From the NCBI RefSeq assembly GCF_004217175.1, contig NZ_SHKI01000002.1:549000-612999 (forward strand): a DNA stretch of 64,000 nt. The letters are read 5' to 3'. The stretch comes from Leucobacter luti (lineage in GTDB: Bacteria > Actinomycetota > Actinomycetes > Actinomycetales > Microbacteriaceae). The notes beneath the pieces were generated by a model that was not told the origin of the DNA, searched no databases, and worked only from the letters and a program-made list of their open reading frames with translations. Each line of letters begins with the position of its first letter. Position 1 is the first letter of the stretch. The position numbers were made by a program, and so were the translations under genes. This document shows positions 1 to 64,000 of the stretch, one piece after another.

Positions 1-1
1 G

Positions 2-1051
2 TTCCCCGCCCGCGACGTCGTCGTGCCGCACACGCGCACCATGCCCGACATGCTCCGCCTGCTCGACGTGCTCGTGCAGGACGACGCGAACCCCCGCGGC
101 GACTTCTGGCGCAACCAGGATGTGGTCCCGCTGCCGCTGCCGAGCGAGCATCGCCCCGTGAGCTACCGCGAGGTGGCGGATCCCGCGGCGCTGCGCGGCA
201 AGCGCTTCGCCGTGCCCGCGATGTACCTCGGCGAAGACCCCCGCTTCCCGATCGCCGTCCGCCCGTCGGTGCTTGAGCGCTTCGCGGTTGCCCGCGCCCG
301 GCTCGAGGAACTCGGCGCCGAGGTCGTGGTGACCGGTTTCCCGCTCATCGAGCAGTACGAGGGTGATCGCCCGGGGCAGGAAAACGTCGGCGCACTCGGC
401 GTGCTGCCCGAGGGGTGGATGGACACCGAGTTCAGCGACTTCCTCGCCTACGGCTGGGACGACTTCCTGCGCGCAAACGCCGACCCGGCGATCCCGAACC
501 TCGGCGTCGTTGATCCGGAGCGCATCTTCCCGCAGCCCGAGGGCACGCTGCCCGACCGCTACGAGGAGGTCGAGGACTACCCGAATCGCTACCGCGCGAC
601 GGTCGCCATGGCGCAGGTGCCCGGCGGCGTGCCGGATCCGCGCAGGCGAGCCGACTTTGCCGACGGCCTGCGCGCCCTCGTGCGCCTGCGCGAGGACCTC
701 TTCGAGCGCTGGCTTCAGGAGGAGGGCTTCGACGGGGTGGTGTTCCCCGCGAACGCCGACGTGGGGCGCGAGGACGCCGAGCGGGACCCGGCCGCCGCGG
801 ATCACGCCTGGTCGAATGGCGTGTTCTTCTCGAATGGCAACTACGCGCTGCGGCACCTGGGGATCCCCACGGTGACCGTGCCGATGGGCAACATGAGTGA
901 CATCGGCATGCCGATCGGGCTCACCTTCGCGGGCGCCGCCTACGCGGATCCGCAGCTGCTCGGCTACGCCGCCGCGTTCGAGGCGCCGGGCTCGCTGCGC
1001 GAGACCCCGGCGGCCACCCCGGCGCTGCCGGAGGACCGTCCGGTCGCGTAG
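2..1051 (+). CDS. Amidase signature family protein, C-terminal part (5' end outside window)
   Basis: The reading frame is open from base 2, so the gene starts left of the window and about 349 residues are visible. The C-terminal part looks like an amidase-signature (GatA/AtzF-type) hydrolase, with a conserved GIPTVTVPMG stretch followed by PIGLTFAGAAYADPQLLGYA near the end. Members hydrolyse carboxamides in the cytoplasm. The Ser-cisSer-Lys catalytic residues sit in the N-terminal half and cannot be seen here. An internal GTG at 23 is not the true start, because the frame continues upstream with family-like sequence. A strong hairpin follows the stop. The substrate cannot be told. Confidence 0.85.
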   Translation, partial: FPARDVVVPHTRTMPDMLRLLDVLVQDDANPRGDFWRNQDVVPLPLPSEHRPVSYREVADPAALRGKRFAVPAMYLGEDPRFPIAVRPSVLERFAVARARLEELGAEVVVTGFPLIEQYEGDRPGQENVGALGVLPEGWMDTEFSDFLAYGWDDFLRANADPAIPNLGVVDPERIFPQPEGTLPDRYEEVEDYPNRYRATVAMAQVPGGVPDPRRRADFADGLRALVRLREDLFERWLQEEGFDGVVFPANADVGREDAERDPAAADHAWSNGVFFSNGNYALRHLGIPTVTVPMGNMSDIGMPIGLTFAGAAYADPQLLGYAAAFEAPGSLRETPAATPALPEDRPVA

Positions 1052-1087
1052 CCCCGGCCCCGCGCGCACTCGCGCAGGAAGACCGCA

Positions 1088-1132
1088 CTCAGGCGGGTCG
1101 ATTCTTCGGAATCGGCCCGCCTGAGGTGTTTT
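1088..1132 (+). terminator. Rho-independent terminator after the amidase gene
   Basis: A 17-bp stem (1088-1104 with 1109-1125, one G-T pair) closes on a TTCG loop and is followed by GTGTTTT. It lies 37 bases after the amidase stop. Confidence 0.85.
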
Positions 1133-1254
1133 CTCCTGCGCGAGCTCGGGCCCGACGGTGCGAGGTCAGGGTTGCGCTGCGAGACTGGGCGCCCCGCCAG
1201 GCAGGGGCGCGCTGCCGGCCGGGGCACACCGCGAAACACCACGTACATCTGATC

Positions 1255-1284
1255 TTGTTAAGGCTTGCCTTAGCTAGATAGGAT
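1255..1284 (+). promoter_or_regulatory. Putative promoter with an iron-box-like palindrome in the spacer
   Basis: A TTGTTA (1255-1260) and TAGGAT (1279-1284) pair with an 18-base spacer lies about 50 bases before the secreted-protein start. The spacer region carries the palindrome TAAGGCTTGCCTTA (1259-1272). It shares AGGCT and CCT blocks with DtxR/IdeR sites but matches the 19-bp consensus only partly, so the regulator is uncertain. Confidence 0.45.
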
Positions 1285-1335
1285 GAACTGTTTTTCGCCG
1301 GCGCAGAGCCGGCGACGCGAGCGACAGGAGCGCAG

Positions 1336-3306
1336 ATGACAGCGACGAGTGTGACCCACCAACGGGGGAGACGCGCGAGCCGGGGGCGCGCGGTCGCGAT
1401 CCTCGCCCTCGCGGCGCTCGTGCCGCTCGCTGGCCTGGTCGCGAGCCCCGCACCCGCGCTCGCCGCAGCCCCGCAGCGCGTCACTGCGGAGGCGACCGTT
1501 GGCACCGACCGGGTGGTCAGCGTGGCGGTCGCCTGCACCTCCGCAAAGGCGTGCGCAGGGAAACTCTCGCTCAAGCTGGCGACGGGCGGCACCAAGACGC
1601 TCAAGTACTCGGTGGCGGCCCGCGGCGCGAAGACGCTGAACTGGAAGCTCGGCACCGCCGACTACCGGGCGTTCGTGAAGCGCGGGAGCGCGAAGCTCAA
1701 GATCTCGGGAGCGACCACGAAGCCAAGCTCCGCCAAGTTCACGCAGAGCGCCACGCTCAAGCCGGCGAAGGCGCAGGTGAAAGTGACCACCGCGAGCTAC
1801 ACGGTCGAGTCGAATCGCGTGCTACCGCTGCGGCTCAGCTGCGCGGCCGCTGCCGGGTGCGCCGGGACCGCGAAGCTGCAGCTCGGCGGAAAGACACTCG
1901 TCCAGGGAAAGGTGCAGGCAAAAAAGGGCGCGACCACGGTGAAGCTCACCCTCACCGCGGCGCAGGCGGCGAAGCTGACCACCACCGCGGCAAAGTACAC
2001 GGTCTCGCTCACGGAGACGAAGCCCGACGCGATCGCGCACACCGCCACGATCACGCTTCGGAAGCCCACACCAGCGCCCGAGCCCGAGCCCGAGGCGCCC
2101 GTGCGCGGGGCCTCGAAAGCGTACGCCGAGCGCAACTGGGTCCCGAGCGCGGTGGACACCTGCCCGGCCGAGCTCCACGCGAGCTACCAGACCGTCGGCC
2201 CCGACGGGAAGATCTACCCGACGTGGCACCCCGCCCAGGTCACCGATCCGGCAACCGGCGAGCTCTGCAGCTTCGGTCACGAGCACGGCGCCGACCCGAG
2301 CACCTCCGAGATCTTCGACTGGGTCGCGGCGTTCTACGCCCCGGACGACCTGGTCGCGGGCGAGCCGGTCGGCCTGCCCTTCGGATACACCAGCGAGGAA
2401 CTTGAGAACTACGGCCACGAGCACGGCGGTATGGCCATGCGGCACGAAGACAACGCCGGACACAAGGTGTTCGTGGCAAACAACGTGAAGATGCTCGACG
2501 CACACCGCAACTGGCTGCGCCTGGCCGACGGCTCGCAGCTCGTGTGCGACGTGCTCATCAAACAGCACCAGGGCAGCTGGTCACCCGACGCGACCTCGAA
2601 CAACGCGCACGAGAGCGAGTTCGCGGCGCGCTGCACGGACGGTACTGAGATCATCACCTCCATCCTCACCCGCTTCGGCAACGCGAACGAGATGTTTGGC
2701 ACCTGCGCGCCAGACACCGCAATCCCGACCGTGGGAAGCCTGCTGCCCGCGGGGGACGGCGGCCGCCGCATCATCCCGACCACCGACTGCGTGCGCAACA
2801 ACCCGACCGACTGGACGCTCTACGAGCTGTGGGAGAGCGACAGCAAGATCGTGAGCGCTGACGGGACCGTGTTCGCGGCGTTCGATCCCTGGTTTGGGAT
2901 CCGCAATCCGAGCCGGCTGTACGACGCGACGGCCAGCACGGCGACCGCCAACGGCATCAGCCGCCCGCTCGACCTCGCCTGGTACGCGGAGCGCCCGGCC
3001 ACCGACTACCTCTGGGCCGGGCTCAGCGACACGGAGCGGTTCGACTACACGGACCCCCGCTCGCCGTTCAATGGCGCGCAGCGCGACTTCTACCTCGGGG
3101 AACTCACACTCGCGCAGGTGCCCACGGCCGACGGCACGATCTACAGCGACCCCTATGGCGGCGGGGCGCGCACCGACCGCACGGTCGGTGCGATCCGGCA
3201 GCACATCGTGCCGGGCAGCGTGCTCGGCGACGTGTCGCTGAGCCGCCAGAAGTTCGATGCGAAGGCCGACTTCGGCAGCAACAACGGCGTGCACGCGCCG
3301 AACTAG
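1336..3306 (+). CDS. Secreted protein with beta-rich N-terminal repeats and GHEHG motifs, function unknown
   Basis: The 656-residue protein has a clear export signal: a basic start with two arginines, a hydrophobic stretch at about 19-36 and a likely cut after ALA near residue 43. Residues about 48-240 form two similar Lys/Thr/Ala-rich beta-type repeats, each with a Cys pair. A Pro/Glu linker (PAPEPEPEAP) leads to a C-terminal domain of about 400 residues with GHEHG at 314-318 and again at 360-364, plus further His, Asp and Cys residues that could bind metal. ATG 1336 has AGGAG six bases upstream. An iron-box-like palindrome sits in the promoter. I do not recognise the C-terminal domain; a role in metal handling is only a guess. 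Confidence 0.8.
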   Translation: MTATSVTHQRGRRASRGRAVAILALAALVPLAGLVASPAPALAAAPQRVTAEATVGTDRVVSVAVACTSAKACAGKLSLKLATGGTKTLKYSVAARGAKTLNWKLGTADYRAFVKRGSAKLKISGATTKPSSAKFTQSATLKPAKAQVKVTTASYTVESNRVLPLRLSCAAAAGCAGTAKLQLGGKTLVQGKVQAKKGATTVKLTLTAAQAAKLTTTAAKYTVSLTETKPDAIAHTATITLRKPTPAPEPEPEAPVRGASKAYAERNWVPSAVDTCPAELHASYQTVGPDGKIYPTWHPAQVTDPATGELCSFGHEHGADPSTSEIFDWVAAFYAPDDLVAGEPVGLPFGYTSEELENYGHEHGGMAMRHEDNAGHKVFVANNVKMLDAHRNWLRLADGSQLVCDVLIKQHQGSWSPDATSNNAHESEFAARCTDGTEIITSILTRFGNANEMFGTCAPDTAIPTVGSLLPAGDGGRRIIPTTDCVRNNPTDWTLYELWESDSKIVSADGTVFAAFDPWFGIRNPSRLYDATASTATANGISRPLDLAWYAERPATDYLWAGLSDTERFDYTDPRSPFNGAQRDFYLGELTLAQVPTADGTIYSDPYGGGARTDRTVGAIRQHIVPGSVLGDVSLSRQKFDAKADFGSNNGVHAPN

Positions 3307-3318
3307 CGCCCGTGCGCC

Positions 3319-3355
3319 GGCCCGGCGGCGGCCAAGCGTGCGCCGCCGCCGGGCC
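3319..3355 (+). terminator. GC-rich hairpin between the two secreted-protein genes
   Basis: A perfect 14-bp stem (3319-3332 with 3342-3355) and 9-base loop lies 13 bases after the stop at 3306. There is no T tract, so termination may be partial and the next gene may be partly co-transcribed. Confidence 0.6.
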
Positions 3356-3405
3356 AGCGCAGCGCCGCAGCATTTCCCACCATCACCTCAGAGAACAGGA
3401 ACACC

Positions 3406-6204
3406 GTGGAATCCACATCACACCTTGCGCGAGCGGGGGTGAGCGTCGTCGCAGCCCTCGCGCTGGTGACGAGTGCGTTCATCTCGACGCCGGCGCTTGC
3501 CGTTGAGACCCCGACCAGCGATGGCGCGCCGCCCGTATCCGAGCTCCGCTGGACGGGCGAGGCCGGCGGCGACCTCGGCTTTGCCGCGAGTCGCAGCTCG
3601 TGCGACGTCAACGGCGACGGGTTCGCCGATACCGTGGTGGGCGACTGGTGGTGGAAGCGGGGCAACACCGCGAACGCCGGCGCTGGCTACGTCCTGCTCG
3701 GTGGCGCCGACCCCGTCGCCGGCCCGATCGGGCGCGGCACCGCGGTGGGCGCGATCCGGATCGACGGACCGAACACCCCGAACGCGTTCGCGGGCCTGAG
3801 CGTCTCCTGCCTCGGCGACGTCAACGGCGACGGCATCGACGACGTGATCGTCGGGTCAAACCGCACCCAGCGCACCTGGGTGGTGCTCGGGGCGGCGGAC
3901 TTCGAGCCGGTCGACGTTGACACGCTCGGCACGCGCGGTTTCGAGGTGACCAACTCGGCGGCGGTCGCGGACAACGCGGCGTCGGGCGGCAGCGCAAACT
4001 TCGGCTACGCGGTCAGCGGGCTCGGCGACGTGAACGGCGACGGCCTGGCGGACTTCGCGATCACCGACAATCTCTACGACCGGCCGGCGAACGCCGAGGC
4101 GGGCACCCCCGCAGCCGCGAACGTCGGACGTGTGTGGGTGATCTCGGGGTCCACCGACGTGAACACGATCGACGTGGCCTCCGAGGCCGGCGCCGCGCGC
4201 GTGCTGTTCACGATCGACGGGAGCGGCGGCCAGATCATCTCCGCCGAGGACGTCGGCGACATCAACGGCGACGGCCTCGCCGACATCGTGGTGGGGAGCT
4301 ACGGCGCCACCCCCTGGGGCGCGTCGGCCCCCGTCGCCGGCGCGGCCTACGCGGTGTTCGGCTCGACCACGCGGCAGAGCGTGGACGTCGCGAACCTGGG
4401 TGCGCAGGGCTTTGCGGTCTACGGGCCGCAGCGCGGGCGTGACCGGCTGGGCACCGCCATCGGCGCGCTCGGCGACATCAACGGCGACGGCAAGGCCGAC
4501 TTCGTGGTGGGTGGAGACGGCGTCTCGAACGCCGCGACGGGCCCGCGCGCTGGGGCCGCGGCCGTCGTGCTTGGATCCGACTCGACGCAGACCGTCTTCA
4601 CGACCCCCGGCGCCGCCGAGAACGCGGTGTTCAGCTGCGCCGACGAGGCGCTGAACACGAGCGGCGCCTGCACCGGCGAGACCGTCCCCCGCGGGTACTG
4701 GATCGACGGCGCGGTCGACAACGACAAGTTTGGTTGGTCGGCCGCCGGAATCGGCGATCTGAACGGCGACGGTGTCCCCGAAGCGCTGCTTGGCGCGTGG
4801 GGCCACGACGCTGCCGGGTCGAACGCCGGCGCGATCTACGTGGTGTACGGGCAGCCCGGCTTCTCGGGCACGATCTCGACGGCGGCACTCGATCCGGCAC
4901 TCGGGTTCCGGATCGACGGCGCGGCCGCAGGCGCGCAGCTCGGCCGCTCGGTGGGCGGCAGCGGCGACTTCGACGGCAACGGGGTCCCCGACATCGTCGG
5001 CGGGGCGAACGGCACCGACTACGCCGCGGTGTACCTCCTCGGTGCCGCACGCACCGAGCTCGCTCTCAGCGCGGCGGAGCTGAGTGTCGCCGAGGGCGGC
5101 ACCCTCACCGCGAGCGTCACCGCGCCGCGAGCGGGCGCCGGGACCCCGGGCGGAACCGTCGCGTTCTCGCAGGCCGGCGTGACCGTCCCCGGGTGTGAGG
5201 CGGTTGCCGTTGCTGACGGCGCGGCGAGCTGCGCGATCGCCGCGTTCGCCGCCGGCGGCACCCAGGCGTTCGCCGCGAGCTTCGCGGACGCGGCGGGCCA
5301 CTTCGCCCCCGCCGTCGCCGAGCTCGAAGCCGAGGTGGCAAAGCTCAGCTCTAAGACGACGCTCAGCGGCGACACCGCTGGCACCGCGCAGGACGAGCTT
5401 GAGTTCGTGGCCACCGTGCCCGCCGACGCGACCGGTGAGGTGGTGTTCACCGCCGGGTCCGAGACGATCGGTGCCGCGCAGATTGCCGACGGCACCGCCA
5501 CCCTCGCCTACAGCTCGCCAGTTGCCACCACCTTCCAGCTCACTGCGCGCTACGCGGGTGACGCCCGCTACGGCGAGTCCGCGTCGAAGGCGCGGCGCGT
5601 GACCGTGGGACTTGTCCCCGTGACGCTGTCGACGGTCACCGTGGACGCCACACGCGCGGTGTACGGGGTGCGCCCCAGTGCGAGCGTGCGGGTCACCGGG
5701 GCCACGAGCGGCACGGTGCTCTTCACCGCCGGCTCGCGCGACCTCGGCACTGCCAAGGTGAACTCCGCGGGGCGCGCCACGCTCAAGCTGCCCGCGCTGC
5801 CCGTGGGCACGTACCGGGTCGCCGCCGCCTACATCGGCGACGACACCTACGCGGACACCGCGAAGCGCTTCGCGCCGAGCACGCTCGCGATCACCCGGGC
5901 GTCCGTGACGTCGGCGAAGGTCACCACGAAGATCGCAAAGTACGGCACGCGCCCCACCGTCACCGTGAAGCTTGGCAAACTCACCAACGGGGCGTACCCC
6001 ACGGGGCGGGTCACCGTGAGCTTCGGCTCCGCGAAGCGGACGGTCGCCCTCACGGCGGCGCACAAGGGGACCGTCAAGGTGACGGCACCGAAGGCGCTGA
6101 CCGCCAAGGTGAAGGTCACCGCGAAGTACCTGGGCACCGCGAACATCTCCGCGAAGTCAGCGAGCGCGACCCAGAAGGTCGCGGCGAAGCCGGCGAAGAA
6201 GTAG
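3406..6204 (+). CDS. Secreted FG-GAP repeat protein with C-terminal Ig-like domains
   Basis: The 932-residue protein starts with a signal peptide (hydrophobic core about residues 11-28, cut near ALA at 32). Seven FG-GAP/integrin-alpha-like blades follow, each with a calcium-loop motif of the D-x-N-G-D-G type, starting near residues 67, 138, 208, 285, 357, 451 and 521; the last reads DFDGNGVPD. Seven blades fit a beta-propeller. Residues about 545-930 are three to four bacterial Ig-like (Big_3 type) domains and the tail is Lys-rich. No LPXTG sorting signal is present, so it is probably released or loosely bound to the wall. The start is GTG 3406, with a weak ribosome site. It probably binds a surface polymer or partner; no enzyme motif is visible. 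Confidence 0.85.
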   Translation: MESTSHLARAGVSVVAALALVTSAFISTPALAVETPTSDGAPPVSELRWTGEAGGDLGFAASRSSCDVNGDGFADTVVGDWWWKRGNTANAGAGYVLLGGADPVAGPIGRGTAVGAIRIDGPNTPNAFAGLSVSCLGDVNGDGIDDVIVGSNRTQRTWVVLGAADFEPVDVDTLGTRGFEVTNSAAVADNAASGGSANFGYAVSGLGDVNGDGLADFAITDNLYDRPANAEAGTPAAANVGRVWVISGSTDVNTIDVASEAGAARVLFTIDGSGGQIISAEDVGDINGDGLADIVVGSYGATPWGASAPVAGAAYAVFGSTTRQSVDVANLGAQGFAVYGPQRGRDRLGTAIGALGDINGDGKADFVVGGDGVSNAATGPRAGAAAVVLGSDSTQTVFTTPGAAENAVFSCADEALNTSGACTGETVPRGYWIDGAVDNDKFGWSAAGIGDLNGDGVPEALLGAWGHDAAGSNAGAIYVVYGQPGFSGTISTAALDPALGFRIDGAAAGAQLGRSVGGSGDFDGNGVPDIVGGANGTDYAAVYLLGAARTELALSAAELSVAEGGTLTASVTAPRAGAGTPGGTVAFSQAGVTVPGCEAVAVADGAASCAIAAFAAGGTQAFAASFADAAGHFAPAVAELEAEVAKLSSKTTLSGDTAGTAQDELEFVATVPADATGEVVFTAGSETIGAAQIADGTATLAYSSPVATTFQLTARYAGDARYGESASKARRVTVGLVPVTLSTVTVDATRAVYGVRPSASVRVTGATSGTVLFTAGSRDLGTAKVNSAGRATLKLPALPVGTYRVAAAYIGDDTYADTAKRFAPSTLAITRASVTSAKVTTKIAKYGTRPTVTVKLGKLTNGAYPTGRVTVSFGSAKRTVALTAAHKGTVKVTAPKALTAKVKVTAKYLGTANISAKSASATQKVAAKPAKK

Positions 6205-6212
6205 CCGGGATG

Positions 6213-6247
6213 CCGGGGCGGATCCGCGCGACGCGGGTGCGCCCCGG
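6213..6247 (+). terminator. Hairpin after the FG-GAP gene
   Basis: CCGGGGCG (6213-6220) pairs with CGCCCCGG (6240-6247), with an inner CCGCG/CGCGG helix. It lies between convergent genes and has no T tract. Confidence 0.5.
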
Positions 6248-6318
6248 GCTGCGGGCCTGCGGGCCCGCGAGGTGCGGGGTGGCTCTGGTGCGAGCCTGCT
6301 GGGGACGGGGCGCCCGGG

Positions 6319-6858
6319 CTAGGCGCTCAGCGGATCCCCGTCGACCGGGAGCGGCTCCGGCTCGAAGCGGTCAACGCTCAGCGCGAGCCGGCGCAGCAGC
6401 ACCGAGAGGCGCTCCCGCTCGGAGCGCGGGATACCGCCGAGCAGGCGCTCTTCCGAATCGCTCAGGCGAGTGATCGCCGCGTCAACCAGCGTGAGGCCGA
6501 GCGGCGTCATCTCGACGAGCACGCCGCGGCCATCGTTCGGGTCAGTGAGCCGGCGCACGAGTCCCCGCTCCACCATGCGGTCGATCCGGTTTGTCATTGT
6601 GCCGCTCGACACCATGGTCTGCTGCACGAGCAGCTTGGGGCTCTGCAGAAACGGCTCGCCGCCGCGCCGCAGCACCGCGAGCACGTCGAACTCCCACGAG
6701 GCGAGGCCCGAGCGCTCAAACGCGTGCGCGCGTGCCCGGTCGAGGTGCTTCGTGATCCGCCACAGGCGCGAAAAGATCTCGAGGGGCGCGAGATCCAGGT
6801 CGGGTCGCGCCGTGGTCCACGCCGCGATGATCCGATCGACCTCGTCTTCATGCTTCAT
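6319..6858 (-). CDS. MarR family transcriptional regulator
   Basis: This 179-residue protein has the MarR winged-helix layout: dimerisation helices at the ends, a recognition region around KLLVQQTMVSSGTMTNRIDR, and a wing with the family D-x-R-G-type hairpin (DPNDGRGVLVEMT). The start chosen is the ATG at 6858. The ribosome-site-like GGAGG lies only one base upstream, and a GATAAT -10 element is 7 bases from the ATG, so the mRNA may be leaderless. A 12-bp palindrome overlaps this promoter, which suggests autoregulation. No target gene is adjacent other than the tRNA and glmU, so the ligand is unknown. Confidence 0.88.
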   Translation of the reverse strand: MKHEDEVDRIIAAWTTARPDLDLAPLEIFSRLWRITKHLDRARAHAFERSGLASWEFDVLAVLRRGGEPFLQSPKLLVQQTMVSSGTMTNRIDRMVERGLVRRLTDPNDGRGVLVEMTPLGLTLVDAAITRLSDSEERLLGGIPRSERERLSVLLRRLALSVDRFEPEPLPVDGDPLSA

Positions 6859-6864
6859 TCCTCC

Positions 6865-6894
6865 ATTATCCAACTTGTCTCGACGTCGAGCGAA
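6865..6894 (-). promoter_or_regulatory. Promoter of the MarR gene with a palindromic operator
   Basis: On the minus strand TTCGCT (6894-6889) and GATAAT (6870-6865) are 18 bases apart. The perfect palindrome CTCGACGTCGAG (6879-6890) lies between them, where a bound MarR dimer would block polymerase. Confidence 0.55.
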
Positions 6895-6959
6895 CTCTCC
6901 CGCGCGTGCACGAGAGCTTCCGGAGTCTGGCAGACTGTATCCGTGCTGTTTTGGCACGG

Positions 6960-7031
6960 TCCGCCTTGGTGTAATGGCAGCACGACAGCCTTTGGAGCTG
7001 TTAGGTCTAGGTTCGAATCCTGGAGGCGGAA
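6960..7031 (+). tRNA. tRNA-Gln (anticodon TTG)
   Basis: The acceptor arm TCCGCCT pairs fully with AGGCGGA. The anticodon stem ACAGC/GCTGT holds a seven-base loop CTTTGGA with anticodon TTG, which reads CAA (Gln). The T arm contains the standard TTCGAAT loop. No CCA is encoded after the discriminator A. It sits directly upstream of glmU. Confidence 0.95.
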
Positions 7032-7108
7032 CAGTGCGTGGGTGCCGGGGGAAATCCCAGCACGCGGCGTCGACGGACGCACCTCGCCTCCGGTGAAAGG
7101 AAAATCTC

Positions 7109-8545
7109 ATGGTAGAACGCTCGCTCGCGGTCGTGATCCTCGCTGCGGGGCAGGGGACCCGCATGAAGTCCTCCCTGCCCAAGGTGCTCCACCGCATCGG
7201 CGGCCGCTCGCTCATCGCGCACGTGCTCGACACGGCCGCGGGGCTCTCGCCGTCCCGGGTCATCACCGTGGTGCGCCACGACCGTGATCGCGTCGCCGCG
7301 GCTGTGCTGGAGCACGCGCCGGACACCGTGATCGTGGATCAGGACGCCACGCCGGGAACCGGCCGCGCCGTGGAGCAGGCGCTCGAGGCGCTGCCCGACG
7401 ACTTCGACGGCACCGTGGTCGTGCTCTCCGGCGACGTGCCGCTCGTCGACACCGTGACCCTCGACCGCCTCGTGCGCGGTCACCTCGACGGAGGCCGGGC
7501 AATGACGCTGCTCTCCGCGATCTTTGACAACCCGACCGGGCTCGGCCGCATCCTGCGTTCGCCCGAGGGGGCCGTGACCGGCATCGTCGAGGAGAAGGAC
7601 GCCGACGAGGCGCAGCGCCGCATCACCGAGATCAACGGTGGCATCTACGTCTTCGCGCGCCGTGCCGTGCAGGACGCGCTCGCGCAGATCGACACGAACA
7701 ACGCGCAGGGCGAGAAGTACCTCACTGACGCCGCGGCGCGCATCCTCTCCGGCGGCGGCGCCGTCGAGGCCGTGGCGACCGATGACCCGTGGCTCATCGC
7801 CGGTGTCAACGACCGCGCGCAGCTCGCTCAGGCCGGCCGCGAGCTGAACGCGCGCATCGTGCGCGCGCACCAGCGGGCCGGCGTCACCATCCAGGACCCG
7901 ACCACCACCTGGATCGACGCGGACGTGTCGATCGCGGCGGACGTCGAGATCCTCCCCGGGACCTTCCTGCAGGGCGCCACCTCGATCGCCGCCGACGCCA
8001 TCATTGGCCCCGACACCACGCTCGTCGACTGCGAGGTCGCCGAGGGGGTGCGGATCCGCCGCAGCGAGGCGACGCTCGCGGTGTTCGCGGCCGGTGCTGA
8101 GGTGGGGCCGTTCGCGTTCATTCGCCCCGGCACCGAACTCGGCGCGCAGGGCAAGATCGGCGCGTTCGTCGAGACGAAGAACGCGAAGATCGGCGACGGC
8201 AGCAAGGTGCCGCACCTGAGCTACGTGGGCGACGCCACCATTGGCACCGGCAGCAACATCGGTGCGGGCACAATCTTCGCAAACTACGACGGTGTGAAGA
8301 AGCACCAGTCGACCGTGGGCGACGGAGTTCGGGTCGGTTCGAAGAATGTTCTCATCGCGCCGGTTACCATTGAAGACGGAACGTACACGGCAGCGGGTAC
8401 GGTCGTCCGAAAGAACGTGCCCTCAGGGGCACTGGCGCTGAACGTAGCGCCGCAGCGCAATATTGAAGGATGGGTGGCCGAGCACCGGCCCGGAACGAGC
8501 ACCGCGGAAGCGGCTGCGCGTTCCACCGGTACTGCAGCCGAGTGA
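7109..8545 (+). CDS. glmU: Bifunctional UDP-GlcNAc pyrophosphorylase / glucosamine-1-phosphate N-acetyltransferase
   Basis: GlmU makes UDP-N-acetylglucosamine for peptidoglycan in two cytoplasmic steps. The N-terminal uridylyltransferase domain begins with LAAGQGTRMKSSLPKVLH, the nucleotide-binding signature, and has GDVPLV and EINGGIYVF motifs. The C-terminal half (from about residue 255) is a left-handed beta-helix of hexapeptide repeats that carries the acetyltransferase site, including the GAFVETKNAKIG and NYDGVKKHQ regions typical of the family. The length, 478 residues, is normal. ATG 7109 is preceded by GAAAGGAAA. prs follows 45 bases downstream, an arrangement common in actinobacteria. 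Confidence 0.97.
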   Translation: MVERSLAVVILAAGQGTRMKSSLPKVLHRIGGRSLIAHVLDTAAGLSPSRVITVVRHDRDRVAAAVLEHAPDTVIVDQDATPGTGRAVEQALEALPDDFDGTVVVLSGDVPLVDTVTLDRLVRGHLDGGRAMTLLSAIFDNPTGLGRILRSPEGAVTGIVEEKDADEAQRRITEINGGIYVFARRAVQDALAQIDTNNAQGEKYLTDAAARILSGGGAVEAVATDDPWLIAGVNDRAQLAQAGRELNARIVRAHQRAGVTIQDPTTTWIDADVSIAADVEILPGTFLQGATSIAADAIIGPDTTLVDCEVAEGVRIRRSEATLAVFAAGAEVGPFAFIRPGTELGAQGKIGAFVETKNAKIGDGSKVPHLSYVGDATIGTGSNIGAGTIFANYDGVKKHQSTVGDGVRVGSKNVLIAPVTIEDGTYTAAGTVVRKNVPSGALALNVAPQRNIEGWVAEHRPGTSTAEAAARSTGTAAE

Positions 8546-8590
8546 GCGTGGAAAAGCGGGAATTCAACAAGTGAGGACGTATCAGCACTG

Positions 8591-9568
8591 ATGAGTACGA
8601 TCGAGATGGCGGGGCAGAAAAAGCTCGTCTTGATTTCGGGCCGGGCATACCCCGAGCTCGCTGAGCAGGTGGCGTCCGAGCTGGGCGCCGAACTCGTCCC
8701 GACCGACGCGCGCACGTTCGCCAATGGTGAGCTGTACGCGCGCTTCGACGAGAGCGTGCGCGGTTCTGACGCGTTCGTGATCCAGTCGCACACGAACCCG
8801 ATCAACGAGTGGCTCATGGAGCAGCTCATCATCGTCGACGCGCTCAAGCGCGCCTCGGCGAAGCGGATCACCGTGGTGGCGCCGTTCTACCCCTACTCGC
8901 GCCAGGACAAGAAGGGCCGCGGCCGCGAGCCGATCTCGGCCCGACTGGTTGCCGACCTCTTCAAGACCGCTGGTGCCGACCGCATCATGTCCGTCGATCT
9001 GCACGCCCCGCAGATTCAGGGTTTCTTTGACGGCCCGCTCGACCACCTCTTCGCGATGCCGGTGCTGCTCGCGCACTTCGAGAAGCACCTCAACCGCGAC
9101 GATCTCACGGTCGTGTCGCCCGACATGGGCCGCGTGCGCGTCGCCGACGTGTGGAGCGACCGTCTGGGCGCCCCGCTCGCGATCATCCACAAGCGCCGCG
9201 ACCCCTCGGTTGCGAACCAGGCGTCGGTGCACGGCATCGTGGGCGACGTGAAGGATCGCTGGTGCCTCATGGTCGACGACATGATCGACACGGGCGGCAC
9301 GATCTCGAAGGCCGCAGAGGCGCTCAAGCAGGCTGGCGCGCGCGGCGTGACCATCGCGGCGACGCACGCGATCTTCTCCGGCAAGGCCACGGAGTACCTC
9401 TCGGCCGACTTCATCGACCAGGTGGTCGTCACCGACACGCTGCCGGTGCCCGCCGAGAAGCGGTTCGACAAGCTCACCGTGCTGCCGATCGCGCCCCTGC
9501 TCGCGAAGGCGATCCACGAGGTGTTTGAGGACGGCTCCGTCACGAGCATGTTCGAGGGCGCGGCCTAA
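8591..9568 (+). CDS. prs: Ribose-phosphate pyrophosphokinase (PRPP synthetase)
   Basis: Prs transfers pyrophosphate from ATP to ribose 5-phosphate and so supplies nucleotide, His and Trp synthesis. The 325 residues show the flexible-loop and ATP-binding stretch around YSRQDKKGRGREPISARLV, the metal-binding VDLHAPQIQGFF, and the PRPP-binding loop VDDMIDTGGTI. The start ATG 8591 has GAGGA about ten bases upstream. It is probably co-transcribed with glmU. A strong terminator follows. Confidence 0.97.
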   Translation: MSTIEMAGQKKLVLISGRAYPELAEQVASELGAELVPTDARTFANGELYARFDESVRGSDAFVIQSHTNPINEWLMEQLIIVDALKRASAKRITVVAPFYPYSRQDKKGRGREPISARLVADLFKTAGADRIMSVDLHAPQIQGFFDGPLDHLFAMPVLLAHFEKHLNRDDLTVVSPDMGRVRVADVWSDRLGAPLAIIHKRRDPSVANQASVHGIVGDVKDRWCLMVDDMIDTGGTISKAAEALKQAGARGVTIAATHAIFSGKATEYLSADFIDQVVVTDTLPVPAEKRFDKLTVLPIAPLLAKAIHEVFEDGSVTSMFEGAA

Positions 9569-9579
9569 CCCGCCTCGCA

Positions 9580-9625
9580 CGCCGAGAGCCCGCCGCCCCG
9601 TTCTCGGGGAGGCGGGCTCTCGGCG
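9580..9625 (+). terminator. Terminator of the glmU-prs unit
   Basis: A perfect 15-bp stem (9580-9594 with 9611-9625) starts 12 bases after the prs stop. Confidence 0.8.
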
Positions 9626-9636
9626 TTGCGGGGCCA

Positions 9637-9689
9637 GGCCCGCGTGCGTGGCCCGCGTGCGTGGCCCGCGTGGCCCGCGTGGCCCGCGG
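9637..9689. repeat. Short tandem repeat of GGCCCGCGT units
   Basis: Two 13-base units (GGCCCGCGTGCGT) are followed by three 9-base units (GGCCCGCGT, the last ending GG). They lie between the prs terminator and a large hairpin. Confidence 0.8.
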
Positions 9690-9720
9690 GGCCTGGCCCG
9701 TAGGGCGTGGCCAGCCACCC

Positions 9721-9783
9721 CGCCGAGTGTCGCCAAATGCCCCCTTCGAAGAATCCGAAGGGGGCATTTGGCGACACTCGGCG
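9721..9783. terminator. Perfect 28-bp inverted repeat between convergent genes
   Basis: The arms 9721-9748 and 9756-9783 are fully complementary with a 7-base loop. It lies between prs (plus) and the APC permease (minus) and could stop transcription from both sides, although there is no T tract. Its length and perfection would also suit a REP-like element. Confidence 0.75.
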
Positions 9784-9828
9784 CCGTGCGCGCGGGCGGG
9801 CACGCGGGCGCGGGCGCGTGGCGCCGGG

Positions 9829-11370
9829 CTAGCGCTCGGGCGCCTCGACCACGTCCACGAGTTCGGTGCCGTACGCGCCCGGCTCGGTGCCGTGTCCGAT
9901 CTGGCGGTAGATGTTCGGCCGGGTCGCGCGGATCACGAGCGCCCAGACGATGCCGATGGCTGCCGCGGCGAAGATGAGGCCCGGCAGTACGAACGTCGAC
10001 GCGTCCGGCTCCTCCTGTCCGAGCATGAGCTGGAAGTTCTGCAGGATCATGACGAACACCCAGATGAGCGCGACTCCCGAGATCACGGGCGCCACGATCG
10101 TGGTCCACGCGCTGAGCCCGCGCGGGTTCTTGCGGAAGAACCCGATCACGGCCGCGGCGATGACCGCCATGAGCAGCACGAGGCCCATCGCCCCGGTGTT
10201 CGTAAGCCAGGTAAACATCGTGAGGACGGGGTAGAGGAAGGCTGAGTCGCCGAGGGCGGCGGCCCCGCCGAACGCCTCGCCCGCGAGCGCGAAGCCGATC
10301 ACGACCACGAGCGCGATCACGGTCTGCGCGACCGATCCGGCCCAGGGTGCGCCGGCGCGGCTGGTGCGCGCAAACCACGCGGGCAGCACGCCCTCGCGCC
10401 CGAGCGAGAAGAAGTAGCGGGCGACCGCGTTGTGGAACGACTGCTGCGCAGCGAAGAGGCTGGTGAGGAACAGGAGCGTCATGACGTCCGCGAACAGCAC
10501 GCCGACCTGGTCGGTCATGAACACGAACATGAGGTCGGGGCCGAATTCCTGCGATGCCCCCACGATCTGCGACGGGCCCACCCCCACGGAGAACGCCCAG
10601 GCGCTGAACGCGTAGAACACGCCGATGATGGCGACGGCGGCGTAGGTGGCGCGCGGCACGGTGCGTTTGGGGTCTTTCGCCTCCTCGCCGTAGATTGCTG
10701 CGCCCTCGAAGCCCATGAACGCGGCGACACCGAACACGAGAATGATGCCGAGCGCGGGGCCGAAGAGCGCCGCCGGGTTGAGCGTGGCGGTCGACACGCC
10801 CTCGGGTGCGACGGCGATCGAGACGATGTCGAAGACGATGACCACGAGGAACTCCAGGCCCACGAGCACACCGAGCACCTTCGCGGAGAGGTCTACGCGG
10901 TTCACGCCGAGCACGCCCACGAGGACGATGCAGAGCAGGATCCAGAGCCACCAGGGGGAGACGATGCCAAACTTCGCCTCGAGGAACATCGAGAGCTGGA
11001 AGCCGAACAGCCCGTAGATGCCGACCTGCATGGCGTTGTACGAGACGAGGGCGACGAGCGATGCACCGACGCCGAGCGGGCGGCCCAGCCCCTGGGCGAT
11101 GTACGCGTAGAACGCGCCGGCGTTCGTGATGTGCCGGCCCATTGCGGTGTAGCCGACCGCGAACACCGTGAGGATGACCGCGATGAGCAGGAAGCCGAGC
11201 GGGACGCCGAGCGACTCGGTGACGGCGAACGACGTGGTGACTCCGCCGGCGACCACGGTGAGCGGCGCTGACGCCGCGATGATCATCAGGGTGATCGCGG
11301 GGACCCCGAGGGTTCTGCGGCTGAGGCCCGGATCGCTCTGCGCGACCCCTGCGTCCTGGGTTGTGCTCAT
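9829..11370 (-). CDS. APC superfamily amino acid permease
   Basis: This 513-residue membrane protein has about twelve hydrophobic helices and the APC N-terminal region around ASAPLTVVAGGVTTSF, followed by GAFYAYIAQGLG. Family members import amino acids or small amines by proton coupling. The start is ATG 11370, with GGGAGGAAA upstream; the longer frame to 11565 has no membrane-protein character. It resembles the permease at 12919, so the two are likely paralogues serving the S58 peptidase locus between them. The substrate is unknown. Confidence 0.9.
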   Translation of the reverse strand: MSTTQDAGVAQSDPGLSRRTLGVPAITLMIIAASAPLTVVAGGVTTSFAVTESLGVPLGFLLIAVILTVFAVGYTAMGRHITNAGAFYAYIAQGLGRPLGVGASLVALVSYNAMQVGIYGLFGFQLSMFLEAKFGIVSPWWLWILLCIVLVGVLGVNRVDLSAKVLGVLVGLEFLVVIVFDIVSIAVAPEGVSTATLNPAALFGPALGIILVFGVAAFMGFEGAAIYGEEAKDPKRTVPRATYAAVAIIGVFYAFSAWAFSVGVGPSQIVGASQEFGPDLMFVFMTDQVGVLFADVMTLLFLTSLFAAQQSFHNAVARYFFSLGREGVLPAWFARTSRAGAPWAGSVAQTVIALVVVIGFALAGEAFGGAAALGDSAFLYPVLTMFTWLTNTGAMGLVLLMAVIAAAVIGFFRKNPRGLSAWTTIVAPVISGVALIWVFVMILQNFQLMLGQEEPDASTFVLPGLIFAAAAIGIVWALVIRATRPNIYRQIGHGTEPGAYGTELVDVVEAPER

Positions 11371-11504
11371 GTGATTTTTCCTCCCGGTCTTGCGGCGTTG
11401 CCGACCCTGCCGGCAACGACGCCGGCAGCACATGCGCTCCGAGTCTAGATTCGGCGCGGGGAGAGGTGAAGTGCTGGGCTGTGCAGAGCGCGCACGGGGC
11501 ATGA

Positions 11505-11547
11505 CCACCCGCGCACGACTATCCGAATGGATAGTGTGCGCGGGTGG
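11505..11547 (-). terminator. Large hairpin downstream of the S58 peptidase gene
   Basis: Arms of 20 and 19 bases with one bulged G enclose the loop GAAT. It lies about 50 bases after the peptidase stop on the minus strand and upstream of the APC permease. Confidence 0.65.
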
Positions 11548-11598
11548 CCGGGCGGCGCTGCGCACGGGCGATCGCGCGCCGCCGCGCCCGCCGCGGCG

Positions 11599-12807
11599 CT
11601 AGGCGCCGAACGCCGCTCGCACCTCCTCGTGGGGAAGTGCGTAGCTCGTGTGGCCGTCGCGCCCGGTCATGTCGCGCGCGCCCACGAGTGCGTTGACCAC
11701 GGCCTCCTCGGTCGCCTCGACCACGGCCGCGTAGAACGGATCAATGCTGCCCCAGGCGATGTGCTCGAGCGTCTCAGTGCGGATCTCACCGTCGCTCATG
11801 CGCGACGACAGGCCCGCCTCGTTCGCCGTGGAGAACGCGAGGAAGATGTCGCCAGAGAAGTGGCTGCCGGTGGTGCCGGTGCGAGCGAGGCCGAGCGAAA
11901 CCCTGCGCGCGAGGGCGCGGCACTGATCCGGCAGGAGAGGGGCGTCGGTCGCCACGATCACGATCACGCTGCCGGCCCCCGGGGTTGCCCGCCCAGTTCG
12001 GGCATCTGCCTCCGGAGACCCCGTGGCCGCGTCACCGCTGGCGGGGCTGTCGTCGACCCCCGCGGCGCGCAGATCCGCGGCAAACCAGTTCTCCGCCTCC
12101 ATGCGGTTGGGGGCCGCCGAGTCGCGGCCGAGCGGTCGCCCCTGCACGCGCAGCTCGGCGCGCGAGCCGAAGTTTGCCTGGAGCAGCACACCGACGGTCC
12201 AGGAAGCGGTTCCGGATCGGACGACCCGCGAGGCCGTCCCCGTGCCGCCCTTGAAGCCGTAGCAGTTCATGCCCGTGCCGCCACCGACGTTCCCCTCGGC
12301 GACGGGCCCGCCCGTGGCGCCATCGAGTGCGCGGGCCGCGTGCTCGGGCCGCACCGTGTCGGCGTTGATCGAGTTGAGGTAGCCGTCCCAGGTCTCGCCG
12401 ACGACGGGCAGCATCCACGCGGCCGCCGAGGCTGGGTGGTTCGTTGCCATCCAGGCGTCGACGCCGCGGTGGACTGCGCCGACGGCGTGCGAATTGGTGA
12501 TCGCGATCGGCGTTTGCAGCTGCCCGGACTCCTCGATCCAGCTGCGCCCGGTGAGTTCGCCGTTTCCGTTGAGCACCGCGACGCCGGCCGCGCAGGGTGC
12601 GCCGGCGTTTGCTTTGCCGCGGGGGAGGATCGCGGTGACCCCGGTGCGAGTGGCGACCGGCTCGTCGCCGATGAGCGTGACGAGGCCGACCTCGAGGCCC
12701 GGGACGTCCGTGATCGCGTTGAGCGCTCCCGGCTCGCCGTCAAACTCCACCCCGAGATCCCGCGCCCGCTCCGGGGCCGGTGGTGCCGCGCGCTCAACAT
12801 TGAACAT
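11599..12807 (-). CDS. DmpA-type aminopeptidase/esterase (peptidase family S58)
   Basis: The 402-residue protein matches the S58 (P1/DmpA) family of self-cleaving N-terminal nucleophile hydrolases, which act on N-terminal D- or L-residues, beta-peptides and amides. Seen are the N-terminal NAITDVPGLEVG type motif, GVTAILPR, NSHAVGA, and the signature GNVGGGTGMNCYGFKGGTG followed by TASR. The Ser of TASR is the likely nucleophile freed by autocleavage. It is divergent from an APC permease and next to another, which suggests uptake and hydrolysis of a small amide or peptide. The ATG at 12807 has only a weak ribosome site. Confidence 0.88.
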   Translation of the reverse strand: MFNVERAAPPAPERARDLGVEFDGEPGALNAITDVPGLEVGLVTLIGDEPVATRTGVTAILPRGKANAGAPCAAGVAVLNGNGELTGRSWIEESGQLQTPIAITNSHAVGAVHRGVDAWMATNHPASAAAWMLPVVGETWDGYLNSINADTVRPEHAARALDGATGGPVAEGNVGGGTGMNCYGFKGGTGTASRVVRSGTASWTVGVLLQANFGSRAELRVQGRPLGRDSAAPNRMEAENWFAADLRAAGVDDSPASGDAATGSPEADARTGRATPGAGSVIVIVATDAPLLPDQCRALARRVSLGLARTGTTGSHFSGDIFLAFSTANEAGLSSRMSDGEIRTETLEHIAWGSIDPFYAAVVEATEEAVVNALVGARDMTGRDGHTSYALPHEEVRAAFGA

Positions 12808-12810
12808 TGT

Positions 12811-12883
12811 TTAAACCAGTCTTTCGTGTCTACACTCATGAACCAATGGTTTTCGTCAGTTTTTCTGACTGCCGTTCAAACCA
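12811..12883. promoter_or_regulatory. Divergent promoter region with repeated AAACCA/TGGTTT motifs
   Basis: The gap between the S58 gene and the permease holds TTTAAACCAG, the palindrome AACCAATGGTT (12841-12851), a GTCAG-T5-CTGAC hairpin (12855-12869) and AAACCA (12878-12883). The TGGTTT at 12847 and AAACCA at 12878 frame the hairpin. These are candidate sites for the TetR encoded at 14424. Confidence 0.45.
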
Positions 12884-12918
12884 TACCGCGATGTTCAGTT
12901 CTGACAAAGGAGTCTCAC

Positions 12919-14418
12919 ATGTCCGCCCCACCAGCGCAGTCCCCAGCAGTCACGACCGCGGAGTCGGGCAGCCTCGCCGCGGGCAGACTCGGCACCTGGG
13001 ACATCATCTTCTTCGTGGTCTCGGCCGCAGCGCCCCTCACCGTGGTGGTGAGCGGCGCCGCGACGTCGTTTCGGCTCGGCGGCCTCGGCGCCCCCGGTGC
13101 GATGCTCTTCAGCGGCGTCGTGCTGATCCTGTTCGCGCTCGGGTTTACCGCGATGTCGAAGAGCGTGCGCAACGCCGGGGCGTTCTACGCGTACGTCTCG
13201 CGCGGCCTTGGCAAGCCCTTCGGGCTCGGCGCCTCGTCGGTGACCGTCTTCGCCTACATCTCACTCGTCATCTCGTTCTACGGCTTCATCGGATTCTTCG
13301 CGCAGTTCACGTTTGCCGAGCTGCTCGGGATCGACCTGCCCTGGGGCGTGTGGTCGCTGCTCTCCGTCGCGATTGTCGCGTTCCTCGGCTACCGCAAGAT
13401 CGACGTCGGGGCGAAGGTGCTCGCGGTGCTGCTCACGCTCGAGGTCGCGATCCTGCTCGTGCTCGCGGTCGCGGTACTCATTGACGGCGGCCCGGAGCCG
13501 TGGAGTGCTGCTCCATTCAGTATCGACAACGTGTTCCTCGCCCCCACGTCCGGGGCGCTCTTCGTGGTCGGGTTCGGGGCGTATCTCGGTTTCGAGAGCA
13601 CGGCGATCTACGCGGAGGAGGCAAAGCGCCCGGAGCGCACGGTGCCGCGCGCCACCATCATCGCGGTCGTGTTCCTCGCCGTCTTCTACGGCTTCACGTT
13701 CTGGATCCTCACGGCCGCGTTCGGCGTTGACGGGATCATTGCCCTCGCGCAGGGCGACGCGTTCGAGACCATGGTGATCGACGGTACCCAGCAGATCGCG
13801 GGGTACTGGGCGGGCTACGTCATGAAGATCCTGATCGTCACCAGCTTCTTCGCCTGCGTGCTGTCATTCCACAACGCCTGCACGCGCTACCTGTTCGCGC
13901 TCGGCCGCGAGGGCCTGCTGCCCCGCGTACTCGGGCGCACCACCAGGGGCACGCAGTCGCCCGCGGTGGCGAGCATCACACTCTCCGTGTTCTCGGCGCT
14001 CGGCGTGCTCGTCGCGATCGTGGTCGGCGCGGACCCGTTCCTTGGCCTCGCGCTCTGGACCTACGCAACCGGCGTGCAGGGGCTCGTGTTCGCGCAGGCG
14101 CTCGCGGCGATCGCCGTGGTCTGGTACTTCCTCAGGGACCGGCGCGGGCACAGCGTCTTCCGCGTGGTGATCGCCCCGATCCTCGGCGCGATCGGGCTCG
14201 CCGTGGGGTACGCGCTGATCGTCACGAACTTCGAGGTGGTCACGGGGCTCGAGGGGCCCATCAATCAGTGGCTGCTGCTGCCGACGCCGATCCTGTTCAT
14301 CGGCGGAATCATCGTGGGGCTCGTGCTCCGTGCGCGGCGCCCCGAGTATTACGCCGGGCTCACGGAGTCCGTGCGGGTGCAGCCGAGCGAACGCGACGGG
14401 GCGAATGCCATAGGCTGA
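12919..14418 (+). CDS. APC superfamily amino acid permease
   Basis: The 499-residue protein has about twelve transmembrane segments and the same motifs as its neighbour at 9829 (SAAAPLTVVVSGAATSF, GAFYAYVSRGLGKPFG). It should act in the cytoplasmic membrane as a proton-coupled importer of an amino acid, amine or small peptide product. ATG 12919 is preceded by AAAGGAG. The TetR gene starts 6 bases after its stop, so the two are one transcript, divergent from the S58 peptidase. Confidence 0.9.
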   Translation: MSAPPAQSPAVTTAESGSLAAGRLGTWDIIFFVVSAAAPLTVVVSGAATSFRLGGLGAPGAMLFSGVVLILFALGFTAMSKSVRNAGAFYAYVSRGLGKPFGLGASSVTVFAYISLVISFYGFIGFFAQFTFAELLGIDLPWGVWSLLSVAIVAFLGYRKIDVGAKVLAVLLTLEVAILLVLAVAVLIDGGPEPWSAAPFSIDNVFLAPTSGALFVVGFGAYLGFESTAIYAEEAKRPERTVPRATIIAVVFLAVFYGFTFWILTAAFGVDGIIALAQGDAFETMVIDGTQQIAGYWAGYVMKILIVTSFFACVLSFHNACTRYLFALGREGLLPRVLGRTTRGTQSPAVASITLSVFSALGVLVAIVVGADPFLGLALWTYATGVQGLVFAQALAAIAVVWYFLRDRRGHSVFRVVIAPILGAIGLAVGYALIVTNFEVVTGLEGPINQWLLLPTPILFIGGIIVGLVLRARRPEYYAGLTESVRVQPSERDGANAIG

Positions 14419-14423
14419 GCCAC

Positions 14424-15077
14424 ATGAATGCGACCGCGCGCCGCCGCCTGGAGCGCCGGGACGAGATTGTCCAGGCGTTCTGGCGGGTCGCGCGGACCCG
14501 GCCCCGCGGCGGCGTCAACGTGCGTGCGGTCGCCGCAGAGGCGGCGATGAGCCCCGCGAACGTGCTCCACTACTTTGCGAGCCTCAACGAGTTGCAGATC
14601 ACCGCGCTCGCCGGCGCAATGGAACAGTTCGCGGAGCGGCGCCAGGGGATCCTCGATCGCTCCGAGAGCGCGGCCGCGCGGATCGCGGCGATGATCGACG
14701 CCGGCGTGCCCGACGAGATCAGTGATGAGCTGCGGCAGGTCTACGAGAGTGTGCCGGTGCTCGCCGCACACCCGGAGTACCTGCCCGCGCACCGCGCGCT
14801 CGTCGAGCGGCAGGTGATGCTCTATCGCACGCTCGTGGAGATCGGGGCCGGGACCGGGGAATTCACGCTCGGTTCGCCGCCCGGGATCATCGCGCGCAAC
14901 CTGGTCGCGCTTGAGGACGCGTACGATCTCTACCCGCTCGTGGGCGACCGCACGCCGCGCGAGGAGAGCCGCGTCGCGGTGCGAAGCTATGCGGAGCTCG
15001 CGCTGGGCCTCGCGCAGGGCGCGCTCACCGCGCTCACCGAGCTCACCGCTGCGGCGCACCCGCCCCGCAGCGCGTAG
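14424..15077 (+). CDS. TetR family transcriptional regulator
   Basis: This 217-residue regulator has an N-terminal helix-turn-helix (about residues 15-60, with VNVRAVAAEAAMSPANVLHYFASLNEL) and a helical ligand-binding remainder. Coupled closely to the permease, it likely controls the permease/S58 divergent promoters. The start ATG 14424 is the only sensible one, since an upstream extension would overlap the permease out of frame. The stop codon lies inside the first unit of a direct repeat. Confidence 0.88.
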   Translation: MNATARRRLERRDEIVQAFWRVARTRPRGGVNVRAVAAEAAMSPANVLHYFASLNELQITALAGAMEQFAERRQGILDRSESAAARIAAMIDAGVPDEISDELRQVYESVPVLAAHPEYLPAHRALVERQVMLYRTLVEIGAGTGEFTLGSPPGIIARNLVALEDAYDLYPLVGDRTPREESRVAVRSYAELALGLAQGALTALTELTAAAHPPRSA

Positions 15078-15136
15078 CGGCCGCCCCGCCCCGCAGCGTG
15101 TAGCGGCCGTCCCGGCCCCGCAGCGCGTAGCCGCCC
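15063..15136. repeat. Three direct repeats that include a TetR stop codon
   Basis: Units beginning CCCCGCAGCG at 15063, 15089 and 15116 (periods 26 and 27) carry the common string CCCCGCAGCGYGTAGCSGCC. The first contains the TAG of the TetR gene and the others repeat it downstream, so the 3' end seems to have been duplicated. Confidence 0.8.
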
Positions 15137-15160
15137 CACCCGTCCCGCCGCACACACGCA

Positions 15161-15194
15161 GCGGGGCCGGGACGCGCACGCGCCCCGGCCCCGC
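15161..15194. terminator. Hairpin between convergent TetR and hpaD genes
   Basis: GCGGGGCCGGG (15161-15171) pairs perfectly with CCCGGCCCCGC (15184-15194). It lies 18 bases beyond the hpaD stop and may serve both genes. Confidence 0.65.
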
Positions 15195-15211
15195 ACTCGC
15201 GTGCGCGAGAG

Positions 15212-16354
15212 TTACAGCGTGTTGCCGAGCTTGAAGCCCTTCTCGCCGTCCTCATCGCGGGTGTACGAGAAGCCGTCGGCCCCGATGGTCACGGCCATCT
15301 CAGAGGCGTCCGTGCGCGCAATGACGGGCTGCGGGTTGCCGTCGAGATCGAGCACGAGCGAGGCATCCGTGTACCAGGACGGCACGACGGGGTTGCCCCA
15401 CCAATCGCGGCGCTGATTGTCGTGCACGTCCCAGGTGACGACCGGGTTGTCCGGATCGCCCGTGTAGTAGTCCTGGGTGTAGATCTCGACGCGGTGGCCG
15501 TCCGGATCCAGGAGGTACAGGTAGAACGCGTTCGAGACGCCGTGGCGGCCGGGGCCGCGCTCGATGCGGTCGGACATGCGCAGCGCGCCCAGCTTGTCGC
15601 AGATCGCGAGGATGTTGTGCTTCTCGTGGGTGGAGAACGCGACGTGGTGCATGCGGGGGCCGTCGCCGCCCGTCGCTGCCGTGTCGTGCACGGTCGGCTT
15701 GCGGCGCAGCCAGGCCGCGTAGACCGTGCCGTCCTCGTCCTGAATGTCCTCGGTCACGCGGAAGCCGAGGTCCTGGTAGTGGCGCACCGCGCGCGGCACG
15801 TCCGGGGTGACCTGGTTGAAGTGGTCGAGGCGCACGAGCGCGCCCGGCGTGTACAGGTCGTAGCGCCACGCGAGGCGCTCCACGTGCTCCACGTCGTAGA
15901 AGAACTCGTAAGGGAAGCCGAGCGGATCCTCGACGCGCACGGAGTCGCCGATGCCGTTCGTGAACCCGTCGGCCTTGCGCTCGACGCGGCAGCCGAGCTC
16001 CGTGTAGAACGCCACGGCCTTGTCAAGATCCTCGGGGGTGCGCACGCGGTACGAGAACGCGGCGACCGCGGCAACCGGGCCCTTGCGGAGCACCAGGTTG
16101 TGGTGGATGAACTCCTCCAGCGACCGGAGGTAGACGGTGTTCTCGTCCTCCTCGGTCACGGTGAGACCGAGCACGTCCACGTAGAACGCGCGCGACGCCG
16201 CCAGATCGGTGACCACAAGCTCCATGTACGCGCAGCGCAGGATATCCGGCGCGGGCGACTGGGGGGTCAGGATCGGGTTGTCGGTCTTGATCGGGGCTTC
16301 CTTGGTGACGTAGAAGCCGGAGGAGGTCTTTTCACGACCCTTGAGTTCAGACAT
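15212..16354 (-). CDS. hpaD: 3,4-dihydroxyphenylacetate (homoprotocatechuate) 2,3-dioxygenase
   Basis: The enzyme opens the ring of homoprotocatechuate beside the diol (extradiol cleavage) to give 5-carboxymethyl-2-hydroxymuconate semialdehyde. The 380 residues contain paired glyoxalase/VOC domains. The residues known from Brevibacterium fuscum HPCD all appear at a constant offset of +23: metal ligands H178, H237 and E290, plus H223, R266 and Y280 for the active site. The C-terminal lid region is also present. The ATG at 16354 has AAGGA eight bases upstream; the TTG at 16369 is less likely. It is last in the minus-strand cluster hpaG-gntR-hpaE-hpaD. Confidence 0.96.
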   Translation of the reverse strand: MSELKGREKTSSGFYVTKEAPIKTDNPILTPQSPAPDILRCAYMELVVTDLAASRAFYVDVLGLTVTEEDENTVYLRSLEEFIHHNLVLRKGPVAAVAAFSYRVRTPEDLDKAVAFYTELGCRVERKADGFTNGIGDSVRVEDPLGFPYEFFYDVEHVERLAWRYDLYTPGALVRLDHFNQVTPDVPRAVRHYQDLGFRVTEDIQDEDGTVYAAWLRRKPTVHDTAATGGDGPRMHHVAFSTHEKHNILAICDKLGALRMSDRIERGPGRHGVSNAFYLYLLDPDGHRVEIYTQDYYTGDPDNPVVTWDVHDNQRRDWWGNPVVPSWYTDASLVLDLDGNPQPVIARTDASEMAVTIGADGFSYTRDEDGEKGFKLGNTL

Positions 16355-16394
16355 TTCGTTGTCCTTCAATCTGTGGTTGGGGCGGGGGAGAGGG

Positions 16395-17891
16395 TTACTT
16401 GCCTGCGCCGAACTTCGGCGAGTGCGCTTCGTTGAGCGTGATGTGGACGGCCTGCTGATCGGTGTAGAAATCGATCGAGCGGTAGCCGCCCTCGTGCCCG
16501 AGACCGGACGCCTTCACGCCGCCGAACGGGGTGCGCAGGTCGCGCACGTTGTTCGAGTTGAGCCACACCATGCCGGCCTCGACCGCCTGGGCGAAGTTGT
16601 GTGCGCGCTTGAGGTTCGACGTCCAGATGTAGGCCGCGAGGCCGTACTTGGTGTTGTTGGCGAGTTCCAGCGCCTCCTCGTCGGTGTCGAACGGCGTGAT
16701 CGCGACGACGGGTCCGAAGATCTCCTCCTGGAAGATCCGCGCGTCCGGCTTCACGTCTGCAAACACGGTCGGCGCGACGAAGTTGCCGGTGGGGAAGCCC
16801 TCGGGGCGCCCGCCGCCCGCGACCAGGCGGCCCTCGGACTTGCCGATCTCGATGTAGCGGGTCACCTTCTCGAAGTGCTCGGGGTGCACGAGTGCGCCCA
16901 CCTCGGTCGCGGGATCGTTGGGCAGGCCGACGACCACGTTCTTGGCGCGCTCAGCGTACCGCTCCACGAACTCGTCGTAGATGTCGCGGTGCACCAGGAT
17001 GCGGCTGCCCGCGGTGCAGCGCTCGCCGTTCAGGCTGAACACGCCGAACACGGTGGCGTCAAGCGCCGCGTCGAGCTCCGCGTCGGCGAACACGATCGCC
17101 GGGCTCTTGCCGCCGAGCTCCATCGACAGTCCCTTGAGGAACGGCGCGGAGTTCGCGAAGATCAGCGAGCCGGTGGTCGACTCGCCCGTGAACGAGATGA
17201 GCGGCACCTCGGGGTGCTTGACGAGCGCGTCGCCCGCCTCCTCGCCGAAGCCGTTCACGAGGTTGAACACGCCGTCTGGCACGCCCGCCTCGCGGAAGAT
17301 CTCGCCCCAGAGCGATGCCGAGAGCGGGGTGAATTCGGCCGGCTTGAGCACGACCGTGTTGCCCGTCGCGAGGGCGGGGCCCAGCTTCCACGACTCGAGC
17401 ATGAAGGGCGTGTTCCACGGCGTGATGAGGCCGGCGACGCCGATCGGCTTGCGGTTCACGTAGTTGACCTGGCGACCGGGCACCTTGAACGCGTCGTCGT
17501 GCTGCGCGACGATCAGGTCGGCGAAGAACCGGAAGTTCTCTGCCGCGCGGCGGGCCTGGCCCTTCGCCTGAGTGATGGGCAGGCCGGAGTCGTAGCTCTC
17601 GAGTTCGGCGAGCTGCGCGTCGCGCGACTCGACGATGTCGGCGACCTTGTGAAGGATGCGCGAGCGCTCACGGGGGAGCATCTTGGGCCAGGGGCCCTCG
17701 GTGAACGCGCGGCGGGCAGCTGCGACGGCGAGGTCGATGTCGGCCTTCTGGCCGGCGGCGGCCGTGATGTAGGTCTCGTTCGACACGGGATCGAGGACGT
17801 CGAACTCCTCGCCCCCGACCGAGTCGACGAACTTTCCGTCGATGAAGTGGCGGATCTTGTCTGGGAGCCCTGCGGGCTGTGACTGAGTCAT
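16395..17891 (-). CDS. hpaE: 5-carboxymethyl-2-hydroxymuconate semialdehyde dehydrogenase
   Basis: This 498-residue member of the NAD aldehyde dehydrogenase superfamily oxidises the ring-cleavage aldehyde made by HpaD to the dicarboxylate. The catalytic Cys is C292 in NGERCTAGSR, the general-base Glu is in MELGGKSP, and the cofactor region reads TPWNTPFMLESWKLGPAL. The assignment rests on its place directly before hpaD and on the HpaE-like sequence. The start ATG 17891 has GGAGG with an 8-base spacer; an upstream in-frame ATG at 17945 would overlap the GntR gene. Confidence 0.93.
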   Translation of the reverse strand: MTQSQPAGLPDKIRHFIDGKFVDSVGGEEFDVLDPVSNETYITAAAGQKADIDLAVAAARRAFTEGPWPKMLPRERSRILHKVADIVESRDAQLAELESYDSGLPITQAKGQARRAAENFRFFADLIVAQHDDAFKVPGRQVNYVNRKPIGVAGLITPWNTPFMLESWKLGPALATGNTVVLKPAEFTPLSASLWGEIFREAGVPDGVFNLVNGFGEEAGDALVKHPEVPLISFTGESTTGSLIFANSAPFLKGLSMELGGKSPAIVFADAELDAALDATVFGVFSLNGERCTAGSRILVHRDIYDEFVERYAERAKNVVVGLPNDPATEVGALVHPEHFEKVTRYIEIGKSEGRLVAGGGRPEGFPTGNFVAPTVFADVKPDARIFQEEIFGPVVAITPFDTDEEALELANNTKYGLAAYIWTSNLKRAHNFAQAVEAGMVWLNSNNVRDLRTPFGGVKASGLGHEGGYRSIDFYTDQQAVHITLNEAHSPKFGAGK

Positions 17892-17941
17892 GCTGTCGCC
17901 TCCGATGGCAGTGATGGTGGTGTGGGTGGTGTGTGTGCCGC

Positions 17942-18655
17942 TCACGCGGTGGGAATGGGTGCCGGATCCAGCGCCTGGGCAGTGGCCGGATCCGGCTCGT
18001 GCGGTCGGTGTTCTCCCGTGTGCGAGAGCACCGCGTCGAGCGTCGCCGTGCGGTGCGCGCGGGCGGCAAGCTCGATTTCGATGGGGGTGCCGCCCCGCTC
18101 GATGAGCTGCAGCAGTCGCTCGTGCTCCTCGACCGACTCGCTGGCGCGGCCGGGGACGAAGCTGAACGAGGAGTTGCGCAGCACTTTCATGCGGTTCCAG
18201 CCCCGGTGCACGAGGTCGAGAATGTGCGGGTTTGGGCAGGTTTCGAAGAGCACGCTGTGGAACCTGAGGTTCAGCTCCGTGAATGCCTGCGGGTCGAACG
18301 CAGACAGCGACTCGCGCATGGTCTGGTTGATGGCGCGGGCGCGCTCGATCTGATCCGGCGTGATGAACGGCGCGGCGAGACCGGTTGCGGACCCCTCAAC
18401 GAGCGCGAGCGTCTGCATTGTGTGCAGGTACTCCGTCTCCTTGATGAGCGCCACCTGCGCGCCGATGTTGCGCTCGAAGGTGACCAGCTGTTCGGCCTCA
18501 AGCCGCCGGATCGCCTCGCGCACCGGGACCACGGACATGTCGAGCTCCGCGGCGATGGGTGCGAGCACCAGGCGGTATCCCGGCACGTACTGCCCGCTGT
18601 CGATCCGTTCTCGGATCAGGCGGTACGCGCGCTCGGACTTCGACTCGGACGACAT
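17942..18655 (-). CDS. GntR family regulator (FCD type), probable hpa repressor
   Basis: The 237-residue protein has an N-terminal winged helix (about residues 10-75, with LAPIAAELDMSVVPVREAIRRL) and a C-terminal all-helical FCD ligand domain with metal-type His residues (LRFHSVLFE). It starts two bases after the hpaG stop and precedes hpaE, so it is embedded in the hpa operon. FCD regulators usually bind short palindromes with a GTATAC or GTxxAC core. ATCGTATACGAT occurs at both hpa promoters and is the probable operator. The inducer may be homoprotocatechuate or a ring-cleavage product. Confidence 0.88.
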   Translation of the reverse strand: MSSESKSERAYRLIRERIDSGQYVPGYRLVLAPIAAELDMSVVPVREAIRRLEAEQLVTFERNIGAQVALIKETEYLHTMQTLALVEGSATGLAAPFITPDQIERARAINQTMRESLSAFDPQAFTELNLRFHSVLFETCPNPHILDLVHRGWNRMKVLRNSSFSFVPGRASESVEEHERLLQLIERGGTPIEIELAARAHRTATLDAVLSHTGEHRPHEPDPATAQALDPAPIPTA

Positions 18656-18657
18656 GG

Positions 18658-20148
18658 CTACGCCGCGCCCGTCTCGGCCTCGTAGCGCGCGCGCCACTCG
18701 GCGTTCATGGGGAACAGGCCGTCCACGGCGTGCCCCTCGGCAACACGATCCGCCACCCACGCGTCTGCACGCTCCTGGGCAGCGGCCTCCGCGGCCACCT
18801 CGGCGAGCAGGAACGGCGGGATCACGATCACGCCGTCGCGGTCGCCCATGATTACGTCGCCCGGCTGCACCGCGGCGCCGCCGCAGGCGATCGTGACGTC
18901 GGTCTCCCACGGCACGTGGCGGCGGCCGAGCACGCTCGGGTGCGCGCCCTGCGAGAACACGGGGATGTCGAACTCCTGCACTGCGGCGTAGTCGCGGACG
19001 CCGCCGTCGGTGACGACGCCCACCGCGCCGCGCACCTGGGCGCGGAGCGCGAGCACGTCGCCGACGGTGCCGGTCGAGGGGATGCCGCGCGCTTCGACCA
19101 CGAGCACCTCGCCGGGGTTGACGGTGTCGAACGCGCGCTTCTGCGCGTTGAAGCCGCCGGCGTGCGACTTGAAGAGGTCGGGGCGGAACGGGATGAACCG
19201 GAGCGTCTTCGCCGTGCCGAGAATGCGATCGCCCTCGTGATTCGGGTGCACACCGTCGATGAAGATGTCGACGTAGCCGCGCTTGCGCAGCGCCGCGGAG
19301 ACCGTTGCCACGGCGACCCCGTCGAGCAGCGCACGGATCTCGTCGGTGAGCGGACCGGCCGCGGCCTGATCCCCCGCGAGCGGCGTCGCGCGGCCGGCGG
19401 CAACCGCCGCGGCGTGCTCAGCCTCGCTGCCCCAGGCCTCCACCCGCTGCAGGTCGGTGGCCTGCGGCCGGTTGCCGAACGCACCGAACTCGTGCGTGCC
19501 CTGCGTCACCGTGGTGACGAGGCGGCCGGTGGTGGGGGCTCCGGGCGCGTTCGGGGCGTCGACCTCGACCTCGACCACGTCGCCGGGAAGCACCACGGAA
19601 GACCCGGCAGGGGTGCCCGTGAGGATCACGTCGCCGGGCTCGAGCGTCATGTGCTGCGAGAGATCAGCGACGAGCTGACCGAACGGGAACTTGAGGGTGG
19701 CGCTCGTGTCGTCCTGAACGAGCGCGCCGTTGACCCAGGTGCGCACGCGCCAGGCATCCTGGTCGATGCCGTCGGTAGGGATCGCGGCCGGGCCGATCGG
19801 CGTGAAGCCGTCGCCGCCCTTGTTGCGCACGTTCGAGCCCTTGTCTGCCGCACGGAGGTCGTAGACGCCGAAGTCGTTCGCGGCGGTGACCTGGGAGACA
19901 TGCTTCCAGCCGTCCTCCGGGGAGACCCAGCGCGCCGCCGTGCCGATCACCAGGGCGACCTCGCCCTCGAACGCGAGTAGCTCGGTGCCGGCGGGGCGCT
20001 CGATCGTGCCGCCCGTGGGGGCCAGCGAGGAGGTCGGCTTGAAGAAGTAGGACGGGAACTCCGGGGTGCGGCCGCGCTGGGCGATCCGGGACGGGTAGTT
20101 CAGGTGCACGGCAATGATCTTGCCGGGTGTGGGAATTCCGTACGTCAT
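18658..20148 (-). CDS. FAH-family decarboxylase/isomerase fused to an RraA-like domain (HpaG role)
   Basis: Residues 1-230 are a fumarylacetoacetate hydrolase fold with the metal-binding E61 and E63 in LLAFEGEVALVIG and D92 in NDFG. In the HPC pathway such proteins decarboxylate 5-oxopent-3-ene-1,2,5-tricarboxylate and isomerise the product. E. coli HpaG is two FAH domains in tandem. Here the second half (about 265-470) is instead an RraA/HMG-aldolase-like domain with VTDGGVRD at 379-386 and GDVIMGDRDGVIVIP. RraA-like enzymes include oxaloacetate decarboxylases and aldolases, so the fusion may split decarboxylation and isomerisation differently. Start ATG 20148 has GCGAGG five bases upstream; ATG 20163 is an alternative. 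Confidence 0.85.
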   Translation of the reverse strand: MTYGIPTPGKIIAVHLNYPSRIAQRGRTPEFPSYFFKPTSSLAPTGGTIERPAGTELLAFEGEVALVIGTAARWVSPEDGWKHVSQVTAANDFGVYDLRAADKGSNVRNKGGDGFTPIGPAAIPTDGIDQDAWRVRTWVNGALVQDDTSATLKFPFGQLVADLSQHMTLEPGDVILTGTPAGSSVVLPGDVVEVEVDAPNAPGAPTTGRLVTTVTQGTHEFGAFGNRPQATDLQRVEAWGSEAEHAAAVAAGRATPLAGDQAAAGPLTDEIRALLDGVAVATVSAALRKRGYVDIFIDGVHPNHEGDRILGTAKTLRFIPFRPDLFKSHAGGFNAQKRAFDTVNPGEVLVVEARGIPSTGTVGDVLALRAQVRGAVGVVTDGGVRDYAAVQEFDIPVFSQGAHPSVLGRRHVPWETDVTIACGGAAVQPGDVIMGDRDGVIVIPPFLLAEVAAEAAAQERADAWVADRVAEGHAVDGLFPMNAEWRARYEAETGAA

Positions 20149-20178
20149 GGCGACCTCGCTCATCTCGTTGTATTTCTT

Positions 20179-20190
20179 ATCGTATACGAT
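20179..20190. promoter_or_regulatory. GntR operator at the hpaG promoter
   Basis: The perfect palindrome ATCGTATACGAT lies 31 bases before the hpaG start. The same 12 bases recur at 22091-22102. Confidence 0.7.
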
Positions 20191-20323
20191 CTGGGTGGAT
20201 TTTGGAAGTGTGGTCCGCTGGGCTGAATTCGGCGTGCGGCGGACCACTGGCGCGCGCGGTGTGAGCCGCCGGTGCGGCCTGGGCGGTGAGCCGCCGGTGC
20301 GGACCGGGGGGGGGGGCGTGCGC

Positions 20324-20361
20324 CCGGGCTGCCGGTGCCCCTGGGAGCACCGGCAGCCCGG
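20324..20361 (-). terminator. Hairpin in the hpaI-hpaG gap, beside an 11-G run
   Basis: The 320-base gap 20149-20468 holds no gene. It contains a perfect 15-bp stem (20324-20338 with 20347-20361), about 110 bases after the hpaI stop on the minus strand and a probable terminator. It also holds a run of 11 G (20306-20316), two direct copies of GGTGAGCCGCCGGTGCGG around 20257-20303, and the hpaG promoter/operator. Confidence 0.6.
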
Positions 20362-20468
20362 TGATCCCGGCCGCCGGTGCTCCTGGTGGGCGGTGCGCCC
20401 GGTTGGCCGTGTGGTCCGGGCGCGAAGCGGTCTGGCTCCGGCCGGTGGCTTCGCCGCGCTGGGTCCGG

Positions 20469-21296
20469 CTAGTAGCTTGCCCGCGGGGCCGCGGCGCTTC
20501 CCGGCGCCGCGGTGAAGCGCTCCACGAGCGCCTCAGTCTGCCGGGCGAGGATCGCCACGTCGGCGCCGACCGCCACGAACGATGCCCCCGCGGCGATGTA
20601 GCGCTCGGCGTCGGCCGGGACAAAGGCGTTCACGCCAACCGGCTTGCCCGCCGCGACGCCCGCCGCGATCGCGCGCAGCACACCCGCGGCGACCTCTGGG
20701 TGGTTCTGCTGCCCGAGCAGCCCCATCGACGCGGCGAGATCGGACGGCCCCACGAAGATCGCGTCGACCCCGTCGGTCGCAACGATCCGCTCGACGTCGG
20801 CGACCGCCGCGGCCGACTCGATCTGCACGGTCAGGCTGATCGTCTCGTTCGCGCGACCGAGGTAGCCCTCGACCCGGTTCCAGCGCGCCGAGCGCGCGAG
20901 CGCCGAGCCGACGCCGCGCACCCCGCCGCCGGGCGTGCCGTCCGGGTAGCGCACCGCGCGGACAATCTCGGCGGCCTGCTCGGCGGAGTCGACCATTGGG
21001 ATGAGGAGGTTCTGCGCGCCAAGATCGAGGAACTGCTTGATCGTGACGGTGTCACCGAACGGCGGCCGCACGAGCGGGGCAACCGGATACGCGGACATTG
21101 CGTAGAGCTGGGCGAGCACCGACTCGAGCCCGTTGGGGGAGTGCTCCGCGTCGAGGAGCACCCAGTCGCAGCCGCTGCCGGCGACGATCTCGGCCGTGAT
21201 CGGGCTGCCGGCGCACGCCCAGAGTCCGATCAGTGGGCGGTCCGCGGCGGCGAGGCGATCCCGCAGCGTCGCGGGGAGCTCTACACGAACCGGCAC
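20469..21296 (-). CDS. hpaI: 4-hydroxy-2-oxoheptane-1,7-dioate aldolase
   Basis: HpaI is a metal-dependent class II aldolase that splits 4-hydroxy-2-oxoheptanedioate into pyruvate and succinate semialdehyde, the last step of the pathway. The 275 residues show the HpcH/HpaI fold: the His motif in VLLDAEHSPN, the metal Glu in QIESAAAV, and VGPSDLAASMG with the metal Asp. The GTG start at 21296 lies within the end of hpaH, so the genes overlap by 16 bases and are probably translationally coupled. Confidence 0.94.
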   Translation of the reverse strand: MPVRVELPATLRDRLAAADRPLIGLWACAGSPITAEIVAGSGCDWVLLDAEHSPNGLESVLAQLYAMSAYPVAPLVRPPFGDTVTIKQFLDLGAQNLLIPMVDSAEQAAEIVRAVRYPDGTPGGGVRGVGSALARSARWNRVEGYLGRANETISLTVQIESAAAVADVERIVATDGVDAIFVGPSDLAASMGLLGQQNHPEVAAGVLRAIAAGVAAGKPVGVNAFVPADAERYIAAGASFVAVGADVAILARQTEALVERFTAAPGSAAAPRASY

Positions 21297-22066
21297 GTCA
21301 CTGATCCGAGCTCGTTGTAGTCGGCGTGCACGGTGTCGCCGCGCTCCACCCACATGGGCTTGGTGAACGAGCCGGCGAGGATGATCTCTCCGGCCTCAAG
21401 CGACTGCCCGTGCTGCGCGAGCTTGTTCGCGAGCCAGGCCACGCCGAGCGCCGGGTGGCCGAGCACGGCGCCGGCCACGCCGGAATCCTCGATGCCCTCG
21501 TTGCGGTAGAGCAGGGCCTGTGCCCAGGTGAGGTCGACCTCGTCGACCTTGACGGGGCGGCCGCCGATCACCATGGCGCCCATTGCGGCGTTGTCGCTGA
21601 TCGTGTCGACGATCGTGCGCCCCTCGAGCTCGAGGTGCGAGTTCAGTACCTCGAGCGCGGGGATCACGTACGCGGTCGCGTCGAGTACGTCGAAGATGGT
21701 GACGCCGGGGCCCGAGAGCGGCTTGCTCAGCACGAAGGCGAGCTCGACCTCGATGCGGACGTTCGAGTAGCGGTCGAACTCGAGCACCGCGCCCGATTCG
21801 AAGACCATGTCGTCGTGAATTACCCCGTAGTCGGGCTCAGAGATCCCGGTTGCGAGCTGCATGACCTTCGAGGTGAGCCCGATCTTGTGGCCGACGAGGC
21901 GCGCGCCGGCGGCGATGCGGCGATCCGACCACACCTTCTGAATGGCGTACGAGTCTTCGATCACCATGCCCGGGTAGCGGCTCGTGAGCTTCGGCAGCAC
22001 GGCGCGGTCGCGGTCTGCCTGCACGAGCTCGTCGGCGATGGCTTCAATCTGTGTCTGGTCGAGCAC
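21281..22066 (-). CDS. hpaH: 2-oxo-hept-4-ene-1,7-dioate hydratase
   Basis: This 261-residue hydratase of the FAH-like MhpD/HpaH group adds water to 2-oxohept-4-enedioate to give the HpaI substrate. Family motifs are GHKIGLTSKVMQ, EVELAFVL with the metal-binding Glu pair, LGHPALGVAWLANKL and ILAGSFTKP. The GTG at 22066 has AAAGGAGG four bases upstream. It is the first gene of the hpaH-hpaI unit, which starts from a promoter overlapping a GntR-type palindrome. Confidence 0.93.
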   Translation of the reverse strand: MLDQTQIEAIADELVQADRDRAVLPKLTSRYPGMVIEDSYAIQKVWSDRRIAAGARLVGHKIGLTSKVMQLATGISEPDYGVIHDDMVFESGAVLEFDRYSNVRIEVELAFVLSKPLSGPGVTIFDVLDATAYVIPALEVLNSHLELEGRTIVDTISDNAAMGAMVIGGRPVKVDEVDLTWAQALLYRNEGIEDSGVAGAVLGHPALGVAWLANKLAQHGQSLEAGEIILAGSFTKPMWVERGDTVHADYNELGSVTCRFV

Positions 22067-22088
22067 TTGGCCTCCTTTGGTCTTGCAG

Positions 22089-22104
22089 GAATCGTATACG
22101 ATTC
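22089..22104. promoter_or_regulatory. GntR operator at the hpaH promoter
   Basis: GAATCGTATACGATTC is a perfect 16-bp palindrome that contains the same 12-base core as the site at 20179. It lies between hpaH and the divergent transporter operon. Confidence 0.75.
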
Positions 22105-22173
22105 GCCACGCGGGGCGCCACCCTTCCCTGCCCTGGGTGTCGCGCATGGCCGTGCTCGGATCGTTATTCTCGG

Positions 22174-22185
22174 ACCGTAGACGAT
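22174..22185. promoter_or_regulatory. Degenerate third copy of the GntR palindrome
   Basis: ACCGTAGACGAT differs from ATCGTATACGAT at two positions. It lies nearer the transporter operon and may link its control to the hpa genes. Confidence 0.4.
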
Positions 22186-22346
22186 AGTTTGCTTTTTTAG
22201 TCAACGTTCGTAGAATGAAACCCGACGGCACACCGAAGTGACGTCCATCTCATCCCCGGGGAGCTCTCGCGCAGCCCGGACATGCGGTGGAAAAGCAACG
22301 GAGCCTCACCCCAAACACACATGTCCGAAAACCGAGAGAAGTAGAC

Positions 22347-23888
22347 ATGATGAAGAGATCACTCACGGGAATCGCAGCCCTCGCGGCCGCGGCTCTCGCC
22401 CTGACCGCGTGCTCGAGCGGCACGGCAGCAACCGACGGCGGCGACGGCGCCGAGTCGGCCGCGAAGCCGCTGAGCATCGGCAACTTCCTGGACGTCACCT
22501 CCTGGGACCCGTCGCTCGCCGACGTGGGGTTCGACGGGCCGTACCTGTCGGCAATCTACGATCCGCTCCTCGCGATCAACGGCGATGGGGAGCCGCAGCC
22601 GGCGCTCGCGACCGACTGGGAAGTCTCAGACGACTTCAAGACCATCACCATGAACCTGCGCACCGACGCCACGTTCTCAGACGGTGCTGCGTTCGACGCC
22701 GACGCTGCCGTCAAGAGCCTCGACTACCTGAAGGCTGGCGTCCGCTCGCAGGAGGCGTACGTGAAGGTCGACAGTTTTGAGGCGGTCGACGAGGACACGA
22801 TTGAGATTCACCTCACCGAGCGCGACGACACGATCCTGTACTACATGGGTCTGGGCCGCAGCTACATGATGTCGCCCGAGGCGATCGACGCCGGCACGCT
22901 CGCGGAGACCCCGGTCGGATCCGGGCCCTACACCCTGGGCGCAGATTCGGTTCCCGGCGCGGAGTACCACTTCGCGAAGGTCGCCGATCACTGGGACGCG
23001 GCGGCATTCCCGTTCGACCCGCTGACGGTCAGCCCGCTGTCCGACGCGACCGCGATGCTCAACGGCATGGAGAGCGGTCAGTTCAACCTGATCTACGGCG
23101 ACAAGACCGCGACCGATCTCGCGCCGGACAACAACTGGAACGTCGCGAGCGGCCTCTCCACCTGGGTGGGACTCCAGTTCAGTGATCGCGCGGGAGCCAC
23201 CGAGATGGGCAAGCCGCTCGGCGAGCTCAAGGTGCGCCAGGCGCTCAACTACGCGTTCAACGGGCCCGAGATGGTTGAGACCATCGCGCAGGGCGTCGGC
23301 GAAGCAACCAACCAGGTGTTCCCGGTCGGAACCCCCGGCTACGTCGAGTCGCTCACGGGTGAGTACCCGCCGAGCATCGACACCGCGAAGAAGCTCCTCG
23401 CCGAGGCCGGGTACGCCGACGGGTTCGCCGTCACGATGCCGATGGCCCCGCCGTTCCAGCCGTGGCAGGCGATCATCGAGCAGACGTTCACCGAGCTCGG
23501 GATCACCGTCACCTGGAAGGAGACCGACTTCATGCAGTACATGTCGGTGGCCCCCGAGTACCCGATGTTCGTGGGTGTCATCGCGATGGATTCGAACCCG
23601 ATCGCCACGGTCGAGCGCCAGATCGCCAACCCGCAGTGGTACAACCCCACTCCCGGCCTCGAAGCGTTCCCCGAGGTGCAGGCGCAGGTCGACACGGTGC
23701 TGACCGCAGCCCCCGGCGACGAGCAGCTCGCCGAGGTCGAGAAGCTGAACGAGCTGGTCACGCAGAACGCGTTCTTCTCGGTGTGGGCCCAGTCGACGAA
23801 CACCTACATCTCGGTGGCGGACTTCACCGTCACGCCGGTCACGGGCATGATGTTCCCGACGCTGCGTCAGATCGCGGTCACGGAGTAG
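22347..23888 (+). CDS. ABC transporter solute-binding lipoprotein (peptide/nickel family 5)
   Basis: The 513-residue protein begins MMKRSLTGIAAL and has a lipobox LTAC, so it should be lipid-anchored outside the membrane. The body is an SBP family 5 (DppA/OppA-like) binding protein, with DGEPQPALATDWEVSDDFKTI near the N-terminus and LKVRQALNYAFN in the second lobe. These bind peptides but also sugars, opines and aromatic-linked solutes. Being divergent from hpaH with operator-like palindromes between, it may import a precursor of homoprotocatechuate. ATG 22347 follows GAGAGAAG; a second ATG is next to it. Confidence 0.92.
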   Translation: MMKRSLTGIAALAAAALALTACSSGTAATDGGDGAESAAKPLSIGNFLDVTSWDPSLADVGFDGPYLSAIYDPLLAINGDGEPQPALATDWEVSDDFKTITMNLRTDATFSDGAAFDADAAVKSLDYLKAGVRSQEAYVKVDSFEAVDEDTIEIHLTERDDTILYYMGLGRSYMMSPEAIDAGTLAETPVGSGPYTLGADSVPGAEYHFAKVADHWDAAAFPFDPLTVSPLSDATAMLNGMESGQFNLIYGDKTATDLAPDNNWNVASGLSTWVGLQFSDRAGATEMGKPLGELKVRQALNYAFNGPEMVETIAQGVGEATNQVFPVGTPGYVESLTGEYPPSIDTAKKLLAEAGYADGFAVTMPMAPPFQPWQAIIEQTFTELGITVTWKETDFMQYMSVAPEYPMFVGVIAMDSNPIATVERQIANPQWYNPTPGLEAFPEVQAQVDTVLTAAPGDEQLAEVEKLNELVTQNAFFSVWAQSTNTYISVADFTVTPVTGMMFPTLRQIAVTE

Positions 23889-23895
23889 CAGTCAC

Positions 23896-23925
23896 GGGTG
23901 GGGTCGCGCTCGCGCGGCCCCACCC
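23896..23925 (+). terminator. Hairpin between binding-protein and permease genes
   Basis: GGGTGGGG (23896-23903) pairs with CCCCACCC (23918-23925) just after the stop. Such hairpins often leave binding-protein mRNA in excess over the permease message. Confidence 0.55.
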
Positions 23926-23966
23926 ACCGTTTCAGACCACCGATCCCATCCGATCTCGGAGTACCT

Positions 23967-24908
23967 ATGCTCACCTTCACGCTTAAGCGACTGCTGTCTG
24001 GTGTGATCCTGCTGGTTGTCGTTGCGACCGGCACGTTCTTCCTGGCTCACGCAGCGATCCCAGACCCCACGCTCGGCCTGCTCGGCAGCGCCGCCACCCC
24101 GGAGGCCCAGGCGGCCCTCGCGCAGAAAATTGGCACCGACCGCCCGGTGCTCGTGCAGTTCGGTGAGTGGTTCTCGAACATCCTCCGCGGCGACTTCGGG
24201 GTCTCGTGGAAGAACTTTCAGCCGGTGAGCGCGCAGCTTGCCCTCAAACTCCCCGTCACCCTCTCAGTGGTGACCGCCGCGATCCTGCTCTCCGCGCTGC
24301 TCGGCGCCACACTCGGCGTGCTCGCCGGGCTGCGTCCAAACAGCTGGATCGACCGGGTGGTCAAGGCCGCGGCCGTGATCCTGTTCGCGCTGCCCGGGTT
24401 CTGGGTTGCCCTCGTGCTCGTCATGACCTTTGCGGTCAACCTGCGCATGTTCCCGGCGGTCGGTTACGTACAGCCCACCGAGTCAGTGGGGGGTTGGCTC
24501 CAGTCGATCACGCTCCCGGCGATCGCCCTCGCGCTCGGCGCGGTCGTGATGATTGCCGAGCAGCTGCGCAACGCCATCATCCAGGCCGATCAGCAGGACT
24601 ACATGCGCACCCTGCGCAGTCGTGGCCTGCCCGGCTGGCGTCTCGTGATGCACCTGCTGCGCAACGCCGCACCCGCCTCACTCACGATCCTGGCGCTCAT
24701 GTTCGTGGGGCTCCTCTCCGGCGCGATCATCGTTGAACAGATCTTCGCGCTCCCGGGCATCGGTCCGCTTACGCAGGCATCGTCACAGAACGGCGACATC
24801 CCCATGCTGCTCGGCATCACGGTGATCACCGTGGTGTTCGTTGTCATCGTCAACTTCCTGCTCGACATCCTGCTCGGCTGGATCAACCCGAAGGCGCGTG
24901 TGAAATGA
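23967..24908 (+). CDS. ABC transporter permease (DppB-like)
   Basis: This 313-residue membrane protein has six predicted helices and the DppB layout. The long first external loop carries the PVLVQFGEWFSNILRGDFGVSW region, and the ATPase-contact EAA-type loop is near YMRTLRSRGLPGWRLVMHLL. It pairs with the permease domain of the next gene. ATG 23967 has GGAG six bases upstream. Its stop overlaps the next start by 4 bases (ATGA). Confidence 0.93.
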   Translation: MLTFTLKRLLSGVILLVVVATGTFFLAHAAIPDPTLGLLGSAATPEAQAALAQKIGTDRPVLVQFGEWFSNILRGDFGVSWKNFQPVSAQLALKLPVTLSVVTAAILLSALLGATLGVLAGLRPNSWIDRVVKAAAVILFALPGFWVALVLVMTFAVNLRMFPAVGYVQPTESVGGWLQSITLPAIALALGAVVMIAEQLRNAIIQADQQDYMRTLRSRGLPGWRLVMHLLRNAAPASLTILALMFVGLLSGAIIVEQIFALPGIGPLTQASSQNGDIPMLLGITVITVVFVVIVNFLLDILLGWINPKARVK

Positions 24909-26713
24909 CCACCCCGCTCACCGACTCACTCGACACCCGCGGCGGCCGCCGCGGCTCGCTGCTCACCCGGCTCCTGCGCCGGCCGGCCGGCGCCATCTCG
25001 ATCGGCGTGCTCGCGCTCATCGTGATCGTCGGGGTGCTGGCGCCGTGGCTCGCTCCGTACGATCCAAACTTCGTCGACCTGTCGATCACGCGAGCGCTGC
25101 CGAGCGCCGAGCACTGGCTCGGCGGCGATACCACCGGGCGCGACGTTGCGAGCCGCCTCATCTGGGGTACGCAGGTCACACTCTGGGGCGCACTCGTCGC
25201 GATCGTCACCGCGCTCGTTCTCGGTGTGCCGTCCGGGCTCGCCGCCGGCTACTACGGCGGGAAGACTGACCGGATCGGCAGCTGGATCAGCGATGGGCTG
25301 CAGTCGATCCCCGGCATGGTGATCCTGCTCATCGTGGGCGCCAACACCGGCAACAACTTCAACATCCTCATGATCACCGTCGGCGTCTTCATGGCGCCCG
25401 GCTATTTCAGGCTCACCAGGTCGACGGTGCTCTCCGTGCGCGGCGAGGCATACGTCGATGCCGCGAGGGTCGCCGGGCTCTCGGACGCGCGGATCATGGT
25501 GAAGCACGTGATCAAGCAGGTCACGGCCCCGATCGTGATCCAGTCGGCGCTCACCGCTGGCATGGCCATGGGGATGCAGGCCGGTCTGCAGTTCCTCGGG
25601 ATCGGCGGGGGGACCACCCCCGGGTGGGGCGCCGCAATGAACGAGGGCTTCAAGGTGATGCGCACCGATCCGATGCTGCTTCTCTGGCCGTCGCTCGCGC
25701 TCGGCATTACGATTGCCGCGCTCGCGGTGCTCGGATCAACGCTCGCCGACGTGATCAGCGTGAAGACCCCGACCGTCTCGCGTCGGGACCGGAAGCGAAT
25801 TGCCGCCGCGAACGCGGCGAAGACGCCCGCCGGCACGACGAGCACCACCGGGTCTATCTCGGTGGCCGCCGTTGACTCCGCGGTGCGCCTCGAAAACCTC
25901 CGGGTGACCTACGAGACGCCCGATGGCGAGGTTGAGGTGGTGCACGGCATCACCCTCGACGTCTCGCCGGGTGAGGTGCTCGGAATCGTGGGGGAATCTG
26001 GATCTGGCAAATCGCAGACCGTGTTCTCGATGCTCGACCTGCTCCCGAAATCGGGGGCCTACACGGCCGACGCGATCTGGATCGGCGGCGAGGACGTGAC
26101 CACGCTCTCGAAGCGCGAGCGCGCCGAGCTGCTCGGCCACGAGATCGGGTACATCCCGCAGGAGCCGATGACGAACCTCGACCCGTCGTACACGATCGGG
26201 TTCCAGCTCACCGAGCCCCTGCGCGCCGTGCACGGGATGACGAAAGCGGAGGCGCGCGAGCGCGCGCTCGCGATGCTCACCCGGGTGGGAATCGTTGATC
26301 CGGCACGGGTGATGCGGTCGTACCCGCACGAGCTTTCCGGTGGAATGGCGCAGCGCGTGCTGATCGCCGGGGCGATCTCGGGAAAGCCGTCGGTGCTTGT
26401 CGCGGACGAGCCGACCACCGCCCTCGACGTCACGGTGCAGGCGGAGGTACTCGAGCTGCTGCGCGAGCTGCAACAGGAGTACCAGATGGCCCTCATCATC
26501 GTCACCCACAACTTCGGTGTGGTCGCCGACATCTGCGACCGCGTGGTGGTGATGCGCAGCGGGTCGATCGTTGAGATCGACGATGTCGCGCCCATCTTCG
26601 CGCACGCCGAGAACCCGTACACCCGCGACCTCATCGCGGCGTCCCTCGACGGTGCGGAGAGCCGCACCGAGCTGGACCGCCTGGCCGTCGCAACTCAGGA
26701 GGGACCCCGATGA
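24905..26713 (+). CDS. ABC transporter fusion: DppC-like permease plus DppD-like ATPase
   Basis: Residues 1-285 form a DppC-type permease with an N-terminal helix, the HWLGGDTTGRDVASRLIWG motif and an EAA loop near YVDAARVAGLSDARIMVKHV. After a linker rich in Ala/Thr/Ser, residues about 325-602 form an ATPase with Walker A GESGSGKS at 363-370, signature LSGGMAQR and Walker B VLVADEPTTALD. The C-terminal region resembles the oligopeptide ABC extension. Such fusions are known in actinobacteria, so this is not a frame error. It overlaps the next gene by 4 bases. Confidence 0.93.
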   Translation: MTTPLTDSLDTRGGRRGSLLTRLLRRPAGAISIGVLALIVIVGVLAPWLAPYDPNFVDLSITRALPSAEHWLGGDTTGRDVASRLIWGTQVTLWGALVAIVTALVLGVPSGLAAGYYGGKTDRIGSWISDGLQSIPGMVILLIVGANTGNNFNILMITVGVFMAPGYFRLTRSTVLSVRGEAYVDAARVAGLSDARIMVKHVIKQVTAPIVIQSALTAGMAMGMQAGLQFLGIGGGTTPGWGAAMNEGFKVMRTDPMLLLWPSLALGITIAALAVLGSTLADVISVKTPTVSRRDRKRIAAANAAKTPAGTTSTTGSISVAAVDSAVRLENLRVTYETPDGEVEVVHGITLDVSPGEVLGIVGESGSGKSQTVFSMLDLLPKSGAYTADAIWIGGEDVTTLSKRERAELLGHEIGYIPQEPMTNLDPSYTIGFQLTEPLRAVHGMTKAEARERALAMLTRVGIVDPARVMRSYPHELSGGMAQRVLIAGAISGKPSVLVADEPTTALDVTVQAEVLELLRELQQEYQMALIIVTHNFGVVADICDRVVVMRSGSIVEIDDVAPIFAHAENPYTRDLIAASLDGAESRTELDRLAVATQEGPR

Positions 26714-27558
26714 ACGCGCAGACGCCCCTGCTCACCGCCGAGAACGTCGTCGTCGACTACGGCACACGCCGCCACCCAAACCGGGTGCTCCACGAGGTGT
26801 CCCTCGAAGTGGGGGACGGAGAGTGCGTGGGGCTCGTCGGCGAATCCGGATCCGGCAAGTCGACGCTCGGCAAGGCGATCCTCGGGCTCGTGCCCGTCGC
26901 TTCCGGCAAGATCACCTTCGACGGGCGCGACATTACACACCTGAAGAGGCGTGAGCGGCGTGAGCTCGCGAAAGACATCCAGGTGGTGTTCCAGGATCCG
27001 TACGGCTCGCTCAACCCGATGATGACGATCGGGGAGATCCTCGCCGAGCCGCTCGCGACCGCCGGCGTCGGCCGCGCGAAGGCCCGCCGAACCGTCAACG
27101 AGATGCTTGAGCGCGTCAACCTGCCCGCGAGCGTGAGCGACCGATTCCCGAGCGAGTTCTCTGGCGGGCAGCGGCAGCGGATCGCGATCGCCCGCGCGCT
27201 CGTGCGGCGGCCCCGGCTCATCATCTGTGACGAGCCGGTGAGCGCGCTCGACCTCACCACCCAGGCCACCGTGCTCGAGCTGCTCATCGATCTGCAGCGC
27301 GACACGGGGGTGTCGTACCTCTTCGTGTCGCACGATCTCGGCGTGGTGCGCCGCATCTGCCACCGGGTCGCCGTCATGTACCGCGGCAACCTCGTTGAGG
27401 TGGGCGACGGCGAGCAGGTGACCCGCGATCCACAGCACCCGTACAGTCAGCGCCTCCTCGCGGCCTCGCCCGTCGCGGATCCGGCACAGCAGGCTGAGCG
27501 TCGCGCGGAGTGGCTCGCGCTGCGGGCCGCGCACGCGCGCGACAGCGCCGCCGCCTAG
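26710..27558 (+). CDS. ABC transporter ATP-binding protein (DppF-like)
   Basis: The 282-residue ATPase has Walker A GESGSGKS at 44-51, Q-loop VVFQDPYGSLNP, signature FSGGQRQR and Walker B LIICDEPVSALD, then the switch His in SHDLG. It completes the transporter as the second nucleotide-binding subunit, beside the ATPase domain of the fused protein upstream. It is the last gene of the four-gene operon. Confidence 0.94.
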   Translation: MNAQTPLLTAENVVVDYGTRRHPNRVLHEVSLEVGDGECVGLVGESGSGKSTLGKAILGLVPVASGKITFDGRDITHLKRRERRELAKDIQVVFQDPYGSLNPMMTIGEILAEPLATAGVGRAKARRTVNEMLERVNLPASVSDRFPSEFSGGQRQRIAIARALVRRPRLIICDEPVSALDLTTQATVLELLIDLQRDTGVSYLFVSHDLGVVRRICHRVAVMYRGNLVEVGDGEQVTRDPQHPYSQRLLAASPVADPAQQAERRAEWLALRAAHARDSAAA

Positions 27559-27728
27559 TCAGCTGCGGGCGGGAGGCGGGGTGGTGGCGCGTCGGGCGTG
27601 GCTTGGCGGCGGGTCGGGCATGGCCGGCGCGCCGCCCGATCGCCGGGGCCACGGCACGGCCTGATGCCGCGAGCAGGAACTGTTCATCGGGAGCGCAAAC
27701 TATTCTTGCAAAGTCGGGGTAGAATAGT

Positions 27729-29879
27729 ATGATGACCTCTTCTGAGAACACCGAATCCACAGACGCCGCCGAAGCCGCGGCCGTCGTGGTCGGTGACACC
27801 GCTGCTCCCACCGAAACCCAGGGTGAGCGCGCAAGCTTTGCCGATCTCGGGTTGCCCCCCGAAGTGCTGCGCGCCGTCACCGGTCTGGGGTACGAAACCC
27901 CCTCCGCCATTCAGGCGGCAACTATCCCGACCCTGCTTGAGGGACGCGACGTCGTCGGCCTCGCGCAGACCGGAACCGGCAAGACGGCGGCCTTCGCGCT
28001 GCCCATCCTTGCGCGCATCACGCCCGGCCAGGGTGTGCCGCAGGCCCTCGTGCTCGCCCCCACCCGCGAGCTCGCGCTCCAGGTGTGCGAGGCGTTCGAG
28101 AGCTACGCCGCGCACCTGCCCGGCGTGCACCTTCTGCCCATCTACGGCGGTCAGGCGTACGGTCAGCAGCTTTCGGCGCTGCGCCGCGGCGTTGACATCG
28201 TCGTGGGAACCCCCGGCCGCATCATGGACCACCTCAAGCGTGGCTCGCTCGACCTCACCGAGATCAAGTACCTCGTGCTTGACGAGGCCGACGAGATGCT
28301 GAAGATGGGCTTCGCTGAGGACGTCGAGACGATCCTCGCCGACACCCCCGCAGAGAAGCAGGTCGCGCTGTTCTCCGCGACGATGCCGGCGCAGATCCGC
28401 CGCATCTCGCAGCAGCACCTGCGCGACCCGCGTGAGATCAAGATCGCTGGCAAGACCCAGACGAGCTCGAACATCACGCAGCGCTACAACGTGGTGTCCT
28501 ACACGCAGAAGCTCGACGCCCTCACGCGCATCCTTGAGGTCGAGCCGTTCGACGGCGTGATCGTCTTCACGCGTACGCGCGGCGATTCCGAGCAGGTTGC
28601 TGAGAAGCTGCGTGCGCGCGGGTACTCGTCGGCGGCGATCAACGGCGACATCCCGCAGAACGTGCGTGAGCGCACGGTGCAGGCGCTGAAGGACGGCTCG
28701 CTCGACATCCTCGTGGCCACCGACGTCGCCGCCCGTGGTCTTGACGTTGAGCGCATTAGTCACGTCATCAACTACGACCTGCCGATCGACACCGAGTCGT
28801 ACGTGCACCGCATTGGCCGCACGGGCCGCGCCGGCCGCAAGGGCGACGCGATCAGCTTTGTGACGCCGCGCGAGCGCCGCCTGCTCACCGCGATCGAGAA
28901 GGCGACCAAGCAGCCGCTCACGCAGATGCCGCTGCCCGGGGTCGATGAGGTCAACGCGACCCGCCTGTCCCGCTTCGACGACGCGATCACCACCGCGCTC
29001 GGTGAGACGGCCCGCATTGACCGCTTCCGCGACATCATCGCGCACTATGTGCGCAATCACGATGTGCCCGAGACCGACGTTGCCGCCGCACTCGCTGTCG
29101 TCGCGCAGGGGGATACCCCGCTGCTCCTCACCGAGGACGACGACCGCAAGTTTGAGCGTGACCGCAAGCAGGCGCGCGCCTTCCTCGAAGAGGACCCGCG
29201 TGCCGGCCGCGACCGCCCGGCCCGCGAGGACCGCGGCCCGCGCGAGCGCCGCAGCGACCTGAAGATGTACCGCATCGAGGTCGGGCACCGCCAGAAGATC
29301 AACCCGGGCCAGATCATCGGCGCGATCGCAAACGAGGGCGGGCTCACCCGCGACGACTTCGGCCGCATCCAGGTGCGCGACGACTTCTCGCTCGTCGAGC
29401 TCCCCGCGCAGCTCCCGGGCGGTGCGCTCGAGAAGCTCTCGCAGACCCGCATCGGTGGCAAGCTCATCGAGCTGACCGAGGATCGTGGCGGCCCCGGCTC
29501 GCGCGGTGGCGATCGTGGCGGCTACTCCCGCAACGACCGTGGCGGCGATCGCGGTGGCTACGGCAACGATCGTGGCGGTGACCGCGGCGGACGCGGTGGC
29601 TACGGCAACGATCGTGGCGGTGACCGCGGCGGGCGCGGTGGCTACAGCAACGACCGCAACGACCGTGGCGGTGACCGCGGCGGGCGCGGTGGCTACAGCA
29701 ACGACCGCGGCGGCTACGGCGGCGACCGTGGCGGCAGCAGCTACGGCGGCGACCGCTCGGGCGGCAACCGCTACGGTGGCGACCGCAACGACCGTGGCGA
29801 CCGCGGCGGCTACTCCGGCGGCGACCGCCGCGACCAGGGCCCCAACCGCTCCGACGGCAAGCGCAAGCCCCGCTGGTAG
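27729..29879 (+). CDS. DEAD-box ATP-dependent RNA helicase with RGG tail
   Basis: The 716-residue helicase unwinds RNA and probably helps ribosome assembly and mRNA turnover, as DeaD/CsdA do. It has a Q motif near [14 protein letters not shown], motif I AQTGTGKT, motif II DEAD, motif III SAT and motif [13 protein letters not shown] DbpA-type RNA-binding domain follows (about 510-585, with [17 protein letters not shown]). The tail from about 590 is made of Arg-Gly-Gly, Asp and Tyr repeats, which bind RNA non-specifically. ATG codons at 27729 and 27732 are both possible. A terminator follows. Confidence 0.95.
29503..29790 (+). repeat. Tandem repeats coding for the RGG tail of the helicase
   Basis: Units such as GGTGGCTACGGCAACGATCG with GGCGGTGACCGCGGCGG recur several times with few changes. 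They are coding repeats, prone to length change by slippage. Confidence 0.8.
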
Positions 29880-29894
29880 CAGCCTCTGAGTCTC

Positions 29895-29934
29895 GCACCC
29901 CTTCGCCCATCGGGCGGAGGGGTGCACTCGTTTC
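29895..29934 (+). terminator. Terminator of the DEAD-box helicase gene
   Basis: A 14-bp stem with one G-T pair (29895-29908 with 29912-29925, loop ATC) lies 15 bases after the stop and ends near CGTTTC. Confidence 0.8.
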
Positions 29935-29940
29935 AGGGAG

Positions 29941-30085
29941 CGTGGAGGCGGCCTGGGCTGGCCTGGGCCTGGATCTGGCTGCGCGTGGGCGGGCCTGGGC
30001 CTGGGCAGGTCCCGGCCTCGCCTCGCCTCGCCTGGCCTGGCCTCGTCTTGCCTGGGCTGGGCCTAAGCCTGAGCTAGGGGGGCTG
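29941..30085. repeat. Low-complexity GCCTGG-rich spacer
   Basis: The 300-base gap between the helicase and HNH genes is, apart from the terminator, full of GCCTGGGC, CCTCGCCT and GGCCTGG words. No gene is seen. A TAAGGCTTGCCT string at 30121-30132 matches the core of the palindrome at 1259. Confidence 0.6.
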
Positions 30086-30179
30086 AGCTAGCGGTGGGGC
30101 TCGCGCGTGCAGTGAGAGCGTAAGGCTTGCCTCGGCGTGGGGGTGCCTGCCGCGTCCGCGGCGTCGATAGCCTTGAGGC

Positions 30180-30557
30180 GTGCCACCCCGTCGAAAGCGC
30201 TCGTCTGCCACTCAATCGGCGGCGACGCGAGCCCGCTATGCACAGCGCCGCCAGAACCGACTCGCAAAGGTCGACAACGACCTCACCGATGCGCAGTGGG
30301 GGCAGCTGCTCGATGCGTGGGCCGGGTGCGCGTACTGCCAGGCGGAGGCTCCCGCGCTGCAGCGCGACTGCATCCAGCCGGTCTCCCGGGGTGGCCGCTA
30401 CACCCTCACCAACGTCGTCCCCGCCTGCGCGTCGTGCAATGCCAGCAAGCACAACACCGAGGTCACGGGCTGGCTTCGCCGCAAGAAGCTCGACGAGCGC
30501 GCGTTTTTGCTGCGCCACGCCACGATCCTGCAGTCCCTCGCGCCCGACGCGGACTAG
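30180..30557 (+). CDS. Small HNH nuclease-like protein
   Basis: The 125-residue basic protein has the zinc-binding frame of HNH endonucleases: CAYC at the start of the motif and CASC near the end, followed by NASKHN. The usual D-H of the first strand (DHIxPxSxGG) is D-C here (DCIQPVSRGG). The general-base His is therefore replaced by Cys, and cleavage activity is doubtful or altered. The GTG start at 30180 has AGG too close to be a normal ribosome site. It is convergent with the next gene, and the stops share the bases CTAG. It is a single gene without phage neighbours. Confidence 0.8.
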   Translation: MPPRRKRSSATQSAATRARYAQRRQNRLAKVDNDLTDAQWGQLLDAWAGCAYCQAEAPALQRDCIQPVSRGGRYTLTNVVPACASCNASKHNTEVTGWLRRKKLDERAFLLRHATILQSLAPDAD

Positions 30558-31684
30558 CCGCTCGGGGGGCCGCGCCCGAAAGTTGCGCCGCCAGAACTCG
30601 GGAGCCGCGCGAGGAAGCGCCTGATTTCCGGGCCGAAGCGTCGGGTGGGAGACCCGGGCACGGGCACCCCAAAGGCGGTGAGCCGCGCGGCGAATCGAGC
30701 CGCGGTAGCAACGTCGGGTGCGCCCCACCGGATCCCGCGGCGCCCGGTGACACCGGTCACCCAATCGTGCCGCCGCTTCTCCGCGTACACCACCTCCGCG
30801 GCTGACTTGCCGCCCCGAAACGCGTCGTCAAGGTACTTCTGTTTCCCATCGCACTCGCCGAAGAATGCAAGCGCGAGCAGCCAGAAGTCCAAGTGAAGCG
30901 TTCCGCCGTGCTCTGAGCGGACCGGATGCTGCGGCTCGACGTCGATGCCGAGCTGCAGGAAGCGGAGCCGGCTGACGCTCTCCAACGGCGAGTCTGCGCG
31001 GGGGTCTGCCAGCGCGGAGAGGGCGCGGGCCTGGGCGATGCCGGCGCGGCCGTGCGCGGCGGCGATCATTGCGTTGAGGCGGGCTTGCCAGGCGCGCCAC
31101 CCGGCCATATCTACCAGTGCGCCCACGCGTACGGTCTCCCGCAGATACTGGTCCGCGCAGGCCAGTGCCACCTCGAACGACTCGCTCCGAGCAAGGTCGA
31201 ACAGAGTGCGCTCCGCGGTCGTGAGTCGCAGCCCGGCGATCCGTGTGGTGTGCGTGAGGTCGACTGATTCGTGCAGGTACTGCACGTGCGGGTTTCGCGA
31301 CCCGCGGTACCCGGGCCCCACGAACTGCCTGGTCGCCAAGGGATTATCGAGGGTGGCCGGCCGGTCGTGATGCGCCACCCGCACTCCCGTGGACTGGAGC
31401 CAGCGAGACCAGACCGGCAGCCCGTGCAGCGTGGCGGCGGACCGCTGCGCGAAAAGCGGATCCGTGCGGGACGCACGCTGGGCCGCCCAGATCGCCGCGA
31501 GGTGCTTCGCTTCAGCGGGAGCCTCCCGCCAGGTGTCGGGATCTGCGTACCAGCCGCGGCGTGGTCGGATCAGCTCGCCCGAACGGACGCGGCGCGCGAG
31601 GCTGTGGCCGGTGTGACCGGCGCGTATGAGGTCTTGGGTGGGCGTGAGTAGGGCGCGTGCAGTTGGGTTGAGTGGATGATTCAT
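30554..31684 (-). CDS. AbiEi-like winged-helix protein with C-terminal PD-(D/E)xK-like domain
   Basis: The 376-residue protein has an N-terminal AbiEi-type helix-turn-helix (GHSLARRVRSGELIRPRRGWYADPD), a middle region with GLRLTTAERTLFDLAR typical of actinobacterial AbiEi relatives, and a C-terminal nuclease-like core with LDFWLLALAFFGECDGKQKY, where D, E and K sit in DUF559-like spacing. Such proteins are common as lone genes in actinobacteria, and no AbiEii toxin gene is adjacent. A defence or DNA-related role is possible but unproven. The start ATG 31684 was chosen because it opens the conserved part; the frame extends to 31744. Confidence 0.65.
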   Translation of the reverse strand: MNHPLNPTARALLTPTQDLIRAGHTGHSLARRVRSGELIRPRRGWYADPDTWREAPAEAKHLAAIWAAQRASRTDPLFAQRSAATLHGLPVWSRWLQSTGVRVAHHDRPATLDNPLATRQFVGPGYRGSRNPHVQYLHESVDLTHTTRIAGLRLTTAERTLFDLARSESFEVALACADQYLRETVRVGALVDMAGWRAWQARLNAMIAAAHGRAGIAQARALSALADPRADSPLESVSRLRFLQLGIDVEPQHPVRSEHGGTLHLDFWLLALAFFGECDGKQKYLDDAFRGGKSAAEVVYAEKRRHDWVTGVTGRRGIRWGAPDVATAARFAARLTAFGVPVPGSPTRRFGPEIRRFLARLPSSGGATFGRGPPSG

Positions 31685-31870
31685 ATCTGCAAGCGTCCCC
31701 GACCAGCGGCGGGTGCGGTGCGGATATCGCGAGACTGTGGACAACCCCCGCTGGCTTCACCGCTATGGCTGACTGTGGACGAGTGAGCCGGGCGGGATGG
31801 GGTGAGCTGGCGTCGGGGTGCGACCGGCCGCGCTGCGCGGGCTCGGCGCTGCGGCACGTTGCGCCGCAAT

Positions 31871-31959
31871 TCCGACCCGGTGCTGCAGATCCGACCCGCT
31901 GCGGAGGGGCCGGGGGCCCGTCAAACGGGTCGGTTGTGGGCGGAGGGGGCGGATCTGCG
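31871..31959. repeat. 89-bp repeat, copy 1
   Basis: This copy matches 32035-32123 at 86 of 89 positions and lies 164 bases before it. It contains partial inverted repeats of ATCCGACCC with GGGTCGG. The whole gap 31685-32316 (632 bases) holds only repeats and no credible gene. Confidence 0.9.
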
Positions 31960-32034
31960 GGGTGGGATGAGGCGGGGCGGGGCGCTGGGTCGGTGGGCGC
32001 GATGCGGTCTCCGGCGGGGCGGGCGCACCACAGA

Positions 32035-32123
32035 TCCGACCCGGTGCTGCAGATCCGACCCGTTGCGGAGGGGCCGGGGGCCCGTCAAACGGGTCGGATG
32101 TGGGCGGAGGGGTCGGATCTGCG
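32035..32123. repeat. 89-bp repeat, copy 2, with perfect hairpin arms
   Basis: In this copy ATCCGACCCGTT pairs perfectly with AACGGGTCGGAT. Alternatively GCAGATCCGACCC pairs with GGGTCGGATCTGC, so two exclusive hairpins are possible. Copy 1 has lost some pairs. Confidence 0.9.
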
Positions 32124-32129
32124 CGGGAC

Positions 32130-32216
32130 GGAGCGAGGTGGGCGGGGCGGAACGAGGTGGACGGGGTGGAGCGAGGTGGGGTGGGGTGGGGTGCGCGCAC
32201 CGCGCACCGCGCACCG
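32130..32216. repeat. G-rich 19-bp tandem units followed by CGCGCACC units
   Basis: Three 19-base units start at 32130, 32149 and 32168 (GGAGCGAGGTGGGCGGGGC type) and run into GGGGTGGGGTGGGGT. CGCGCACC is then repeated about three times. The G-rich strand could form quadruplexes. Confidence 0.75.
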
Positions 32217-32316
32217 CCGACCCGCCCCCACCGCCCACCCGCACACCGCGGCCCCCGGCCCGAACGCGGTGCGCGTCGGGCCGGGGGCCGCGGTGCATCG
32301 GGACGAACCCGAGCGG

Positions 32317-33729
32317 TTAGCCGCTAATCACGTGCTGCTCGGCGACGGCCTTGAGACCCTCGACGCCGAACTCGCGCCCGTAGCCCGACTGCTTCGCCCC
32401 GCCGAACGGGATCATCGGGTGCAGCCCGCCGTGTGAGTTGATCCAGGTGGTGCCGGCCTGGAGGCGGGCGGCCACGGCGAGCGCCGCCGAGCGATCGGCA
32501 GACCAGACGGAGGAGCCGAGGCCCACCTCGAGCTCGTTCGCGAGGCGCACGGCCTCGTCGAGGTCGGTGTACCGGATGATCGGCAGCGCGGGTCCGAACT
32601 GCTCCTCGAGCACGAGCTCCTGGTGCGGGTCGATGTCGGCGATCAGCGTGGCCGGGTAGAAGTTGCCTACGGCCTCGCGGTCGGGGTTGCCGCCCAGCAC
32701 CACGCGAGCGCCCGACGCCTTCGCCGACTCGACGAGCTTGTCGACCACGTCGAACTGGGCGCGGTTCTGCAGCGGCCCGAGCACATTGTTCTCGTCGAGG
32801 CCCACGCCCATCGGCACGTTGGCCGCGACCTTCGCGAGCTCGTCGACGACCGCGTCGTAGATCGAGTCGTGCACGTAGAGGCGCTTCAGCGCCGCGCACG
32901 TCTGCCCGGTGTTGATGAACGCGCCCCAGAACAGGTCCTCGGCGATCGCCTTCGGGTCGGCGTCGGGGAGCACGATCCCGGCGTCGTTGCCGCCGAGCTC
33001 GAGGGTGAGTCGTGTGACGTTCGGGGCCGAGGCCTCAATGATGCGCTTGCCGACCGGGGTGGAGCCGGTGAACATGATCTTGTTGATCTTGGGGCTGCGC
33101 GTCAGCGCGTCGCCGACCGTGCGGCCTGGGCCGGGCACGATGTTGAGCACGCCCTCGGGGAGCACCTGGTTCATGACGGTGATGAGCGCGAGCACGGACA
33201 GCGTGGTGGTCTCGGCGGGCTTCATCACGACCGTGTTGCCCATGCGCAGCGCGGGCGCGATCTGCCAGATCGAGATCATCATGGGCCAGTTCCACGGGGA
33301 GATCGCGCCGACCACGCCGAGCGGGCGGTAGTGCATCTCGGCGTAGCCGGACTCGTCGTCGACGAGCACCTCGACGGGCAGCGGCGTGTCCGCGGGGGTG
33401 CGGGTCCACGCAACGCAGCCGCCCACCTCGAAGCGGGCGTTCGGTCCGTTGAGCGGCTTGCCCTGCTCGCGGGAGAGCAGTTCGGCCAGCGCTTCGGCGG
33501 ATTCTTCGATCGCGTCCGCCGCCTTGTGGAGGTAGGCGCTGCGCTCGGCGTCGGGGAGTGCCGCCCACGCCACCTGGGCTGCGGTGGCCGTGTCGATCGC
33601 CGCCTCGAGCGCCGCGACGTCCTGGACGGGAGCGTCGCCGATCTTCTCGCCCGTCGCCGGGTCGAACACCTCGCGCGTCTCGCCACCCTGAGGGGTGATC
33701 GCCGCAAGCAGGCTGTCGTAGGTTTTCAT
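32317..33729 (-). CDS. NAD(P)-dependent aldehyde dehydrogenase
   Basis: The 470-residue enzyme belongs to the aldehyde dehydrogenase superfamily. The catalytic Cys is C278 in NTGQTCAALKR, the Glu lies in LELGGNDAG, and the cofactor loop is FTGSTPVGKRI; the motif SPWNWPMM resembles the betaine/phenylacetaldehyde type. It would oxidise an aldehyde to its acid in the cytoplasm. ATG 33729 has GGAGG. It lies just downstream, on the same strand, of the exporter-esterase-reductase operon and may accept an aldehyde made by the alcohol dehydrogenase at 38479. The substrate is unknown. Confidence 0.92.
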   Translation of the reverse strand: MKTYDSLLAAITPQGGETREVFDPATGEKIGDAPVQDVAALEAAIDTATAAQVAWAALPDAERSAYLHKAADAIEESAEALAELLSREQGKPLNGPNARFEVGGCVAWTRTPADTPLPVEVLVDDESGYAEMHYRPLGVVGAISPWNWPMMISIWQIAPALRMGNTVVMKPAETTTLSVLALITVMNQVLPEGVLNIVPGPGRTVGDALTRSPKINKIMFTGSTPVGKRIIEASAPNVTRLTLELGGNDAGIVLPDADPKAIAEDLFWGAFINTGQTCAALKRLYVHDSIYDAVVDELAKVAANVPMGVGLDENNVLGPLQNRAQFDVVDKLVESAKASGARVVLGGNPDREAVGNFYPATLIADIDPHQELVLEEQFGPALPIIRYTDLDEAVRLANELEVGLGSSVWSADRSAALAVAARLQAGTTWINSHGGLHPMIPFGGAKQSGYGREFGVEGLKAVAEQHVISG

Positions 33730-34038
33730 GGATCCTCCACTTCGAGTCCGGTCAGTAATTTCAGCGTAGACGGTTGCCCCGCGGTGGGCTTGTCTGCGGC
33801 GGCACCGCGGTTGTCTGTCGGTGCCCAGTATCTGGGGGCCGGATGTGCGGGCCCTCGGTGCCCGGTGGGTGGCTGCTCAGAATCGGGTGCCGGATCGCGC
33901 TGCGGGACCCGGACCCGGCTCGGGTCGCGCCGCCCGAGTGCGCCCGCGGCGGGCACCGCGACAGCCCGCCCCGCCGCCCCAGACCCCGGTGCGCGAAGCC
34001 GCAGACGCCGGCCGCGCACAACGACAGCCCGCCCCGCC
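33730..34038. other. Intergenic gap with a 17-bp direct repeat
   Basis: No gene is seen. CGACAGCCCGCCCCGCC occurs at 33959-33975 and 34022-34038, the second next to the MFS stop codon. The aldehyde dehydrogenase promoter must lie here, but I cannot point to clear boxes. Confidence 0.6.
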
Positions 34039-35247
34039 CTACTCGCCGCGGGGTGCGAGCCGCCGCACGGCGAGCACGGCGACGAGCGCCGCCGCACCGG
34101 ACCCGGCGGCGATGCTCGACACCATGGTGACGGCGGAGGTGCCGGCGAGCCCGGACACCACGGGAGCCGCGACCGCGCCGGCCGTGAACGTCGCCATCCC
34201 GAGCAGCGCGGCTGCGGTGCCGGCCCGGCTCCCGTGCCCGCCGAGCGCGATCGTGGTGCCGTTTGGGCCGCCGAGCCCGTTCGCGCCGAGGAAGACGGCC
34301 AGCAGCACGATCACAGCGATTGCGGGGGCGCCGGCCAGCGTCGCACCGAGCAGCACGATCGCGGCGACTGCGCCGGCGACCTGACCGGTGAGGTACATTC
34401 GCACGGTGCCGAAGCGCGTCACGAAGCGGCGGCTGAGCTGCGCCCCGCCGAGCTGCGAGAGCGCGTTGATCGCGAACACCACGCTGAACAGCTGCGGAGT
34501 GAGTCCGTACTGATCCTGCAGCACGAAACTCGACATCGACAGGTAGGAGAAGAACGCGGCGCCGCCGAGGCAGGCCGCCGCCATGAGCGCGACGAACAGG
34601 GGGTCGCGCATCACGACACCCACGTGCGAGACGGTGGTGCGGAGCACGCCGCCCGTGTGCCGGCCCTCGGTGAGCGTCTCGCGGAGCCCAAACTGGGCCA
34701 CGCACACGAGCACCACGCCCACTCCGGCAAGTACGAGGAAGATGCCGCGCCAGTCCATGACGCGAGCGAGCTGGCCGCCGATGATCGGCGCGATGATCGG
34801 TGTGAGCGAGGTGACGAGCGCCAGCAGCGAGAGCATGCGCGAGAGCTCGACGCCGTGGAACAGATCCCGGGCCACCGCCATGCTGATCACCACGCCGGCG
34901 GACCCGGCGAGCCCCTGCAGGAAGCGGGCGACGAGCAGCACCTCGATCGTGGGCGCCAGCGCGCACACGGCGGAGAGGATCGCGAACAGGATCACTCCGA
35001 TCACGAGCGGTCGTTTGCGCCCGAAGCGGTCCGAGAGCGGGCCGGCCACGAGCTGCCCGATCCCGAGCCCGATCATGCACACCGACATGGTCGCCTGCCC
35101 GAGCGCGTCTGACGCCCCAAGCGACCGCGCGAGCTCGGGCAGCTGCGGCAGGTACAGGTCCATCGAGAGCGGGCCGAAGGCCTCCAGCGCGCCGAGCACG
35201 AGCGTGATGCGCAGGAGGCCCATGGGGCGGCGGGACGCGCCCGTCAT
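34039..35247 (-). CDS. MFS transporter, Bcr/CflA (drug efflux) type
   Basis: The 402-residue membrane protein has twelve hydrophobic segments and the Bcr/CflA motifs SMDLYLPQLPEL in helix 1, the MFS loop GPLSDRFGRKRP after helix 2, and RFLQGLAGSAGVV in helix 4. It probably exports a toxic substrate or intermediate by proton antiport. Its ATG (35247) overlaps the upstream esterase stop by 4 bases (ATGA), so it is part of the adh-AKR-esterase-esterase-MFS operon. Confidence 0.9.
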   Translation of the reverse strand: MTGASRRPMGLLRITLVLGALEAFGPLSMDLYLPQLPELARSLGASDALGQATMSVCMIGLGIGQLVAGPLSDRFGRKRPLVIGVILFAILSAVCALAPTIEVLLVARFLQGLAGSAGVVISMAVARDLFHGVELSRMLSLLALVTSLTPIIAPIIGGQLARVMDWRGIFLVLAGVGVVLVCVAQFGLRETLTEGRHTGGVLRTTVSHVGVVMRDPLFVALMAAACLGGAAFFSYLSMSSFVLQDQYGLTPQLFSVVFAINALSQLGGAQLSRRFVTRFGTVRMYLTGQVAGAVAAIVLLGATLAGAPAIAVIVLLAVFLGANGLGGPNGTTIALGGHGSRAGTAAALLGMATFTAGAVAAPVVSGLAGTSAVTMVSSIAAGSGAAALVAVLAVRRLAPRGE

Positions 35248-36404
35248 CGGGTGAGGATCCTGCGCCACCAGCTGTCGCGCGCCGCGTTCGCGGCCAGCGA
35301 CACCTCGGCGTCGGGGGAGAACCCCGTGAAGCCGTGGTAGGCGCCCGACCACACGTGCAGCTCCGCCTGCCCGCCCGCGGCCCAGATCGCGCTCGCGTAC
35401 GCGGTCGCCTCGTCGCGGAACACCTCGGCCGAGCCCACCTCGATGAACGCGGGCGGCAGGCCCGTGAGATCGGTTGCGCGCGCCGGGGCCTGGTACGGCG
35501 TGACTGCGGCGGTGCCGCGCTCAGCGCCGAGCATTGCGTCCCAGCCGGTGTCGTTGTTTGAGCGATCCCACGCCCCGATGCCGTCGTACTGCCAGGACGA
35601 CACGGTGTCGTTGCGGTCGTCGATCATCGGCGTGTTTACGAGCTGGCCCGCGAGGGTCGGGCCGCCGCGGTCGCGCGCGAGGAGCGCCACCGCGGCCGTG
35701 AGCCCGCCGCCCGCGGACGTGCCCGAGACTACGACGCGGTCCGGATCGACGCCGAGCTGGGCTGCGTGCGCGGCGAGCCAGGCGAGCGCCGCGTAGCAGT
35801 CCTCCGCGGCTGCGGGGGCCGGGTGCTCGGGGGCGAGCCGGTACTCCACGGCCACACCGACCACGCCGTGCCGCTCGGCGAGGTCGATGAGCTCGCCCGT
35901 GCCGAAGAAGCGCGTGCCCAGCACGTAGCCGCCGCCGTGGATGCCGAGCACCGCGGGGCGCCCTGGGCCGGACCCGCCGGCGCCTCCGGGCTCATGATCG
36001 CCGGCGGCGTCGTTCGCTGCCGGGCGCACGATAGTCACGGCGACGTCGGGCGCGCCGGGCGGTCCGGGGATCACCCGGTCCTCCCAGGTCACCGCGCGCC
36101 CCTCGACCTGCGCGGCCATCGGTTGGATGATCGTGGCAAAGTGGTCGCGGTTCGCGATGATGGTGTCGGCGCGGAGCGGGATCCGCTCGACCAGGTCGAG
36201 GAAGAACTCGAGGCCGGGCAGGAGCGCCGGATCGTAAGGCACGGGTGCGGGGCGGGGCCTGGGCGGCGCGGCACGGTACCGCGCTGCGGCCGGCTCGTGC
36301 GCCGCGGCCGGGCTCTGCTGCGCGTCCGGACCCTGCGCCGCGGCCGGGCCCAGCCCTGCGGCCCAGCCCTGCGGCCCGGGTGCGGATTCGCGCGGCTCAG
36401 CCAC
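35244..36404 (-). CDS. Alpha/beta hydrolase, hormone-sensitive lipase type
   Basis: This 386-residue esterase-like protein has the HSL oxyanion motif IHGGGYVLG, nucleophile elbow GTSAGG, a DEATAY region with the acid, and the catalytic His in SGAYHGF. It has an N-terminal Ala/Pro-rich stretch of about 60 residues not seen in the core family. The GTG start at 36404 overlaps the preceding esterase by 8 bases. It is similar along its length to that neighbour, so a duplication is likely. It probably cleaves a carboxylic ester or lactone of the pathway substrate. Confidence 0.88.
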   Translation of the reverse strand: MAEPRESAPGPQGWAAGLGPAAAQGPDAQQSPAAAHEPAAARYRAAPPRPRPAPVPYDPALLPGLEFFLDLVERIPLRADTIIANRDHFATIIQPMAAQVEGRAVTWEDRVIPGPPGAPDVAVTIVRPAANDAAGDHEPGGAGGSGPGRPAVLGIHGGGYVLGTRFFGTGELIDLAERHGVVGVAVEYRLAPEHPAPAAAEDCYAALAWLAAHAAQLGVDPDRVVVSGTSAGGGLTAAVALLARDRGGPTLAGQLVNTPMIDDRNDTVSSWQYDGIGAWDRSNNDTGWDAMLGAERGTAAVTPYQAPARATDLTGLPPAFIEVGSAEVFRDEATAYASAIWAAGGQAELHVWSGAYHGFTGFSPDAEVSLAANAARDSWWRRILTR

Positions 36405-37461
36405 GGTCGCCCCCGCCCAGGATGCGCCGCAGCCACGAGTCGCGGGAGGCGAGCGCCGCGCGCGTGATCTCGGCCTCAGGCGCGTACATGTCGAAGCCGT
36501 GGCAGCCGCCGGCCCAGACATGCAGTTCGGCCTCGCCGCCGGTGGCCCAGATGCGCCGCGCGTAGTCGGTGTCCTCGTCGCGGAACATCTCCGCGGCGCC
36601 CACCTCGATGAACGCGGGCGGGAGGCCGGCGAGGTCCTTCGCGCGGCTCGGTGCCGCGTACTCCGGGGCGTCGTCTGCGTAGGCGAGATCGGGGCCCAGC
36701 ACGCTGCGCCAGGCGAGCAGGTTCGCGTCGCGCTGCCAGGTGCCGATTCCGTCGTACTGCAGGCTCGACACCGTGGTGTTCGTGTTGTCGAGCATGGGGC
36801 ACAGCAGGAGCTGGCCGGCGAGCGCGGGACCGCCCCGGTCGCGCGCCATGAGGGCCACGGCCGCGGCGAACGCGCCGCCGGCGCTGCCGCCCATCACGAT
36901 GAGTTGTTCCGGGTCGCCGCCGAGTTCGGTGGCGTGCGCCGCCACCCAGCAGGTGGCGGCGTAGTTGTCCTCGACCCCGGCGGGGAACGGGTCCTCGGGG
37001 GCGAGGCGATACTCCACGTTCACGCCGATGACGCCGTGGCGGGCGACGAGGTCGGCGACCCTGCCGTGCTCCCACGCGCGGTGGCCCACGATCATTCCGC
37101 CGCCGTGGAAGTTCACGAGGAGCGGCAGGGCCCCGGGGCGAGGGTGCTCCGGTCGAAACACGGTGATCTCGAGCGCTGGCGCGCCGGCCGGGCCGGGAAT
37201 GCGCAGCTCCTCCGCGGTGATCGGGAGGGTCGCCGCAACCGCGGCGGAGTCAGGAAACGCCGGCCCGCCGCCGCGCATGAGTGGGAGCGACTCCTCGCTG
37301 AGCGGGGGCTGCCCGCTCGCGTTGAGCGCGTCGAGCGCGGGGATGACCTCCGGATCGAACGGGACCGGCGGCAGCTGCGGGGCGCCGAGTGCCGCGGGCG
37401 GTGCGGGCGGTGCGGCCGAATCTGGCCCGGTGTGTGCGTCGTCGTGGATGATCTGGCTCAC
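36397..37461 (-). CDS. Alpha/beta hydrolase, hormone-sensitive lipase type
   Basis: The 354-residue protein shows NFHGGGMIVG (oxyanion hole), the elbow MGGSAGG with the Ser nucleophile, the acid region FRDEDTDY and the His in AGGCHGF. It is a paralogue of the next gene. The GTG start at 37461 has GGAGG ten bases upstream and lies two bases after the reductase stop, so it is coupled to the operon. Confidence 0.88.
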   Translation of the reverse strand: MSQIIHDDAHTGPDSAAPPAPPAALGAPQLPPVPFDPEVIPALDALNASGQPPLSEESLPLMRGGGPAFPDSAAVAATLPITAEELRIPGPAGAPALEITVFRPEHPRPGALPLLVNFHGGGMIVGHRAWEHGRVADLVARHGVIGVNVEYRLAPEDPFPAGVEDNYAATCWVAAHATELGGDPEQLIVMGGSAGGAFAAAVALMARDRGGPALAGQLLLCPMLDNTNTTVSSLQYDGIGTWQRDANLLAWRSVLGPDLAYADDAPEYAAPSRAKDLAGLPPAFIEVGAAEMFRDEDTDYARRIWATGGEAELHVWAGGCHGFDMYAPEAEITRAALASRDSWLRRILGGGDRG

Positions 37462-37463
37462 GG

Positions 37464-38429
37464 TTACGGTCCCTCCGGATCGACGAGGCCGCGGTCGGCC
37501 CAGAACGGGGTGACGCGCTCCCGGATCGCGGCGGCCCCGACACGGTCAAGCAGCGCCAGGCTGCCCAGGTTTGTCTCGAGCTGCGCCACGCTCGACGCCC
37601 CGAACAGCGTGGTCGCCGTTGCGGGGTGGGTGAGCGTGAACGCGATCGCGAGCTGGGCGGGGGTGCCCCCGAGCTCTTCGGCGAGCGCGACAAAGGCGGG
37701 CACGTCGTTAATGATGCGCTGTCGGATCCCGCCGGGGTCGCGCCCCACCTCACGGTCGGTGGCGACCTTCCCCGCGAGGTAACCGCCCTCCATCACGTCG
37801 GACGCCTGCATTGACAGCCCCCGCTCCCAGAGCCGCGCGAACGGTGCTCCGTCGGGGATCGCGCGGCGCGAGACGCTGTACTTGAGCTGGGCGATCTCTG
37901 GGCCGGGGATCCCCTCCGCGGCGGCGATGTCGAGCAGCGCCTGCACGTTCGTTGCCGACCAGTTGTTGACGCCCCAGGCGCGGATCCGGCCCTCCGACTG
38001 GAGCTCGGCGAGGTTGAGCGCGATGTCGCGCAGGGCGACGTCGTCGCGCCGGAGATCGCCGAGCACGACGAGGTCGGCGTGCTCGGCGCCAACGCGGAAC
38101 AGCGCGGCGTCGAGCTGGGACCTGAACCCGGTCTGCTCGTCCCAGCCCTCGAGCCACAGCTTCTCGGAGAGCAGATACTCGTCGCGGGCGACGCCGGCCG
38201 CGCGGATGATCGCGGAAAATAGGACGTCGGTGAACGCCGGTGGGGATCCCGGCATACTGTAGACGCCGACGTCGAAGAGGGTGATGCCGCGGTCGATTGC
38301 CGTGCGCACCAGCCGCACTGAGTCTTCGAAGTGCATGCGGTCGTATATGTGCCAGGAACCGAGGGCGAAGACCGAGGTCTCCAGCTCGCTCGTGCCGATC
38401 CGGCGGCGGGGGACTGGCGGGTGAGTCAT
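37464..38429 (-). CDS. Atypical aldo/keto reductase (catalytic His missing)
   Basis: The 321-residue protein follows the aldo/keto reductase barrel: a GTSELETSVFALGSW start, FDVGVY for the Asp and Tyr, and LSEKLW for the Lys. At the usual L-x-x-x-H position it reads LVVLGD, so the fourth tetrad residue is Gly instead of His. The end LFGASSVAQLETNL is the normal NADP-binding signature. The paralogue at 42131 has the same change. ATG 38429 has AAAGGA. It may catalyse an isomerase- or dehydratase-like step or a slow reduction. Confidence 0.82.
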   Translation of the reverse strand: MTHPPVPRRRIGTSELETSVFALGSWHIYDRMHFEDSVRLVRTAIDRGITLFDVGVYSMPGSPPAFTDVLFSAIIRAAGVARDEYLLSEKLWLEGWDEQTGFRSQLDAALFRVGAEHADLVVLGDLRRDDVALRDIALNLAELQSEGRIRAWGVNNWSATNVQALLDIAAAEGIPGPEIAQLKYSVSRRAIPDGAPFARLWERGLSMQASDVMEGGYLAGKVATDREVGRDPGGIRQRIINDVPAFVALAEELGGTPAQLAIAFTLTHPATATTLFGASSVAQLETNLGSLALLDRVGAAAIRERVTPFWADRGLVDPEGP

Positions 38430-38478
38430 GGGTGGTCCTTTCACAGCTGAAGTGGGGGCGAGGGTGCTCCGGCCGGAG

Positions 38479-39594
38479 CTACTCGCGGGAGAGTCGAGGG
38501 TCGATGACGGCCTTCACCTCGCGCAGCTCGTGCATGTTCGCAATGCGGTCGGAGGCCTCATCGAGCCCGCAGGGCGCGGAGAAGAGGTCGTCCCAGGGGA
38601 AGCGATCAGCGAAGGTGCGGAAGAACTCGATCGAGCGGTAGTAGTCGGAGACATCGCCGTTCAGGGAGCCGACGACGGTGAGCTCCTTGCCCATGACCGC
38701 GGAGAGGGGGAACGCGTCGCCGGTGGGGCCGGTCGAACCGACGATCGCGACGGTGCCGCGCTGCGCTGCCATGCCGACGGCCTCCGGGCCGATACTCGGC
38801 GCACCCGCGAAGTCAAGCACCAGATCGGCGCCCTGGCCATCCGTGAGTTCGAGCACACGCGCGACCGTCGCGTTGGAGCCGCCCGCGATGTCGATCGTGT
38901 GGGTCGCGCCGAAGCGCTGAGCGAGTTCCAAGCGCGCGGCCGGGGCGCCGGCGGTGATCACGGTTCCGGCCCCGGAGATGCTCGCGACCGCGGTGGCGAA
39001 CAGGCCGAGCGCGCCCGAACCCTGCACTACGACGCGGGAGCCGGGGCGCACCCCGCCGGCGCGGTCGAAGGCGCGGAGCACGGTCTTTGCCGCGCAGCCG
39101 GCGGCCGACGCCCAGGTGTCTTTCACCTCGGCCGGCAGGCGCAGCTTCTGCGCGCCGGGGGTCACGTACGCGTACTCGGACAGCCCGGCCGTCGCGTAGG
39201 GGAACACATCGGAGCGCTGCAGAAACCCGTACCCGCGCTTCGCGCACGCGACCGGCTGCCGCAGCACGGTGCAGCCGAAGCACTCGCCGCAGACCGATTC
39301 AGACCAGCCGATCCGGTCGCCGAGCTGCAGCGGGGCGCCGAGGGCGTCTACAGCCCCGTCGCCGAGGGCGATTACCTCGCCGACCATCTCGTGACCGAGC
39401 ACCATCGGCAGCATGCCGGGGAACGTCATTTTGCCGGCCCAGATCTCGATGTCGGTGCCGCAGAGCGTGGTGCAGGTGATCCGCACCAGCGCTGCGCCGG
39501 GCTCGATGTGTTCTGGGAGCGGGAGCTCCGTGAGGGTGAGTGGAGCGCCGTGCTCGGTGAGCACCGCGGCGCGGGTGGTTGTGGGAATCGTCAT
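38479..39594 (-). CDS. Zinc-dependent alcohol dehydrogenase (MDR family)
   Basis: The 371-residue enzyme has the catalytic zinc site with C in TLCGTDIEIW and GHEMVGEV, the structural zinc cluster beginning CGECFGC with a further C in VACAKRG, and the NAD-binding GSGALG. It interconverts an alcohol and a ketone or aldehyde. It is the first gene of a leftward operon (adh, AKR, two esterases, MFS). Its promoter region shares the CTACANNTGTAG-type operator with other genes of the region. ATG 39594 has GGAG at a normal distance. Confidence 0.92.
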   Translation of the reverse strand: MTIPTTTRAAVLTEHGAPLTLTELPLPEHIEPGAALVRITCTTLCGTDIEIWAGKMTFPGMLPMVLGHEMVGEVIALGDGAVDALGAPLQLGDRIGWSESVCGECFGCTVLRQPVACAKRGYGFLQRSDVFPYATAGLSEYAYVTPGAQKLRLPAEVKDTWASAAGCAAKTVLRAFDRAGGVRPGSRVVVQGSGALGLFATAVASISGAGTVITAGAPAARLELAQRFGATHTIDIAGGSNATVARVLELTDGQGADLVLDFAGAPSIGPEAVGMAAQRGTVAIVGSTGPTGDAFPLSAVMGKELTVVGSLNGDVSDYYRSIEFFRTFADRFPWDDLFSAPCGLDEASDRIANMHELREVKAVIDPRLSRE

Positions 39595-39652
39595 TGAGTA
39601 CTCCGTTCCGAGGGGATCGGCGCGGCCTCGTTGCCCGGGGCGCCGATCATGT

Positions 39653-39680
39653 AGTTTTATTCTACATACGTTGACCATAA
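39653..39680. promoter_or_regulatory. TetR-type operator between adh and amidohydrolase genes
   Basis: The core is CTACATACGTTG (39662-39673) with flanks TTTTATT on the left and CATAAG on the right. It fits the family described in the findings. Confidence 0.55.
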
Positions 39681-39731
39681 GCGCGAAGTATCTGCATCCG
39701 CGCCGCCGGTCCAGGGTCCCAGGGAGGGAAC

Positions 39732-41138
39732 ATGACTGATCTTGATGCGCGCGCGCCGCGCGCACACGCCGACCTCGTGCTGAGCGGGGGTGCGATCCTC
39801 GCCATGGACGAGGCCGGCACGCGCGCGGAGGCCGTGGCTATCGCCGGGGGCCGCATCGTCGCGGTCGGCGGGGCCGACGAACTCGCGCCCTGGTGTGGGC
39901 TGGACACCCGCGTGATCGATCTCGCCGGGCGCGCGGTGCTCCCCGGAATCAACGACTCCCACCTCCACGGCTCCTGGCTCGGCGCGCGCTGGCCACACAC
40001 GTTCTTCGGGGCCCCGGATCCCGAGGCCGCCGCGCAGGTGAGCGGCACGCTCGTGTCGAGCCGCGCCGAGCGCCGCGCCGCGATCCTGCGCGCGGGGGTG
40101 CTGCTCTCCGAGCTGGGTATTACGAGCTACACCGAACCGGGCATCGGCCCCGGCGAGGATGACGGGGAGACCGGCAGCTTCCACAGCGAGGTGATCGACG
40201 TCTACCGGGAACTCGCGGCCGCGGGAGAACTGCGGCAGCGCGTCACCCTGCTCGCGCTGCACGGGATCCTCGATGGCCCCAGCGACGTTGCCACCGTGGT
40301 CGACGGGATCCGGGATCACGCCGCGATCTCCGCGACGAGCGACCCCGCCTGGCTGGCGATCCCCGGCGTCAAGATCTTCGGAGACCTCATCCCGCTCTCG
40401 CGCCAGGCCTGGACCGCGCACAGCTACGACGACGGCACGCACGGCGATCTGCTCGTCGAGGGCGACACGCTCGATGCGAAGACCGCGGGCCTCTCCGCAA
40501 TGCTGCGCGCCGCGCACCTCGCCGGCCTGCAGGTCGGCATCCACGCCACGGGGGATCGCACCATCGGCCTCGCGCTCGACGCGTTCGAGGCGGCGGCGGC
40601 CGAAGCGGGCGCGCCCAGCGTGCGTGAGCTCGGCCACGTGATCATCCACGGCGACCTCGCCACCCCCGCGCAGGTGCGGCGCATGGCGGAGCTCGGGGTG
40701 TGGCTCAATACCCAGGCGGGGATCGCGGCGCAGACGGGCGACTGGCTCGCCGGGATGCTCGGTACCGAGGTGGCGGGCGCCGCCTGGCCGCTGGGCGACG
40801 CGCTCGCCGCAGGGGTGCTCGTGCTCTCGTCGGACGCCCCCGTGCTCGGCTTTGACTGGCGGCGGGGAATCGCGGACGCAGACGCGCGGATCGTCGCGGG
40901 CGGCGGTGCCACCGACGCCGTGAGTGCGCGGGAGCGGTTGCACGGGCTGCTGCGCTGCTACACCGCCGTGCCGGCCGCGCAGGATCGGGCTGGCGAGTGG
41001 AAGGGCACGATCGGCGTCGGGATGGTCGCCGACCTCGTCGTGCTCGAGCGCGATCCGTTCGTGGCGGGCGCTGCGGGACTCCCTGGCGTCGCGGTCGATG
41101 TCACGGTGCTTGAGGGGCGCGTGGTGTTCGAGCGCTAG
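39732..41138 (+). CDS. Amidohydrolase family protein (YtcJ/Amidohydro_3 type)
   Basis: The 468-residue protein has the amidohydrolase frame: an N-terminal beta-sandwich (LVLSGGAILAMDEAG...RIVAVGG), the metal motif SHLHGSW, two later metal His in GIHATGDR and VIIHGD, the catalytic Asp in SSDAPVLG, and a C-terminal sandwich ending VTVLEGRVVFER. Members hydrolyse amides, lactones or cyclic imides. It is divergent from the alcohol dehydrogenase across a shared operator. Confidence 0.88.
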   Translation: MTDLDARAPRAHADLVLSGGAILAMDEAGTRAEAVAIAGGRIVAVGGADELAPWCGLDTRVIDLAGRAVLPGINDSHLHGSWLGARWPHTFFGAPDPEAAAQVSGTLVSSRAERRAAILRAGVLLSELGITSYTEPGIGPGEDDGETGSFHSEVIDVYRELAAAGELRQRVTLLALHGILDGPSDVATVVDGIRDHAAISATSDPAWLAIPGVKIFGDLIPLSRQAWTAHSYDDGTHGDLLVEGDTLDAKTAGLSAMLRAAHLAGLQVGIHATGDRTIGLALDAFEAAAAEAGAPSVRELGHVIIHGDLATPAQVRRMAELGVWLNTQAGIAAQTGDWLAGMLGTEVAGAAWPLGDALAAGVLVLSSDAPVLGFDWRRGIADADARIVAGGGATDAVSARERLHGLLRCYTAVPAAQDRAGEWKGTIGVGMVADLVVLERDPFVAGAAGLPGVAVDVTVLEGRVVFER

Positions 41139-41161
41139 GGGCCGTCGCCCGCGCTCAGGAC

Positions 41162-41221
41162 GGAGATCCGAACTCAGGCGGAGGAATTTCGCTCGTTCTC
41201 TCCGCCTGAGTTCGGATCTCC
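41162..41221. terminator. Bidirectional terminator: perfect 22-bp inverted repeat
   Basis: Arms 41162-41183 and 41200-41221 are fully complementary with a 16-base loop, between convergent genes. The tail GAGTTCGGATCTCCTGCG of the right arm is repeated at 41227-41244. The CTCAGGCGG core also appears in the hairpin at 1088. Confidence 0.8.
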
Positions 41222-41258
41222 TGCGGGAGTTCGGATCTCCTGCGCGGCGTGGCGCCGG

Positions 41259-41996
41259 CTACGTGAGCAGCTGACCGCCGTCGACCGGGAGGCTCACGCC
41301 CGTGATGTGCGCGGCGCCCGGCCCGGCGAGGTAGGCGACCGCGGGGGCGATGTCGGCCACGCGCGCAAGGTCGCCGAGCGGGATCCGGCTCGACCAGGCC
41401 GCGCGAGCCGGGGAACCCGCAGGCATTCCCTGCTCGAGCATGGGGGTGAGTACGGGGCCGGGGGCGACCGCGTTGACCCGGATCCCGTGGGACGCCAGCT
41501 CGATCGCGGCCCAGCGGGTGACCGAGTCGACGGCCGCCTTGCTCGACTCGTAGGCGCCCATGCCTGGCGTGGGCTGGCGCCCGCCGATCGAGGAGATGTT
41601 CACCACCGTGCCACCCCCGCCCGCGGCGATTCGGTGGCGCGCGAACGCCTGGATCATGACGAAGGTGCCGAGCACGTTGACGTCGAGGATTGAGCGGTAC
41701 GCGGCCGGGTCGAGCTCGGTGACCGCGCCGTGCACGGACAGGATCCCCGCGTTGTTGATGAGTACGTCGACGCCGCCGTTCGGCGCGAGTGCGGCGAATG
41801 CCGTGGCTACGGCGTCGGCGTCGGTGATGTCGAGCGTGAGCGCCTCCGCGCCGAGACCGGTGGCCGCGGCTGAGACCGCCGCGGCGTCGCGGTCGGCGAG
41901 GATCACCCGGTCGCCCGCGTCAATGAACTCGCGGGCAATGCCCTGGCCGATGCCGCCGGCGCCGCCGGTGATGAGAACGGTGCGGTGTGTGGTCAC
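41259..41996 (-). CDS. Short-chain dehydrogenase/reductase
   Basis: This 245-residue SDR has the cofactor motif TGGAGGIGQG, NNAG, catalytic Ser in NISSIGG and Y-x-x-x-K in YESSKAA. The Asp in LADRD after the second strand suggests NAD rather than NADP. It probably oxidises a secondary alcohol in the regulon's pathway. The GTG start at 41996 has GAGGAG. It is divergent from the AKR at 42131 across a shared operator. Confidence 0.92.
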   Translation of the reverse strand: MTTHRTVLITGGAGGIGQGIAREFIDAGDRVILADRDAAAVSAAATGLGAEALTLDITDADAVATAFAALAPNGGVDVLINNAGILSVHGAVTELDPAAYRSILDVNVLGTFVMIQAFARHRIAAGGGGTVVNISSIGGRQPTPGMGAYESSKAAVDSVTRWAAIELASHGIRVNAVAPGPVLTPMLEQGMPAGSPARAAWSSRIPLGDLARVADIAPAVAYLAGPGAAHITGVSLPVDGGQLLT

Positions 41997-42054
41997 GGTG
42001 ACTCCTCTGTCATGGTGGGCCGGCGCGGTGGCGGCGGCACTGGAACGAACCTCA

Positions 42055-42082
42055 CTTATATTATACGATTGTAGAAAATAAA
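42055..42082. promoter_or_regulatory. TetR-type operator between SDR and AKR genes
   Basis: The core is ATACGATTGTAG (42063-42074), flanked by TTATATT and AAAATAAA. Confidence 0.6.
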
Positions 42083-42130
42083 CGAGTGCGCGTGCGCAGC
42101 GGCGGGCGCGGCTCCTGCGAGGAGGCAGAC

Positions 42131-43120
42131 ATGACGTTTACCGGAGTGGTCCCGAAGCGGCGGCTCGGCCCCGGCGGCCCCGAAGTGCCCGTCTTCGCGC
42201 TCGGATCGTGGAACACCTGGGACCGGATGGCGCCGCCGGAGCGGCGCGCGCTCATGGGGCGCGCGGTGGAGGTGGGCGCCGCGTTCTTTGATGTGGCCTA
42301 CTACAACATGGGGCCGCACGCCGAGGCGTCGCGCACTGATCTGCTGTTTGGCGAGACGCTGCGCGAGCTCGGGCTCGCCCGCACCGACTATCAGCTCTGC
42401 GGCAAGCTCTGGCTGTGGGAGTACCCCGAGGCGGGGTTCGCCGAGCAGATGCGCGTCTCCCTCGATCGAATTGGCGCCGGGCGCGGCGGTCCTGAGTCGT
42501 TCGAGACCGTGGTGGTGGGGGACTTCATGGGCGAGATTGACATCGCCCAGGTGGTGCGTGACGTACAGGCGGAGATCGACCGCGGCAGCTTTGCGAGTTG
42601 GGGTGTGAACAACTGGCCGGCGGAGGCGCTGCAGCTCGCGCTCGACACGGCCGCGGCTGAGCGGCTGACCCCGCCGAGCTTTGCTCAGCTGAAGTACGGG
42701 CTCGTGCGCCGCAGCATGGCCGAGGGGGAGTTCTACGGCGGGTGGTGCGCGGACGGCACGCTGGCGCTGCAGGCGTCTGATTCATTCGAGGGCGGGATCC
42801 TCGTGGGCAAGCTTGCCCCGGCGCGCAAGATCGGCGCCGACGTCGGTGGGATCCGGGAGCGGATCGTTGCGGCATATCCGGAGGTCGAGCGCGTCGCGAC
42901 GGACTTCGGGGCAACGCCGGCGCAGCTCGGGCTCGCGTTCTGCCTCGCCAACCCTGCGACCGCGAACGTGCTGTTCGGGGCCTCCCGGGTGGCTCAACTC
43001 GACGACAATCTCGGCGCGATCGGTGTGCTCGAGCGCGTGGGGCCCGATGCGATTCGCGCGGCGACCGCCGGGCTCTGGCTTGACCGCGACGTGCGCGCCG
43101 ACGGGGTCTGGGCGCCGTGA
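42131..43120 (+). CDS. Atypical aldo/keto reductase (catalytic His missing)
   Basis: The 329-residue protein is a paralogue of the one at 37464, with the common start FALGSWNTWDRM, FDVAYY for Asp/Tyr and CGKLWLW for Lys. The usual His region is VVVGDF, so His is replaced by Gly. The NADP-binding end LFGASRVAQLDDNL is intact. ATG 42131 has GGAGG six bases upstream. A terminator follows. Two such proteins in one regulon argue for a specific function rather than decay. Confidence 0.82.
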   Translation: MTFTGVVPKRRLGPGGPEVPVFALGSWNTWDRMAPPERRALMGRAVEVGAAFFDVAYYNMGPHAEASRTDLLFGETLRELGLARTDYQLCGKLWLWEYPEAGFAEQMRVSLDRIGAGRGGPESFETVVVGDFMGEIDIAQVVRDVQAEIDRGSFASWGVNNWPAEALQLALDTAAAERLTPPSFAQLKYGLVRRSMAEGEFYGGWCADGTLALQASDSFEGGILVGKLAPARKIGADVGGIRERIVAAYPEVERVATDFGATPAQLGLAFCLANPATANVLFGASRVAQLDDNLGAIGVLERVGPDAIRAATAGLWLDRDVRADGVWAP

Positions 43121-43149
43121 GTGTGACCGGGCGGCCCCGGGGTGTGACG

Positions 43150-43179
43150 GTGTGGGCCGGCCGCGTGGCCGGCCCACAC
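43150..43179. terminator. Bidirectional terminator hairpin
   Basis: GTGTGGGCCGGCC (43150-43162) and GGCCGGCCCACAC (43167-43179) pair perfectly with loop GCGT, between convergent genes. Confidence 0.8.
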
Positions 43180-43184
43180 CCGCG

Positions 43185-43904
43185 CTAGGCCGCGAGGAAC
43201 TCGAGCGCGGCCGAGCGGAACTCCGCGCTGTCGAGCGCGTCGCGGTGGTCGCCGGGCACGTGCGTGAGCGAGCCGTGTGGCAGCTCCGCGAGCAGCGCCT
43301 CGATGCCCTGCGTCATCTGGTCGGTGCTCCCCGCGACGAGCAGCGTCGGGACGCCCGGTGCGGAGTTCTGCGGGGTGAATGGCTCGGACGCGAGGCCCGG
43401 GATGAGCTGCGCGAGCGAGGCGGTGTCTCTACCGGGCGCAGAGATCATTCCCGCCATCATGCCGACCAGGGGGGACGTGGGCGCGGCCCCGGCGAGCGCC
43501 GAGGTGAGCGCCGCCGGCTCGATCGCGGCGAACGGCTCGAATGGGCTGGCGCCGCCGAGCACGAGGCGCCGCACCCGGGGGCTGCGGCCCGGGAGGTCCC
43601 AGGCGAGGCGTGCCCCGAGGGAGTACCCGATCACGTCGAGCGGCCCGGTGGGGGCCACCGTTGCGGCGGCATCGAGGATCGCGTCGAGCACCGCGCTCGT
43701 GATGGCGTCCTCGGGGCGCTCGATCGCTGGGCTCGCGCCGTGCCCCGGGAGGTCCACGGCGATGACCGTGCGGCCCGCGGTGCGGAGTGTGTCGACCCAG
43801 CCGGGGGTCACGAAGTCCTCGTCCGCGCTCGCGGCGAAGCCGTGCAAGAGCACGATTGGTGGCGCCGCTGAGGCGACGGGGAAGTGGTGCACTGCGAGAG
43901 CCAT
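43185..43904 (-). CDS. Alpha/beta fold hydrolase
   Basis: The 239-residue hydrolase has the oxyanion LLHGFAAS, nucleophile elbow GYSLG and a C-terminal His in PGDHRDAL, with Asp likely in AGSTDQM. It is of the small MenH/MhpC-like type, which can cut C-C or ester bonds. It is divergent from the methyltransferase, with two operator copies between them. ATG 43904 has GAAAGG. Confidence 0.88.
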   Translation of the reverse strand: MALAVHHFPVASAAPPIVLLHGFAASADEDFVTPGWVDTLRTAGRTVIAVDLPGHGASPAIERPEDAITSAVLDAILDAAATVAPTGPLDVIGYSLGARLAWDLPGRSPRVRRLVLGGASPFEPFAAIEPAALTSALAGAAPTSPLVGMMAGMISAPGRDTASLAQLIPGLASEPFTPQNSAPGVPTLLVAGSTDQMTQGIEALLAELPHGSLTHVPGDHRDALDSAEFRSAALEFLAA

Positions 43905-43962
43905 TGGGTGACCTTTCGTCGGTGAAACGGTGACGTGGCGCGGCCCGGATCCGGGTCGTGAG

Positions 43963-43990
43963 CTGTTTTTCTATGCTAGTAGAAAATAAA
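43963..43990. promoter_or_regulatory. TetR-type operator, copy a (hydrolase/methyltransferase)
   Basis: The core is CTATGCTAGTAG (43971-43982), flanked by TGTTTTT and AAAATAAA. Confidence 0.6.
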
Positions 43991-44007
43991 CCCGCGATCG
44001 CTAGACA

Positions 44008-44035
44008 TTTATTATCTACAACTGTAGAGTTTCCC
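44008..44035. promoter_or_regulatory. TetR-type operator, copy b (hydrolase/methyltransferase)
   Basis: The core is CTACAACTGTAG (44016-44027), a perfect palindrome, with TTTATTAT on the left. Confidence 0.65.
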
Positions 44036-44099
44036 AAAGCATCTACCGGACACCGCCGTCCCGTGCAGCGCGGGCGGCCACTACGCAAAGGACGAGTTC

Positions 44100-45074
44100 A
44101 TGACTGCAACTCCAGACCGCATCGTTGACATCGCCATCGGCTTCATGGGCGCAAAGCAGCTCGCGGCTGCCAGCCGGATCGGCCTGTTCGGCGCCCTCGC
44201 TGACGGGGCGAAGACCGTCGCCGAGCTCGCCGCGGCGACCGCGCACGCGGAGCGCCAGGTGCGCACGCTCGCCGACGCGATGAACGCGCTGGGCCTGCTT
44301 GAGCGCACGGCGGGAACGTACACCCTCGCCCCAGACGCCGCGAAGTATCTCGCGGGCACTGGCGAGATCACCCTGACCCCGTTCATCGCGTTCCTCAACG
44401 ACATTAGCTACCCGCAGTGGCTCGGCTACGACAAGACCGTTGACACCGACGCGGCGGGGACGCTCGACCTGGACGAGGCCGGTTGGGCCGACTTTATGGC
44501 CGGCGTGATGACCTACAACGCGCTGCACGCCGAGCAGTTTGCCGAGGCGTTCGACTTCTCGGGCTACCGCAACTCGCTCGACTTCGGCGGGCTCGCCGCG
44601 GGCTTCTCCATCGCCGCGATGCAGGGCAACCCCGAGCTGACGACCCGCTTTGTGTACGCCCCCGGGTTCGCTAACTCGATCGCTGACGCAGCAGCAGCAG
44701 CTGGCCTCGCGGATCGGGTCGCCATCGAGGAGGGCGCGACCGAGTCGACCGCTCCCGGCGGCGCGCACGACCTCGTGCTGCTCACCCACGTGCTGCACCG
44801 CTTCGACCCCGCGCAGAACCGCGCAATCCTGGCTGCCGCCCGTGACGCGGCCGCTCCCGGGGCGACGCTCATGCTGCTCGACTTCTTCCTCGACCAGGAC
44901 GGGACCCAGCGCGCGATCGATGCGCTGCACGCCGGCGAGTACTTCAACATCGACGGCACCGTCGTGTACCCAGTTGAGGAGGTCGAAGCCTGGCTCACCG
45001 AGGCCGGCTGGAAGTCTGACCGCCTCGTCGCGCTGCCCGGCAGCCCGCGCGTGCTCGTGGCCACCGCGGTCTGA
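44100..45074 (+). CDS. SAM-dependent methyltransferase (O-methyltransferase family 2 type)
   Basis: The 324-residue protein has an N-terminal winged-helix dimerisation part (KTVAELAAATAHAERQVRTLADAMNALGLLER) and a Rossmann methyltransferase domain, with LDFGGLAAGFS in the place of the glycine-rich SAM loop and LLTHVLHRFD in the place of the motif before the base. The SAM loop is less glycine-rich than usual, so SAM use should be treated with care. It would methylate a small hydroxylated compound. ATG 44100 has AAAGGA. Confidence 0.8.
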   Translation: MTATPDRIVDIAIGFMGAKQLAAASRIGLFGALADGAKTVAELAAATAHAERQVRTLADAMNALGLLERTAGTYTLAPDAAKYLAGTGEITLTPFIAFLNDISYPQWLGYDKTVDTDAAGTLDLDEAGWADFMAGVMTYNALHAEQFAEAFDFSGYRNSLDFGGLAAGFSIAAMQGNPELTTRFVYAPGFANSIADAAAAAGLADRVAIEEGATESTAPGGAHDLVLLTHVLHRFDPAQNRAILAAARDAAAPGATLMLLDFFLDQDGTQRAIDALHAGEYFNIDGTVVYPVEEVEAWLTEAGWKSDRLVALPGSPRVLVATAV

Positions 45075-45113
45075 CCGCGCCGCACCGCGGAGCCGCTTGG
45101 CGGAGCAACTCTG

Positions 45114-45178
45114 CTGGGCCGCTCCGCTGGCGCGCTCTGCTGAGCCGCTCCGTCGGGCCGCTCTCCTGAGCCGCTCCG
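45114..45178. repeat. Five 13-bp tandem repeats
   Basis: Units of the CTGAGCCGCTCCG type start at 45114, 45127, 45140, 45153 and 45166. They lie between the methyltransferase stop and the next GTG. Confidence 0.85.
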
Positions 45179-45215
45179 CTTCGATGAGCTACGAACAGGA
45201 AGGACCGCGAGGACC

Positions 45216-46256
45216 GTGATCGAGACCGTAACTGGGCCCGTGGCGGCGGCAGATCTGGGCCAGGGGCTGGCCGCCGAGACGCTGCTCCGCACCGGGGCGC
45301 CCGGGCGCGGAAATGCGGGGCGCCCCGCCAGCGACGTGGCGTTTGAGCGCGTCCCCGTTACCATCGAGGTGCTCGGGCGGGTGCTCCTCGGGGCCCCGAA
45401 CTTGGACGACCAGACGCTCGCTCCGGAGGACGCAGAACGGGCACTCCGCAGCTATGCGGCGGTCGCCCGAGCGGCCGCCCCAGTGCCCGCCGAGGCGGCC
45501 GGCCCGGAGGTCGGCCCGCCGCGCCGGCCCCTCGTGGTCGCGCTCGCGGACCCGGCGGCGGGCGCACCGGCCGACTCGGCCACGCTCGCACGGCTCAGCC
45601 GGGACACCGGCGTGGCGATTGTCCGCGGTGTTCCGGGCGGCGCGCCCGCCGCCGGGCTGGGCCCCCACCCGGGCGGGGTCGTTGGTGCGATCGATCCGAG
45701 TGGCCCGGCCGGGATCGAGGCCGCCGCCCGGTCCGCCGCGGCTTCCGGGCGCGCGCTCGTGCTCGCGCCACCCGCCGACCTCGCGGAGGCGGGCGCTGCG
45801 CTCGAGCGGCTGCGGGCTTCGGGGCTGCGGGGCGCGCGTGTCATGCTCACGGGCGCCGCGCACCTGATCAGGCGGCGCCGGGGCGCCGGGGCCGGGGTCG
45901 GCGTCGACCCGGCGCGGCTCGACGCGCTGATCGGGCTCGCGGCCGCCACGGGAGCGACCGTCTGCTTCGATGAGCTTGGCCGGATTCCCACCGTGCGCAC
46001 GGTTGTCTCCGATCACGACGTCGCACTCGCGATCCTGCGCTGCGCGGAGGCCGGCCTCGGTGCCGGGATCACGCTCAGCGTCGGAGCGCGCGCGAAGCAC
46101 CGGCTCACTGCGTTCGGGGGCAACGGGCTCGAGTTCGTCGCGCAGCAGTTTCTGCCCTACCTCGCGATGCTGGGCGGGGATCCGGCGCTTCGGGAGGCCG
46201 TCGGCGGCGGCACCCTGCGGCGTCTCCTCCAGCGCACCGATTCGAAGGCAGTGTGA
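45216..46256 (+). CDS. Phosphotriesterase-like protein lacking metal ligands
   Basis: The 346-residue protein begins TVTGPVAAADLGQGLAAETLL. This lines up with the PTE-family start TVLGAVAPEQLGMTLMHEHLF of the next gene, but both metal His are gone (A20 and T22). The end FGGNGLEFVAQQFLPYLAMLGGDPAL also follows the PTE pattern, and the metal Asp region reads TLSVGAR. It is thus a full-length relative without the binuclear metal site. The GTG start has GAGG four bases upstream, and the stop overlaps the next gene by 4 bases, so it is translated and coupled. It may be a partner subunit or a non-hydrolytic binder. Confidence 0.7.
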   Translation: MIETVTGPVAAADLGQGLAAETLLRTGAPGRGNAGRPASDVAFERVPVTIEVLGRVLLGAPNLDDQTLAPEDAERALRSYAAVARAAAPVPAEAAGPEVGPPRRPLVVALADPAAGAPADSATLARLSRDTGVAIVRGVPGGAPAAGLGPHPGGVVGAIDPSGPAGIEAAARSAAASGRALVLAPPADLAEAGAALERLRASGLRGARVMLTGAAHLIRRRRGAGAGVGVDPARLDALIGLAAATGATVCFDELGRIPTVRTVVSDHDVALAILRCAEAGLGAGITLSVGARAKHRLTAFGGNGLEFVAQQFLPYLAMLGGDPALREAVGGGTLRRLLQRTDSKAV

Positions 46257-47395
46257 GCGTGACCCAAGACCAGCACCCCGCCGCGCGGCGTCCGGCACCC
46301 GCGCGGACTGAAGTCCGACTCGATGCACTTGAGATCCCCGATCGCACCGGTCTCGTCCAGACCGTGCTCGGTGCGGTCGCGCCCGAGCAGCTCGGCATGA
46401 CGCTGATGCACGAGCACCTGTTCCTCGACATCCGCCGGCCCGCCCACTCGCCGAACCCGCGGCCGGGGGAGTGGGACCCCGCGGCGCAGCTCCCGCTCAC
46501 GCTCGACACGCTGGCCGCGGTGCGCCGCGGCCAGCCGAACGCCGAGAATGACATCCTCGGTGACGAAGCGCTGCTGCTCGACGAGGTGGGCGACTTCGTG
46601 CGACAGGGTGGCGGCACGATGGTCGAGGTGACGCCCCGCGGGGTGGGCCGTGACGCGGCCGCGCTCGCCAGGCTCAGCCGCGCCTCCGCGCTGAACATCG
46701 TCATGGGGAGCGGGTGGTACCAGCGAGATCTGCTGCCGCGCGGATTCGCTGAGCGCAGCGTCGCAGAACTCACCGCCATGATCGTCGCCGATCTCGTGGC
46801 CGGGGTCGACGGTACCGGGATCAGGTCGGGGATCATCGGCGAGGTGGGCGCCGAGGGCGCCCCGATCCACCCGGAGGAAATGCGCAGCGTACGCGCGGCG
46901 GGGCGGGCGGCCGCGCTCACCGGCGCGCCGATTACCCTGCACATGGGCGGTGCCGGCGACGAAAAGCTGCGCGTGCTCGACGCGCTCGAGGCCGAGGGCG
47001 CAGACCCCGCCCGGATCGTGTTCGGTCACGCGGGCACGATCGCGGATGAACCGGAGCTCGCGCGGCGCCTGCTCGCGCGCGGCGTGTTCGTGGAGGCCGA
47101 CTTCCTCGGCACGACCGGGAGCCCCTGGGGCACGCTGTTTCCGTTCACCGACCGCGAAGTGGCGCGCGGGTGGGCCGAGCTTGTGGCGGACGGCTGGGGT
47201 GCCCAGCTGCTCCTCGGGGGCGACGTCTGCCAGCGCGTGCAGCTGCGGCGCTACGGCGGTCACGGCTACGGCTACATCGTGGACCACTTTGTGCCGACCC
47301 TCGCCGAGTTCGGTGTGGCCGAGCCCGACATCAGGCGGATGCTGCACGAGAACCCCGCGCGGGCCCTCACGTTCGGGGCGCCGGCACCCCGCTGA
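46253..47395 (+). CDS. Phosphotriesterase-family metal hydrolase (lactonase-like)
   Basis: The 380-residue amidohydrolase-fold enzyme has the HxH motif MHEHLF (H53, H55), a bridging Glu in place of carbamylated Lys (E197 in IIGEVG, as in E. coli Php), H230 in LHMG, H259 in FGHAG and D324 in GGDVCQR. Members with Glu are usually lactonases or of unknown substrate, not phosphotriesterases. It overlaps the metal-less paralogue (GTGA) and probably works with it. The unit follows the methyltransferase in the same direction. Confidence 0.88.
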   Translation: MSVTQDQHPAARRPAPARTEVRLDALEIPDRTGLVQTVLGAVAPEQLGMTLMHEHLFLDIRRPAHSPNPRPGEWDPAAQLPLTLDTLAAVRRGQPNAENDILGDEALLLDEVGDFVRQGGGTMVEVTPRGVGRDAAALARLSRASALNIVMGSGWYQRDLLPRGFAERSVAELTAMIVADLVAGVDGTGIRSGIIGEVGAEGAPIHPEEMRSVRAAGRAAALTGAPITLHMGGAGDEKLRVLDALEAEGADPARIVFGHAGTIADEPELARRLLARGVFVEADFLGTTGSPWGTLFPFTDREVARGWAELVADGWGAQLLLGGDVCQRVQLRRYGGHGYGYIVDHFVPTLAEFGVAEPDIRRMLHENPARALTFGAPAPR

Positions 47396-47404
47396 GCGCC
47401 GCGG

Positions 47405-48001
47405 CTACTCCGCGCGGCGCAACCGGGCGATGAAGTCGGTGACCTGGGCCTCGAGCACGTGCGCATTGAGGTGATCGGGGCTGACGACCCGCACTACGGT
47501 GGCGCCGATATTGAGCATGATGATCTCGTCGACGAGCTGCTCGTCCGGGGTGGGGGTGAGCACGTCGCCGTCGGCGCGCCCCTCGGCGAGGTACTGCAGG
47601 TACCCGGCCTTCCACGAGTCGAGGTGTTCGTCGTAGCCGCCGTGAATCTCGGGGCTGAACGCGCACCGCTCCCAGAACGAGAGCAGCACGCGCGCCGCGG
47701 TGGCGTCTTCCTGGTCGATGGGCAGGGTGAAACGCATGAACATCTCGAGCGCCTCGATCCCGCGCTTCCCCGCCGTGTGCGCGGCGAGGCGGTCACCCAG
47801 GTTGTTCAGCGAGCGCTCGTACGCGCCCTTGATGATCTGGTCTTTGCCCGAGAAGTAGTGCTTCAGCGCACCGTTCGCGAACCCGGCGCGGGATGCGATC
47901 TCGCGCATCGTGGCGGCCTCGATGCCGCCCTCGACGATCAGCTGCCAAGTGACATCGACAACTTCCTTGCGGCGCTGATCATGATCTATGACTTTTGGCA
48001 T
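47405..48001 (-). CDS. TetR family regulator, likely regulator of the 39-48 kb regulon
   Basis: The 198-residue protein starts MPKVIDHDQRR, with a helix-turn-helix at about 22-50 (TMREIASRAGFANGALKHYFSGK) and a BetI/TetR_C-like ligand domain. It resembles the TetR at 61844 from the first residues on (MPxxxDHDxRRxE). Its own promoter carries the same operator-like palindrome found at the other divergent promoters of the region. The start ATG 48001 has AGGAGA eight bases upstream. Confidence 0.9.
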   Translation of the reverse strand: MPKVIDHDQRRKEVVDVTWQLIVEGGIEAATMREIASRAGFANGALKHYFSGKDQIIKGAYERSLNNLGDRLAAHTAGKRGIEALEMFMRFTLPIDQEDATAARVLLSFWERCAFSPEIHGGYDEHLDSWKAGYLQYLAEGRADGDVLTPTPDEQLVDEIIMLNIGATVVRVVSPDHLNAHVLEAQVTDFIARLRRAE

Positions 48002-48027
48002 TGGCGCTCTCCTGTGGGCGGACACAA

Positions 48028-48055
48028 CTTTATATCCTCCACTGTAGACATAAAA
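48028..48055. promoter_or_regulatory. TetR-type operator between tetR and GMC genes
   Basis: The core is CCTCCACTGTAG (48036-48047), flanked by TTTATAT and ACATAAAA. It lies 27 bases before the TetR start. Confidence 0.6.
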
Positions 48056-48107
48056 CCTTCGGGGTGGAGAATCTGGTGCCGCCCGGACCTCCGTGCTGCG
48101 CGCGAGC

Positions 48108-48135
48108 CAACTTGCCCCGCGGGGCAGTCAAGTTG
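48108..48135 (+). promoter_or_regulatory. Leader hairpin upstream of the GMC gene
   Basis: CAACTTG (48108-48114) pairs with CAAGTTG (48129-48135) around the perfect palindrome TGCCCCGCGGGGCA. It lies about 105 bases before the start codon and could be an operator or an mRNA structure. Confidence 0.4.
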
Positions 48136-48239
48136 ACAATCCGGGCAGGTTTCCCCCGGGTGGCTCGACCGTGACCTCCCCGAAATGCCATCGTCATACA
48201 GAAGCAGTGCGCGGCGAGGAAGCCGCCCCGAGAGGAGTC

Positions 48240-49841
48240 ATGATGTCGGAACAGTCCAACACGAGCCCGCGCCCCGAGAGCGTCATCGTGGTGGGTGCCG
48301 GATCCGCGGGATCCGTCGTCGCTCGCCGCCTGGCCGATGCCGGGGTCGCCGTCACCATGATCGAGGCCGGGGGCGAAGACACGAACCCCGCTATCCACGA
48401 CCTCAGCCGCATGGGCGAGCTGTGGCACAGCGCCGACGACTGGGACTACTACACGACGCCGCAGCCCGGCGCCGCCGGCCGCCGCCTCCACCTGCCGCGC
48501 GGCAAGGTGCTGGGCGGGTCGCACGCGCTGAACGCGATGATCTGGGTGCGCTGCGTGCCGCAGGACTTTGACCACTGGGCTGCGCTGGGCAACGACGGGT
48601 GGGCGTGGGACGACGTGCTCCCCGTCTACCGCGAGATCGAGAGCTACTCGGGCGGCGCCTCGGAACTCCGCGGTGGCGACGGCCTGCTCGACGTGACCGA
48701 CGACTACGAGCTCTCGCCGATCCAGCAGTCGATCATTGACGCCGGAGTGCAGGAGGGGCTCGCCCACAACCCCGACTACAACGGAGAGTCGATCGAGGGG
48801 ATCTCGCAGCAGCAGATCACCGCGCGCGACGGGATCCGGCTCAGCACCTACGTGGCGTACCTGAAGCCGGTGCGCGATCGCGTGACGATCGAGGTGGGCT
48901 GCCGCGTCGATGAGCTGCTCTTCGCTGAGGCCGAGGCCGGCGGCGACACCGACGGTGCCGGAGCCGCCGCGCCCCGCGTGATCGGCGTCCGCGTCACCCA
49001 GAACGGTGAGACCCGGGACCTGTTCGCCGACGAGGTGATCCTCGCCGCTGGCGCGATTGACTCGCCCCGCGTGCTGCTGCGCTCCGGGATCGGGCCCGCC
49101 GACGAGCTCGCGGCCGTGGGAATCACGCCGCGCGTCGCCCTCCCGGGCGTGGGGAAGAACCTCCACGACCACCTGCTCTCGCCCGTGATTTTCGCTACCG
49201 AGAAGCCGATCGGTCCGCCGCAGTCGGGGGTCTCTGTGACGCAGACCCACCTGTTCTGGAAGAGCCGGCCGGAGCTCGACCGTCCGGACACGCAGCCGAT
49301 CAATTTCTCGGTGCCGATGTACGGCGAGAACCTCGAGCCGCGCGGAGACGACGGCCTCAGCTTCATGGCGGGACTCGTGACCCCGCAGGCGCGCGGCGAG
49401 ATCACGCTCTCCGGCCCTGGCGCTGAGGATCCGCTGCGGATCAACCTCGACGCGCTGGGCCACGAGGACGATGTCGCGTCGCTCGTCGCCTCGGTGCGTC
49501 AGTGCCGGTCGATCGGACGACAGCCCGCGCTTGCAGCCGACCCGGCCGACGGCGGCTGGGGCGCGACCGAGGTGTACCCGGGACCCGAGGTGGGCGACGG
49601 CGACGACCTCGTCGAGTACGTGCGCCAGACCGTCGCGACCTACCACCACCAGGTCGGCACCTGCAAGATGGGGGTGGACGACCTCGCCGTCGTCTCGCCG
49701 CGGCTCGCCGTGCACGGCGTCGACGGGCTGCGCGTGATCGACGCATCCGTGATGCCGCGCGTGACCACCGGCAACACGAACGCGCCGTCGGTGCTGATCG
49801 GGGAGCTCGGCTCCCGCTTCGTGCTCGCGGGGGAGCGCTAG
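48240..49841 (+). CDS. GMC family oxidoreductase (choline dehydrogenase-like)
   Basis: The 533-residue flavoprotein has the FAD-binding start VVGAGSAGSVVARRL and the GMC signature in LPRGKVLGGSHALNAMIWVR. Its C-terminal active site carries H470 in YHHQVGTCKMG and N512 in TTGNTNAPS. It oxidises an alcohol with FAD and passes electrons to oxygen or a carrier. ATG 48240 has GAGAGGAG; the frame upstream of it is not family-like. The last 36 bases of the gene are part of the 79-bp repeat also found at 60859. Confidence 0.92.
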   Translation: MMSEQSNTSPRPESVIVVGAGSAGSVVARRLADAGVAVTMIEAGGEDTNPAIHDLSRMGELWHSADDWDYYTTPQPGAAGRRLHLPRGKVLGGSHALNAMIWVRCVPQDFDHWAALGNDGWAWDDVLPVYREIESYSGGASELRGGDGLLDVTDDYELSPIQQSIIDAGVQEGLAHNPDYNGESIEGISQQQITARDGIRLSTYVAYLKPVRDRVTIEVGCRVDELLFAEAEAGGDTDGAGAAAPRVIGVRVTQNGETRDLFADEVILAAGAIDSPRVLLRSGIGPADELAAVGITPRVALPGVGKNLHDHLLSPVIFATEKPIGPPQSGVSVTQTHLFWKSRPELDRPDTQPINFSVPMYGENLEPRGDDGLSFMAGLVTPQARGEITLSGPGAEDPLRINLDALGHEDDVASLVASVRQCRSIGRQPALAADPADGGWGATEVYPGPEVGDGDDLVEYVRQTVATYHHQVGTCKMGVDDLAVVSPRLAVHGVDGLRVIDASVMPRVTTGNTNAPSVLIGELGSRFVLAGER

Positions 49842-49884
49842 CGGCCGAGGCTGGTCGGGGCTGGCCGCCCGGGCCGGGGGTGGG
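49806..49884. repeat. 79-bp direct repeat, left copy (island boundary)
   Basis: The repeat runs from the last codons of the GMC gene into the following non-coding DNA. It is identical to 60859-60937 except for one A/G difference. Confidence 0.95.
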
Positions 49885-49897
49885 AAGTTCCTGCCGG

Positions 49898-51424
49898 TCA
49901 GCCCGTGTGAGTTGCCAGCGGAAAAGCGAATTCGAACACCGCGCCGTGCGGGTGGTGCTCGTATGCGGCGATCTCTCCGCCCTGCCGCAGGATCACTTGA
50001 TGGCTGAGTGCTAGGCCGATCCCGTGCCCGCCGCTCTTAGAGGAGAACGCGCCGTCAAACACCCGTCCGCCCGGCACATGATTCAGCCCTCGGCCAAGAT
50101 CGGTCACCCGAAACAGACCGCGTCCTTCAGCCGAATCTTTCGGGTCCGTGCGGTGTGCGGTTTCGACCCGCACCGCACGATACTCAATGGGCCAGTCACG
50201 CATCTCCTCGATAGCGTTGAAACACAGGTTGAGCATGACCTGCCCGGTGAGTACTCGCTCGCAGCGCACTGGGACCGCGACGCCAGAGAGCGCGAACGTG
50301 ACGTCGACCTGGTGCTGGGCAGCGCGCGTCTCGACCAGTGGGCGGACCTCGGCGACGAGGGCGTTCAGATCGATGAGCTGTGACGACGGTTCGAGGCTGG
50401 TGACATACCTGCGGAGACTCTGCAGGATCTCCCCGACCCGCGCGAGTTGACCCTGAGCTGCCTGTATTCCGGTGAGCAGCGTTGCCGTCTTGACATTCCC
50501 TGAACGGTGACGCTGCTCCACACCAGCAAGGAAGTTCGAGGCGGCGGAGATCGGCTGTGCGATTTCATGTTCAATCGTGGTGGCCATATCTCCCATCGCG
50601 TTGAATCGCGCGAGGTAGTTGAGATGCTGAAGCTCACGTTCACGGCGGATGTCCTGCAGTCGAGGCTCCGTGACATCGTGAAACAAGAGCAGATACCCGG
50701 TGACGTTGTCGTCAGATATGAATTGGCAGCTCCCCGACACCCAGCTTGCGGTTGCAGTCCGGTGTCGTGTCGCTACACGGAACGGCTGTGAACGGCCGAG
50801 CTCCCTACTGCGGGTAAGCGCCAGGCTGAGCGCGGAGCGGCCATCCGCATCAAGCGCGTCGAGCAGGTTCGAAGCGATGAGCCCTCCGCGCTCTGCGCCG
50901 AGGAGCAGCTCGGCGGAACGGCTCGCGTAGGTGACCGCATCATGCTCGTCGACGATGAGGATACCCTCATCGGTCTGACCGATAAAAGTGGCGAGCGCTG
51001 CCCTCGTGCGCGATAGGGTCTCACGGGTACGCTCTTCGTGTTCAATGTCGCGGAACTGGACCATCACCACCGTTGATTCGCTGAGAGTGACTCGCGTCGC
51101 AATCGCGTCAGTAAGCGTCTCCTTACCCGACTTCGAACGGTACTTCCATTTGATCCTCGCGCTGCCCTCGTCGGCCGCACGCTGTAGCCACTCGACGCCG
51201 CGGGCTCTGCGGTACATCTCACCGAGCCCGCTCATATCGTGCGCCTTCAGGGGGAGGAGTTCTTGCAGCGAGAACCCGAGGATCCTGAGTGCGGTGTGGT
51301 TCGCCCACAAGATGTTCTTCGACGCTGCGTCGTGAATGAGAATGCTCAGCGGGCTCGCGTCAAGCAACCGCTGAAGGTCGCGCAGCGAGAACGTGGGAAC
51401 CGAGGCCACATCATTGACAGCCAT
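49898..51424 (-). CDS. PAS-domain sensor histidine kinase (FixL-like)
   Basis: The 508-residue kinase has two PAS domains (about 12-135 and 143-260) and no transmembrane segment, so it senses a cytoplasmic signal. The phosphoacceptor is H286 in EHEIAQP, a FixL-type H box. The ATPase domain has the N box LNLCFNAIEEM, then DLGRGL and a G box GGHGIGLAL. It should phosphorylate the FixJ-like protein at 53954. This kinase class is more usual in proteobacteria than in Microbacteriaceae. It is divergent from the monooxygenase operon. ATG 51424 was chosen as the start of the conserved part. Confidence 0.88.
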   Translation of the reverse strand: MAVNDVASVPTFSLRDLQRLLDASPLSILIHDAASKNILWANHTALRILGFSLQELLPLKAHDMSGLGEMYRRARGVEWLQRAADEGSARIKWKYRSKSGKETLTDAIATRVTLSESTVVMVQFRDIEHEERTRETLSRTRAALATFIGQTDEGILIVDEHDAVTYASRSAELLLGAERGGLIASNLLDALDADGRSALSLALTRSRELGRSQPFRVATRHRTATASWVSGSCQFISDDNVTGYLLLFHDVTEPRLQDIRRERELQHLNYLARFNAMGDMATTIEHEIAQPISAASNFLAGVEQRHRSGNVKTATLLTGIQAAQGQLARVGEILQSLRRYVTSLEPSSQLIDLNALVAEVRPLVETRAAQHQVDVTFALSGVAVPVRCERVLTGQVMLNLCFNAIEEMRDWPIEYRAVRVETAHRTDPKDSAEGRGLFRVTDLGRGLNHVPGGRVFDGAFSSKSGGHGIGLALSHQVILRQGGEIAAYEHHPHGAVFEFAFPLATHTG

Positions 51425-51479
51425 GCGTCGATTGTCGCACGCAACTGCGCCGCGGTGAGCTATCGCGACGTGGCGCTGG

Positions 51480-51501
51480 CTACGTAGAAGCCTTAGGGGT
51501 G
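51480..51501. promoter_or_regulatory. Candidate FixJ-type site before the monooxygenase operon
   Basis: CTACGTAG (51480-51487) differs by one base from the FixJ-type GTAMGTAG motif. CTTAGGGGTG (51492-51501) resembles the CAGTAGGGGCG repeats found before the reductase operon. Confidence 0.35.
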
Positions 51502-51642
51502 TTGCAGGAATCCCGGGTTCGCCGCCAGGGGCTCCGCACTGTTTCCGCCGGGGCGCTCGACGTAGCGTCAGATTTGGGAGTTCAGCGACGCCCCTCGGCG
51601 CGGCTCCACAGCACTGCCCCACAACGCCCGGAAGGACTGAAC

Positions 51643-52803
51643 GTGAATACACGAGCGAATGATCAGGCTCCGAGATTGATCGACCCGAGCGAGGCCGCGT
51701 TCACAGCGATGCTCGCGCAAGTGGAAGCGCGGCGGAGAGAGTTCTCCGAACTCCGGCACATCCCGCGCGACATGGTTGACGAGTTTATCCGCGTTGGGCT
51801 GTTTCGCGCCGCGACCCCGGCGAAGTTCGGCGGTGACGCGCTGCCCCCCGCTGAGTTCCTCCGCAAGATCGAGCGGATCTCTGCGGTTGACGCCTCCGCG
51901 GGCTGGGTCGCCAGCTTCGGTTCGGCGCTCGTCTACTTCGCCTCGCTGCCGCTCACCACACAGGCCGAGCTGTACCGCGACGGCCCAGATCTCGTCTTCG
52001 CTGGCGGTCTGTTCCCGGTGCAGGAAGCGATGTCTGAGCCCGGCGGCTACCGGCTTAACGGTCACTGGCGGTTCGCGAGTGGCTGTGCTGCTGCCGACAT
52101 GCTCGGCGTCGGTATCTCAGGGGGGCAGGACACCAAAGGGAAGCCGCTCACTGCGCTACTCAAGCCCGAAGACGTTGAGATCGTAGAGAACTGGGACGTG
52201 CTCGGGCTCGAGGGCACCGGGAGCAACGAGCTCCGCGTCGTCGACAAGTTCGTCCCCGAGGAGTATACGTTTGTGCGGGGTGGCGACGTCAACGTCGACG
52301 AGCCGCTGTTTCGCTATCCTGCGATTGCCTACGCCGCGCAGGTGCTCGCGGTGGTCAACCTCGGCGTGGGGCGTGCCGCACTCGACTATCTCACTGAGGT
52401 CGGGTCTGGCGGCAGCGGCATCACCGGGGCGCCGCGGCTCGCAGATCGAGCGTACTTCCGCATCGAGCTTGCGAAAGCCGAGTCTCTGCTGCGCAGCGCA
52501 CGCGCATTTTTCTACGAGATCACCGAGACAGCCTGGGAGATCGTGTTGCGCGGTGACCCACTTGACGACCGGACCGCCGGATTGCTCCGGCTCGCGGGCA
52601 CCGCAGCAGTCAAAGCCGGTTGGCAGGCGACCCAGATCGCATTCACGCTTGCGGGGACGGGGGCCATCTACAACGGGCACCCGCTGCAGAAGATGCTGCG
52701 GGATGCCGCGGTGCCGCCGCAGCACGCATTTCTCGGGGATGGGATCTTCGACAGCGCGGGGTCAGTCCTCACCGGCGGGACTCCATTCCCGGGCTTCATT
52801 TAG
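51643..52803 (+). CDS. Acyl-CoA dehydrogenase-fold flavin monooxygenase, IacA-like
   Basis: The 386-residue protein has the fold of group D two-component flavin monooxygenases (HsaA, C2-hydroxylase, IacA), with ARRREFSELRHIPRDMVDEFI near the start and DASAGWVASFGSALVYFAS in the place of the family's core helix. It also has NGHWRFASGC and LAGTGAIYNGHPLQKMLRD near the end. Such enzymes use reduced FAD or FMN from a separate reductase (54904) to hydroxylate aromatic or indole rings. In iac clusters IacA oxidises indole-3-acetate. Start GTG 51643 has GGAAGGA. It heads a three-gene unit. Confidence 0.82.
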   Translation: MNTRANDQAPRLIDPSEAAFTAMLAQVEARRREFSELRHIPRDMVDEFIRVGLFRAATPAKFGGDALPPAEFLRKIERISAVDASAGWVASFGSALVYFASLPLTTQAELYRDGPDLVFAGGLFPVQEAMSEPGGYRLNGHWRFASGCAAADMLGVGISGGQDTKGKPLTALLKPEDVEIVENWDVLGLEGTGSNELRVVDKFVPEEYTFVRGGDVNVDEPLFRYPAIAYAAQVLAVVNLGVGRAALDYLTEVGSGGSGITGAPRLADRAYFRIELAKAESLLRSARAFFYEITETAWEIVLRGDPLDDRTAGLLRLAGTAAVKAGWQATQIAFTLAGTGAIYNGHPLQKMLRDAAVPPQHAFLGDGIFDSAGSVLTGGTPFPGFI

Positions 52804-52850
52804 GAACGGCCCGATGCCCCGCCATTATTACGACCAATTGGAGCTTCTTC

Positions 52851-53237
52851 ATGACTGCAGCTGCACCTCTCCGCGTGCTCTTCTGCATCGGAATCAACCA
52901 GAACTTTTTTGATCTGCCCGCTGGCGACGGCGGTGCCGTGTGGCAGGCGACCCTCGACCTGCTGGAGAAGACCTCGCGGCATCCTGGGATCACGTATATT
53001 GCCGACTTTGACGACGACGCCCAGCAAGTCGGACCATCGTACGGTTGGCCGTGGACCGCGTACATGCTCGCCGACGTTGATTCGCAGGCCACGGTGACTG
53101 AAATCACGAACCTGCTGCGCACGATTCGTGTGGGCGAGCACGCACTGTGGAGATACGCGAAGATCGAGGCACGGATCGGTCGTCCGCTCACGGTTCGCGA
53201 TGACGTGACGCTACCCACGGGGTCAGTACATGGCTGA
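52851..53237 (+). CDS. Small protein of unknown function, IacB-like by size and position
   Basis: The 128-residue protein starts MTAAAPLRVLFCIGINQNFF and has YGWPWTAYMLADVDSQATV and GEHALWRYAKIEARIGRP. It looks like a compact alpha/beta domain of the dimeric ferredoxin-like kind, with no signal peptide or metal motif. It lies between the IacA-like and SDR genes, where iac clusters carry iacB, a small gene of undefined role. ATG 52851 has TTGGAG; its end overlaps the SDR start by 8 bases. The link to IacB rests on context and length and needs an alignment. Confidence 0.6.
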   Translation: MTAAAPLRVLFCIGINQNFFDLPAGDGGAVWQATLDLLEKTSRHPGITYIADFDDDAQQVGPSYGWPWTAYMLADVDSQATVTEITNLLRTIRVGEHALWRYAKIEARIGRPLTVRDDVTLPTGSVHG

Positions 53238-53979
53238 GGGGGTGGCCCGGGTTGCCGTGGTGACGGGGGCCGCGAGCGGGCTCGGACGCAGAATTGCGCA
53301 CGCGTTCGCGGCGGCGGGCTACCGCGTCGTGGTCACCGACATTGACGGGCGCGGCGCCGCTGTGGCGGCCCGTGAACTTGCGGCCGTCACCGGCGCGCTC
53401 GGTCTCGAACACGACATTCGCGTGAAAGCATCGTGGGACGAGGTGCTGAGGCGCAGCAACCAGGAGTTTGGTGGCCCTATGGTGCTCGTGAACTGCGCGG
53501 GGCAGACGCTCTTCGGTGACGCGCTCGAGGTTTCGCCGCGCGATTTCTCCGCCGGGATCGAGCTAAATCTCACTGGGACGTTCATTGGGTGCCAGGTGTT
53601 CGGCCGCTTCTTTGCTGAACAGGCGACCGGGCGCATCATCAATATCGCCTCGCTCGCCGGCCAGAACGGCGGCACCGCATCAGGGATCCACTACGCCGCA
53701 GCAAAGGCGGGGGTGCTCGCACTCACGAAGGTCTTTGCGCGGGAATTGGCAGCACGCGGGGTGACCGTAAATGCGATCGCGCCCGGCCCGCTCAATGTCG
53801 CGGCGGTGCGGGACGCCCTGAGTACTGGGCAGCTGGCTGGCTTGGAACGGGGGATCCCCGTCGGAACGCTGCTATCCCCTGATTTTGTGGCGCAGACTGC
53901 GGTCTTGCTCGCCAGCGACGAAGCGATCTCAACGACCGGGGCGTGCTGGGACATTAACGGAGGCCTGCTCCTGCGCTAG
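53230..53979 (+). CDS. Short-chain dehydrogenase, IacE-like role
   Basis: The 249-residue SDR has TGAASGLGRR, NCAG in the place of NNAG, Ser in NIASLAG, and YAAAKAG with Tyr and Lys. Asp after the second strand (TDIDG) suggests NAD. In iac systems IacE acts with IacA in forming dioxindole-3-acetate. It overlaps the preceding gene, and its 3' end overlaps the convergent response-regulator gene by 26 bases. Confidence 0.85.
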   Translation: MAEGVARVAVVTGAASGLGRRIAHAFAAAGYRVVVTDIDGRGAAVAARELAAVTGALGLEHDIRVKASWDEVLRRSNQEFGGPMVLVNCAGQTLFGDALEVSPRDFSAGIELNLTGTFIGCQVFGRFFAEQATGRIINIASLAGQNGGTASGIHYAAAKAGVLALTKVFARELAARGVTVNAIAPGPLNVAAVRDALSTGQLAGLERGIPVGTLLSPDFVAQTAVLLASDEAISTTGACWDINGGLLLR

Positions 53980-54679
53980 CGGTCCGGCGGGTTTCGCGAG
54001 CAACTCTCGTCTCCGTGAGCCCGGCTTCAGTGAGTACATGTTCTGGTTCGAGACCCGCCTGCAGCAGATCCCGCACCAGGTGGGTGATGCTCGCGGCCCC
54101 AGTCTTCTCCCGGATACGGGCACGGTGCACATCGACGGTCCTCGTGCTGATTCCGAGCGCGAACGCGATGACCTTGCTCTGCTCGCCCTCGAGCACGAAG
54201 CTGAGTACCTCGCGCTCGCGCGGCGTGAGCGCGTCGATGAGTGCGGTGAGTCTCGCACGTTCATGCGCGGTCTTGTGGAGTGCGCGGGCACGCGCGAGTC
54301 CGTCCTGGACGAGGTCTACGAGCTGCTGCGGTTCGTAAGGTTTTTCGAGGAACGTCAGAGCGCCTGCCTGGAGTGCCTGCACAGACATTCTGATGCTCCC
54401 GTGCGCGGACACGAATATGGTTGGAATCTTAATGCCGCGGTCGCGCAGAATCTCCTGGAGTCGGAGCCCACTCAGTCCCGGCATGCGAACGTCAGTGACG
54501 AGGCAGGCCACGACGGCCGGATCGAACTCCGCGAGGAAATCCGCCGCCGAGTTGAACGAGCGCGATGGGATTCCGACCGACTCGAGGAGCCACTCGAGTG
54601 AGGCACGCAGCTCGTCGTCGTCGTCGACAATGAACACGCGCTCGCGCGGGGCGGCTTCTTGCGGGTGGGTGAGGGACAT
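53954..54679 (-). CDS. FixJ-like response regulator (receiver plus LuxR-type HTH)
   Basis: The 241-residue regulator has a receiver domain with D63 (VTDVRMPG) as phosphorylation site, S91 (VSAHG) and K113 (LEKPY). A LuxR-type DNA-binding domain follows at 151-195 (LTPREREVLSFVLEG). It is the natural partner of the FixL-like kinase at 49898, with the catabolic genes between them. It should activate the two plus-strand operons when its kinase senses a signal. Confidence 0.92.
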   Translation of the reverse strand: MSLTHPQEAAPRERVFIVDDDDELRASLEWLLESVGIPSRSFNSAADFLAEFDPAVVACLVTDVRMPGLSGLRLQEILRDRGIKIPTIFVSAHGSIRMSVQALQAGALTFLEKPYEPQQLVDLVQDGLARARALHKTAHERARLTALIDALTPREREVLSFVLEGEQSKVIAFALGISTRTVDVHRARIREKTGAASITHLVRDLLQAGLEPEHVLTEAGLTETRVARETRRTASAGAGLR

Positions 54680-54750
54680 TGATCTCCCGTGTCGACGCTG
54701 ACGGATACTCCTGTCAGTCAGAGTACGACACGAGGGGAGTCCGGCCTAGC

Positions 54751-54810
54751 AGTAGGGGCGCGAGCTAAAGGAACCCGTAGGTGTGTATGCGCGACGAACA
54801 GTAGGGGCGA
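54751..54810 (+). promoter_or_regulatory. Direct repeats before the reductase-transporter operon
   Basis: CAGTAGGGGCG occurs at 54751-54761 and 54800-54810. It resembles CTTAGGGGTG before the monooxygenase operon, so it may be a response-regulator site. Confidence 0.4.
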
Positions 54811-54903
54811 AGTCATCGCGGATGGGGCGGGTGTCAGCGCGTTCATAGGCTGTGAAACACGGGGATTTCCCGGACGAAGCTATCAACACACAGGGGTGTT
54901 CAC

Positions 54904-55527
54904 ATGACTTCAGCGCAGCCAGATCAGTTGTCGTTCCGGGAAGCGATGGCGAGCCTCGCGTCGGCGGTAAGTATTGTCACCACTGCCGGCCCAGCTGGTA
55001 CCGGAGGGATCACCGTGAGCGCGGTGAGTTCGGTCACCGATACACCGCCGACCATCCTGGTGTGTGTAAATCGGTTAAGTGGAATGCACGCGGCATTCCG
55101 GGGAAACGGGCGGCTCGCGATCAACCTCCTCTCCGGGGAACAATCGCAAATGGCACTGCATTTCGCCGGCGCGACGCAGGTGCCGATGGCGGAGCGGCTG
55201 TCCTGGCCCGACTGGGAGACCAGCGACGGCCTTCCCGTGCTTCGTGGGGTGGTGGTCCGGGCGACCGGGCGGATCGTGCGCGACATCGAGGTGGGAACGC
55301 ACTCGGTGTTTTTCGTTGAGCTTGACCGCGTTGAAACCGATACCGAGCAGCTCGGGCTCGCCTACTTCAGGCGGACGTTTGTACCCGTAGCCGCAGCCTC
55401 CCGGCAGGGAAGTACTTGGCAGTTCTACGACGAGTGGTCAGATCCGGGGCTCGCCTCTTCGCTCTCGCAACCGATACACGACGAGGCATACCGCACCGGT
55501 GGCGCCTCAACTGCGATCACCACCTGA
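54904..55527 (+). CDS. Flavin reductase of a two-component monooxygenase, IacG-like
   Basis: The 207-residue protein is a flavin reductase-like (HpaC/HsaB type) domain, with SLASAVSIVTTAGPAG near the start, VSAVSSVTDTPPTILVCVN in the flavin site and FAINLL-type RLAINLLSGEQ. It should reduce FMN or FAD with NAD(P)H and hand it to the IacA-like oxygenase. A C-terminal tail of about 40 residues is extra to the fold. It heads a six-gene operon. Confidence 0.88.
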   Translation: MTSAQPDQLSFREAMASLASAVSIVTTAGPAGTGGITVSAVSSVTDTPPTILVCVNRLSGMHAAFRGNGRLAINLLSGEQSQMALHFAGATQVPMAERLSWPDWETSDGLPVLRGVVVRATGRIVRDIEVGTHSVFFVELDRVETDTEQLGLAYFRRTFVPVAAASRQGSTWQFYDEWSDPGLASSLSQPIHDEAYRTGGASTAITT

Positions 55528-55560
55528 ATCCAGACCGCCGGCTTTGAAAGGAGTCTGATC

Positions 55561-55872
55561 GTGTCGTATCCAAAAGACATAGGCCCGGCAGCGACGCCGG
55601 ACCTTGAAGAGTTCGTTCGACGAAACCATCGAGTGCGCTTTGGCCTTGCCGCGATTGTGCTCGGTTTCTTCCTCCCGCTTCCGATCCTCGGCGGGTTCAC
55701 GCCCGCGCTCGACGCCCACATTGGGTTGGGCATCACGGTGGCGTGGGTCTATGCGTTCGCTCAGTTCGTTCTCGCCCTGGTCGTCGCACAGTATTACATG
55801 CGTCGAGCTCGGCGCTCTGACGCCGCTGGCGAGCGACTCATCGAGCGGGAGGGGGAGACATGGACGCCGTAA
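55561..55872 (+). CDS. DUF485 membrane protein (YjcH-like)
   Basis: The 103-residue protein has two hydrophobic helices (about 27-48 and 58-78) and the DUF485 features RNHRVRFGLA and FAQFVLALVVAQYYMRRA. DUF485 proteins regularly accompany ActP-type sodium/solute symporters and are thought to assist them. The GTG start follows GAAAGGAG. It overlaps the symporter gene by 13 bases. Confidence 0.88.
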   Translation: MSYPKDIGPAATPDLEEFVRRNHRVRFGLAAIVLGFFLPLPILGGFTPALDAHIGLGITVAWVYAFAQFVLALVVAQYYMRRARRSDAAGERLIEREGETWTP

Positions 55873-57482
55873 CAATCGCGATCTTCGTGCTGCTGGTTGC
55901 GGCGACGCTCCTGATTACCTACCTTGCCGCAAAAAGGAATAGGTCCGCCGCCGATCACCTGGTCGCTGGTGGTCGGATCAGCGGCAGACAGAACGGTCTC
56001 GCGATCGCGGGCGACTTCATATCGGCGGCCTCGTTTCTCGGAGTGACCGGCGCGATCGCGCTCTCTGGGTTCAACGGCTTCTACCTCGCCGTCTTCGTGC
56101 CCGTCGCGTTTGTGCTGGCTCTGCTGCTCGTCGCTGAGCCGCTGCGAAACCTCGGCAAATTCACGCTCGCTGACGTGCTCGCAACGCGCTACCCGGCGCG
56201 CAACGTTCGCGCAATGATGGCGACTACCTCTGTGGTGATCAGTCTCGTGTACTTGGTAGCGCAACTCGTCGGAGCCGCGTTACTGATCTCGCTGATGTTT
56301 GGTCTCCCGTATTGGGCGGCCGTATTGGCCATCGGAGGTCTCACAACGGTCTATACGCTCCTCGGGGGCATGGTTGCGACCACCTGGATTCAGATCGTGA
56401 AGACCGGGATCCTCCTCATCTGCGCCGCCGTGCTGTTCGTGTTCGTTATCGGCGAGTTCGACTTCAACCCGTTGCGCCCGTTTGCCGATGTCATGGTCAC
56501 CCTCGGCGACCAGTTCGTTGCGCCGCACCGAGGCAGTGGGCTGCAGAACTTTGACCAGCTCTCGATGACCATCGGCCTCGTGTTCGGAGTCCTTGGGCTT
56601 CCGCACGTGATGATCCGATTCCTCACGGTACCGAATGCGCGTCAGGCCCGCTCCTCCGCATACACCTCAATCTGGGTGTTCTTCGTGTTCTACGCGATGG
56701 TTCCGGTGCTGGGGTACGCCGCGACGCTGCTGGTCGGGGCCGACGCGATCACCGCCAGAAACCCCGGGGGTAACCTCGCAGTGATGCAGCTCGCGGAGGC
56801 AGTGGGGGGAAAGACCCTGCTCGCGATCATCGCCGCCGTTGCGTTCGTGACGATTCTTGCGGCGCTCTCCGGACTCGTCATCGCGACATCAGGCGCAATC
56901 GCTCACGACCTCTACGGTCAGGTGCTCCGACGCGGGAACGTGACGGCTGCAGCACAGCTCAGGGCAGCTCGAATCGCCACTCTCGCGACGTCCATCGCGG
57001 GTGTCGCGGTCGCATTCGCAGCTGAGCGCCAGAACGTCGCCTTTCTCGCAAGCCTGGGAATGTCGATCGCCGCGGCAGCAAACCTGCCAGCGCTCATGCT
57101 TACGATGTACTGGAAGCGGATGACCAGCGCGGCCGTCGTCGCTGGCATGTCCGTGGGCCTCGGCGTGTCAATCGCGGTGATCCTCCTGAGCCCGATTGTG
57201 TGGGGTGAGACGGCGCTGCTCGGGTTTTCGAACCCGGCACTCGTGGCCGCCCCCGTTGCCCTGGGAACCTCCCTGCTCGTCGCGCTCAGCTCACGCCACA
57301 ATGCCGGCGATGCGGAGCGTGCGAGCGCTGCGTACTCCGACATGCGCGCGGCCGCATTCGGGCCACAGCGAGCCAGTTTGGTTGGCGGTGACGGTTCGTC
57401 CGCGGCACAGCAGCCCGCAGCCGTGGCTCGCTCGGAGTCGGTGACCAACGCGACGCCGGTGACGCCGCGGGAGGAGCTGTGA
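55860..57482 (+). CDS. Sodium/solute symporter, ActP/phenylacetate-permease type
   Basis: This 540-residue SSS-family protein has about thirteen helices, with AGDFISAASFLGVTGAIALSG (the substrate/sodium region) and MVATTWIQIVKTGILL. ActP-type symporters with DUF485 partners import acetate, pyruvate or phenylacetate, so an organic acid is the likely cargo here. That fits a CoA ligase encoded directly after it. Its stop overlaps the ligase ATG by one base. Confidence 0.9.
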   Translation: MDAVTIAIFVLLVAATLLITYLAAKRNRSAADHLVAGGRISGRQNGLAIAGDFISAASFLGVTGAIALSGFNGFYLAVFVPVAFVLALLLVAEPLRNLGKFTLADVLATRYPARNVRAMMATTSVVISLVYLVAQLVGAALLISLMFGLPYWAAVLAIGGLTTVYTLLGGMVATTWIQIVKTGILLICAAVLFVFVIGEFDFNPLRPFADVMVTLGDQFVAPHRGSGLQNFDQLSMTIGLVFGVLGLPHVMIRFLTVPNARQARSSAYTSIWVFFVFYAMVPVLGYAATLLVGADAITARNPGGNLAVMQLAEAVGGKTLLAIIAAVAFVTILAALSGLVIATSGAIAHDLYGQVLRRGNVTAAAQLRAARIATLATSIAGVAVAFAAERQNVAFLASLGMSIAAAANLPALMLTMYWKRMTSAAVVAGMSVGLGVSIAVILLSPIVWGETALLGFSNPALVAAPVALGTSLLVALSSRHNAGDAERASAAYSDMRAAAFGPQRASLVGGDGSSAAQQPAAVARSESVTNATPVTPREEL

Positions 57483-59107
57483 TGACCGACATCGCGGCCC
57501 CCGTCCCGGCCGAGCGCACGGTGCCGTGGATGCTCCAGCGCGCCGCTGAGACGCACGGGTCGGCACCGCTCTTCAGCTTCGGCGACGCGAGTGCGAGCTA
57601 CCAGCGGGCATGCGAGATCGCCGGGCACGCCGCGTGGCGCCTGACACATCAGTATGGCGTCCGCCGCGGTGACACGATTGTCCTAATCCTCCACAATCGC
57701 GTCGAGTTTCTCGAGATCGTGCTTGGCGCGGCCTGGGCGGGGGCGGTGAGTGTTCCGCTCAACACTGCGGCGATGGGCGAGCAGCTCCGCCATATGCTCG
57801 AGAGCGCCGCGGCGAACGTCATCGTGGTCGAGCAAGAGCTTGCCGTGCGGGTGCGCGATGCGCTCGCTGCAGTTTCCGCGACGCCGAGGCTGGTTGTCCT
57901 CACCGATCCCGCGGCGCGGGTGACTCGCGGTAGCGAGAACAGCGTCGACGCTTGGGAGCCTATCTCGCACGGCCCAGTGACCGAGCCCCGGCTCCCGCCG
58001 GCCTCGGTGCGGCCGGGCGACCCGTTCGTGGTGCTGTACACCTCGGGGACGACCGGAGTGTCAAAGGGTGTGGTGTGTCCGCACGCGCAGTACTACTGGT
58101 GGGCGTACCACAACGCGTCCCTGCTCGAACTCGGGCCAACAGACGTGCTCTTCACGACGCTCCCGCTCTTCCATACAAACGCTCTGAGCGCACTGTTCCA
58201 GGCGGCGCGGGTGGGTGCGAGCGTCGTGTACGAGCGACGATTCTCAGCCTCGGGGTTTGTCGACGCGATAGAACGCGCCGGGGCCACCGTGACCTACCTG
58301 CTCGGCGCCATGGTACCGATACTGCTCACAGTGCCGCCGCGTCCGGAAGACCGCGAGTCACCGCTACGGCGGGTGCTCGCCCCCGGCGTCCCAGAAGTGC
58401 AACTGCGCGAGTTTGAACAGCGCTTCGGGGCTCGGATCGTCGACGGCTTCGCATCAACCGAATCGAACTTCGTGATTGGCTCTCGCGTGAGCGAGCGTCG
58501 CCCAGGCCGGATGGGCACCGTGCAGCGGGGGTTTGAAGCGCGCGTGGTGGATCCGAACGATGCGGAAGTGCCCGACGGTACTCCCGGTGAGCTTGTGCTT
58601 CGTTCACGCGAGCCGTTCGCGTTCGCGCTCGGTTACCGTGGACGCCACGACGCGACGGTTGAGTCGTGGCGAAACCTCTGGCTACACACCGGCGATCGGG
58701 TGGTGCGTGACGCGGATGGGTTCTTCAGCTTCGTGGATCGGCTGAAGGACGTGATCCGGCGCCGGGGTGAGAACATTTCATCGCACGAGGTCGAGGCCGC
58801 CGTGCTGACCCACCAGGAAGTTGAGGCGGTCGCGGCGTTCCCAGTGCCGTCCGAGCTTGCGGAGGACGAGGTGATGATCGCGGTCGTGCGTGGTGAGGGC
58901 GACACACTCACCCCCGCCGCTCTGCTTGACCACGTTCGTACGCGACTTGCATACTTCGCGGTGCCGAGGTTCGTTGACTTCGTTGACGAGCTCCCACTCA
59001 CGGAGAACGGAAAGGTACGCAAGTTCGTCCTCCGCGAACAAGGGGTGAGTCCAGATACGTGGGATCGTGAGGCCGCAGGGTACGAGCTTCGGAGGGACGG
59101 CTCGTGA
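57482..59107 (+). CDS. Acyl-CoA synthetase (AMP-forming CoA ligase)
   Basis: The 541-residue ligase activates a carboxylic acid to its CoA thioester through an acyl-adenylate. The phosphate loop YTSGTTGVSKG starts at residue 186. A5-type FASTESN, LHTGD, FVDRLKDVIRRRGENIS and the C-terminal catalytic Lys in NGKVRK are all in place. It resembles the CaiC/carnitine-CoA ligase branch. In the proposed pathway it would activate the hydroxylated acid before the aldolase-like step. It overlaps the next gene by 4 bases. Confidence 0.9.
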   Translation: MTDIAAPVPAERTVPWMLQRAAETHGSAPLFSFGDASASYQRACEIAGHAAWRLTHQYGVRRGDTIVLILHNRVEFLEIVLGAAWAGAVSVPLNTAAMGEQLRHMLESAAANVIVVEQELAVRVRDALAAVSATPRLVVLTDPAARVTRGSENSVDAWEPISHGPVTEPRLPPASVRPGDPFVVLYTSGTTGVSKGVVCPHAQYYWWAYHNASLLELGPTDVLFTTLPLFHTNALSALFQAARVGASVVYERRFSASGFVDAIERAGATVTYLLGAMVPILLTVPPRPEDRESPLRRVLAPGVPEVQLREFEQRFGARIVDGFASTESNFVIGSRVSERRPGRMGTVQRGFEARVVDPNDAEVPDGTPGELVLRSREPFAFALGYRGRHDATVESWRNLWLHTGDRVVRDADGFFSFVDRLKDVIRRRGENISSHEVEAAVLTHQEVEAVAAFPVPSELAEDEVMIAVVRGEGDTLTPAALLDHVRTRLAYFAVPRFVDFVDELPLTENGKVRKFVLREQGVSPDTWDREAAGYELRRDGS

Positions 59108-60255
59108 GGGAGCGGGCGGTGGTGGTCGCGCCGGTGACCGTGCCCTATGTGCGCTATTCGCAGCGAGGGGCCCCGTACTTTATCGGTGCTGCGATTCATT
59201 CGCTGTGCGAGGCGGCCGGTATCGGAGTCCCGGATATTGATGGGCTTGCGCTCGCCTCGCTGACCATGGGCCCCGACTCAGCCGCGGGCATTGTGGATCA
59301 CCTCGGTATTGAACTCGACTGGCTCACTGAGGTGACCGTGGGCGGCGCCGCTGGGATCGTGGCGCTGCGTCGCGCGGTGACTGCAGTAGACGCTGGAGAC
59401 GCGGAGATCGTGGCGTGCGTCGGCGCCGACACCAATCGCCCGGGGCAGCTGAACCGTCTCACCTCGGAGTTCTCAGGCTTTACGCGAGATGCAGTCTCGC
59501 CCTACGGCGCCGGCGGGCCGAACGGTGTGTTCGCGCTCATCACTCAGGTGTTCATGCGCGACACCGGGGTCACCGCCGAGGACCTGGGGAAACTCTGCGT
59601 GGCCTCACGGCTGAACGCCGCTGCAAATCCGCTCGCGCTGCTCCGTACCCCGTACACGCTCGATGAATACCTGACGTCACGGCCGATCGCAGATCCGCTG
59701 CGCCTGCTGGACTGCGTCATGCCCTGCGCGGGAGCGGAAGCATTCCTCGTGATGAGCGAGACGCGGGCTGAGAGTCTCGGGCTGCGACCCGTGCGGGTGC
59801 TCGCTTCGTTTGAAAGCTACAACGACTTTCGGAACGACCCCGTGGCGACTCGGGGTGGGTGGGCGCGGCACGCGGCGGGGCTGTGGGCGCGGGCGGGGGT
59901 GCAGCCGGACGACGTCGATCTGGTGCAGAGCTACGACGACTACCCGGTCATGGTCGCCATGCAGCTTCGAGATCTCGGCTTTGCGCACGAGGGAGGCATC
60001 GCGCAGTTTATCCGCGCGCAGAGTTTCACCGTCGACGGCAGCTTTCCTCACAACACTTCCGGGGGGCAGCTCTCGAGCGGGCAAGCCGGATTTGCCGGTG
60101 GTTTCCTCGGGATTACTGAAACGCTGCGGCAGCTCACCGGTGCCCCGCTGGGCAACGCGGTGAACGGAGCGCGTGTCGGGGCAGTATCCGGCTTCGGGAT
60201 GGTGAACTTCGACCGTGGGATCGTGTCGGGCGCGGTCGTCCTGGGGACACCGTGA
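59104..60255 (+). CDS. Thiolase-fold protein without thiolase residues, Ltp2-like aldolase candidate
   Basis: The 383-residue protein has the thiolase fold in the SCP2/lipid-transfer branch. The position of the active Cys reads VGGAAG (79-84), the place of the His (HDxF) reads YDDY with Y277, and the C-terminal GHPxGATG is absent after NTSGG (317-321). These changes match Ltp2, a retro-aldolase for 17-hydroxy steroid acyl-CoA that acts with a DUF35 partner. The partner here is the next gene, overlapping by 4 bases. A true thiolase activity is therefore unlikely. The expected reaction is cleavage of a tertiary beta-hydroxyacyl-CoA to a ketone and acetyl-CoA. Confidence 0.78.
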   Translation: MRERAVVVAPVTVPYVRYSQRGAPYFIGAAIHSLCEAAGIGVPDIDGLALASLTMGPDSAAGIVDHLGIELDWLTEVTVGGAAGIVALRRAVTAVDAGDAEIVACVGADTNRPGQLNRLTSEFSGFTRDAVSPYGAGGPNGVFALITQVFMRDTGVTAEDLGKLCVASRLNAAANPLALLRTPYTLDEYLTSRPIADPLRLLDCVMPCAGAEAFLVMSETRAESLGLRPVRVLASFESYNDFRNDPVATRGGWARHAAGLWARAGVQPDDVDLVQSYDDYPVMVAMQLRDLGFAHEGGIAQFIRAQSFTVDGSFPHNTSGGQLSSGQAGFAGGFLGITETLRQLTGAPLGNAVNGARVGAVSGFGMVNFDRGIVSGAVVLGTP

Positions 60256-60842
60256 AACTGGCGCGGGGATCCGCTTGGGTCGATGCCACCCTGTACGCGA
60301 TCACGGGTGACTTCGCACTGCAAGTCGATGAGACGGGTCGGGCGTGGTATCCGCCGCGCGAACTGGTACCGGGCGCTCTTGCGGGCAAGCTTGCCTGGGT
60401 CACCGTCGCCCCGCGGGGCACGATCCTAGCAAGCACACACCTGCACGTGCCAGGGGAGCCGTTCTCTGGCGAGCATGGACCGTGGCCGATCGCGCTCGTC
60501 GCGCACGATGCCGGCGCCCGTGTCATCGCTCATCTGCTCGATCCCCTGGAAGCTGGTGAACTGGTAGAGCTCTCGCTCCGACTCGACCGCACGGGGCGTC
60601 CGGCGATGTGTGCGAGCGAGCTCGGCAAACCGGGGCTCGACAGGGGGAGCCGCCAACCTCCGCGAGTTGGCGTCGCGGAGGAGTTCCTGTGGGGCGTTTC
60701 TGGTGCCGACGTGCGCATCCTCGGGGCTGGTCCGCACGCGAAGCGGATTGGGGACGCGGCGCTCGCCGCCGGCGCCCGTCTCCTCCCCACTGGCAGCGAT
60801 GGATTCGAGCTCGCGTGGCCCCTGCGAGTCGACTTCGATTAG
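60252..60842 (+). CDS. DUF35-like OB-fold protein lacking zinc ligands, aldolase partner
   Basis: The 196-residue protein follows the DUF35 plan (rubredoxin-like ribbon, then OB fold): ALQVDETGRAWYPPRELVPG, then LAWVTVAPRGTILASTHLH. The four Cys of the ribbon are replaced (V25, T28, V39, A42). A further segment of about 60 residues follows the OB fold. ChsH2-type DUF35 partners are needed for Ltp2 activity and its CoA binding, so the same role is inferred here. It is the last gene of the island. Confidence 0.7.
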   Translation: MKLARGSAWVDATLYAITGDFALQVDETGRAWYPPRELVPGALAGKLAWVTVAPRGTILASTHLHVPGEPFSGEHGPWPIALVAHDAGARVIAHLLDPLEAGELVELSLRLDRTGRPAMCASELGKPGLDRGSRQPPRVGVAEEFLWGVSGADVRILGAGPHAKRIGDAALAAGARLLPTGSDGFELAWPLRVDFD

Positions 60843-60858
60843 CCAATCGCGACGGAGT

Positions 60859-60937
60859 CTCGGCTCCCGCTTCGTGCTCGCGGGGGAGCGCTAGCGGCCG
60901 GGGCTGGTCGGGGCTGGCCGCCCGGGCCGGGGGTGGG
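60859..60937. repeat. 79-bp direct repeat, right copy (island boundary)
   Basis: This is the same as 49806-49884 except G for A at one position. It starts 16 bases after the DUF35 stop, carries a stray copy of the GMC gene end, and stops just before the CPBP gene end. Confidence 0.95.
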
Positions 60938-60941
60938 GCAG

Positions 60942-61772
60942 CTACCCCCTGAACGCGCCGGTGCCCGAGAAATCTGGCACCGGCTGCACCCGGCCGCGAA
61001 TGAAGCAGAGCAGCACGAGGCCCACCGCGATCACCGCAAAATTGCCGAGTCCCGCGAATGCCGTGAGTGCTCCAGCTGCGGGGTCGCTCGTCTGCAGGAA
61101 GATTGACGGGTCTGTGGTCGCGTGCAGGAGAATTGGCCAGACGAGGTTGCCGGTGACGCGCAGCGCGAGGTACATGCAGATGCCTAACGCGAAGGTGTAG
61201 AACACCTGCACAGCCGTGGTGAGCAGGCCCTGCCCATCCAGGATGTTGCCCGAGTGCAGTGCAGCGAACACGGCCGCGGAGACGAGCGCCACGGCGATTT
61301 CCCGGTAGCCCGCCCGGCGCATGAGGGTGACCACGAAGCCGCGCGTCAGCACCTCCTCGGCGAAGCCGATGAAGAGGCCCGTGACGAGCCAGGCCACCAC
61401 GACCCCGGCGCCCGCTGCGGTGTAGTCGATTGTCGCGAAGCGCAGCGCGTTGAACAGCAGCACCGCCGCCACGGCAATCCACATCCAGCCACGCCCGCGG
61501 ATTGGCTGGCGGCCGAAGAGCTCGCGCAGCCAGCCAATCGAGAGCGCGAACGCGACGAGAATCACGCCGCCAAGCAGGATCGGGAGGCCCGTGAGGATCA
61601 GAACCTGCAGGCCCGGATCGGTGACCCCGGTTGCGAGCGGGAGAACGAGGATCCCGCCGAGCTGGTACAGCGCGTAGTACGCGACTACGAGCAGCAGTGA
61701 CCGCCACCAGCCGCCGGCGTTCCAAAATCGTCGCCACGCGGACGGCTCTGCATGCTCAGCGTATTCAGACAC
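60942..61772 (-). CDS. CPBP family intramembrane metalloprotease
   Basis: The 276-residue membrane protein has about eight hydrophobic segments and the CPBP (Abi/CAAX protease-like) motifs EEVLTRG, FAALH and LHATTD, which supply the glutamates and histidines of the metal site. Bacterial members process prenylated-like or small peptides or confer bacteriocin immunity; the substrate here is unknown. The GTG start at 61772 has AAGGGGGA. Before the island arrived it would have been convergent with the GMC gene. Confidence 0.88.
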   Translation of the reverse strand: MSEYAEHAEPSAWRRFWNAGGWWRSLLLVVAYYALYQLGGILVLPLATGVTDPGLQVLILTGLPILLGGVILVAFALSIGWLRELFGRQPIRGRGWMWIAVAAVLLFNALRFATIDYTAAGAGVVVAWLVTGLFIGFAEEVLTRGFVVTLMRRAGYREIAVALVSAAVFAALHSGNILDGQGLLTTAVQVFYTFALGICMYLALRVTGNLVWPILLHATTDPSIFLQTSDPAAGALTAFAGLGNFAVIAVGLVLLCFIRGRVQPVPDFSGTGAFRG

Positions 61773-61843
61773 GGGTCCCCCTTGTGTGTGCGGCCGCGCG
61801 CACTGCGGCATGGGAATAACCTACGTCGCGAGGCCCGCGGCGC

Positions 61844-62470
61844 TCAATAGGTGGGAGTCGTGTCGTGCAGCGGGTGGCCCGGTTCCACGATGCTGCCGAG
61901 GAGCGAATCGAGGGCTGCGATCATGCGCGCGTCGGTTGCGAACTCCGGCATGAGGAGCTTGATCGTTTGCCAGCCCATGTTCGCCGCGGCAATCTCGTCG
62001 GAAGCGGTGATCGGCTCGACCCCGGGTGCGAGCTCGCCATCGAGCTCAGCCTCGGTGAGGAACTGGAGGATCCGCGCGCGCCACTGTTCGGCGTGAGCGC
62101 GCTGCGTGATCCAGAACGCTCGGTTCTGTGCCGCGTGGTTCCAGAACGCGAGGGCGACCCGGGCGTGCTGCGTTCCGGCTTCACCGAGCGGCAGTACCGT
62201 GACGCACATGCTGCGCAGCGCGGCGATTCCGCGCTTCCCAGCGGTTGACGCCGCGATCCCGCTGTCAGCCTGGGATCGCGTCCGCAGGAATGCGGCTGTG
62301 AGCAGGCTTTCCTTGTCTGGGAAGTAACGCGCGAACGCGCTGTGGGCGTACCCGGCTTCGGCGGCGATGTTGCGCATGGTGAGCTGATCGAATCCGTCGC
62401 GCGCGATCACCTGCCACGCAGCGCCGGCGATCTCGTCGCGGCGGGCGTCGTGGTCGACTATTCGGGGCAT
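61844..62470 (-). CDS. TetR family regulator, paralogue of the one at 47405
   Basis: The 208-residue regulator starts MPRIVDHDARR, with a helix-turn-helix LTMRNIAAEAGYAHSAFARYFPDK and a helical C-terminal domain. It is divergent from the sulfatase gene, and the region between carries the operator-like palindrome of the 39-48 kb regulon. It may control the sulfatase and cross-talk with the first TetR. Confidence 0.9.
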   Translation of the reverse strand: MPRIVDHDARRDEIAGAAWQVIARDGFDQLTMRNIAAEAGYAHSAFARYFPDKESLLTAAFLRTRSQADSGIAASTAGKRGIAALRSMCVTVLPLGEAGTQHARVALAFWNHAAQNRAFWITQRAHAEQWRARILQFLTEAELDGELAPGVEPITASDEIAAANMGWQTIKLLMPEFATDARMIAALDSLLGSIVEPGHPLHDTTPTY

Positions 62471-62529
62471 CTGCGGCTCTCAGTGCGCTCGGTGGCGAGT
62501 GTGGTGACCGGATGGTCGTCTTCCAGCCT

Positions 62530-62557
62530 ACGTTATTCTCCGGCTGTAGAAAGTTAT
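62530..62557. promoter_or_regulatory. TetR-type operator between tetR and sulfatase genes
   Basis: The core is CTCCGGCTGTAG (62538-62549), flanked by CGTTATT and AAAGTTAT. Confidence 0.6.
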
Positions 62558-62633
62558 ATATCCGTGACATTTGAGGTGCGGCCGATCGCTACTGTTTAGT
62601 GACCAGCTGTTCTCTAAAAGATGTGGGGATGCA

Positions 62634-64000
62634 ATGCAGCGCTCAGAATCACGCGGGTACGAGGGCTTTCAGGGGCGCGTCTCCGAGTTCGCGTCCGAGT
62701 CCACGCCCTGGTATCCGCCGCGGCCACGGGCCCGCGACGGCGCCCCAAACATTGTCGTCGTGCTCGTCGACGATCTGGGGTTTAGCGACCTCGGCCCGTT
62801 CGGCAGTGAGATTCACACGCCCCACGTCGACGCGACAGCGGCCGACGGGTGGACCTTCACGAACTACCGCACTGCTCCGGTATGTTCGCCCGCTCGCGCC
62901 GCGCTCCTCACCGGGATGAACCCGCACCGTGCCGGCTTCGGCACGGTTGCTCACGTCGATCCGGGGTATCCCGGGTTCACCTGCGAGCTTCCCGAAGACG
63001 CCGCCACCCTCGCTGAGTCCCTGCGCGCCGGCGGCTACGCGACCCTCATGGTGGGGAAGTGGCACCTCACCGTCGAATCGCGCATGCACGACGCAGCGGA
63101 TCGCTCCTCGTGGCCCCTGCAGCGCGGCTTCGACCGGTATTACGGGTGCATGGACGGCTTTACCTCGCTGCATCATCCGCACCGGCTCGTCCGTGACAAT
63201 TCGGTGATTGACCGAGAGAGCTTCCCAGAAAACTACTTCCTCACCGACGACCTCACCGACGAGGCGCTCGCAATGATTGACGAGGTGCGCGCGAACGCGG
63301 CGTCGAAGCCGTTCTTCCTGTATTTTGCGCACGCGGCGGTGCACGGCCCGGTGCAGGCGAAACCCGTAGACATCGAGGCCCAGCGCGGCCGGTACGCGGC
63401 CGGGTGGGACGCGCTCCGGGAAGAGCGACTTGCGCGCCAGCGGCGCCTCGGCATTGTGCCGGCGCACGCCAGCCTGCCCCGGGGGGTGCTCGCCGACAGT
63501 GAACAGATCCAGAGCTGGGACGAGCTCAGCGATGACGAGCGGGAGCTGTTCGCCCGGCACATGGAGGTGTACGCGGCAGCGGTGACGAGCGTAGATGAAA
63601 GCGTTGGTCGGATCCGGGCCCGATTGAGTGAACTCGGCGAGCTCGACAACACCATCATCGTGATCGCGAGTGACAACGGGGGGACAGCCGAGGGGGGCCC
63701 TACCGGGACTCGGAGTTACTTCTCACAGTTTGTCGCCGGGCTCCCACTCCCGGCAGGCTGGGTGCGGGATGTACCGCGCGACATCGAGTTGCTCGGCGGT
63801 CCAAGGGTACACGGACACTACCCGGCGGGCTGGGCGCGGGTGTCAAACACCCCGTTTCGCGCGTTCAAGGGCTCCCTGTACGAGGGCGGGGTGCACGCAC
63901 CGCTCATCGTCTCGTGGCCGGAGTCGCTGCGGCGGGGTGCCCTCACGGGTACCCGGGAGCAGCACATCTTTGTCTCAGACCTCACTCCTACTCTGCTCGA
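62634..64000 (+). CDS. Type I sulfatase (arylsulfatase), 3' end outside window
   Basis: About 455 residues are visible and the frame is still open at the right edge. It has the sulfatase metal motif VLVDDLGFSDLG, the C-x-P-x-R motif VCSPARAALLTG whose Cys becomes formylglycine, the MVGKWHL region, and the second metal Asp/Asn in ASDNGG. It cuts sulfate esters. No signal peptide is seen, so it is probably cytoplasmic. ATG 62634 has GGGG five bases upstream. The divergent TetR and operator suggest induction by a sulfated compound. Confidence 0.93.
   Translation, partial: MQRSESRGYEGFQGRVSEFASESTPWYPPRPRARDGAPNIVVVLVDDLGFSDLGPFGSEIHTPHVDATAADGWTFTNYRTAPVCSPARAALLTGMNPHRAGFGTVAHVDPGYPGFTCELPEDAATLAESLRAGGYATLMVGKWHLTVESRMHDAADRSSWPLQRGFDRYYGCMDGFTSLHHPHRLVRDNSVIDRESFPENYFLTDDLTDEALAMIDEVRANAASKPFFLYFAHAAVHGPVQAKPVDIEAQRGRYAAGWDALREERLARQRRLGIVPAHASLPRGVLADSEQIQSWDELSDDERELFARHMEVYAAAVTSVDESVGRIRARLSELGELDNTIIVIASDNGGTAEGGPTGTRSYFSQFVAGLPLPAGWVRDVPRDIELLGGPRVHGHYPAGWARVSNTPFRAFKGSLYEGGVHAPLIVSWPESLRRGALTGTREQHIFVSDLTPTLL

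Follow-up and report, generated by a model that had tools for sequence, protein, structure and literature searches.

The DNA analysed is a stretch of 64,000 nt from Leucobacter luti (assembly GCF_004217175.1, contig NZ_SHKI01000002.1, positions 549,000–612,999, forward strand), referred to below as the window. It contains an island of nine genes together with genes for a sensor kinase and a response regulator, as follows.

49898..51424, minus strand: PAS-domain histidine kinase (Pfam PAS and HATPase_c; GC3 0.72), divergent from iacA
51643..52803, plus strand: IacA-type flavin-dependent monooxygenase, acyl-CoA-dehydrogenase-type (identity to IacA; trees)
52851..53237, plus strand: IacB-type small protein (identity to IacB proteins)
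53230..53979, plus strand: IacE-type short-chain dehydrogenase, SDR (identity to IacE; motifs)
53954..54679, minus strand: FixJ-type response regulator (NCBIfam FixJ 186.7 bits, below the cut-off of 255)
54904..55527, plus strand: IacG-type flavin reductase (Pfam Flavin_Reduct; identity to IacG)
55561..55872, plus strand: DUF485 membrane protein (Pfam DUF485, 1.8e-14)
55860..57482, plus strand: ActP-type sodium/organic acid symporter (NCBIfam ActP 437 bits, MctC 431 bits, both below cut-offs)
57479..59107, plus strand: AMP-forming acyl-CoA ligase, proposed dioxindole-3-acetate (DOAA)-CoA ligase (PRK06155 714 bits, cut-off 722)
59104..60255, plus strand: IadG-type thiolase-fold protein, proposed retro-aldolase (54% to V. 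paradoxus IadG; motifs)
60252..60842, plus strand: DUF35/OB protein, proposed aldolase partner (Pfam OB_ChsH2_C 37.6 bits)

All eleven frames are open and the spacing is operon-like: the IacA and IacB genes are separated by 47 nt, the IacB and SDR genes overlap by 8 nt, and, after a 33-nt gap between the flavin reductase and DUF485 genes, overlaps of 13, 4, 4, and 4 nt run on through the symporter, ligase, thiolase-fold, and DUF35 genes. GC3 was 0.70–0.80 across 49898–60842 and 0.81–0.94 in the rest of the window. The island seems to have been acquired, with an iac-type front half joined to an iad-type back half. An earlier note on this DNA had listed the nine ORFs, all of which were recovered at the same positions, and its family calls were borne out by NCBIfam and Pfam models or, for the IacB-like protein, by identity only. 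The sensor kinase, the response regulator, and the low GC3 of 49898–60842 had been overlooked there.

The front half shares IacA, IacB, IacE, and IacG with the iac locus (Pseudomonas putida 1290 type; Streptomyces NBC_00564, Cupriavidus P-10, Klebsiella plasmid). These proteins are 59, 60, 52, and 53% identical, respectively, to the four homologues found together in one iac cluster of Streptomyces NBC_00564. IacA is also 62% identical to that of Cupriavidus, 42% to that of Klebsiella, and 41% to that of A. baumannii; both iac clusters behind the 59 and 62% values are complete, and these values support the naming of the monooxygenase. Membership among steroid, 4-hydroxyphenylacetate (4-HPA), or DszC-type monooxygenases, which the earlier note had set against this naming, was not borne out when judged by curated scores, all of them far below the cut-offs (HsaA, 139.7 against 450 bits; 4-HPA hydroxylase C2, 95.2 against 650; DszC, 23.2 against 850). 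No NCBIfam or Pfam model matched the IacB-like protein; it is 40–62% identical to 16 IacB-type proteins, mostly from iac clusters (alignment n = 17), and 47% to a Klebsiella protein annotated as IacB. The SDR carries intact TGAASGLG and YAAAK motifs and scores highest of the 16 matches to Klebsiella IacE in the genome (196 bits; the runner-up has 107).

Orthology of these four proteins, as judged from sequence, underlies our preferred explanation, in which IacA, with reduced flavin from IacG, and then IacE would convert the plant hormone auxin (indole-3-acetate, IAA) to DOAA. Formation of DOAA by IacA and IacE homologues was shown in E. coli cells, according to PMC7225977, which also reports that IacA enzymes take several indoles and that purified IacE did not convert Ox-IAA; the latter two points were counted against the preferred explanation. 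Indole-3-propionate, indole-3-butyrate, and 3-(2-hydroxyethyl)indole are substrates of the C. glathei IacA and IacE (PMC7225977), and Caballeronia sp. Sq4a encodes, with no IacB alongside, an IacA-like enzyme close to a ligase and a thiolase-fold protein (41%); such related sets may serve other substrates. That the same chemistry acts in the window on another 3-substituted indole or aryl acetate, and not on IAA, is nevertheless unlikely, since on chemical grounds only an acetate side chain would give a beta-hydroxy thioester (the hydroxyl of the propionate homologue would be gamma) and the window retains IacB, IacE, and the 50–58% IadG type.

The histidine kinase shares 40% identity with its counterpart next to the iac cluster of Cupriavidus P-10 and 34% with that of Rhodococcus YL-1, and the response regulator is 55% identical to the Cupriavidus iac regulator; such a pair is common to the window and the iac clusters of Cupriavidus, B. 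multivorans, and Rhodococcus. It would probably activate the island in response to an indole signal. The ActP-type symporter, with the DUF485 protein as its likely partner, likely imports the acid substrate, which would be IAA under the preferred explanation.

The Rieske genes of both known loci were not found. The genome, rated 99.8% complete by the tool, yielded no match to the Rieske alpha family PF00848, IacC had none genome-wide at E ≤ 1e-20, and Rieske IadDE were not found in the genome. The lack of a PF00848 match means that IacCD and IadDE are absent and the known catechol route is missing; formation of catechol via a distant Rieske enzyme was rejected on the same ground. The absence of iacC, iacD, and iacF claimed earlier holds for the whole genome in the case of iacC and iacD, and for the island only in the case of iacF.

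The back half shares with the iad locus of V. paradoxus (IadC-K2) the IadG-type protein (54%), a DUF35 partner, and an adjacent CoA ligase, in the same gene order, ligase-IadG-DUF35. It differs in that the window has iac-type oxidation and no Rieske IadDE, a ligase from a different subfamily, a DUF35 protein without the SDR-like domain or zinc ligands (IadH being a zinc-ribbon DUF35 plus an SDR-like domain), and two-component regulators with no MarR gene in the island.

The ligase is 47–55% identical to its counterparts in 80 loci. It is in the same superfamily as V. paradoxus IadF (33%) but closer to another ligase of iad loci, being 51% identical to the second ligase encoded close to iad in Variovorax. 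It is not an IadF orthologue, a fact counted against the preferred explanation. Conversion of DOAA to DOAA-CoA is nonetheless suggested as its role because an IadG/IadH-type pair is adjacent and because deletion of iadF in Variovorax amasses the DOAA formula (PMC12633357). The low similarity to IadF, together with the anaerobic IAA route to 2-aminobenzoyl-CoA named in PMC9613470, would favour CoA activation first, with the ligase forming indole-3-acetyl-CoA and oxygenation following on the thioester. This order has only a slim chance of being correct, as IacA and IacE homologues use the free acid (PMC7225977) and the iadF deletion in Variovorax leaves C10H9NO4, which is free-acid DOAA (PMC12633357).

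In the tree, the thiolase-fold protein was placed within the IadG-type group (100/100 versus the 41% group) on a long branch (1.84). It lacks the nucleophilic Cys and HDCF-type motif of SCP2 and degradative thiolases and has instead Gly81 at the position of the Cys, and the motif Y277-D278-D279-Y280. The Cys opposite Gly81 in 7yvy is presumably the thiolase nucleophile. YDDY was present in 48 of 48 rows, and in an alignment of 28 the columns 80, 81, and 277–280 were invariant, with Q322 of the GGQ motif kept in 27. The top PDB matches were Sal (9myr), then 4u4e and Ltp2 (6ok1), with 26–30% identity to Ltp2 and Sal in structure comparisons. Fold similarity itself was rejected as proof of an aldolase, since VIA-align ties Sal (Z 48.5) with a thiolase (Z 47.8).

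The DUF35 gene adjoins the thiolase-fold gene, and its product resembles the N-terminus of IadH; the predicted model (mean pLDDT 70.6) was closest to the DUF35 of Ltp2-ChsH2. Alignment with 34 relatives showed a short tail past the OB domain, without the SDR-like domain, and none of the four zinc ligands left, all of which persist in the other 34 of the 35 rows. Among full-length relatives of IadH (n = 31), the TGxxxGxG motif lacked its first two glycines throughout, and only two relatives had both Tyr and Lys.

The steroid aldolases Ltp2-ChsH2(DUF35) and Sal-Shy(DUF35) share with the window pair the thiolase fold plus DUF35, the Tyr of YDxF/Y, and the lack of a nucleophilic Cys, and Sal also shares the GGQLSxGQ motif. 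They cleave beta-hydroxyacyl-CoA, and the same cleavage is proposed for the window pair. The window protein has YDDY in place of the YDHF/YDCY motif, described with the catalytic residues in PMC12329534; its Asp279 is aligned with Sal Cys304, so the second catalytic residue (Ltp2 Tyr344/Sal Cys304) is not retained. The DUF35 partner is free of zinc ligands and the substrate would be non-steroid. As the best solved relatives of the two proteins are DUF35-partnered aldolases, their earlier description as an aldolase candidate and its partner stands.

In PMC12633357, a per-gene mutant study, the enzymes of side-chain removal are assigned from annotation as a ketothiolase and an alcohol dehydrogenase, and C8H7NO2 accumulates before IadI, which favours a ketothiolase; whole-fold similarity, by which thiolases and aldolases are not separable, also permits it. 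It is highly unlikely, however, that the IadG type is a true ketothiolase and IadH (DUF35-SDR) an alcohol dehydrogenase, with another dehydrogenase needed in the window. All 28 aligned rows have Gly where thiolases have the nucleophilic Cys, the DOAA alcohol is tertiary, so that a beta-ketoacyl-CoA is not attainable, the SDR motifs of the IadH relatives are broken, and the window protein has no SDR domain.

The window's copy of the DUF35/thiolase-fold pair may have drifted, to judge from the lost zinc ligands and the long branch, a point counted against the preferred explanation. These features and the truncated tail would also fit an island decaying or non-functional after transfer, whichever of these chemistries holds, as would the finding that, of 396 genomes sampled from the phylum, only its own contains a close thiolase-fold relative (E ≤ 1e-80). 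Decay is given very little probability, since the eleven frames are open, the IacE and thiolase-fold motifs are intact, the gene overlaps are kept, and genes for later steps are present in the genome.

These later genes lie on another contig and encode an isatin hydrolase, IorA- and IorB-like proteins, and an enzyme of the salicylyl/anthraniloyl-CoA hydroxylase type; anthraniloyl-CoA hydroxylase belongs to the PRK08255 family. Genes of the first two kinds are also found in the iad locus. The isatin hydrolase, which the earlier note proposed to look for, is present, unlinked to the island. The candidate (C3:305143) matched solved isatin hydrolases at 217–269 bits, against 116 for the next cyclase, and is 46–49% identical to iad-locus homologues. 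Its assignment as a kynurenine formamidase was rejected (arylformamidase model 33 bits, cut-off 223), as were the other two of three PF04199 matches as isatin hydrolases: C8:402 is 26–28% identical to iad hydrolases, and C2:594499 had no match to them. IorA and IorB share 62 and 41% identity, respectively, with their counterparts in a Bradyrhizobium iad locus. A gene of the styrene monooxygenase type lies next to the isatin hydrolase and later genes, which could instead serve indole; this, too, was counted against the preferred explanation.

We consider it probable that the hybrid island serves aerobic IAA catabolism via DOAA and DOAA-CoA to isatin and acetyl-CoA. The thiolase-fold/DUF35 pair would break the C3-CH2 bond by retro-aldol cleavage, with Tyr277 as the putative base and Asp279 standing where Sal has Cys304. 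The isatin hydrolase encoded elsewhere would then give isatinate, from which the IorAB-like enzyme would produce anthraniloyl-CoA, the expected substrate for the OYE/FAD hydroxylase. In the preprint PMC12633357, deletion of iadF, iadG, iadH, or iadI in Variovorax causes C10H9NO4 to build up, and C8H7NO2, dioxindole by formula, precedes IadI; isatin was found in Variovorax cultures (PMC9613470). Since retro-aldol cleavage would give isatin first, whereas C8H7NO2 comes before IadI, a reduction must be assumed. The position of C8H7NO2 was counted against the preferred explanation.

The same pairing of front and back halves was found in loci of Neorhizobium, Mesorhizobium, and Castellaniella. A single clade for their IacAs and that of the window was rejected (p-AU 1.5e-90), and on the IacA tree the two halves come together in three lineages, one of them that of the window, with at least three state changes, counts that carry no direction. 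In the first IacA tree, keeping the 23 IacA-like rows together was not rejected (p-AU 0.323), and the Rhodococcus opacus sequence, one of three used as an outgroup, was placed among the IacA rows on a branch of 5.55. The second tree consisted of 18 hand-chosen rows, with two rows added and the outgroup, L055, L077, L096, L098, L102b, L103, and L118 omitted. Across the 37 loci that encode an IadG-type protein, none had both an IacA-type protein (5) and Rieske IadD (21) (Fisher p 0.010); the exclusion is not significant (p 0.072) when only the three loci with IacB and IacE are counted, without L055 and L077. These two, from Pseudooceanicola HF7 and Paracoccus fontiphilus, were rejected as hybrid lineages, having an IacA-like protein and flavin reductase only; their IacA-like proteins branch with Caballeronia and Paraburkholderia paralogues, and P. 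fontiphilus also has a 32–34% Rieske gene. Sphingomonas flavalba, in which the 17 kb examined include IacABE but not IacCDF, was rejected as a clean hybrid because a full-length IadD-like gene (42%, 405 bits) lies about 15 kb away; dropping it reduces the changes in the IacA tree from four to three. The expectation that Rieske-free loci would be accompanied by IacA elsewhere in the genome found weak support, with 3 of 11 (one being S. flavalba) versus 1 of 11; this comparison covered 22 of 32 such loci, several from MAGs.

Castellaniella caeni (L082/L113) has linked genes of the IorAB-like, IadG, IadH, isatin hydrolase, ligase, and IacA-B-E-G types, and its genome has no IacC or IadD match at E ≤ 1e-20. 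Its locus differs from the window in having an ABC transporter and, judged by inspection of the sequence, a MarR-like gene, and its IacA is of a different iac lineage.

The lower route regarded as new in the earlier note is already published as the second half of the iad pathway, for which activation of DOAA by CoA and loss of its side chain have been proposed (PMC12633357). What is new is the pairing of an iac front with an iad back and the aldolase reading; no account of a hybrid locus or of a retro-aldol step in IAA degradation was found in the open-licence literature, subscription papers being outside the scope. The window is best read as a third locus type built from two known modules, and the retro-aldol idea would extend to iad. 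According to PMC9613470, the survey recognizing two types of auxin locus profiled loci with adjacent iacC/iacD homologues, a definition outside which Rieske-free hybrids fall; its wider count relied on type-specific marker genes.

On balance, we lean slightly towards a broader view, in which the YDDY thiolase-fold proteins would be a separate family of DUF35-partnered retro-aldolases that take the acetyl side chain off DOAA-CoA across auxin degraders of the isatin type, Variovorax iad among them. IadG and IadH would then be misnamed as ketothiolase and alcohol dehydrogenase, DOAA would be the junction at which Rieske and flavin front ends were swapped at least three times, and the third locus type would be invisible to a definition based on the Rieske pair. 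If true, the retro-aldol reading would explain why IadG is without the thiolase Cys and why the nucleotide motif of IadH is broken, and it reduces the question to a single reaction, a pair of named proteins, and two residues.

The assembly containing the window (contig C1, 549000-612999) comprised 3.6 Mb in 10 contigs. In a plasmid collection, the ribose-phosphate diphosphokinase of the window matched actinomycete proteins best (Arthrobacter, 66%; nine of the twelve matches listed, ahead of Listeria at 50%), and the host is accordingly taken to be an actinomycete. Gene calls and family profile searches recovered all nine ORFs of the earlier note as stated, with the expected families. Third-position GC (GC3) of the genes in 49898-60842 was 0.70–0.80, below that of the flanking genes (0.86–0.94 on the left, with a single gene at 0.82, and 0.81–0.84 for three genes on the right), which suggests that this region is an acquired island. 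Its left edge seems to lie between a GMC oxidoreductase gene (GC3 0.92) and a histidine kinase gene. The kinase and response regulator shared 40% and 55% identity with the pair beside the Cupriavidus P-10 iac cluster, 39% and 54% with that of B. multivorans, and 34% and 52% with that of Rhodococcus YL-1; the regulation of the island is predicted from sequence. The adjoining GMC oxidoreductase (48240-49841), which by its GC3 looks native, was 49% identical to one beside the Rhodococcus YL-1 iac genes, itself next to an aldehyde dehydrogenase gene, and may supply the pathway with alcohols such as tryptophol. A second cluster was found elsewhere in the window:

15212-22066, homoprotocatechuate (3,4-dihydroxyphenylacetate) meta-cleavage cluster, HpaD and HpaE above the NCBIfam cut-offs

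HpaH of this cluster scored 348.5 bits (cut-off 351.5), and an HpaI-type aldolase (297 of 369) and a FAH-family protein were located in its neighbourhood.

Reference iac clusters for the front half of the island were taken from plasmid records. Identities of IacA, IacB, IacE and IacG were 59, 60, 52 and 53% to Streptomyces NBC_00564, 62, 49, 49 and 52% to Cupriavidus, and 42, 47, 45 and 43% to Klebsiella, and the four proteins score as orthologues of these. The monooxygenase, proposed earlier to be IacA-like, was indeed far by score from HsaA (139.7 bits, cut-off 450), 4-HPA hydroxylase (95, cut-off 650) and DszC (23, cut-off 850). Its PDB matches were Rv3094c (178 bits), HsaA (94), C2 (76) and XiaF (67), with no IacA among the entries listed. 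The SDR was the best IacE of the genome, at 196 bits vs 107 for the next of 16 matches. Homologous IacA and IacE of Caballeronia glathei convert indole-3-acetate to dioxindole-3-acetate (DOAA) in E. coli, IacB not being needed (PMC7225977). Of 396 genomes sampled from the order, 3 had an IacA at E ≤ 1e-100; in the two besides the host, iacC and iacD adjoin it. Plasmid pYLL1 of Rhodococcus sp. YL-1 carries iacA, B, E and F with a kinase and a regulator; no iacC or iacD match was obtained in the stretch compared, which by its gene content appears to be an incomplete or split iac cluster.

The absence of iacC and iacD noted in the window extended to the whole host genome: PF00848 (Rieske alpha) gave no match in a profile search that was positive in 4 of 14 known genomes used as control, and IacC and IadD queries gave none at E ≤ 1e-20. 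The search for an isatin hydrolase suggested at the same time yielded a candidate on host contig C3, 46–49% identical to iad-locus hydrolases and scoring 217–269 bits to solved isatin hydrolases (next cyclase, 116). Adjoining it is a 775-aa FAD/OYE protein of the salicylyl-CoA 5-hydroxylase family (1140 bits, cut-off 1078), which we take to include anthraniloyl-CoA hydroxylase. About 12 kb from the hydrolase is an IorAB-like pair, with identities of 62% (IorA) and 41% (IorB) to the counterparts in a Bradyrhizobium iad locus. Since isatinate is an arylglyoxylate, an IorAB-type enzyme could convert it directly to anthraniloyl-CoA. Three further genes of this region (SDR, styrene-monooxygenase type, flavin reductase) suggest that a separate indole route draws on the same lower steps:

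Locus L084 4100-12162 (C3, about 300-308 kb) and locus L093 2730-6568, probably the host's own island for indole and isatin: SDR, styrene-monooxygenase-type protein, flavin reductase, isatin hydrolase, salicylyl/anthraniloyl-CoA hydroxylase-type protein, IorAB-like pair

In Pseudooceanicola atlanticus (L128 8195-12103), an IacA-like gene is divergent from a salicylyl/anthraniloyl-CoA hydroxylase-type gene, an arrangement that hints at a role of this paralogue in anthraniloyl-CoA metabolism.

With the ligase as query on named genomes, the best 80 of 274 matched relatives (47–55% identity), including Variovorax, Alcaligenes, Bradyrhizobium and Neorhizobium, were kept as loci. An IadG-type relative of the thiolase-fold protein (50–58% identity, tblastn) was present in 37 of the 80, and the stretches of these 37 held an IadH-type gene (31) and an isatin-hydrolase-type gene (32). 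Gene calls and similarities gave the order IorA-IorB-IadC-D-E-F-G-H-I-J in V. paradoxus ISL-79, consistent with the CL14 gene numbers (PMC10374108). From the 54% identity between the thiolase-fold protein and IadG of ISL-79, we take the back half of the island to be the same module as the published iad back half, ligase subfamily excepted. The ligase was 33% identical to IadF and 51% to a second Variovorax ligase. An IadF-type ligase of at least 250 bits occurred in the stretches of 2 of the 37 loci (L033 and L039) and in none of the other 35, which argues that the window's ligase type probably performs the IadF step there too, the 37 having been picked via this ligase itself; its specificity in the island is likewise putative. 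Downstream of iadJ in V. paradoxus (L112 1632-3409; L072 10040-11587) are a second Rieske-type pair and the second ligase, the role of which lies outside what the nine-gene iad region explains.

DOAA-CoA cannot be oxidised to a beta-ketoacyl-CoA because its beta-hydroxyl is tertiary; on chemical grounds, retro-aldol cleavage to isatin and acetyl-CoA would be the direct route, and both this cleavage and the substrate are predicted for the island. A YDDY motif was present in all 48 thiolase-fold relatives, the window protein included. Among 28 aligned, G80, G81, Y277, D278, D279, Y280, N317, G320, G321, S324, G326 and Q327 were invariant, and Q322 was conserved in 27. Residues described for Ltp2 are Tyr294 (in YDHF) and Tyr344, and for Sal Tyr302 and Cys304 (in YDCY), Gln347 and Gln352, the nucleophilic Cys of SCP-2 thiolases being Gly in Sal (PMC12329534). 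Profile alignment to Sal (9myr) placed Y277 at Tyr302, D279 at Cys304 and GGQLSxGQ at GGQLSFGQ; thiolase 7yvy has Cys opposite G81. The top solved proteins by sequence profile were Sal (245 bits), putative thiolase 4u4e (212) and Ltp2 (211), other thiolases scoring 164 or less. Foldseek ranked Sal first, and VIA-align tied Sal with thiolases. The DUF35 model (mean pLDDT 70.6) came closest to the DUF35 proteins of Ltp2-ChsH2 and Sal-Shy, and the DUF35 proteins that serve thiolases as subunits ranked next. All four zinc cysteines are lost in this protein, the sole case among 35 aligned, as is the SDR-like domain of the larger IadH proteins. In that domain, the first two glycines of TGxxxGxG were kept in 0 of 31 and the active-site Tyr and Lys together in 2 of 31, so a dehydrogenase role of IadH is doubtful. 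A Variovorax strain without iadI accumulates C8H7NO2, the dioxindole formula (PMC12633357), and isatin and dioxindole were detected earlier in cultures of the same strain (PMC9613470). The accumulation does not fit retro-aldol cleavage, which predicts isatin; either the cell reduces isatin, or the bond is cleaved in another way. Further thiolase-fold proteins, 38–42% identical to the window's, were found near the same ligase type:

L012, L015, L018, L025, L028, L043, L048, L059, L068, L071, loci of a second YDDY clade, including the actinomycete Sciscionella

Plasmid locus L103 (1-11666) of Caballeronia sp. Sq4a carries an IacA-like gene and a flavin reductase but lacks IacB. Nearby are a window-type ligase, a thiolase-fold protein of 41% identity, 3-hydroxyanthranilate 3,4-dioxygenase and a zinc-ribbon protein; the locus possibly encodes a similar pathway that acts on a different aromatic acid.

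Linked hybrids, in which IacA-B-E-G adjoin genes for a ligase, an IadG-type, an IadH-type and an isatin-hydrolase-type protein, were found in Neorhizobium SOG26 (L021), Mesorhizobium L-8-3 (L044) and Castellaniella caeni (L082/L113). Searches of these stretches for IacC and IadD were negative, and genome-wide Rieske matches were partial and at most 104 bits; by comparison, the genuine IacC of Streptomyces matches that of Klebsiella at 476 bits. In Rhizobium setariae, the halves are on separate contigs and Rieske matches reach 129 bits. Repeated joining of the halves was evident on the trees. The IacA tree of 18 rows rejected the grouping of the window with the three linked hybrids in a single clade (p-AU 1.5e-90), and at least 3 state changes were counted on it with an ambiguous Sphingomonas row excluded, the count giving no direction. 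The IadG-type tree rejected one clade of the window and five IacA-type loci (p-AU 6e-27) and placed Castellaniella beside V. paradoxus (100/94); the window's sequence falls within the group on a long branch whose exact position is uncertain. IadD occurred in 21 of the 37 IadG-type loci, an IacA-type gene in 5 and both in none (Fisher p 0.010; 0.072 when the strict hybrids alone, three in number, are counted). In the window's family, 2 of 199 genomes gave a match at E ≤ 1e-50, namely the host and another with 36% identity. In the phylum, 1 of 396 did so at 1e-80, again the host, in a search that scored few candidates for each genome (four in most of the rows listed).

By definition, the island is neither iac, the loci of which have iacCD, nor iad, the loci of which have iadDE; judged by its genes, it would function as an iac front half whose product passes to an iad back half. 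A survey of loci with adjacent iacC/iacD homologues recognised two major types (PMC9613470), and a Rieske-free type could not show in its profiling. Retro-aldol cleavage, if it is the mechanism here, would extend to the known iad pathway.
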